NCBI RefSeq assembly: GCF_002161675.1
Contig: NZ_NFIH01000027.1
Location: forward strand, 1-33,789
DNA: 33,789 nucleotides
Direction: 5' to 3'
Source: Pseudoflavonifractor sp. An44
GTDB taxonomy: Bacteria > Bacillota > Clostridia > Oscillospirales > Oscillospiraceae
A model generated the notes under the pieces. The model was not told where the DNA came from. It searched no databases and worked only from the letters and a program-made list of their open reading frames with translations. A program made the translations under genes and the position numbers. Positions 1 to 33,789 of this stretch are shown here, piece by piece (positions within the stretch are counted from its first letter, which is position 1; every line of letters starts with the position of its first letter).

Positions 1-128
1 CACTCTTGTATTCAGCGGACTCTGCCGCAAGGAGGGAAAGGAAGCCTCACCCATACGACGGTATTATATCATCAGCCTACTGGCTGCTGATACCAAATCT
101 TAATCTTTATAGTAGGAGGAACACACCT
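1..128 (+). promoter_or_regulatory. Structured leader upstream of fmdE-like gene, possible Moco/Tuco riboswitch tail
   Basis: The region before the FmdE-family gene is a long leader cut by the window edge. It holds a GCCGCAAGGAGGGAAAGG segment followed by AAGCCTCACCC, and then a hairpin at 68-91: a 10-bp stem with one mismatch and a TACT loop. AGGAGGA at 114-120 lies 8 nt before the ATG. Moco/Tuco riboswitches are known upstream of molybdenum- and tungsten-cofactor genes, including formylmethanofuran dehydrogenase-type genes. The resemblance to that class is only from memory of its purine-rich core and GCCUC-like 3' part. The leader could instead be the end of an unrelated transcript. Confidence 0.28.
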
Positions 129-659
129 ATGAATGAACAAACACTTTGGGAGGACTGCGTGGCCTTCCACGGCCACGCCTGCGGCGGCCTCATCATTGGC
201 TATAAAGCCTCCCTCTACGCCATGGAGCTGCTGGGCCTGTCCCGCTCCGAGGACGAGTCCGTGGTGTGTATCACAGAAAACGACGCCTGCGGCGTGGACG
301 CCATCCAGGTCGTTCTGGGGTGCAGCATCGGCAAGGGAAACCTGTTGTTCCACCTGCGGGGCAAGCAGGCCTTCTCCTTCTACGAACGCAACAGCGGGCG
401 GTCTGTGCGCCTGGTGCTCCGCCCCACCCCGGACACCATCACGAAAGAGGAAAAGTTCCACTATCTACAGAGCAAGTCCCCGGCGGAGCTGTTCGACGTA
501 AAAGAGACGGTGCTCTCCCTGCCGGAGCGCGCCCGTCTCTTTGCCTCAAAACCTTGTAGTTGTTGTGGGGAACTCACCGCCGAGTCCATGCTGCGGCTGG
601 AACATGGGCAGCTGGTGTGCCTGGACTGCGCACACCCCTACCACCGCTTTGACATGTGA
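129..659 (+). CDS. FmdE-family zinc-binding protein
   Basis: A 176-residue protein. The FmdE (formylmethanofuran dehydrogenase subunit E-like) domain fills most of it, with the N-terminal signature FHGHACGG (H14, H16, C18), then ENDACGVDAIQ and GCSIGKGNL. The C-terminus is a small zinc ribbon with CxxC pairs at about C143/C146 and C164/C167. Family members accompany molybdenum or tungsten enzymes, probably handling metal or pterin; the exact role in clostridia is not settled. The ATG at 129 is chosen over the upstream in-frame ATG at 6 because it has AGGAGGA 8 nt upstream and the conserved domain begins directly after it. The gene is convergent with the DUF1653 gene, only 3 bp apart, with no room for a dedicated terminator. 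Confidence 0.85.
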   Translation: MNEQTLWEDCVAFHGHACGGLIIGYKASLYAMELLGLSRSEDESVVCITENDACGVDAIQVVLGCSIGKGNLLFHLRGKQAFSFYERNSGRSVRLVLRPTPDTITKEEKFHYLQSKSPAELFDVKETVLSLPERARLFASKPCSCCGELTAESMLRLEHGQLVCLDCAHPYHRFDM

Positions 660-662
660 GGG

Positions 663-887
663 TCACTCCTCCCCGATGTAGCGAAACCGGGGCACTTGCT
701 GGCCGGACACCTCCACCAGTTCGCTCCACATCTTCGCCGGGCGCACCCACAGCCCGTATTCCCCGTACAGAGCCCGGTACACCACCATGGGCTCCAGGGT
801 CTCCGAGTGGGTAGCCAGGCCCAGAACCTCATAATCGTTGCCCTTGTAGTGGCGGTATTTGCCCGGACGGATGTCGTATTGACTCAT
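663..887 (-). CDS. DUF1653 domain protein
   Basis: A small protein of 74 residues, matching the usual length of DUF1653 proteins. The family pattern is visible: an N-terminal PGKYRHYKGNDYEVLG segment, then a central THSETLEPMVVYRALYG and a VRPAKMW motif, ending in PRFRYIGE. Its biochemical function is unknown; it is a widespread single-domain beta-rich protein. Two starts are possible, the ATG at 893 (adds Met-Asp) and the ATG at 887. The run of five G at 896-900 lies 8 nt from the ATG at 887 but only 2 nt from the ATG at 893, so 887 is preferred. It is probably a monocistronic gene driven by an extended -10 promoter at 925-933. Confidence 0.85.
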   Translation of the reverse strand: MSQYDIRPGKYRHYKGNDYEVLGLATHSETLEPMVVYRALYGEYGLWVRPAKMWSELVEVSGQQVPRFRYIGEE

Positions 888-924
888 ATCCATTTCCCCC
901 TTCCATCAAAATTACTGGGCATAA

Positions 925-933
925 AGTATACCA
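925..933 (-). promoter_or_regulatory. Candidate extended -10 promoter for the DUF1653 gene
   Basis: On the minus strand this reads TGGTATACT, an extended -10 element (TGn plus TATACT), about 38 nt upstream of the chosen start. No convincing -35 box is seen at 17 nt, which is common for extended -10 promoters. Confidence 0.4.
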
Positions 934-963
934 CACTCCAAGTATCTTTTCCATATGCACATC

Positions 964-1001
964 AAAAACGGAGTCAGGGTTTCTCCTGACTCCGTTTTTT
1001 T
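964..1001 (-). terminator. Intrinsic terminator of the GH20 operon
   Basis: A perfect stem pairs ACGGAGTCAGG with CCTGACTCCGT around a 6-nt loop, with runs of A on one side and T on the other. Read on the minus strand it lies about 10 nt after the stop codon of the GH20 gene at 1012 and ends in TTTTT. Because both flanks are homopolymeric it may act in both directions. Confidence 0.9.
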
Positions 1002-1011
1002 GCGGAGGGTG

Positions 1012-4000
1012 TTACTTCTCTTCCAACTTGTTCTTTCGATACACGAGACAAGCCATGCCCACCAGAGAAATGGCACCCGCCATGCTCCACAGCATCAAAC
1101 CGCTGTTGTCCCCAGTCTGAGGCACCTTATTCTCAGGCTTCTGGGTCGCCTCGGGCTTCTGAGAAGTCTGGGGCTTATCGGTAGCTTCCGGCTTGTCGGT
1201 GGTCTCGGGAGCGCCACCGGCAGTGAGGCCGTCCATGGCGGCGGTGAGGGCAGCCACAGCGGCATCCACGGTCGCCTGGTCGTCCTCGGAGAGGCTGTTG
1301 TCCGCCATCACGGCCTGGGCATTGGCCAGAGCCGTGCGGAAGGTAGCCACGGACTCGGCAGTGTAGCCGTCCAGGTTGATGCCCTCGGCCTTGTTGATCA
1401 GGTCGTCCAGGATGGACTTGTCCGCCTTGAAGCGCTGGGCCAGGATGGCATTGAGCAGTGCCTCGGCCACGGGCTGGATGTCCTCTTCCATGGCGTCGCC
1501 GTCCGCCATCACGTCCTTGGCAGCAGCCAGGGCGTCCACCAACTCCTGCCAGTGGTCGGCCATGTACTTGTCCTCATTGGGAATCATGCCCTCGGCCTTG
1601 TTGATGAGCTGCTCCAGCATGGTCTTGTCGCCCTGTACCAGGCCCAGACCCCAGATGCCAGTGAGCAGGTTATCCCAAGCGGCATTCACCTCGTCCTGAG
1701 TGGCGTTGGCATCGGCCATGACGGCCTCGGCCTCGGCCAGAGCCTTCTCAAAGGCGGCCTTGGCAGAGTCGGTGACACCGATGGTGTCCAGACCCTTGGC
1801 ATAGGCAATGGTCTTCTCCAGCAGGGTCTTATTGGCAGTCTGGGCATCCGCCTGAGCCAGCAGGACGAATGCGGAGTCGGCGCCGTTGGCGTGATTGCTG
1901 GTCCAGCAGACCATGCCATTGTTCACGGTGAAGGTCACTTCCTCATAGGTGCCATCCTGATGGAACTCATACAGGGCCAGGGTATCCAGGTCCATCTCGC
2001 CCACGGGCATGGAGATCATGATCTCCCCGGAAGGAGTCACGGCCTCTTCCCCGCTGGTCAGGCTAACGGACTGAGCGTTGATGGAGCAGCCCTTGAGGAT
2101 GGACTCCGCCATCTCCTGGAACTTCTCGTTGCTGGACTGGTCGGCCACCTGGAGCACGGTGTCAGAGGGCAGCACACCCACATCGCCGTGGACACGCACA
2201 CCGCTGTCCTCATCATACAGATCCACGGACAGATTGCCAACCTGGTCGGCGGTGGCGGCAAAGTCGTACAGTCTCAGGCTGTCGATCTGGCCCTGGAAAG
2301 CCTTGGTCTGGCTGCCGATGCGCATGAGCGGGGTAACCAGAGAAGCCCACTTGTTGCCGCCTTCCTCAGTGCGCTCCAGAGTCTGAATCTTCTCACCGTT
2401 GACATACAGGGTGGTCTTGGTGAACTCCATCACCATGGTGATGTGCACCCACTCGCCCTTGGGCAGAGCATAGTTGAAGGAGTAGTCTCTGGCCTCGCGG
2501 GAGAAGCCCAGGTTTCCGGTCTCCTTCTGCACGGCCTTGATCTGACCAATCTCAGACTCGAACAGGATCTGCTCCTCGTCGCCGCTGTTGGCGTCCCGCT
2601 TGACCCAGAAGTCCAGAGTGGTATTCAGCCCCTTATCCTCCAGAGGAGTCTCCACATAGCTGGAGCCGCCCTTCAGAGTCAGAGCAGTACCATCATGGCC
2701 CTCTTCATAGGCCACGTTCTCACCCTCGGACACCAGGTCGTAGTCGTTCATGGAGTTGTCCTGAGTCTTAGCGTCCTCGTCAAAGTCGTAGGAGAGGACG
2801 GTGTCGTTCTTGGTCTCCACCTCATAGGTGGGGTTGGTGTTGGGGGCGTAGCCGGTCTCGTCCACAATGGCCTCCAGCTCGGACAAGGTGTTGTCCTTGC
2901 CGTCGCCCCAAGTCTTGGCCGCCACAACGGGCAGGGCGTCAAAGAGGCGGTCCAGGGTCTCCATGTCGGCGGTGCCGTTGTCGCTGCCGCCCGTCTTATC
3001 ATTCCACAGAGCGTAGGAGCCGCCCAGGATCTGGGGATCGCCTGCGGGAACCTTGAAGGAACGATAGATGTTGCTGGGATCAAAGTTGTTGTAGATGTGA
3101 CCCTTGTTCAGGTAGTCGTAGTAGTAGCCAGCGCCGGGCACGATGTAGGTGTCGCCGTCGTTGATGTTGATCATCTGGTAACCCAGGTCATACATCTCCT
3201 TGGCATTGGCGTAACCGGTGTACCACATGTACAGCTGCACGCCTTCCACCTGCACGGGGGTGGTGCCGTGGTTCTCGGTCTGGGAGCCCCAGGCACGAGG
3301 TGTATGGCCCTTCTCCAGGATGTACTTGAGCATGGTGTCCTGGTAGACTCGGAAGGCTTCCTTCTCCTCCTGGCCACCGCCCTTGTACTCATCGGTACCG
3401 ATGTTGATCACGGCGTCCTCCAGGAACACGGGGTCCTCACCATCCAGATACTCGTCAAAGACGCTCTGAACGAAGGGAGCGGTCTCGGGGTTCTGCACAT
3501 CCAGATACTCCTTCTTGCCGGGGCGAGCCAGGTCGGGGCGGGCCTCGGTGAAGGGCAGAGAGTGTCCGGGAGTGTCGAACTCAGGCACAATCTTCACACC
3601 CTGTTCTTTGGCATCCAGCTGGAACTGACGGAACTCGTCCTTGGTGTAGTACATGCCCTCGGGGTTGGTCAGGTTGGGCACATCAGACTCCAGGGGGAAG
3701 CCGCCAAAGGATAGGTCAAAGGTATTGTCGCTCATATGCGCATTGAAATCGTTCATCTTGTACCAGGACATCTGGGAAATCCAGTCCTCCAGGAAGTACA
3801 GAGGCACATAGCGGCGCGCAATGTCCATGCTCAGGCCACGGACCTTGTACTTGGGGTAGTCACGTACATCGCCCTGAGGGATGGTATCCCCGGTCTGCTT
3901 GAGGATCTGGAGGATGGACCGGGTAGACCAGTAGGCGCCGGTCTGGTGGCTGGCCTCGATGGTGATGTATTCCCCAATGTGCAGATCATAGGTCTCCTCA

Positions 4001-5934
4001 TCGAAGGGGATATCGCTGGCCACAAAGTAGAAGTCACCAGCAGCGGGCTCCGTGCCCCGCTCCACGGCAATCGTCTTGCCCACGATGTCCTCATAGTCGT
4101 CGGCAAAGCGGTTGGCCATGGTGATGTACTCTTCACTCAGAGCGGGGTCCACCAGGATGCGGGCACCGTCCCGAATGGTAAAGTCACCGGTGGTACCGAA
4201 CCACTGCTGCAGCTCGGGGATGACCTTGGGCTTCTCGTTCTGAGACTCCTCGGTGTCGTGCAGGCCAGGAACCTCCACACTCACCTCATAGAGCTGGTAG
4301 TTGTCGGGCTGGTTCTTGCTCTCCAGCCGGAAGCCCACCGCCACCGTGGTGTCCACAATGGGACGGATGATGTTGCGGTCGGCGTCAATGACCTGCTCGT
4401 AGTCAGTGCCCAGATAGGTCACAGCAATGGACTGGGGGAACTTCTCAGGCAGTGTCAGGCTGGTGTCATCCTCGTCGATGGTAATACCGTCCAGCAGCTG
4501 CTTGGCCTGGTCAAAGACGTTGACAAAGTCCAGATCCTGATGAAGGGAGAACTCCTTGACTGCGCCGTCCCCGTCTAGGGTTACCCGGACATAGCGCTGG
4601 TTGTAGGCCAGGTCCAGGGTCACTTCCGTAGCGGCCTCCGGGGCCTCGCTGGTGGTATACACACCTTCCCAGTTCTTTCCGTCGCTGGAGACCTCCACAT
4701 GGTAGGCAGCTGCGGTGGCCCACTGGATCTGATAGCGGTTGTACTTCAGGGAGGCACCCAGGTCCACGGTGAAGGAGTCGCCGCTGGCACCCTGCCACAC
4801 GGTCTCCAGATTATCGTCGGTGACCACAGAGGCGTCTGTCCCGTTGGACACGCTGATGTCCTTATTGGTGGTCTTGTCGGTACCGCTCACGTCAGGGGTA
4901 TAAATTTCCACCTCGTACAGGGACAAGCTGGGATAAGCCCCCTCCTTGAGCTTGTCAATGGCCACCTTCACATACCGGGCAGTCACAGGGGTGTCCAGAG
5001 TGGCCCGATCGGACACCGGATACCCTTCCGTGTTCTTCTCTGCGGTGTAGACCGTGGTCCAGTCGGAACCGTTATCGGAAACCTCAATGTGGTAGTCCTC
5101 CACCACGGGCTGCTCCCACTCCAGATTGATGATCTGGAACTCCTGGGGCTGACGCAGGTCGATTTGCACCCAGCCGGGAGCGCCTGCCTCGCTGGACCAT
5201 CTGGATTGGTCGCCCTTGGAAGCGGTGCGGTTGATGACGCCGTCTGTCAGCTTGTCCGGACCCCAATAGGAGATGGGAGAAGCGCAGGCACTGGCTGTCT
5301 TGCCCAGAGCCAGGTTAGCAGGGTCTTTGTTGAGCAGCTCCTGCACCACTTCGCCTTCCTCGCCAAATACACGGAACTCATAGACGCCGATGCAGGGATA
5401 GCCTCCGCCCTGCTTATTCGCCCACATACGGGCATAGCGCATACCCTCCAGGGGCTTGTCCAGGGTGTAGGTCAAGGTGTGGGGATCAAACCGCTGGCCA
5501 CCGTTGACATCCTTGGTGTGCTCGGTATACTCGTCCACATTGACCCCGTCTTCATCGGAGTACGCATCCACCCAGTTGGTTCCGTCCGCACTGAACTGAA
5601 TCTTGTACGGATTGGCGTGGGGCTCCACCCACACCACCTGGAAGCTGTGAATGGTGGCATAGTTCTCTAAATCCACCATCAGCCAGGTCTCGCCCGAGCT
5701 CATGGCGCTGGACCAACGGGAATTGGCGTTATCGCCGGTACAAGAGCCATCCACGGCATTGGAGGCCACCAGCCCATAGCCCTCGTCGTTCTTGGACGTA
5801 GCGGGCTTGCTCAGCGCCAGGTTGGGGTATTCCCCCTGGGCATGCGCCTGGGGTACAAGGCCCACATTTGCCACGCTGGAGACCATCATTGCGCCTGCCA
5901 ACATCAGAGCAGGCCAACGACCATGTTTTTTCAT
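1012..5934 (-). CDS. Sortase-anchored GH20 hexosaminidase with three discoidin-like domains
   Basis: A secreted protein of 1640 residues. A signal peptide (about 1-33, ending QAHAQG) is followed by three F5/8C or CBM32-like domains (about 35-465), a GH20 N-terminal domain (about 560-690) and a GH20 catalytic barrel (about 695-1030) with the acid pair D848-E849 in NIGTDEY. Next come a LamG-like jellyroll (about 1048-1225), a linker domain, three FIVAR-like helical repeats (from about 1366), a Thr/Pro-rich TDKPEATDKP linker, VPQTG (1604-1608), a membrane segment and a basic tail. It should release terminal GlcNAc or GalNAc from host or dietary glycans at the cell wall. The NIGTDEY and VPGAGYYYDYLN segments differ from its neighbour's GGDEAH form, so lacto-N-biosidase activity is possible but unproven. 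The ATG at 5934 is preferred over the upstream TTG at 5949 because GGGAGGT precedes it at good spacing. Confidence 0.88.
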   Translation of the reverse strand: MKKHGRWPALMLAGAMMVSSVANVGLVPQAHAQGEYPNLALSKPATSKNDEGYGLVASNAVDGSCTGDNANSRWSSAMSSGETWLMVDLENYATIHSFQVVWVEPHANPYKIQFSADGTNWVDAYSDEDGVNVDEYTEHTKDVNGGQRFDPHTLTYTLDKPLEGMRYARMWANKQGGGYPCIGVYEFRVFGEEGEVVQELLNKDPANLALGKTASACASPISYWGPDKLTDGVINRTASKGDQSRWSSEAGAPGWVQIDLRQPQEFQIINLEWEQPVVEDYHIEVSDNGSDWTTVYTAEKNTEGYPVSDRATLDTPVTARYVKVAIDKLKEGAYPSLSLYEVEIYTPDVSGTDKTTNKDISVSNGTDASVVTDDNLETVWQGASGDSFTVDLGASLKYNRYQIQWATAAAYHVEVSSDGKNWEGVYTTSEAPEAATEVTLDLAYNQRYVRVTLDGDGAVKEFSLHQDLDFVNVFDQAKQLLDGITIDEDDTSLTLPEKFPQSIAVTYLGTDYEQVIDADRNIIRPIVDTTVAVGFRLESKNQPDNYQLYEVSVEVPGLHDTEESQNEKPKVIPELQQWFGTTGDFTIRDGARILVDPALSEEYITMANRFADDYEDIVGKTIAVERGTEPAAGDFYFVASDIPFDEETYDLHIGEYITIEASHQTGAYWSTRSILQILKQTGDTIPQGDVRDYPKYKVRGLSMDIARRYVPLYFLEDWISQMSWYKMNDFNAHMSDNTFDLSFGGFPLESDVPNLTNPEGMYYTKDEFRQFQLDAKEQGVKIVPEFDTPGHSLPFTEARPDLARPGKKEYLDVQNPETAPFVQSVFDEYLDGEDPVFLEDAVINIGTDEYKGGGQEEKEAFRVYQDTMLKYILEKGHTPRAWGSQTENHGTTPVQVEGVQLYMWYTGYANAKEMYDLGYQMININDGDTYIVPGAGYYYDYLNKGHIYNNFDPSNIYRSFKVPAGDPQILGGSYALWNDKTGGSDNGTADMETLDRLFDALPVVAAKTWGDGKDNTLSELEAIVDETGYAPNTNPTYEVETKNDTVLSYDFDEDAKTQDNSMNDYDLVSEGENVAYEEGHDGTALTLKGGSSYVETPLEDKGLNTTLDFWVKRDANSGDEEQILFESEIGQIKAVQKETGNLGFSREARDYSFNYALPKGEWVHITMVMEFTKTTLYVNGEKIQTLERTEEGGNKWASLVTPLMRIGSQTKAFQGQIDSLRLYDFAATADQVGNLSVDLYDEDSGVRVHGDVGVLPSDTVLQVADQSSNEKFQEMAESILKGCSINAQSVSLTSGEEAVTPSGEIMISMPVGEMDLDTLALYEFHQDGTYEEVTFTVNNGMVCWTSNHANGADSAFVLLAQADAQTANKTLLEKTIAYAKGLDTIGVTDSAKAAFEKALAEAEAVMADANATQDEVNAAWDNLLTGIWGLGLVQGDKTMLEQLINKAEGMIPNEDKYMADHWQELVDALAAAKDVMADGDAMEEDIQPVAEALLNAILAQRFKADKSILDDLINKAEGINLDGYTAESVATFRTALANAQAVMADNSLSEDDQATVDAAVAALTAAMDGLTAGGAPETTDKPEATDKPQTSQKPEATQKPENKVPQTGDNSGLMLWSMAGAISLVGMACLVYRKNKLEEK
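1087..1836 (-). repeat. Near-identical 750-bp 3' module shared with the second GH20 gene (copy A)
   Basis: This segment encodes the FIVAR repeats, the TDKP linker and the start of the sorting signal. It aligns without any indel, at a constant offset of 5115 bp, with 6202-6951 in the neighbouring gene. Differences are scattered single bases, several silent. The modules upstream of it in the two genes are unrelated in order and sequence, so this block has been duplicated or homogenised by gene conversion. Confidence 0.85.
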
Positions 5935-6135
5935 GTTCTTACCTCCCAAGTCATACGAAATTGAAACGCTCTCTCCAAACCATTCTTTCCTCTATCACCT
6001 TCCATTCTTACGCTGTATCGGATCTCCGACCCAGGGCGGCACGCCCCACACACGAACCCTTGACCAATCCCTGTGGGGGCGTGTACCTCCCATGTTCAAC
6101 TGCTTTTTACAGACAGCGCCGTTCCAGCTGACGCA
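5935..6135. other. Intergenic gap between the two GH20 genes
   Basis: A 201-bp gap with no convincing terminator and no clear sigma-A promoter on the minus strand. It holds a long-loop inverted repeat: CACGCCCCACA at 6040-6050 against TGTGGGGGCGTG at 6072-6083, with one bulged G. The lack of a terminator suggests readthrough from the upstream GH20 gene into the downstream one, i.e. a two-gene operon. The inverted repeat may stabilise or process the mRNA. Confidence 0.4.
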
Positions 6136-9100
6136 TCACTGTCTTTTCTTTTTCAAGAAAACGCTTACTGCTCCGCCCAGAGAGGCCAGGCCAGCTGTCA
6201 GCCACAGCATCAAACCGCTGTTGTCCCCAGTCTGAGGCACCTTGTTCTCAGGCTTCTGGGTGGCCTCGGGCTTCTGAGAAGTCTCGGGCTTATCGGTAGC
6301 TTCCGGCTTGTCGGTGGTCTCGGGAGCGCCACCGGCAGTGAGGCCGTCCATGGCGGCGGTGAGCTGAGCCACTGCCTCGTCCACCACAGCCTGGTCGTCC
6401 TCGGAGAGGCTGTTGTCCGCCATCACAGCCTGAGCATTGGCCAGAGCGGTGCGGAAGGTAGCAACGGATTCGGCAGTGTAGCCGTCCAGGTTGATGCCCT
6501 CGGCCTTGTTGATCAGGTCATCCAGGATGGACTTGTCCGCCTTGAAGCGCTGAGCCAGAATGGCGTTGAGCAAAGCCTCAGCCACGGGCTGGATGTCCTC
6601 TTCCATAGCGTCGCCGTCCGCCATCACGTCCTTGGCAGCAGCCAGGGCGTCCACCAGCTCCTGCCAGTGGTCGGGCATGTACTTGCCCTCGTCGGGAATC
6701 ATGCCATCAGCCTTGTTGATGAGCTGCTCCAGCATGGTCTTGTCGCCCTGTACCAGGCCCAGACCCCAGATGCCCTCCAGCAGAGCATCCCAAGCAGCAT
6801 CCACCTCAGTCTGGGTGGCGTTGACATCGGCCATGACAGCCTCGGCTTCGGCCAGAGCCTTCTCAAAGGCGGCCTTGGCAGAGTCGGTGACACCGGTGGT
6901 GTCCAGACCCTTGGCATAGGCAATGGTCTTCTCCAGCAGGGTCTTGTTGGCGGGCTCGGAGTCCACGTCCACCAGGTCCTTTACCTCGTCGGCAGTCAAA
7001 CTACGGTCGAAGACGCTCAGCTGGTCGATGGTAGCATTCAAGAAGCCACCGCCAGCCAGATTGACGGAATTGTTGCCGCCGATACGGTTCATAGGCCCGT
7101 TGATGGCCAAATCGATGTGATCCTGCTCCACACCATTGACGTACAGAGTGGTACCCTGATCGTTGCTGACAAAGGTCAGATGCACCCACTCACCCATGGG
7201 AGCGGAGTAGTCAAAGGTGGCATCCTCCACACCGTAGGCAGTAACACCTACCTTACCGGTGTTCTGGTACTGGTCCAGCTTGATCTCGCCGGTTGCGCCG
7301 GACATCAGCACGGCATTGTGCTCCACGCTCTCTCTGCGGTTGACCCACAGACCCACAGTCCAGTTCTTGTCCAGATCCCGGTAGCCCAATTCAATGCGGC
7401 CAGCGCCGCTAAAGTCCAGGCCACTGCCCATCTTACCATCGGTCCAGGTGATGCCGTCACCCAGGGTGAAGGAGTGAGCACCGCTGGTGTCGGTGATCTG
7501 AGTGCCCTCGCCCTCGTCAAAGTTGAAGATCATCTCATTCTCGAAGCCGAACGCGTCTTCCTTCATGTCCATGATCTCCTCTGCACTCAAAGCACGATCA
7601 TAGATCTGGACATCATCCACAGCACCCTTCATGTAGCCACGGTCGGACAGGCCATCCTTGTAGTTGGCACCGATACGGCTGACAGGGCCGTTGATGGTGG
7701 CATCCATGTGGTCGGTCTCCACACCGTTGACGTACAGCGTGGTGCCCTGATCGTTGGAAACAAAGGCCAGGTGGACCCACTCGCCGATGGGAGCGGTGTA
7801 ATCGAAGGTGTAGTCGTCCACACCGTAGGCGGTAAGGCCAACCTTACCCGTGTTCTTCCACTGCTCCAGTTTGATCTCACCCTCAGTACCAGCCAGCAGA
7901 GCCGCATTGGGGGCGCCGGAGTCCTCACGCTTGACCCACATACCGGCAGTCCAGTCGCCGCCAATGTCATCGTACTTCAGGTCCACATAGCCAGAGCCGT
8001 CAAAGACCAGGCCGGAGCCGTAGCGGCCCTCGCCCCAGGTCACGCCACCTACCATGGTACCCTTGAAGTCGCCAGTGGTGTCCTTCACGGTGGTGCCGGT
8101 GCCCTCATCCAGAGGCATACGGAAGTTCACGGGCTTCTCCCAGATCAGGGTGTCTTCCTTGTAGCCAATTTCCAGGCTGTCCAGACGATCCTTCTGCTGA
8201 GCGATGCGCTCTTTGTACTCGTCCCAGCTGCGGTTTTCCTTGGGTGTCCAGGCGACCTCGGCAATACCGGGCAGTCTGGGGTAGTACATGTAGTCAATAT
8301 GTTCTGGATCGGCAAGGGTCTCAGCCCACAGGGCACCTTCGACGCCGATAAATTGATCTGCACTGCCGAAGTCGGTGGGATCCCAGTTATAGGTATCGTC
8401 CACAGGGGCATAACCAGCCCACTGTAGGCCCAGAGGACAGCTGGCATCGTACTTCATATCCAAATAGGCGTGGTCAGCCGGAGAGGCAATGTACGTCACG
8501 CCGTCCAGGGCTCTCTGATCTCCAGTGTTCCAGTACTGGGTGATGGTGTTCTCCTTATCCTCCACAGCAGCGTCATAATTCTGCCAGCCGATAGGGGTCT
8601 TGCCGTACTTCTGGGCAATCTCGGTGACCCGGTTGACAAAGTACACATAGTCGTCATGAGCCGTCACGTGGGCCTCATCGCCGCCCACATGGATATACAT
8701 GGAGGGAGAGATCTCGGAAATCTGACGGAACACCTCGTCAATGAAGATATAGGTGTTCTCGTTGCGGCACTCCAAAGAGGCCCAGCCCACATCCCAGCCC
8801 TGGTAGGGCTTGGTGTTGTCATAACCGTTGGCATGGGGCTTGCCGTCCTCGGTGGAGTTCAGCATGGGCATGGAAACCAGAGCCGCCCAGGCGTGGGCAG
8901 GCATATCAAACTCGGGAATGATCTCCACGTTCCGCTCTGCGGCGTAGGCCACGATGTCCTTGAACTCCTCCTGGGTATAGTATCCGGCTCTCACGCCATT
9001 GTGGTCACAGGAGGTGGAAGCACCCAGCTCCGTCAGGTTGCTGAAGTCCACGGGATTGCCGTCCTTGTCCACCACATCGGGGTTATTCTTGATCTCCAGG

Positions 9101-9786
9101 CGCCAGCCCTGGTCATCACTCAGGTGCATGTGCAGCTTGTTGATCTTATACTGGGACATGTGGTCGATCTGTCGCTTTACCTCTTCTACCGGGAAAAAAT
9201 GGCGGGACACATCCAAGTGCATACCACGATACCCATAAGTGGGCTCGTCAGAAATGTCCGCACAGGGTGCGGTCCAGGCCACGTCGCTGACCAGCGTGTC
9301 GCTCTCGATTTGGCCGGGGAACATCTGGCGCAGAGACTGCAGGCCGTAATACACGCCGCCTGCGCTCTTGGCGGTGATGGTCACACCGTCTGCGGTGACG
9401 GACAGCTGATAGCCTTCCTCCTCTGTCACAGCCTCACCATCCAGGCGGATGATGATATCTCCGCTCTTGCCTTCCTCACCCTGGACCACAGGCAGGTCAT
9501 AGCCGGTGGACTTGCGGAATTCCGAGGCCACCACTTCGGTAGAGTCTGCCGCCTTCTCATCGGCCTGGGCCAGGACAAAGCGGGTCTCCGGCTTCAGGGT
9601 AAAGTTTCCCTGGGTCTCCTCATACTGCTGGGGCAAAGGAATAATGGTACATCCACCATTCTCCTCTGCTGCCAGGGTCTGTGTACCCTGGGCAGACAGA
9701 GCGGTCGCCCGCAGAGACATGGGTGCCAAGCTCAGCAGCATCGCTCCTGACAACAGCAGAGCTGCCCACCGTTTTTTGTTTCTCAC
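6136..9786 (-). CDS. Sortase-anchored GH20 beta-N-acetylhexosaminidase with two LamG domains
   Basis: A secreted protein of 1216 residues. A signal peptide (about 1-35) is followed by a GH20 N-terminal domain (about 45-170) and a classical GH20 catalytic barrel (about 180-545) with YRGMHLDVSRHFF, HMHLSDDQGWR and the catalytic pair D370-E371 in HVGGDEAH. Two LamG-like jellyrolls follow (about 550-745 and 750-930), both carrying a similar GEWVHL..TLYVNGVE core. Then come three FIVAR-like repeats (from about 945), a TDKPEATDKP linker, VPQTG (1183-1187) and a membrane anchor. It should cleave terminal beta-linked GlcNAc or GalNAc by the substrate-assisted mechanism of the family, at the cell surface. 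The start is GTG, supported by AAAGGAGGAG 6-7 nt upstream. It is the first gene of the presumed operon and divergent from a LysR-type regulator. Confidence 0.9.
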   Translation of the reverse strand: MRNKKRWAALLLSGAMLLSLAPMSLRATALSAQGTQTLAAEENGGCTIIPLPQQYEETQGNFTLKPETRFVLAQADEKAADSTEVVASEFRKSTGYDLPVVQGEEGKSGDIIIRLDGEAVTEEEGYQLSVTADGVTITAKSAGGVYYGLQSLRQMFPGQIESDTLVSDVAWTAPCADISDEPTYGYRGMHLDVSRHFFPVEEVKRQIDHMSQYKINKLHMHLSDDQGWRLEIKNNPDVVDKDGNPVDFSNLTELGASTSCDHNGVRAGYYTQEEFKDIVAYAAERNVEIIPEFDMPAHAWAALVSMPMLNSTEDGKPHANGYDNTKPYQGWDVGWASLECRNENTYIFIDEVFRQISEISPSMYIHVGGDEAHVTAHDDYVYFVNRVTEIAQKYGKTPIGWQNYDAAVEDKENTITQYWNTGDQRALDGVTYIASPADHAYLDMKYDASCPLGLQWAGYAPVDDTYNWDPTDFGSADQFIGVEGALWAETLADPEHIDYMYYPRLPGIAEVAWTPKENRSWDEYKERIAQQKDRLDSLEIGYKEDTLIWEKPVNFRMPLDEGTGTTVKDTTGDFKGTMVGGVTWGEGRYGSGLVFDGSGYVDLKYDDIGGDWTAGMWVKREDSGAPNAALLAGTEGEIKLEQWKNTGKVGLTAYGVDDYTFDYTAPIGEWVHLAFVSNDQGTTLYVNGVETDHMDATINGPVSRIGANYKDGLSDRGYMKGAVDDVQIYDRALSAEEIMDMKEDAFGFENEMIFNFDEGEGTQITDTSGAHSFTLGDGITWTDGKMGSGLDFSGAGRIELGYRDLDKNWTVGLWVNRRESVEHNAVLMSGATGEIKLDQYQNTGKVGVTAYGVEDATFDYSAPMGEWVHLTFVSNDQGTTLYVNGVEQDHIDLAINGPMNRIGGNNSVNLAGGGFLNATIDQLSVFDRSLTADEVKDLVDVDSEPANKTLLEKTIAYAKGLDTTGVTDSAKAAFEKALAEAEAVMADVNATQTEVDAAWDALLEGIWGLGLVQGDKTMLEQLINKADGMIPDEGKYMPDHWQELVDALAAAKDVMADGDAMEEDIQPVAEALLNAILAQRFKADKSILDDLINKAEGINLDGYTAESVATFRTALANAQAVMADNSLSEDDQAVVDEAVAQLTAAMDGLTAGGAPETTDKPEATDKPETSQKPEATQKPENKVPQTGDNSGLMLWLTAGLASLGGAVSVFLKKKRQ
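6202..6951 (-). repeat. Near-identical 750-bp 3' module shared with the first GH20 gene (copy B)
   Basis: Partner of the block at 1087-1836. It is colinear over its whole length and encodes the same three FIVAR-like repeats and linker. Identity drops just before the VPQTG membrane segment on one side and where the LamG domain begins on the other. Confidence 0.85.
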
Positions 9787-9894
9787 GTTGCTCTCCTCCT
9801 TTGACTTCTTTTGAATTTACGATGGCAATGCCGGCTTTTATTTAGGAAAACATGTCATTTCCCTCCACCGGCCACCCCATCGTTTTTCAGTCTA

Positions 9895-9923
9895 AGTATC
9901 TCATGTTCCCCAAAGACTGTAAA
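9895..9923 (-). promoter_or_regulatory. Candidate sigma-A promoter for the GH20 operon
   Basis: On the minus strand TTTACA is followed after 17 nt by GATACT, which has the extended -10 dinucleotide TG one base upstream. It lies roughly 110 nt before the GTG start at 9786. A dyad at 9935-9948 sits just upstream of the -35 box, where an activator could bind. Confidence 0.4.
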
Positions 9924-10089
9924 ACAAAAGTTTTTTGTGCATGAACAACGCCTATTTGTATGGCAAGATTTCTTTGGGTAATTTGACTGGTTTTCCCGGT
10001 CTGCTTTGTACAAATATACATTTTTGTCGTATTTATCCTCCATTTCCACGAATTGTTTTTCATCATGTTGCATAGACACTCTTTTTTTC

Positions 10090-10117
10090 TTGTCAATTTT
10101 TGTGAATATGTTATAAT
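10090..10117 (+). promoter_or_regulatory. Sigma-A promoter of the lysR-type gene
   Basis: TTGTCA at 10090-10095, a 16-nt spacer and a perfect TATAAT at 10112-10117. Transcription would begin near 10124, giving a leader of about 70 nt before the GTG at 10193. Confidence 0.6.
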
Positions 10118-10192
10118 ACAAATGGTCTTTCCAGATATTTGATAGTAAAATCCACCACACATTACTCCCTGTCATATGGAAGGTGACACTCT

Positions 10193-11077
10193 GTGAATGT
10201 AAAAAAACTCTATTATTTTTGTGAAATTTGCAAAGATATGAATCTGACTTATACAGCTAAACGGCTCTACGTCACGCAGCAAAGCCTGAGCTACGTCATC
10301 CGCACGCTGGAACAAGAGCTCAAGTGCACCCTGTTTATTCGCACTGCTTCGGGCGTAGATTTGACCGAGGAAGGTAAATATTTTTACCGCCGGTGCTCTC
10401 ACATCCTCCAGGAGTTGGATGACACCTGTCAGGTGCTCCGCCAGGTATCATCGGAGTTTGCCGGAAATCTGCGCATCTCCTTAGCTCCCTGTTTCTATAA
10501 CATGCTGCTTCATGCGCTCCCAGATTCCTGCGGGTCCTCTCCCGTGGTCTACACCTATTGCAGCGACTACTTCTGTCTGGAGCACCTGCAAAACCACCAG
10601 GCCGATGCCACCCTTCTCCCCTATCTTCCCTCTGAGCCTGGCCTATCCTCCACCCTTCTGGGCTATATCCCCATCTCTGTGATTCTCTCTCTGAATCATC
10701 CGTTGGTGCGGCGCACATCGGTACCAACCTCTGATCTATCTCAAGAGCCGCTGTTTCTCCCCGAGCAGTATCAGCCCATCTATGAGGCTCTGTTTGCCCG
10801 GTACCCCACCCTTCCCACCGCCTTCAGCCGCACCCTCTCTCTGCCCTCCCCCCTTGCCGCCATTCACAAGTGCGCCCAGGGAGACGGCGTAGTGCTCATG
10901 GATGAGCAAGCCCTGTCCAATTGTACCGTTCCCCTCCCAGCCGTCCGTGCCCTTCCTATGTCTGACCCGCTGTTTGTGCCCCTCTACTGTGTCTCTGCGC
11001 AAAAACAACATTCTCCACCCCTCCAATCCTTCATTGACCGTATTCAGCTGGCGCTGAAGGCGTCTCAGTCCGTATAA
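10193..11077 (+). CDS. LysR-family transcriptional regulator
   Basis: A 294-residue protein with an N-terminal winged helix-turn-helix typical of LysR proteins (about residues 1-62). The pattern is LTYTAKRLYVTQQSLSYVI, followed by LEQELKCTLFIR and a GVDLTEEGKYF wing. The remaining 200 or so residues match a LysR effector-binding domain in length, though only weakly in sequence, so the inducer cannot be named. The GTG start at 10193 is supported by GGAAGGTGA 6 nt upstream. Its position, divergent from the GH20 operon across a 400-bp regulatory region, makes that operon its most likely target, and many LysR genes also repress themselves. It ends before a strong terminator, so it is separate from the cas operon downstream. 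Confidence 0.88.
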   Translation: MNVKKLYYFCEICKDMNLTYTAKRLYVTQQSLSYVIRTLEQELKCTLFIRTASGVDLTEEGKYFYRRCSHILQELDDTCQVLRQVSSEFAGNLRISLAPCFYNMLLHALPDSCGSSPVVYTYCSDYFCLEHLQNHQADATLLPYLPSEPGLSSTLLGYIPISVILSLNHPLVRRTSVPTSDLSQEPLFLPEQYQPIYEALFARYPTLPTAFSRTLSLPSPLAAIHKCAQGDGVVLMDEQALSNCTVPLPAVRALPMSDPLFVPLYCVSAQKQHSPPLQSFIDRIQLALKASQSV

Positions 11078-11105
11078 CTCGGGATATCTTAATAAGCCCA
11101 GACAA

Positions 11106-11142
11106 CCGCTGTTTGCATGGAAGAATGCAGACAGCGGTTTTT
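11106..11142 (+). terminator. Intrinsic terminator after lysR
   Basis: A 13-bp stem (CCGCTGTTTGCAT pairing with ATGCAGACAGCGG, one G-U pair) with loop GGAAGA is followed by TTTTT. It isolates the regulator from the cas operon. Confidence 0.9.
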
Positions 11143-11167
11143 CCATAACACACACTGTTTTATCATC

Positions 11168-11195
11168 TTGCCTTTTTCCAATATTTTGGTATAAT
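11168..11195 (+). promoter_or_regulatory. Sigma-A promoter of the cas operon
   Basis: TTGCCT at 11168-11173, a 16-nt spacer and a perfect TATAAT at 11190-11195. The cas3 start codon is about 43 nt after the -10 box. It is the only convincing promoter before cas3 and follows directly on the lysR terminator, so the seven cas genes probably form a single transcript. Confidence 0.6.
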
Positions 11196-11237
11196 GTGTA
11201 GTATATACAGTTTTTTCTTCATATCGGAGCTGATGTT

Positions 11238-13667
11238 ATGCATATTCACCCTGCCCATATTCGTATTGAGCACATGGACAACTCGTCCATAGAGCACATA
11301 CAACCCGCCTGGCGTCACTGTCGAAATACTGCCAGATTTGCCTCATGGGCACTTTCACCCATTTCCTTATCTGATACTGCCTATTTGTCCGGACTTCTTC
11401 ATGATTGCGGAAAATTTACCTGCGCTTTTGAATCGTACCTAAGAAAAGCCGCACACGGTGAAAAGGTCATCCGAGGCTCTGTAAACCACACGTTTGTAGG
11501 GGTGCGATATCTGCTCAGAAACCACCACTCGCCCCAAATTACCACCTCTGACATCGTCAGTGAGTTGCTGGCCTATGCCGTAGGCGCACATCATGGCCTC
11601 TTTGACTTGGCAAGAGGCCATGACACCTCCGGCTTTGCACACCGTCTGCAAGCTTCTCCTGATTTGCTCTACGAACAGGAGGCTCTCAATAACTTTTGGA
11701 TGGAATGCAGCACGCCCGAGGAAATCCAACAGCTTTTTCTCCGCAGTACGGATGAATTGGCCGCCACATTTCAAACTCTGATGTCACTATCCCAATCCCA
11801 AGAGGAGCATGTTCCGTTTTACATGGGACTGCTATCCAGACTTATCCTATCCGCTGTCATTCAGGGAGATCGCAGGGATACGGCGGAATTCATGACACAA
11901 ACCTCCCAACCGTTTTTTTCACAATGTGGAAACACAAACTTGGACACCTGGTCCGCTTCCCTCGCCTATATGGAGCAGAAATTGGGGGAATTCCCCCAAG
12001 AGTCCCCAATCCAACTGGCGAGAAATCGTATTTCAGAACTTTGTCTCCACATGGGCACATCGGACCGTGGACTGTATTCACTGAATGTGCCCACTGGTTC
12101 AGGGAAAACCCTATCCTCCCTTCGCTTTGCCCTGGCCCACAGCAAGCACCAAAACATGCAGCGAATTTTCTTCATCATGCCACTTCTCTCCATTATAGAA
12201 CAAAATAGTGATGTCATCCGGGAGTTTGTTGGCAACCCTTCTCTCGTCTTAGAGCATCATTCCAACGTCGTTGCGCCACAGGACGATGATGATAGCTTAC
12301 ACACCCAGGAGCTTCTTACAGAAGATTGGAGTGCGCCCATCGTCATTACCACTTTAGTCCAATTTTTAGAGACACTCTTTTCCGGCAGAACCACTTCCAT
12401 CCGACGCTTTCACGCTCTTTGTGACAGTGTGATTGTCATAGACGAGGTGCAGAGTGTCCCTGGACATATGCTCACCTTGTTCAATTTGGCACTTAACTTT
12501 TTAACAACGGTGTGCAAGGCAACGGTGGTGCTGTGCTCTGCAACACAACCTACCTTCGAGAAGACCATTCATCCGTTGTACCGCTCTCCCACCCCCATTG
12601 TCCCCTACGACAAGAGTTTATGGGCCGTCTTTGAGCGTACCACCATCCAGTATGCAGGCTCCATGACATGTGCCGAAATATCCGAGTTTCTCTTACAGCT
12701 TTTGCCCCAACACCGTAGTGTTCTCATCATTTGCAACAAAAAAAGTACCGCTGCCCAGCTCTATGCTTCTGTTTCATCTGACAGCTTTGCCAGCTGTTAT
12801 CACCTTTCCGCTTCCATGTGCATGGCTCATCGCCGCTCTACATTGGAACAGATGAATGCCGCACTTCGCGACCCACAAAAGCTGGTAATCTGTATCTCCA
12901 CCCAAGTCATAGAAGCTGGGGTTGACATCTCCTTTGGCTGCGTTGTCCGTCTTACGGCCGGAATGGACAGCATTATCCAGGCTGCAGGCCGATGCAACAG
13001 AAACAAGGAATCCACCCAGCCAGCTCCCGTATATATCGTTGGCTGTGTAGACGAGCACCTCACACACCTGCGGGAAATTCAAGCAGCGCAACATGCCACC
13101 GAATGTCTCTTGGCTGCCTTTGAAAAAGACCCCCAGGCGTTCCACCACAGTCTGACCTCTGACGAGTCGATTTCTTACTACTACCACCAACTATATCGAA
13201 GTATGCCAGATGAATACCAGGATTTCAAACTTCCAACCATGAGGACCAGCATTTATTCCTTGCTATCCAATAACAAAGATTTGGTGTCCGATGAAAGCTG
13301 TCAGTTTTTTATGCAGCAGGGATTCCAGACTGCCGGAGCCCAGTTCTCCGTATTTGACACTCAAACCGTGGATGTCTTGGTTCCCTATGGGGAAGGTTCC
13401 TCTATTATCGCTGATTTTTGCTCCGAACAAGCCATGTACGACATATCCTTCCAGCTATCCCTTGTCCAAAGAGCCAAGCCATACACCATATCCCTGCTGC
13501 AATACCAAAGGCAACAATTAGAACAAAGCGGAGCTCTGACCCCCATCTGCCATGGAACCATGCTGGCATTGAACGAGGCATATTACCATGAGCATATCGG
13601 ACTGGTCATGAACCCCACAAACGAAAACTCACTGGAGGTGACCGCATGCGACATCCTAATATTGTAG
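11238..13667 (+). CDS. cas3: Cas3 helicase-nuclease, type I-C
   Basis: An 809-residue fused HD nuclease and SF2 helicase, the enzyme that Cascade recruits to nick and unwind target DNA. The HD domain shows H27, the metal-binding H55-D56 in GLLHDCGK, and the HH pair at 118-119 in YAVGAHHGLFD. The helicase shows Walker A PTGSGKT near residue 285-291 and motif II DEVQ at 402-405 (VIDEVQSVPGH). CSATQPT and the motif VI region QAAGRCNRN follow. Length and order are normal for I-C. The ATG at 11238 has GGAG 9 nt upstream. The gene overlaps cas5c by 22 bp, indicating translational coupling. No frameshift or missing catalytic residue is seen, so the interference module appears intact. Confidence 0.95.
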   Translation: MHIHPAHIRIEHMDNSSIEHIQPAWRHCRNTARFASWALSPISLSDTAYLSGLLHDCGKFTCAFESYLRKAAHGEKVIRGSVNHTFVGVRYLLRNHHSPQITTSDIVSELLAYAVGAHHGLFDLARGHDTSGFAHRLQASPDLLYEQEALNNFWMECSTPEEIQQLFLRSTDELAATFQTLMSLSQSQEEHVPFYMGLLSRLILSAVIQGDRRDTAEFMTQTSQPFFSQCGNTNLDTWSASLAYMEQKLGEFPQESPIQLARNRISELCLHMGTSDRGLYSLNVPTGSGKTLSSLRFALAHSKHQNMQRIFFIMPLLSIIEQNSDVIREFVGNPSLVLEHHSNVVAPQDDDDSLHTQELLTEDWSAPIVITTLVQFLETLFSGRTTSIRRFHALCDSVIVIDEVQSVPGHMLTLFNLALNFLTTVCKATVVLCSATQPTFEKTIHPLYRSPTPIVPYDKSLWAVFERTTIQYAGSMTCAEISEFLLQLLPQHRSVLIICNKKSTAAQLYASVSSDSFASCYHLSASMCMAHRRSTLEQMNAALRDPQKLVICISTQVIEAGVDISFGCVVRLTAGMDSIIQAAGRCNRNKESTQPAPVYIVGCVDEHLTHLREIQAAQHATECLLAAFEKDPQAFHHSLTSDESISYYYHQLYRSMPDEYQDFKLPTMRTSIYSLLSNNKDLVSDESCQFFMQQGFQTAGAQFSVFDTQTVDVLVPYGEGSSIIADFCSEQAMYDISFQLSLVQRAKPYTISLLQYQRQQLEQSGALTPICHGTMLALNEAYYHEHIGLVMNPTNENSLEVTACDILIL

Positions 13668-14374
13668 AATTTGAGGTTTGGGGAGATTACGGACTCTTTG
13701 CAGAGCCTATCCTCCGGGTAGGCGGAGAAAAATGTACTTATCAGGTTCCAACCTACGAGACACTCAAGGGCATCCTGTCCTCAGTGTACTGGAAACCCAC
13801 TTTTATTTGGTATATTGACGCTGTCCGAGTCATGAATCAAATTCAGACAGAGGTCAAAGGAATTCGTCCCATCCACTACAACGATAGCAGAAACGACCTC
13901 TCCTACTACACCTATCTTAAAAACTGTCGGTATCAGGTTCGTGCTCACTTTGAATGGAACGAAAATCGGCCGGAATTAGCCAAAGACCGCAACGAAAACA
14001 AACACCACGAGATTGCAAAGCGTATGATTACAAAAGGCGGACGGCGGGATATTTTTTTGGGAACACGGGAGTGCCAGGGGTATGTGGCGCCTTGTGTATT
14101 CGGCGAAGGCGAAGGGTTCTACGACAGCCTCGCAGAACTGAGCTTTGGATTGATGTATCACGGCATCACCTACGCCGACGAGGCTTACTCCACACAAACT
14201 CAGGCAGCCATGACCGCTCACTTTTGGTACCCAGTGATGAAAAACGGAGTCATTTCCTTTTTGCGTCCCGAAAGCTGTCCGCTGCATAAACGACTGGGTG
14301 ATATGCGCATGAAAGTGTTCGGTGCAGATACAGGAAATTTTTCAGGCTTACGTGAATTTGGGGAGGTGACATAA
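13646..14374 (+). CDS. cas5c: Cas5c (Cas5d), crRNA-processing endoribonuclease
   Basis: A 242-residue Cas5 of the I-C branch, which replaces Cas6 as the enzyme that cuts repeat RNA. The family start VEFEVWGDYGLFAEP is followed by PTYETLKGIL containing Y37. The motif NENKHHEIAKRM contains K119-H120. These align by position with the catalytic Tyr, Lys and His described for the Bacillus halodurans enzyme. It should cut just 3' of the 8-bp repeat stem, leaving an 11-nt 5' handle on each crRNA, and it remains in Cascade as the handle-binding subunit. The start lies inside the end of cas3, with GGAGGTGA 5 nt upstream. The stop codon abuts the GTG of cas8c. Confidence 0.95.
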   Translation: MRHPNIVEFEVWGDYGLFAEPILRVGGEKCTYQVPTYETLKGILSSVYWKPTFIWYIDAVRVMNQIQTEVKGIRPIHYNDSRNDLSYYTYLKNCRYQVRAHFEWNENRPELAKDRNENKHHEIAKRMITKGGRRDIFLGTRECQGYVAPCVFGEGEGFYDSLAELSFGLMYHGITYADEAYSTQTQAAMTAHFWYPVMKNGVISFLRPESCPLHKRLGDMRMKVFGADTGNFSGLREFGEVT

Positions 14375-16177
14375 GTGGGATTATTCCAAAAAGCAGTGGA
14401 AACCTATGATTCTTTTATCCAACAGGCGGGACATATCACCGAAGGAGAGGAACCTTTAGCACCATGTTTTCACACGCTAACCCGAGCAGATTTAGACATT
14501 ACAGTTGGCTCAGATGGTGCATTCATATCTGCTTCTGCCGTAGATAAAACTGAATCAAAAATTATCATTCCGGTCACGGAGGAATCCGCCAGACGCACCT
14601 CACATCCCTGTGCACACCCTCTCAGCGACCAACTGAAGTATCTGGCCTCCTATGATAAAAAACGCCACGAAGACTACCTAAAGCAATTGACAGACTGGAG
14701 CAATTCCCCCTATACACACCCGAAACTCGCCCCAATTCTGCGTTATATTCAAGGGGATACCATTTTAACCGATCTTCTCCGCGCCAATCTCATTAAGATA
14801 AATGAGCATAGTCTCCCTGTAAAGGACGACCTGCTGGTGCGCTGGCGGGTCATTGGTCTGGGCAAAGATTTGGACGGCCCTTGTTGGACAGACAGAAGTT
14901 TGTTCGAAGCTTTTCGGAAATATATCGTCCACTGCAAAATGACTGCCTGTCCCGTTCTCTGTATGATAGAGGGCACTCTGTCTACTCCCGCTGAAAAGCA
15001 TCCCAAGGGCGTTGTCCCCTTCCACGGAAATGCCAAGCTGATTTCCGATAATGACAAAGACAATTTCACCTTTCGAGGCCGCTTTGTGACCTCTCAGCAG
15101 GCAGCTACAGTCGGCTACGAGGCATCACAAAAAGCCCACAACGCCCTTCGCTGGCTTGTGGCAAACCAAAAAGTTTCATTTGGTGGAAGGACTTTTTTAT
15201 GTTGGTGTCCCCAGGGTATGGTGATTCCCAAACCCCACAATCCTCTGATGCCGCAACATCAGCAATCACAATCGGTAAAACCGTCAGACTATCAGCGGCT
15301 TCTACAGGAGGCTTTAGAGGGCTGGGAGAATTCCCTGCACGCAATCCACCCTCAGGCTGTGATTGCAGTCTTTGATGCAGCAACTTCTGGCCGTCTCTCT
15401 TTGACATACTACAATGAACTGCAGGCTTTTGACTTTGTCAATCGCCTCTACCAGTGGGACCGCATCTGCTGTTGGACCTTTCAGAACATCGGTGTGAACT
15501 CCCCATCTCTATGGCAAATTATAAATTGCGCCTTTGGCACCGAGCGAAGTGCTGGAAACGCACCCCAATTAGAAACCGACGACAGGGTGTTGCGCCAGCA
15601 AATGCAGCGCCTGTTGGCCTGCCGCATTGAGCAGGCACACATCCCCTCAGATGTGGTTCAGCTTCTTGTGCAGAGAGCTTCGACCCCTCAGTCGTACACG
15701 CCAAAAACCAGAGAGAAAATCTTATTCACCGCTTGTGCCGTAATTCGCAAATTTCACTATGACAGGACAAAGGAGGAATGGGGCATGGCACTAGAGCCTC
15801 AAAAAAAGGACCGGAGCTACCAATATGGACGCCTATTGGCTGTGTTGGAGAAAGCCGAACGGGATACATATCGAGACAATGAAGAGCGTGAGCCCAATGC
15901 AATCCGAATGCAGTCGGTCTTTTCCCAGCGCCCTCAGCGCACAGCTCGTACCATATGGGAACAGGTGAAAAAAGCATACTACCCTCGCCTGAAGCCAGCT
16001 TCCCGTGCTTTCTATGAAAAGCTACTATGTGAAATTCTGGACATCATCTCAGAGTTTCCCGATGAGCAACAAAATCGCCCTCTGTCCGACAGTTACCTCC
16101 TGGGGTATTATCTCCAGAGAAACAGCTTGTATGCCAAGCGAGAGAACCACACAGAGAACAATAAGGAGGAATCATAA
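14375..16177 (+). CDS. cas8c: Cas8c (Csd1), Cascade large subunit
   Basis: A 600-residue large subunit of type I-C Cascade, responsible for PAM recognition and target-strand contacts. Identification rests on the N-terminal MGLFQKAVETYDSF pattern, the length (family about 570-620), FGGRTFLCWCPQG and AVIAVFDAATSGRLS in the middle, and the position between cas5c and cas7c. The start is the GTG immediately after the cas5c stop, with AGGTGA 5 nt before it. The final 130 codons also form a second protein, Cas11c, from an internal start at 15785 (listed separately). Fast divergence of Cas8 means few residues can be called catalytic or invariant by eye. Confidence 0.93.
   Translation: MGLFQKAVETYDSFIQQAGHITEGEEPLAPCFHTLTRADLDITVGSDGAFISASAVDKTESKIIIPVTEESARRTSHPCAHPLSDQLKYLASYDKKRHEDYLKQLTDWSNSPYTHPKLAPILRYIQGDTILTDLLRANLIKINEHSLPVKDDLLVRWRVIGLGKDLDGPCWTDRSLFEAFRKYIVHCKMTACPVLCMIEGTLSTPAEKHPKGVVPFHGNAKLISDNDKDNFTFRGRFVTSQQAATVGYEASQKAHNALRWLVANQKVSFGGRTFLCWCPQGMVIPKPHNPLMPQHQQSQSVKPSDYQRLLQEALEGWENSLHAIHPQAVIAVFDAATSGRLSLTYYNELQAFDFVNRLYQWDRICCWTFQNIGVNSPSLWQIINCAFGTERSAGNAPQLETDDRVLRQQMQRLLACRIEQAHIPSDVVQLLVQRASTPQSYTPKTREKILFTACAVIRKFHYDRTKEEWGMALEPQKKDRSYQYGRLLAVLEKAERDTYRDNEEREPNAIRMQSVFSQRPQRTARTIWEQVKKAYYPRLKPASRAFYEKLLCEILDIISEFPDEQQNRPLSDSYLLGYYLQRNSLYAKRENHTENNKEES
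15785..16177 (+). CDS. cas11c: Cas11c small subunit from an internal in-frame start within cas8c
   Basis: Type I-C Cascade is known to need a small subunit translated from an internal site in the 3' part of cas8c. Here the in-frame ATG at codon 471 of cas8c (after EEWG) is preceded by AAAGGAGG at 15769-15776 with an 8-nt spacing, one of the strongest Shine-Dalgarno matches in the operon. Translation gives 130 residues, starting MALEPQKKDRSYQYGRLLAV. The product is mostly helical and charged, the expected size and character of Cas11c. It shares its stop codon with cas8c. Gene finders normally miss it because it lies wholly within cas8c in the same frame. Confidence 0.78.
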   Translation: MALEPQKKDRSYQYGRLLAVLEKAERDTYRDNEEREPNAIRMQSVFSQRPQRTARTIWEQVKKAYYPRLKPASRAFYEKLLCEILDIISEFPDEQQNRPLSDSYLLGYYLQRNSLYAKRENHTENNKEES

Positions 16178-16179
16178 TC

Positions 16180-17019
16180 ATGGGTGTATTGCAGAATAAA
16201 ATTGATTTCGTGGCGCTGGTATCCGCTCACATGGCCAATGTCAACGGCGACCCGCTCAACGGGAATCGTCCCAGAACGGACTATAACGGGTTTGGTGAGA
16301 TGTCTGATGTGTGCATCAAGCGCAAAATCCGCAACCGGATGCAGGACTTAGGTCATTCCATCTTTGTGAAATCCGAGGACCGCTGTGACGACGGATTTAG
16401 CAGCTTGAAGGAACGTGCAGCTGCCCAAATGGGCAAAGAGAAGGACAAAGACATCTATGCACAAAAAGCCTGTGAGACTTGGCTAGACGTCCGCACATTT
16501 GGACAGGTGTTTGCATTCAAAGGAAATAACGAAGTGTCCTTGGGTATCCGTGGTCCAGTTTCCATTCACCAGGCTGTCAGTGTCTCTCCTGTGGAGATAC
16601 AGTCCATGCAAATTACGAAAAGTGTAAACGGAGACTCCAGTGAAAAGCGGTCATCTGACACCATGGGCTCCAAGCATTTTGTGAGATTCGGCTTGTACAT
16701 TGTCAAAGGCTCCATCAATGTCCAACTTGCTGAGAAAACCGGATTTACAGAGGAGGATGCACAGGTCATCAAAGAATGTCTGCGTACGCTTTTCGTCAAC
16801 GATGCCTCTTCTGCCCGCCCAGACGGCTCAATGGAAATCGTCAAGCTGTTTTGGTTCCAGCATAATTGCAAAGACGGGCAATACTCTTCTGCCACAGTAC
16901 ATCGTTCCGTACACGTTGCTTTGAAGGAGGAGAGCATCCTCCCAGAAAGTGTGGACGATTATACCATTGAATTGGAACCTTTGGATGGTCTCGTCCCTGA
17001 AATTATGGTAGGGTTATGA
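16180..17019 (+). CDS. cas7c: Cas7c (Csd2), Cascade backbone
   Basis: A 279-residue backbone protein that polymerises along the crRNA spacer. The I-C Cas7 signature is clear near the N-terminus: SAHMANVNGDPLNGNRPRTD, then MSDVCIKRKIRNRMQD. Further on are TFGQVFAFKG and IRGPVSIHQAVSVSPVE, and TMGSKHFVRFGLYIVKG. The length is typical. The ATG at 16180 has AAGGAGGA about 8 nt upstream. The start codon follows the cas8c stop by two bases, and the stop overlaps the cas4 start (ATGA), consistent with coupled translation. Confidence 0.95.
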   Translation: MGVLQNKIDFVALVSAHMANVNGDPLNGNRPRTDYNGFGEMSDVCIKRKIRNRMQDLGHSIFVKSEDRCDDGFSSLKERAAAQMGKEKDKDIYAQKACETWLDVRTFGQVFAFKGNNEVSLGIRGPVSIHQAVSVSPVEIQSMQITKSVNGDSSEKRSSDTMGSKHFVRFGLYIVKGSINVQLAEKTGFTEEDAQVIKECLRTLFVNDASSARPDGSMEIVKLFWFQHNCKDGQYSSATVHRSVHVALKEESILPESVDDYTIELEPLDGLVPEIMVGL

Positions 17020-17684
17020 GCAGTTGCAGCCAGGAAGAGTATCTCCAGCTCTCCGGCCTCCAGCATTTCGCCTTTTGTCGGCGGCAATGGGCGCTGATTC
17101 ACATCGAGCAGCTGTGGAGGGAAAACCTGCGCACGGTGGAGGGGCAGCTGCTCCACCGCCGTGCTCACGATGAGTCCCAACGAGAACGACGGGGAAATTT
17201 ACTCATCCTCCGGGGCCTTGCCATCCAATCCTCCACGCTGGGCGTCTCTGGTGTCTGCGATGTGGTGGAATTTCACGCCTCGCCCCAAGGTGTCCCCATT
17301 CACGGGGAAGAAGGCCTTTGGCTTCCCTATCCCATCGAGTACAAGCGTGGGAAACCAAAAACCAACCAAGCCGATGAGCTGCAATTGTGTGCCCAAGCCA
17401 TGTGTCTGGAGGAAACGCTGTGCTGCTCCATCCAAGAAGGGGCTCTCTTTTACGGAGAAACCAAGCGGAGAACCGTGGTTTCCTTTGACTCTGCATTGCG
17501 GAAACAGGTGGTTTCCCTGCTCCAGGAGATGCACCAGCTTTATCGCCGGGGCTATACCCCCAAGTGCAAACCAACCAAGTCCTGCAATGCCTGTTCCCTG
17601 AAAGAGCTGTGCCTTCCCAAACTCATGAAGAAACAGAATGTATCGGCCTATCTGCGCTCAGCCATGGAGGAGGACGTGCCATGA
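17016..17684 (+). CDS. cas4: Cas4 PAM-end processing exonuclease
   Basis: A 222-residue RecB-like nuclease with an iron-sulfur cluster. The first cluster cysteine is C21 in FCRRQWA and the other three are in CNACSLKELC near the C-terminus. Nuclease motifs are GVCDVVEF (Asp), PIEYKRG (Glu and Lys) and DELQLCAQAMCLEE (QxxxY-like motif IV region). In type I-C, Cas4 works with Cas1-Cas2 to find the PAM and trim that end of a prespacer exactly. This fits the array, where the PAM-side ends of repeated spacers are identical while the other ends are ragged. The start overlaps the cas7c stop by four bases and the stop overlaps the cas1 start. Confidence 0.94.
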   Translation: MSSCSQEEYLQLSGLQHFAFCRRQWALIHIEQLWRENLRTVEGQLLHRRAHDESQRERRGNLLILRGLAIQSSTLGVSGVCDVVEFHASPQGVPIHGEEGLWLPYPIEYKRGKPKTNQADELQLCAQAMCLEETLCCSIQEGALFYGETKRRTVVSFDSALRKQVVSLLQEMHQLYRRGYTPKCKPTKSCNACSLKELCLPKLMKKQNVSAYLRSAMEEDVP

Positions 17685-18712
17685 GACAACTGCTCAACAC
17701 CCTGTTTATCACCTCACCCGATATTTACTTATCTCTGGATGGGGAAAATGTGGTGGCCAATCGGGAAAAGGAAGTCCTGGCCCGGTATCCTCTGCATACC
17801 TTGTCCGGCATTCTCTCCTTCTCCTACTCCGGTGCCTCTCCCGCCCTCATGGGTGCCTGCGCCAAGCGAAATATCTCCCTGTCCTTTTGCTCTCCCAACG
17901 GACGGTTTCTGGCCCGAGTATGTGGGGAAAGCAGCGGAAATGTGCTCCTTCGCCGCACGCAATATCGAATTGCCGACGACCCCGCCTCCAGCTGCCGAAT
18001 TGCACGCAATATGATCTTCGGAAAAGTCCACAATGCCCGTTGGAGCATTGCCCGAACCAAACGAGACCACGCTCTGCGTGTGAATGTGGACGATTTAGCG
18101 CAGACCATTGAAACCCTCAAAGGATTACTGCCTCAAATTCTCTCCGAGACCGATCTGGACGCTCTGCGTGGACTGGAAGGAGCCGGAGCTACCGCCTACT
18201 TTCACGCCTTTGGCCAGATGATTTTGGGGGATCCCACCGTATTCTCCTTCCATGGCAGAAATCGCAGACCACCGCTGGACCCAGTCAACGCTCTACTGTC
18301 TTTTGCCTACAGCCTTCTGGGTAACGACTGCGCCTCTGCCTTGGAAGGGGTGGGTTTGGACGCCTATGTGGGATTCCTCCACCGAGACCGCCCCGGGCGA
18401 ACCTCTCTGGCTTTGGACTTGATGGAGGAATTACGCCCGTGCATGGCAGAACGCTTTGTCCTGACCTGCATTAACAACCGTATCTTCCAGGCCCAGGATT
18501 TCGTCTATCAAGAGAGCGGAGCCGTTCGTCTCACCGATGAAGCCCGGCGCATCTTCCTGCAACGGTGGCAAGAGCGAAAAAAGGAGCTCATCACCCATCC
18601 ATATCTGGAGGAGAAAATTCCTTGGGGGCTGGTTCCATGGGTGCAGGCTCTCTTGCTCAGCCGTCATCTCAGGGGCGACTTGGAGGAGTACCCACCGTTT
18701 CTCTGGAGGTAG
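17681..18712 (+). CDS. cas1: Cas1 integrase
   Basis: A 343-residue Cas1 of the I-C type, the catalytic subunit of the spacer integrase. The metal-binding residues appear intact: E166 in RGLEGAGA, H234 in GFLHRDRPGR, and D246 with E249 in LALDLMEELRP. The N-terminal beta domain starts MRQLLNTLFITSPDIYLSLDGENVV. The ATG at 17681 overlaps the cas4 stop as ATGA and is preferred over a much longer upstream open frame that runs through cas4 in another phase. Intact active-site residues and the very long array suggest adaptation has been working well. Confidence 0.95.
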   Translation: MRQLLNTLFITSPDIYLSLDGENVVANREKEVLARYPLHTLSGILSFSYSGASPALMGACAKRNISLSFCSPNGRFLARVCGESSGNVLLRRTQYRIADDPASSCRIARNMIFGKVHNARWSIARTKRDHALRVNVDDLAQTIETLKGLLPQILSETDLDALRGLEGAGATAYFHAFGQMILGDPTVFSFHGRNRRPPLDPVNALLSFAYSLLGNDCASALEGVGLDAYVGFLHRDRPGRTSLALDLMEELRPCMAERFVLTCINNRIFQAQDFVYQESGAVRLTDEARRIFLQRWQERKKELITHPYLEEKIPWGLVPWVQALLLSRHLRGDLEEYPPFLWR

Positions 18713-18716
18713 AAAC

Positions 18717-19007
18717 ATGCTGGTTCTGATTACGTATGACGTGAATACCCAGGATGCCGCTGGGCGCAAGCGGCTGCGGCAAATCGCCAAACAATGTGTC
18801 AACTACGGACAACGTGTCCAATGTTCTGTGTTCGAGTGCCTGCTGGACGCTGCGCAATGTCGCATGCTTCAGGCCAAGCTGTGCAGCATTATGGATGCCG
18901 AGAAAGACAGCCTGCGTTTTTACTACCTGGGCAATAAGTATGAGAGTAAAATCGAACACTTCGGCGCCAAACAAACCTATGAACCCGAGGGTGCGCTTAT
19001 CTTATAG
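18717..19007 (+). CDS. cas2: Cas2 integrase structural subunit
   Basis: A 96-residue ferredoxin-fold protein with the usual opening MLVLITYDVNT, including the conserved Asp8, and a C-terminal strand ending EPEGALIL. It bridges two Cas1 dimers in the integrase. The ATG at 18717 is chosen because GGAGGT lies 7 nt before it and it follows the cas1 stop by four bases; the longer open frame upstream is inside cas1. It is the last gene of the operon and ends about 180 bp before the first repeat, so adaptation genes and leader are adjacent. Confidence 0.95.
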   Translation: MLVLITYDVNTQDAAGRKRLRQIAKQCVNYGQRVQCSVFECLLDAAQCRMLQAKLCSIMDAEKDSLRFYYLGNKYESKIEHFGAKQTYEPEGALIL

Positions 19008-19187
19008 GTTTGCCAGGTGCGAAGGGGAAGCTCTCATAACATCCCTGGGAGGTTCGCACACACATTTTTCCAGTTTATGTGAGGAGTAGAGATTTTCTCA
19101 CCTCCGCAATTGTAGCACTTAGAATTTATACTGTGTAATCTGTGCAAGGAACACAACGATTCACCTCGTACCTTGTATAGATTTGCT
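19008..19187 (+). promoter_or_regulatory. CRISPR leader
   Basis: A 180-bp gap between cas2 and the first repeat with no gene. Its position, and the degenerate repeat at the opposite end of the array, mark this as the leader where new spacers enter. A possible array promoter is TTGTAG at 19110-19115 with TGTAAT at 19134-19139 (18-nt spacing). TATACT at 19127-19132 is an alternative -10 box. No terminator is visible after cas2, so readthrough from the cas operon may also feed the array. Confidence 0.7.
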
Positions 19188-22100
19188 GTCGCACCCCACA
19201 CGGGGTGCGTGGATTGAAATTTACTAGCTTTCAGCGTAAGAGGGAATAGAGGTAGTCGCACCCCACACGGGGTGCGTGGATTGAAATTGCATCAGGCAAT
19301 CCACTGAACTACACGAAAACGAGTCGCACCCCACACGGGGTGCGTGGATTGAAATCTGAACACCAAAACCGTGCAAGACGAACTATGGACGAGTCGCACC
19401 CCACACGGGGTGCGTGGATTGAAATACTGATGCAGAGTTGGACGGTGTGGTGAAAAAGAAGTCGCACCCCACACGGGGTGCGTGGATTGAAATAATTATG
19501 CCTTAACAGCAAAAGACCGAAAGTCGGTCGCACCCCACACGGGGTGCGTGGATTGAAATATAATCGCCTCGGTCAGATCGCAAATGAAGTAAGTCGCACC
19601 CCACACGGGGTGCGTGGATTGAAATTGGTTTGGGAAGAAACCGGTGACAGCACGGAAAGGTCGCACCCCACACGGGGTGCGTGGATTGAAATAAATCTGT
19701 GGTCAAGCCAATACGACGGGCATTGAGTCGCACCCCACACGGGGTGCGTGGATTGAAATTCCTTCCAGTGGGACGGATTGATTATCCGGGCGTCGCACCC
19801 CACACGGGGTGCGTGGATTGAAATCGCTCTGACGTGGCCAAGGCTCTGGGCTCCAATGGGGTCGCACCCCACACGGGGTGCGTGGATTGAAATACAACCA
19901 GCGGGCTATTAGCGAACGACGTGTGCACGTCGCACCCCACACGGGGTGCGTGGATTGAAATTCCGAGGGCTGGGCGGTCTCTCCCACCGTCCAAATCTCG
20001 TCGCACCCCACACGGGGTGCGTGGATTGAAATGGTAGTGGAACTGGAAGCAGTCGAGTCCATGGTCGTCGCACCCCACACGGGGTGCGTGGATTGAAATA
20101 CAATCACAGTGTTCATTGGAATACAGCCCCCTCGTCGCACCCCACACGGGGTGCGTGGATTGAAATGGGGAGTGGGTAAAGACCAAGACAGGGTACTCCC
20201 AGTCGCACCCCACACGGGGTGCGTGGATTGAAATTTGCCCACCGTCACCTCCCCGTCGGTGGTGTCTCCGTCGCACCCCACACGGGGTGCGTGGATTGAA
20301 ATCGCCCTCCACAATGGCCTGCTTAATGTGGATGGGTCGCACCCCACACGGGGTGCGTGGATTGAAATCTGCAGAGGAGCGGGAAGAGTTTGCCCGGGAG
20401 AACGTCGCACCCCACACGGGGTGCGTGGATTGAAATTGGTGGCCGTGGTGGCTGTGTGCGCCTTTGCCATGGGGTCGCACCCCACACGGGGTGCGTGGAT
20501 TGAAATCCCGTGTCAGAGGATGATGCACTAAACAATATATGGTCGCACCCCACACGGGGTGCGTGGATTGAAATCACACTCCGCCACCCGGATTACCGGG
20601 GTTGTCAAGTCGCACCCCACACGGGGTGCGTGGATTGAAATTTTGTTTTGCTTTGCGGCAGAAATCCTTGCCAAAAGTCGCACCCCACACGGGGTGCGTG
20701 GATTGAAATGTGCCGCTCATGCCCTCCAACGCCATCCGGCGGATGGTCGCACCCCACACGGGGTGCGTGGATTGAAATCTGCGGGACTTATACAAGACAC
20801 TCCTGTCCACATAGTCGCACCCCACACGGGGTGCGTGGATTGAAATCGAAGGCTCCGGCGAATCTCCATGCACTTGCACGGGTCGCACCCCACACGGGGT
20901 GCGTGGATTGAAATTCAATATGTGGGATCACATCAACACACATCCCGTGTCGCACCCCACACGGGGTGCGTGGATTGAAATCTGGGTGAGTGGGCGGCCA
21001 CAGTTTGGGCAGAAGGTCGCACCCCACACGGGGTGCGTGGATTGAAATGCCTGGATTCTGCTGTTTGCCCTTTTCGGCGGTGGTCGCACCCCACACGGGG
21101 TGCGTGGATTGAAATGGTGCGTTGGTCACGGCGACGACCTAAAAAGCCGTCGCACCCCACACGGGGTGCGTGGATTGAAATTGAAAGACCTTCTCAGCCC
21201 CCGCTCCAGTTGCCGCGTCGCACCCCACACGGGGTGCGTGGATTGAAATGACATGATATGGCAAGATGCAGTTGTCCCGGCCATGGGTCGCACCCCACAC
21301 GGGGTGCGTGGATTGAAATTGTGAGGTGACACATGGAAGTATTGGTTATCAACGGGTCGCACCCCACACGGGGTGCGTGGATTGAAATGCTTGCGTCAGG
21401 TGACTTTATACGCACCCAGGATGTCGCACCCCACACGGGGTGCGTGGATTGAAATGCAAACTCTTGGGCACTCAACATTTTATCACCTCCGGTCGCACCC
21501 CACACGGGGTGCGTGGATTGAAATATCAAAATCCCTCCCATCAAACCCGCTCAAATCTAGTCGCACCCCACACGGGGTGCGTGGATTGAAATTCTTTGTC
21601 CGGTGTAATCTTCCGCACCGATACGATGTCGCACCCCACACGGGGTGCGTGGATTGAAATAATCCACCTCACAATCTCAAATATCGCCAATCCCGTCGCA
21701 CCCCACACGGGGTGCGTGGATTGAAATAGGCCAGTGCATCAGATCCGCCCCGCTCGCTTTGGTCGCACCCCACACGGGGTGCGTGGATTGAAATTTTGAC
21801 AGTGAATTTACCGTCGGCGCAGCTGTCTCCCGTCGCACCCCACACGGGGTGCGTGGATTGAAATCGCAGGATGCGGAATGTTTTACCGTTAAACTACCGC
21901 GTCGCACCCCACACGGGGTGCGTGGATTGAAATGACTTCTCCACGTCCGGCACGGCGTGGAACGGCGGGTCGCACCCCACACGGGGTGCGTGGATTGAAA
22001 TCGGTCGACTACATCATTGACCACGACTACCGTGGGTCGCACCCCACACGGGGTGCGTGGATTGAAATACGGACGAAATGAAGCAGAAATACCTTGAGTG

Positions 22101-25100
22101 GTGGTCGCACCCCACACGGGGTGCGTGGATTGAAATACTCACTGGCCGAAAATGGGGGCAGGTGTATATTCGTCGCACCCCACACGGGGTGCGTGGATTG
22201 AAATTCACAGTACACGGATATGCCTGTTGCCATGAGGCTGGTCGCACCCCACACGGGGTGCGTGGATTGAAATGTTGGTAGGCTTGACGGGGCCGAACAA
22301 CGGACAACGTCGCACCCCACACGGGGTGCGTGGATTGAAATACTCACTGGCCGAAAATGGGGGCAGGTGTATATTGTCGCACCCCACACGGGGTGCGTGG
22401 ATTGAAATTGCTTGGCCTGTCCGCACCCGGAAGAGCCGTGCAGTCGCACCCCACACGGGGTGCGTGGATTGAAATGAATCCCACCCCCGGCTCCACGTTC
22501 CAACCCAAGTCGCACCCCACACGGGGTGCGTGGATTGAAATAATCAATGGCGCAACAAATCTTACAGGACGAAGCGTCGCACCCCACACGGGGTGCGTGG
22601 ATTGAAATAATCGGCTGAGAATGTCGTCCGCCATGTCTTGGGGTCGCACCCCACACGGGGTGCGTGGATTGAAATAACGGCAACTGCGGCGGCGGCCTGT
22701 TTGGCGGCAAGTCGCACCCCACACGGGGTGCGTGGATTGAAATTGGTTTGGGAAGAAACCGGTGACAGCACGGAAAGCGTCGCACCCCACACGGGGTGCG
22801 TGGATTGAAATTTCGGCCTGGACGACCCTGGGAAGATAAAGTCCAGTCGCACCCCACACGGGGTGCGTGGATTGAAATAATCAATGGCGCAACAAATCTT
22901 ACAGGACGAAGCAAAGTCGCACCCCACACGGGGTGCGTGGATTGAAATACCGCAAGATAAAGGCCGGAGAGGTAAGGGAGTTCGTCGCACCCCACACGGG
23001 GTGCGTGGATTGAAATTCACAGTACACGGATATGCCTGTTGCCATGAGGCGTCGCACCCCACACGGGGTGCGTGGATTGAAATCAGTGTGATTACACCGA
23101 CCAGATACCCAGCAGCGGGTCGCACCCCACACGGGGTGCGTGGATTGAAATCCCTCTGTCTACCATGCGTCAAGCCATGCTGGAGGTCGCACCCCACACG
23201 GGGTGCGTGGATTGAAATTGCATTGCCAAGATGGTGGGCACAGCCCCCCTCTGTCGCACCCCACACGGGGTGCGTGGATTGAAATTCTTGAAAAAATGTA
23301 AAGCTAGCTTATATAAAGCAGGTCGCACCCCACACGGGGTGCGTGGATTGAAATCCACAATTATCCAAAATTTGCCCCAGATCATAAGTCGTCGCACCCC
23401 ACACGGGGTGCGTGGATTGAAATACAAGTGGAGCGAAAAGGCAAAAAAGGAGATCCTGGTCGCACCCCACACGGGGTGCGTGGATTGAAATTTGCCAGTG
23501 TAGTGGATATTGAAGGGGATCTGATGTCGCACCCCACACGGGGTGCGTGGATTGAAATAAAACCGAAACCCCGCCCCCGTTCGCAGCTGGAGTCGCACCC
23601 CACACGGGGTGCGTGGATTGAAATGTATGACTCCGGGTCGCTCCAGCAGATAGTCGGGGTCGCACCCCACACGGGGTGCGTGGATTGAAATGTATAGGTT
23701 GGATTTGTTGAGGCATGGCAGGCGAGGGTCGCACCCCACACGGGGTGCGTGGATTGAAATGTGTGGTCGGTGGAATGGTCGTCCACCAGTTCAGTCGCAC
23801 CCCACACGGGGTGCGTGGATTGAAATTGTAATGGTTGTACAGCCTCATTGCGGCTGGCAGTCGCACCCCACACGGGGTGCGTGGATTGAAATATCGGAGC
23901 ATAATGGATATCGCAATAGGATTCCCCGTCGCACCCCACACGGGGTGCGTGGATTGAAATCGAGATGGGGCCGGACTTGATGGCATCGGGAAGGTCGCAC
24001 CCCACACGGGGTGCGTGGATTGAAATCCACAATTATCCAAAATTTGCCCCAGATCATAAGTCGCACCCCACACGGGGTGCGTGGATTGAAATTCCCAAGC
24101 CTGTCCAATCTGGCGGAGGCGTTTGGGTCGCACCCCACACGGGGTGCGTGGATTGAAATTGTAATGGTTGTACAGCCTCATTGCGGCTGGCATGTCGCAC
24201 CCCACACGGGGTGCGTGGATTGAAATACCGAGGCAAGAAAAGAGCACCCCGCCGTTTTTGTCGCACCCCACACGGGGTGCGTGGATTGAAATGTTGCCGC
24301 CCTCAGTGTACAGCAGACAGCCGGAGGTCGCACCCCACACGGGGTGCGTGGATTGAAATAATCATCCAGCGGTAAAGGTTGAGCTGGGCAATCGTCGCAC
24401 CCCACACGGGGTGCGTGGATTGAAATGGGACTGATTAAGTCCATTCCCACAATTATCCAGTCGCACCCCACACGGGGTGCGTGGATTGAAATTCCAGAAA
24501 AAAAGAGGAAGAAAAAGAAAGGAGGGTGTCGCACCCCACACGGGGTGCGTGGATTGAAATCCATCCTCACCAGGCCTTTTCCCAACTGCCAGAGTCGCAC
24601 CCCACACGGGGTGCGTGGATTGAAATATGGCCTCGGAATCAATCCGACAAGCACAACCAAGTCGCACCCCACACGGGGTGCGTGGATTGAAATAAGCAGA
24701 GCCTTGATCCCTGCATACTTAGCCGTGAGTCGCACCCCACACGGGGTGCGTGGATTGAAATCCCTGTCGTCCTTTTTTGTGATGCCAGTCTCAAAAGTCG
24801 CACCCCACACGGGGTGCGTGGATTGAAATCTCAAGGCGGGGAAGGTCCAGCTGGCCTGGGGCTCGTCGCACCCCACACGGGGTGCGTGGATTGAAATACC
24901 GCTTGTCCAATTAAGCTGGCCACCGTATACTGGTCGCACCCCACACGGGGTGCGTGGATTGAAATACCTCCCCACACCATCAGGCCGCACAGGCCAACGT
25001 CGCACCCCACACGGGGTGCGTGGATTGAAATCGTCCGAGGCCACGGCGCAACCTGGAAAGGTTTAGTCGCACCCCACACGGGGTGCGTGGATTGAAATGC

Positions 25101-28100
25101 CGTTGGTTGTGCTTGTCGGATTGATTCCGAGGCGTCGCACCCCACACGGGGTGCGTGGATTGAAATATCAAGCTTATTGGCAAAAATTATTTGGAGGAAT
25201 GTCGCACCCCACACGGGGTGCGTGGATTGAAATTGATGAATAGGAGGAAAAGAACATGATTGACAAGTCGCACCCCACACGGGGTGCGTGGATTGAAATT
25301 ATGAAAATGACTGACGGAAAGCGCACCATCGACGTCGCACCCCACACGGGGTGCGTGGATTGAAATTCCCTTGCCAGTCAGCATGGAGAAGTAGACATAG
25401 GGCACAGTCGCACCCCACACGGGGTGCGTGGATTGAAATCGGGAGCCTGTGCAGATTGCCCGGCGGGCCCCGCGTCGCACCCCACACGGGGTGCGTGGAT
25501 TGAAATCTTATGAGGATATCACCATGGCCATGCGCTGTGAGTCGCACCCCACACGGGGTGCGTGGATTGAAATAGGCCCGCATGCCCAGCATCCAATCCG
25601 CTATGTCGTCGCACCCCACACGGGGTGCGTGGATTGAAATTAAAGCAACTGTAGAGATAACAGGGCAGACTCCGTCGCACCCCACACGGGGTGCGTGGAT
25701 TGAAATTTCTCCAGCGTCAAAGCCTATCACGATGGTATATAGTCGCACCCCACACGGGGTGCGTGGATTGAAATCGGCACTCCACAACTGCACCAGATCA
25801 CTGACCTGGGTCGCACCCCACACGGGGTGCGTGGATTGAAATTCAACGAGACGAAAGCTGTGGCCCAGTCCGTCCGGTCGCACCCCACACGGGGTGCGTG
25901 GATTGAAATGAGCGTCTGGCCCTCGCTGACCAACGACTCGCCGGGTCGCACCCCACACGGGGTGCGTGGATTGAAATCCCGTGTCAGAGGATGATGCGCT
26001 AAACGATATTTGGTCGCACCCCACACGGGGTGCGTGGATTGAAATGCCGAGAGAACCGCCAACATGAAACTTGCAGACCGTCGCACCCCACACGGGGTGC
26101 GTGGATTGAAATTTGCGTGGACACGGCATTAAGCAATGGGACTTCGGTCGCACCCCACACGGGGTGCGTGGATTGAAATCACCAGCTGACCAGGGCGGCC
26201 ACGATGGTGAACCCGTCGCACCCCACACGGGGTGCGTGGATTGAAATAATCTCCAGAACAACTATGGCTATGCCCAGAAGGTGTCGCACCCCACACGGGG
26301 TGCGTGGATTGAAATAATTCTGAGGCCGTACACCTTTTGGGTGCCGTCCGTCGCACCCCACACGGGGTGCGTGGATTGAAATAAACCAACACTAGCACTG
26401 CCAGGGATATGCTCAGAGTCGCACCCCACACGGGGTGCGTGGATTGAAATTCAGCCATGGCGCACACAGCCATTTTGTGGCCCGTCGCACCCCACACGGG
26501 GTGCGTGGATTGAAATTGCATTGCCAAGATGGTGGGCACAGCCCCCCTCTAGTCGCACCCCACACGGGGTGCGTGGATTGAAATGCCGCCTTTTGACGGT
26601 GGGAGCGTTCGGCCTCGATGGTCGCACCCCACACGGGGTGCGTGGATTGAAATTTAGGCCCGTAGTATGTGCGGACATCCAGGTACACGTCGCACCCCAC
26701 ACGGGGTGCGTGGATTGAAATGTGCCGCTCATGCCCTCCAACGCCATCCGGCGGGTCGCACCCCACACGGGGTGCGTGGATTGAAATCTAGCCCCCGAAA
26801 GGGGGCGCATGGAGTGTTACCCGTCGCACCCCACACGGGGTGCGTGGATTGAAATATCTGCTCCGGCGTGAGCAGTGCGGGGCGGGTGTTGTCGCACCCC
26901 ACACGGGGTGCGTGGATTGAAATAGGGAAAAACCTTTTTAACATTTCGGGGGATATAAAGTCGCACCCCACACGGGGTGCGTGGATTGAAATGTGGTTCT
27001 GGAGTATCTTGATGTTTTTGCAGACGTGTCGCACCCCACACGGGGTGCGTGGATTGAAATGCCGCTACGGCAATCGAAAACTTTGGCATGTCCACGTCGC
27101 ACCCCACACGGGGTGCGTGGATTGAAATTTGATGGTCAGGCGGTTATCAGGCCCGATGGTGCGCGTCGCACCCCACACGGGGTGCGTGGATTGAAATGGT
27201 GAAGCATTCATCAAGCCATACCCATCCGGTGTCGCACCCCACACGGGGTGCGTGGATTGAAATATTGCGGCGGCCCACGGCGGCAACATGATTATCAGTC
27301 GCACCCCACACGGGGTGCGTGGATTGAAATCGTTTCCTCCAATCTCTTAATCTGCTCCGGCGTGGTCGCACCCCACACGGGGTGCGTGGATTGAAATTGC
27401 TGGGACTGCCCAGGGAGCTGCCACCACGGCCGTCGCACCCCACACGGGGTGCGTGGATTGAAATCGGCCCAAGACCTGGAGTTCCCCATGCCTATGGATG
27501 TCGCACCCCACACGGGGTGCGTGGATTGAAATTTTAACTCCAATATCAACCCGGAAGTCCCTGTTGTCGCACCCCACACGGGGTGCGTGGATTGAAATAG
27601 GACATCAGCGGCTCCGGCAAGTACATTGGGGCAGTCGCACCCCACACGGGGTGCGTGGATTGAAATTGACTGAGCAGTTCGGCCCGTGCGGAATCGGCTG
27701 GTCGCACCCCACACGGGGTGCGTGGATTGAAATTCGTATCGACGCACTGGAGAAAGCCGCAATGGGGGGTCGCACCCCACACGGGGTGCGTGGATTGAAA
27801 TACGTCAAGTCCACCGTTGGCGGACAACAGTTTAGTCGCACCCCACACGGGGTGCGTGGATTGAAATCTGACTGGGTGCCCGGCATTGGCGGGAACCGTT
27901 TGTCGCACCCCACACGGGGTGCGTGGATTGAAATTGCTGGGACTGCCCAGGGAGCTGCCACCACGGGTCGCACCCCACACGGGGTGCGTGGATTGAAATA
28001 TCAATGCGGACGCCACAGGCAGTTCGCCCGCATGTCGCACCCCACACGGGGTGCGTGGATTGAAATGAGTTTAAGACCGGGGTTGAGTTTGGCAAACGCA

Positions 28101-28877
28101 GGTCGCACCCCACACGGGGTGCGTGGATTGAAATTAAACAATTTTATACTGCCAGTCGTTGGGTGGTTGTCGCACCCCACACGGGGTGCGTGGATTGAAA
28201 TTTTTGTCAAACTTGCCAAAAAGAACAAAGACATCGTCGCACCCCACACGGGGTGCGTGGATTGAAATTCTTTGAGCCGCATGGGCAGGAACAGGCCTAC
28301 CGTCGCACCCCACACGGGGTGCGTGGATTGAAATTGTCAAGTATGGCATGGTGTACACCATCGAGGGCGTCGCACCCCACACGGGGTGCGTGGATTGAAA
28401 TTTGAGAAACGAGCTGGACCGCCTGCCGTTCGAGGTCGCACCCCACACGGGGTGCGTGGATTGAAATTCCTTTCTGGCGGTTATTGCCCAATAGGTACAG
28501 GTGTCGCACCCCACACGGGGTGCGTGGATTGAAATCTTTGTCTGATTCTACCGGCCGAGCGATTTATAATGGTCGCACCCCACACGGGGTGCGTGGATTG
28601 AAATTTGTATCTATGCATTTTAGCATACGTATCATAACGTCGCACCCCACACGGGGTGCGTGGATTGAAATTCTGCGTGGGTTGGGCCAGTCCTCACCGT
28701 CTGCTGTCGCACCCCACACGGGGTGCGTGGATTGAAATTCTGCGTGGGTTGGGCCAGTCCTCACCGTCTGCTGGAGTCGCACCCCACACGGGGTGCGTGG
28801 ATTGAAATCCGTGGTCACACGGGGCGGGATGGAGATTCCCGGGGGTCGCACCCCACACGGGGTGCGTGGATTGAAAT

Positions 28878-28912
28878 AAAAGCCCCGCAGCGGTAAGCTG
28901 CGGGGCTTTGTC
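28878..28912 (+). terminator. Spacer 144: perfect terminator-like hairpin inside the array
   Basis: The spacer contains a perfect 13-bp stem (AAAGCCCCGCAGC at 28879-28891 with GCTGCGGGGCTTT at 28897-28909) around loop GGTAA. This is the form of a bidirectional intrinsic terminator, presumably the terminator of a targeted phage or plasmid. The T run is only three long, so termination efficiency is uncertain. Confidence 0.6.
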
Positions 28913-31274
28913 GTCGCACCCCACACGGGGTGCGTGGATTGAAATACCTCGTAAATTTTAATTAACCGCGAAACTAAAAGGTCGCACCCCACACGGGGTG
29001 CGTGGATTGAAATCACCACGGACAACACTTCATTGGCAATGAAGGCAATGTCGCACCCCACACGGGGTGCGTGGATTGAAATGGATTGCACATCCTCCAG
29101 GGTGCGGGTGTCTACCTCGTCGCACCCCACACGGGGTGCGTGGATTGAAATCGCCGCTGGTCTTTGCGGCGGAACACGGGCCCACGTCGCACCCCACACG
29201 GGGTGCGTGGATTGAAATGGCGTTGAGCCGGGGCCATTTGCCACCAGCTGGAGGTCGCACCCCACACGGGGTGCGTGGATTGAAATCGGCCCAGGACACT
29301 CCAGCTGGAGGACTCTGAGCGTCGCACCCCACACGGGGTGCGTGGATTGAAATCGCCACCCTGTCGGGCGGCCCCCAAATGGATGGGCCGTCGCACCCCA
29401 CACGGGGTGCGTGGATTGAAATCGCACGGGCCGAACTGCTCAGTCAGAACCTTCAACCGTCGCACCCCACACGGGGTGCGTGGATTGAAATATGCTCACC
29501 TTGTCTTTGGTTACGCCTGCACGATACGTCGCACCCCACACGGGGTGCGTGGATTGAAATTGCTCAGTCAGATCATAAGATATAGCAATGTCAGGTCGCA
29601 CCCCACACGGGGTGCGTGGATTGAAATCCCGATCAGATGCTCATGGACATCTGGGGGTATACCGTCGCACCCCACACGGGGTGCGTGGATTGAAATCATC
29701 GCTGGAGAGCAGCGGTGACCCACTGCGTGGCGTCGCACCCCACACGGGGTGCGTGGATTGAAATCTGCTCGTGGCGGGCCAGTCTTTGCCGGATGAGGTC
29801 GCACCCCACACGGGGTGCGTGGATTGAAATCGTTCGGGCCCCGGGCGGCTCCCCCGCCCGGCGTGGTCGCACCCCACACGGGGTGCGTGGATTGAAATTG
29901 AGATCTTAGACGGTCGGTGATCCTGGCGGCGGGTCGCACCCCACACGGGGTGCGTGGATTGAAATGTCCCGAGGCGGGCCGTCCTTTGGCCCGCCTGTCC
30001 GTCGCACCCCACACGGGGTGCGTGGATTGAAATTGCACCATGACCAGGACTTGCCTGCCTGGTTGCACGTCGCACCCCACACGGGGTGCGTGGATTGAAA
30101 TTTTTCAGTTCCAGGTCTAACGCACGGTTGAAGTGGTCGCACCCCACACGGGGTGCGTGGATTGAAATAGCATTTGCATGACCTTGTAAACATTCATGCC
30201 GCCGTCGCACCCCACACGGGGTGCGTGGATTGAAATCCATCTGCTTCTCAGCGATCAGCCACCAGCTGTCGTCGCACCCCACACGGGGTGCGTGGATTGA
30301 AATCTCGGCATCCACTCCCCATCAACCGTGTTTGCCGTCGCACCCCACACGGGGTGCGTGGATTGAAATTTATGCTGTTCAGGCACAATAATCCAGCGAA
30401 ACGTCGCACCCCACACGGGGTGCGTGGATTGAAATATATCAAAGACTCCCAAATGTCAATTTGCCACCGGTCGCACCCCACACGGGGTGCGTGGATTGAA
30501 ATTTATGTTGCTCAGGAACAATTAGCCAACGAACCCCCCGTCGCACCCCACACGGGGTGCGTGGATTGAAATCGAAAATCACGCTTATATTTCAGAGCCT
30601 TCCCCCGTCGCACCCCACACGGGGTGCGTGGATTGAAATATTAAAGAATCAAGCCCGTTATACTCAACAACCTGTCGCACCCCACACGGGGTGCGTGGAT
30701 TGAAATTGTCTGGCGGTTAGATAACCGTACCCAAAATTAAGTCGCACCCCACACGGGGTGCGTGGATTGAAATAGCGGGCAAGGATGGTGGGGCAAGCAC
30801 AACAACAGTCGCACCCCACACGGGGTGCGTGGATTGAAATTTCCAATCGGCCGGGCTCAAAAACCCGGTGACCGGTCGCACCCCACACGGGGTGCGTGGA
30901 TTGAAATTCCATCAGACGGTGCAAAGTGAGCAGGGCAGAGGTCGCACCCCACACGGGGTGCGTGGATTGAAATGTGGAGCGGCCTGGAGCTGCAAGCGCA
31001 GTTTTCCGTCGCACCCCACACGGGGTGCGTGGATTGAAATACCGGGGCGGTAGAGGCCGTCTATGACGGCTCTGTCGCACCCCACACGGGGTGCGTGGAT
31101 TGAAATCTCCTCATATTCGGCCAGGATCTCCCGGTCCAGGTCGCACCCCACACGGGGTGCGTGGATTGAAATACGCCTTTGTCTCCACGGGTGAGCAGCT
31201 GCTCCTGTCGCACCCCACACGGGGTGCGTGGATTGAAATGTTATCATCAAGGCTACCGAGGGAACCCCCCTGGT

Positions 31275-31307
31275 GTCGCACCTCATGCGGGGTGCGTGGG
31301 TTGAAAC
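31275..31307 (+). repeat. Degenerate terminal CRISPR repeat
   Basis: The leader-distal repeat has five changes from the consensus, at repeat positions 9, 12, 13, 26 and 33. All are transitions. The stem survives because the change at position 9 converts a C-G pair to U-G. The final base changes from T to C, so the handle ends GAAAC. Decay of the last repeat is usual and confirms array polarity. Confidence 0.95.
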
Positions 31308-31443
31308 ATCGTTACCTATGGGCGGATGATTGAACTATATCTGCTCTTTCCATTCTCTGAACTCGTCTCTTCTTTTCCCCGTATAAAATATCCATCGAAC
31401 CTCATCGAACAATAAAAAATATCCACCCTCCCTGTGCTGCATG
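31308..31443. other. Gap between array and sigG hairpin
   Basis: 136 bp, AT-rich with runs of pyrimidine, containing no gene. GTATAAAATA at 31381-31390 resembles a -10 region, but no matching -35 box or clear sigma-F or sigma-G promoter was found at standard spacing. If sigG has its own promoter, it should lie here. Confidence 0.4.
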
Positions 31444-31500
31444 AAAGCCACCTGCTTGGAGATACTTACATACAGTATCTTCCAAACGAGGTGGCTTTTT
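31444..31500 (+). promoter_or_regulatory. Hairpin with terminator form covering the sigG ribosome binding site
   Basis: A long stem pairs AAAGCCACCT (31444-31453) with AGGTGGCTTT (31489-31498), then TTGGA with TCCAA, then GATACT with AGTATC, around loop TACATAC. An internal loop and one bulge interrupt it. It ends CTTTTT at 31495-31500, directly before the sigG GTG. The only good Shine-Dalgarno for that start, AGGTGG at 31489-31494, is inside the 3' arm. The element could stop transcripts leaving the CRISPR array, hold sigG translation low, or both. Confidence 0.75.
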
Positions 31501-32271
31501 GTGCAAGGTAAGGTGGACTTATGCGGCGTGAACACGTCGAAACTCAAGGTTCTGAAAAGTGAAGAGAGCATCGCCCTGCTCCGCCGGGCCCGACAGGGAG
31601 ACCAGGCAGCCCGAGAAGAACTGATTGCCGGGAATCTGCGCCTGGTACTGTCGGTAATTCAAAAGTTTGCCGGCCGGGGCGAACACATGGACGATCTGTT
31701 CCAGGTGGGGTGCATCGGCCTCATCAAAGCCATTGATAACTTCAATGTGGACTTGGACGTAAAGTTTTCCACCTATGGGGTGCCCATGATCATCGGAGAA
31801 ATCCGCCGCTTTCTCCGGGACAACAGCACCATCCGGGTCTCCCGCTCTCTGCGGGACACCGCCTACAAGGTGCTCCAGGCCAAAGAGGCATTCCAGAATG
31901 AGCACCAGCGGGAGCCCACACTGGACGAGTTGTCCAAGCTCCTGGACCTGCGCCGGGAGGACATTGTCACCGCCATGGACGCCGTCATGGACCCCATCTC
32001 CCTCTTTGAGCCCATTTACTCCGACTCTGGAGATGCAGTGTGCGTCATGGACCAGGTGCGGGACGGGAAAAACACCGACGAGGCGTGGCTGGACCACATT
32101 GCCCTCAGCGACGCCATCTCCAAGCTGGGCCAGCGGGAACAGGAGATTTTGGAGCTGCGGTTTTTCCAGGGCAAGACCCAGATGGAGGTGTCCGCCGAGA
32201 TCGGCATCTCCCAGGCTCAGGTGTCCCGGCTGGAGAAACACGCCTTGAAGCAAATCCGAAAAGAGTTCTAA
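31501..32271 (+). CDS. sigG: Sporulation sigma factor G
   Basis: A 256-residue sigma factor of the forespore-specific late type. The start VDLCGVNTSKLKVL corresponds to the conserved N-terminus of sigma-G proteins (typically VEICGVDTSKLPVL). Region 2 is LIAGNLRLVLSVIQKFAGRG, DDLFQVGCIGLIKAID and KFSTYGVPMIIGEIRRFLRDN. Region 4 ends GKTQMEVSAEIGISQAQVSRLEK. Length matches the roughly 260 of Bacillus subtilis. The GTG at 31501 is chosen because AGGTGG lies 6 nt upstream and it keeps the conserved N-terminus; the GTG at 31513 is a weaker alternative. The in-frame ATG at 31441 would add 20 unconserved residues across the hairpin and is unlikely. It directs late forespore genes after engulfment. 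It is convergent with sigE rather than downstream of it. Confidence 0.93.
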   Translation: MQGKVDLCGVNTSKLKVLKSEESIALLRRARQGDQAAREELIAGNLRLVLSVIQKFAGRGEHMDDLFQVGCIGLIKAIDNFNVDLDVKFSTYGVPMIIGEIRRFLRDNSTIRVSRSLRDTAYKVLQAKEAFQNEHQREPTLDELSKLLDLRREDIVTAMDAVMDPISLFEPIYSDSGDAVCVMDQVRDGKNTDEAWLDHIALSDAISKLGQREQEILELRFFQGKTQMEVSAEIGISQAQVSRLEKHALKQIRKEF

Positions 32272-32305
32272 ACAAAGCCGTGGGTGCTGCGCCCACGGCT
32301 TTGTT
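32271..32305. terminator. Shared terminator between sigG and sigE
   Basis: A perfect 14-bp stem (AACAAAGCCGTGGG with CCCACGGCTTTGTT) around loop TGCTGCG fills the gap between the two convergent stop codons. A-rich and T-rich ends on both sides suit termination in both directions, though the T tracts are interrupted by G. Confidence 0.8.
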
Positions 32306-33025
32306 CTACATCAGCTTCAAAATCTCCTGCTTCAGCCGTCCGATGATGCGCTTTTCCAGTCGGGATATGTAGGACTGGGAGATGCCCAGTAACGAAGCCA
32401 CTTCCTTCTGGGTGCGCTCCGCCTTCCCATCCAAGCCAAAGCGCATGGTGATGATGGACCGCTCCCGAGGATTTAATTTGCTCACTGCCTGGAACAGAAG
32501 GTCCCGCTCCACATCCTCCTCCATAGGCTTTTCAATGACATCGCTGTCCGTGCCCAACACATCAGAAAGAAGCAATTCATTGCCGTCCCAATCGGTGTTC
32601 AGTGGCTCCTCCAGGGACACCTCTCCCTTCCGGTTGGCGTTTTTTCGCAGGTACATGAGAATCTCATTTTCAATGCACCGGGAGGCATAGGTGGCCAGCT
32701 TGATGTTTTTTCCCGGGTTATAGGTCTCCACCGCCTTGATGAGGCCAATGGTGCCGATGGAGATGAGGTCTTCAATGCCCACGCCGCTGTTTTCAAACCG
32801 GCGGGCGATGTACACCACCAATCGGAGGTTGTGCTCAATGAGCTTGGAGCGGATGGTCGGACTGGGCCCGTCCCGCTCCCAGGTGGCCAAAACCTCCCGC
32901 TCCTCCTCCTTGGACAGGGGCGGCGGCAGAGTATCGCTGCCCCCGATATAAAAGATAGTCCCCGGCAGGTGGAGCCCTAGCCGAGACAGGAACCCACACA
33001 GCTTGATGTACCACAGTCCTCTCAT
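32306..33025 (-). CDS. sigE: Sporulation sigma factor E precursor
   Basis: A 239-residue pro-sigma-E, the mother-cell sigma factor. The N-terminal pro-sequence ([19 protein letters not shown]) is amphipathic and leads into [18 protein letters not shown], matching the known processing site region YIGGSEALPPPLS. Region 2 contains [33 protein letters not shown] and [18 protein letters not shown]. The [21 protein letters not shown] block is diagnostic of sigma-E. Region 4 ends [16 protein letters not shown]. Two starts are possible, 33031 and 33025. GGAGGG at 33034-33039 is 8 nt from the ATG at 33025 but only 2 nt from the ATG at 33031, so 33025 is preferred. The gene follows spoIIGA directly, in the usual order. 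Confidence 0.95.
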
Positions 33026-33027
33026 CT

Positions 33028-33789
33028 TCATATCCCTCCAAACAGTCCTTGATAGGATCCCCCGTCGCTGACCGGTGTGGGGGACAGGGCCAGCAGCAAG
33101 CTGCCCATGTCCCGCCCGTTCACCCGTACCTGCTGGGTGGGAAAGGCCAGCAACATCCCCGACTCCACTCCTACCGCCCGGTAGGGCACCAGCCGCACCC
33201 CATGGATGCCCCGGTCATGGCACAGCCGGGCGCACTCGATGGGGTGGGCCACATCCGCCCCCGCAGGCAGCAGCCAGGCCATATCCCGCCAGTAGGCCAC
33301 CACCACCGGGCGGTTGGTCACCGGGTCGGCCAGACTCAGCCCCGTATCGTGGAGGGCAGTCATGGACACCACCCGCTGGGGAAAGGTGAGCTCCATATGT
33401 ACCAGCTCTGCCCCCGTGTGGGCGCCCAGCCGCCGCAGCAGCAGAGAAAACACAAAATAACACGCCAGAAAGACCACCAGCAACAGTCTCAGGTCCATCT
33501 GCGTGTACAGCACTCCAGATTGCAGGGTCAGGGTGGTATTCCCCAGCCATTCAAACCCCAGCACCGCCCCGGCCAGTGCCGCAGAGGCGGCGAAGAACAG
33601 ACCCAGCACCCGCCACAGCCGCACCTCTCCCCCGTAGGCACATAGCACCATCACCACCGCCACCGCCAGCTTGCAGGGCAGCGTGGACAGCCACCCCATA
33701 CCGGGGAGAAAGAGGGCCACCGCATACAGTGCCCCCAAGGCCGCCCCCAGAGCGATGCGCCATCGGCGCAGGCCCGCCCCAGCCAATCG
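33028..33789 (-). CDS. spoIIGA: SpoIIGA, pro-sigma-E processing peptidase (5' end truncated by window)
   Basis: At least 253 codons are present and the frame stays open to the window edge. Compared with about 300 residues in B. subtilis, roughly 30 or more N-terminal residues are missing, including the first membrane helix. Visible are several hydrophobic membrane segments ([48 protein letters not shown]). A cytoplasmic aspartic-protease-like domain follows, with the DTG motif in [18 protein letters not shown]. SpoIIGA sits in the septum and cleaves the sigma-E pro-sequence after a forespore signal. Its stop lies 2 bp before the sigE start at 33025, so the two genes are surely one operon. Confidence 0.9.

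Follow-up and report, generated by a model that had tools for sequence, protein, structure and literature searches.

Spacer pairs with a common start and unequal ends in the type I-C CRISPR array of Pseudoflavonifractor sp. An44

The type I-C locus and its array

The stretch analysed, referred to as the window, comprises 33,789 nucleotides of contig NZ_NFIH01000027.1 from Pseudoflavonifractor sp. An44 (GCF_002161675.1), a draft assembly of 2.75 Mb in 51 contigs with completeness and contamination figures of 100 and 0, respectively. Comparison with NCBIfam revealed a type I-C set of seven genes on one strand (11238-19007), in the order cas3-cas5c-cas8c-cas7c-cas4-cas1c-cas2. A repeat array starts 180 bases past cas2. 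The locus is a type I-C CRISPR-Cas system, in which cas4 adjoins cas1c.

11238..13667, + strand: cas3 (helicase/HD nuclease), NCBIfam TIGR01587 and TIGR01596
13646..14374, + strand: cas5c, TIGR01876 (type I-C Cas5c), E 8.7e-70
14375..16177, + strand: cas8c/csd1, TIGR01863, E 2.2e-83
16180..17019, + strand: cas7c/csd2, TIGR02589, E 2.1e-95
17016..17684, + strand: cas4, 222 aa, uninterrupted, TIGR00372, E 3.6e-36
17672..18712, + strand: cas1c integrase, TIGR03640 (type I-C Cas1c), E 9e-142
18717..19007, + strand: cas2, TIGR01573, E 2.7e-19
19008..19187, + strand: presumed leader, from its placement between cas2 and the first repeat
19188..31308, + strand: CRISPR array, 180 repeats of 33 nt and 179 spacers of 32-40 nt
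31276..31308, + strand: terminal repeat, degenerate (5 mismatches), taken as the mark of the old end

Since the last repeat is degenerate and the array starts near cas2, the right end is considered the old end of the array, and new spacers are considered to enter beside cas2. Spacers of 34 and 35 nt are the most frequent (63 and 56, respectively), followed by those of 33 nt (29), 36 nt (20), 37 nt (7), 32 nt (2), and 38 and 40 nt (one each). Two big neighbouring frames on the reverse strand (1012-5949 and 6136-9786) have LPxTG-like ends (VPQTGDNSG) and C-terminal parts that are alike; on reading of their translations, they look like glycoside hydrolases of a hexosaminidase-like kind.

The ten same-start pairs

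The first-pass annotation had reported ten duplicated spacers with exact common 5' ends and far ends differing by 1-3 nt, and both statements are confirmed: in 10/10 pairs, the longer member begins with the complete sequence of the shorter one, the difference being 1 nt in four pairs, 2 nt in two and 3 nt in four. Common prefixes of 32-34 nt cannot be due to chance. The members of the pairs, and of one diverged pair with the same start, are as follows.

19626..19659, + strand: spacer 7 (34 nt), partner 53
22744..22778, + strand: spacer 53 (35 nt), partner 7
20710..20745, + strand: spacer 23 (36 nt), partner 112
26722..26754, + strand: spacer 112 (33 nt), partner 23
22137..22171, + strand: spacer 44 (35 nt), partner 47
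22342..22375, + strand: spacer 47 (34 nt), partner 44
22205..22240, + strand: spacer 45 (36 nt), partner 57
23017..23050, + strand: spacer 57 (34 nt), partner 45
22542..22575, + strand: spacer 50 (34 nt), partner 55
22879..22915, + strand: spacer 55 (37 nt), partner 50
23219..23252, + strand: spacer 60 (34 nt), partner 109
26517..26551, + strand: spacer 109 (35 nt), partner 60
23355..23390, + strand: spacer 62 (36 nt), partner 72
24027..24059, + strand: spacer 72 (33 nt), partner 62
23827..23859, + strand: spacer 69 (33 nt), partner 74
24160..24193, + strand: spacer 74 (34 nt), partner 69
27398..27431, + strand: spacer 122 (34 nt), partner 130
27935..27966, + strand: spacer 130 (32 nt), partner 122
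28672..28705, + strand: spacer 141 (34 nt), adjacent to its partner 142
28739..28775, + strand: spacer 142 (37 nt), adjacent to its partner 141
20507..20541, + strand: spacer 20 (35 nt), same start as 101
25978..26012, + strand: spacer 101 (35 nt), 3 mismatches to 20

The further statement that the lengths of duplicates always differ is valid for the exact copies, but not for the diverged pair 20/101, whose members are equal in length (35/35). Duplicates of equal length inside repeated runs of neighbours, which the annotation had named as evidence against separate acquisition, were not observed among the ten pairs: none is of equal length (0/10), and none has a flanking spacer common to both members on either side (0/10).

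On the array's own length distribution, equal length is expected for 26% of random spacer pairs, and the occurrence of no equal pair among ten has a p value of 0.046-0.048 under independent capture, so that the result is only mildly improbable on that reading. Within pairs, the lengths are slightly further apart than expected for independent draws (sum of differences 20, p 0.025); the same sum gave p 0.07 when only the 20 pair lengths were permuted. Differences of 3 nt are in excess (4/10 pairs, p 0.016, a class picked out after the fact), and this excess is unexplained. The longer member is the leader-side, newer copy in 5/10 pairs, and this even split rules out a shortening with age in one direction.

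Separate capture weighed against copying

Each pair very probably represents two separate acquisitions from one protospacer, the PAM end being fixed and the far end ragged. An identical PAM-side end, a different far end and unshared neighbours, the combination expected of re-acquisition, are found in 10/10 pairs, while the equal length, often with copied neighbours, that characterizes recombinational duplication is absent from all of them. The annotation had likewise proposed independent acquisition from the same PAM, and the proposal is sustained by the unshared neighbours, by the constant length of copied blocks in related arrays, by the asymmetry between the two spacer ends, and by templated tails, the last being observed in spacers other than the pairs.

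The two acquisitions may also have taken place in different sibling cells, their products being joined later by recombination between arrays or by assembly of mixed strains. Unequal lengths and unshared neighbours would likewise result, and the genome is a draft in 51 contigs; however, such an origin needs recombination at ten places without a common neighbour ever being carried over, and the completeness and contamination figures argue against mixed strains. This origin is considered unlikely, and it still assumes independent acquisition.

The behaviour of copied spacers was examined in related arrays. The repeat pattern was found in 66 of 400 family genomes and 17 of 391 class genomes (the genome of the window being in both), and two genus relatives were added by means of a repeat-spacer-repeat query. 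The control set consisted of 28 array pieces from 25 genomes with 1,138 spacers, mostly repeat-rich arrays, which are classed as I-C-like by their repeat. Same-start exact pairs inside duplicated runs were of equal length in 12/12 cases from three arrays, cases which are not independent, as six of them come from just two spacers, each occurring in three copies and giving three pairs. Clean duplications of two- or three-spacer runs, all of equal length, occur in L295 (genome G550, spacers 60-66), L302 (G165, spacers 9-14) and L288 (G391, spacers 37-42). The equality of block-copied pairs suggests that copying keeps length, and the annotation's premise that copying of array blocks preserves it is thus borne out in these three arrays. 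Equal lengths were also recorded for 4/5 adjacent exact pairs and for 6/9 isolated exact pairs of the controls, the other 3/9 being unequal; single units are thus copied not infrequently among these relatives.

These observations bear on the reading that single repeat-spacer units were copied by recombination or replication slippage and then acquired small indels at the 3' end. Related arrays do seem to copy, as evident from the 12 block pairs and the four adjacent and six isolated pairs of equal length, and the SpacerPlacer survey (PMC11472070) classes most duplicate spacers as duplications (695/805) and few as reacquisitions (8/805). Recombinational duplication, as treated there, also gives spacers that are present twice; judged by the control arrays, however, such duplication leaves length unchanged and often takes neighbours along, and neither is the case in the ten pairs. 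Mutation would moreover not be expected to leave 10/10 pairs free of substitutions and altered solely within their last 1-3 bases. The window has no equal-length pair among ten as compared to 6/9 isolated pairs in relatives (one-sided Fisher p 0.003), and on this ground it carries no sign of copying; single-unit copying followed by indels is regarded as quite improbable for the ten pairs.

If the newer copy had been taken from the array, or from amplified array DNA, the longer copy would run into the repeat. Spacer 62 does equal spacer 72 plus GTC, with which the repeat begins (a coincidence expected about once in 64 cases), and here the newer member is also the longer, so that such a capture may apply to 62/72. 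The extra bases are unlike the repeat start in the other nine of the ten pairs, and among all ten the newer member is the longer in no more than five; self-capture was rejected as a general account, for which it is very improbable.

Among 1,317 spacers of 26 genomes, 20 within-genome pairs of unequal length align at their start, comprising 14 exact pairs (10 in the window and 4 elsewhere) and six diverged pairs with 1-5 mismatches, none of which lies in the window, and no unequal pair aligns only at the far end; the survey required a common 14-mer. Spacer length scatters in all arrays surveyed, mostly within 33-37 nt. The chance that both ends are ragged, and the common 5' end a coincidence, is negligible in view of this ratio of 20 to 0, and no point in its favour was found.

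The PAM and the origin of the tails were examined on protospacers of other spacers. The target set comprised 262 loci (3.27 Mb), namely phages, prophages, stretches of genus relatives chosen partly for matching spacers, and IMG/VR phages. A target at ≤9 mismatches per 34 nt was obtained for 39/179 spacers; reversed spacers gave 3 matches on the same loci as compared to 140, overlapping loci being counted repeatedly. The type I-C PAM motif is 5' TTC. At positions -3, -2 and -1 before the 39 best targets, the commonest bases are T (26), T (23) and C (24), in agreement with this motif, the complete TTC being present in 9/39 and TTT in 5. One of the nine precedes the only exact full-length protospacer found for the array, that of spacer 147, which lies on the reverse strand of phage contig L205 (IMGVR_UViG_2788500305_000001) over 36 nt with TTTTC ahead.

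29083..29118, + strand: spacer 147 (36 nt), position from repeat spacing

In the 31 spacers whose best targets have ≤8 mismatches, bases at positions ≥34 match the target in 45/50 cases and positions 1-33 in 861/1,023; the cut-off was set on the whole length and somewhat favours tail matches, but untemplated tails would match in only about one quarter. This agreement indicates that the tails of long spacers come from the target, and the extra bases of the ten pairs are probably templated too.

Four more sets of spacers overlap at other starts or on the opposite strand (62/72 with 78, 114/121, 81/88 and 126/152), and the following members give their positions. Spacers 81 and 88 (24627-24660 and 25099-25133), as well as 126 and 152, each stem from one place on opposite strands. 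Spacers 19 and 108, having only a 14-nt stretch in common, were set aside as a related set.

24427..24459, + strand: spacer 78, 13-nt overlap with the start of 62/72, TTC directly ahead
27667..27700, + strand: spacer 126, opposite-strand overlap with 152
29423..29458, + strand: spacer 152 (36 nt), position from repeat spacing

The bases ahead of a spacer can be read from its overlapping partner. TTC stands directly before the start of 62/72 (in spacer 78) and of 126 (in the reverse complement of 152), and also before the start of a spacer in genome G300; TTA, not TTC, stands before 114 (in spacer 121) and before a spacer of G152.

The ten pairs may accordingly be pictured as products of one adaptation machinery. 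Cas1-Cas2 together with Cas4 would capture a fragment beside a TTC-type PAM; the PAM end would be cut at one exact base, whereby both spacers start alike, and the far end would be trimmed loosely, possibly by another nuclease, whereby lengths scatter by 1-3 nt. A second capture would follow while the same element was met again or was still present, be it in this lineage or in a sibling with later recombination of arrays. The assignment of the fixed PAM-side end to Cas4 appears plausible from the uninterrupted cas4 gene and from published type I-C biochemistry.

In that work, the Cas4-Cas1-Cas2 complex of type I-C is reported to make a precise cut upstream of the PAM and to have no strong activity at sites lacking a PAM (PMC6519985). 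The system concerned, that of Bacillus halodurans, has the same gene set as the window, and the present pattern is what a precise PAM-side cut and weak non-PAM activity predict; the data there were obtained in vitro, whereas here repeated natural outcomes lie in one array. In type I-G, the Cas1 domain of a Cas4-Cas1 fusion is described as cutting the non-PAM end (PMC10504553). In type V-A and V-B systems with Cas4, it is reported (PMC9419969) that Cas4 is needed for PAM selection and that acquired lengths scatter around a mode, although these types differ from that of the window and the assay was in E. coli. Offset or unequal length of matching spacers has likewise been read as independent acquisition in Sulfolobus islandicus (PMC2946923), where the cases mostly involve separate strains whose arrays differ and are for the most part offset (37/41 pairs); the pairs of the window, in contrast, lie within one type I-C array and have the same start. 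No published account of same-start, unequal-end pairs within one I-C array was met among the matches listed, which consist of titles and abstract openings and cover few subscription journals. Precise cutting by Cas4 in type I-C is already published, and the array is a clear natural record of this known mechanism, with one exact and one ragged end of the prespacer recurring from pair to pair.

Protospacers, timing and targets

Protospacers for the ten pairs were not found in searches of phage, plasmid, genus and family genomes, nor in the 262 loci described above. The whole array was compared to INPHARED (near matches, and distant ones in two halves) and PLSDB (near matches) with this result; three distant INPHARED matches had small E-values, the others lying at E 0.1-7, and by their match pattern the three look like CRISPR arrays on faecal contigs. 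Exact 24-28-mers of three pairs (69/74, 7/53 and 122/130) had no match in IMG/VR. All 179 spacers were compared to 41 genus genomes, with up to 7 stretches scored per genome, and other spacers matched but none of the ten pairs. In two family-genome searches, with 2 stretches scored per genome, no convincing match outside the array was obtained for 19 spacers (the longer member of every pair, the diverged spacers 20 and 101, and seven that belong to the overlap sets) in 400 genomes, where identities were 81-93% over 25-42 bases, nor for the ten pairs in 345 genomes, where they were 80-86% over 35-49 bases; several of the outside matches run across spacer joins. This absence is weak evidence, because so few stretches are scored per genome and because, of the 20 pair copies present in the genome of the window, such searches listed 18 and 14.

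In translation, the pair spacers were compared to 101 loci and later to 262, and no score stood out clearly from the background: the best were 48 for spacer 109 and 46 for spacer 74, and reversed spacers reached 48 (all 179, on a smaller set). Only 126/152 met a conserved phage gene in this comparison, and its product reads TEQFGPCGIG. TTC followed by the start of spacer 62 had no match within the window, a result that carries no weight.

The annotation had argued that ten re-acquisitions imply strong hotspots or frequent re-exposure to the same element. An array of 179 spacers with ten repeated captures points to an effective pool of about 1,600 sites, which by rough estimate resembles the number of TTC sites in one or two phage genomes. 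Strong hotspots are not required on these figures. By a rough judgement, the ten exact-site repeats set against the four overlapping sets give no strong sign of special sites either; some unevenness between sites is likely, since several phage types are targeted. The copies of the ten pairs, taken in order of their first member, are 46, 89, 3, 12, 5, 49, 10, 5, 8 and 1 spacers apart (median 9), nearer to each other than chance would place them (permutation p 0.0002), and the four unequal exact pairs of relatives are 1, 2, 17 and 3 spacers apart. The clustering of copies favours bursts of re-exposure, and a few phages encountered in such bursts would be enough to account for the repeated captures.

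For array histories, in which duplicates are mostly classed as copies, these pairs offer a rule for such systems: unequal far ends denote two captures and not a copy. The array further suggests that re-capture comes in bursts, and the clustering of re-captures, together with length as their marker, is its most interesting aspect. Loss of identical copies by slippage is called conceivable by the survey authors (PMC11472070). As a tentative and rather doubtful extension, type I-C cells may re-capture the same protospacer within few acquisitions, in bursts, and equal-length copies may be lost preferentially by slippage, in which case unequal length would both mark and protect a re-acquired spacer.

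Repeated sampling of one phage type is shown by ten spacers (31, 32, 33, 58, 59, 64, 117, 120, 129 and 133) that match the prophage-like contig L056 of genome G004 with 3-9 mismatches, 20 of its 27.5 kb having been examined. Six of them (31, 33, 59, 117, 129 and 133) fall within a single 826-codon open frame (2191-4668), which is taken for the tape-measure gene from its size and place.
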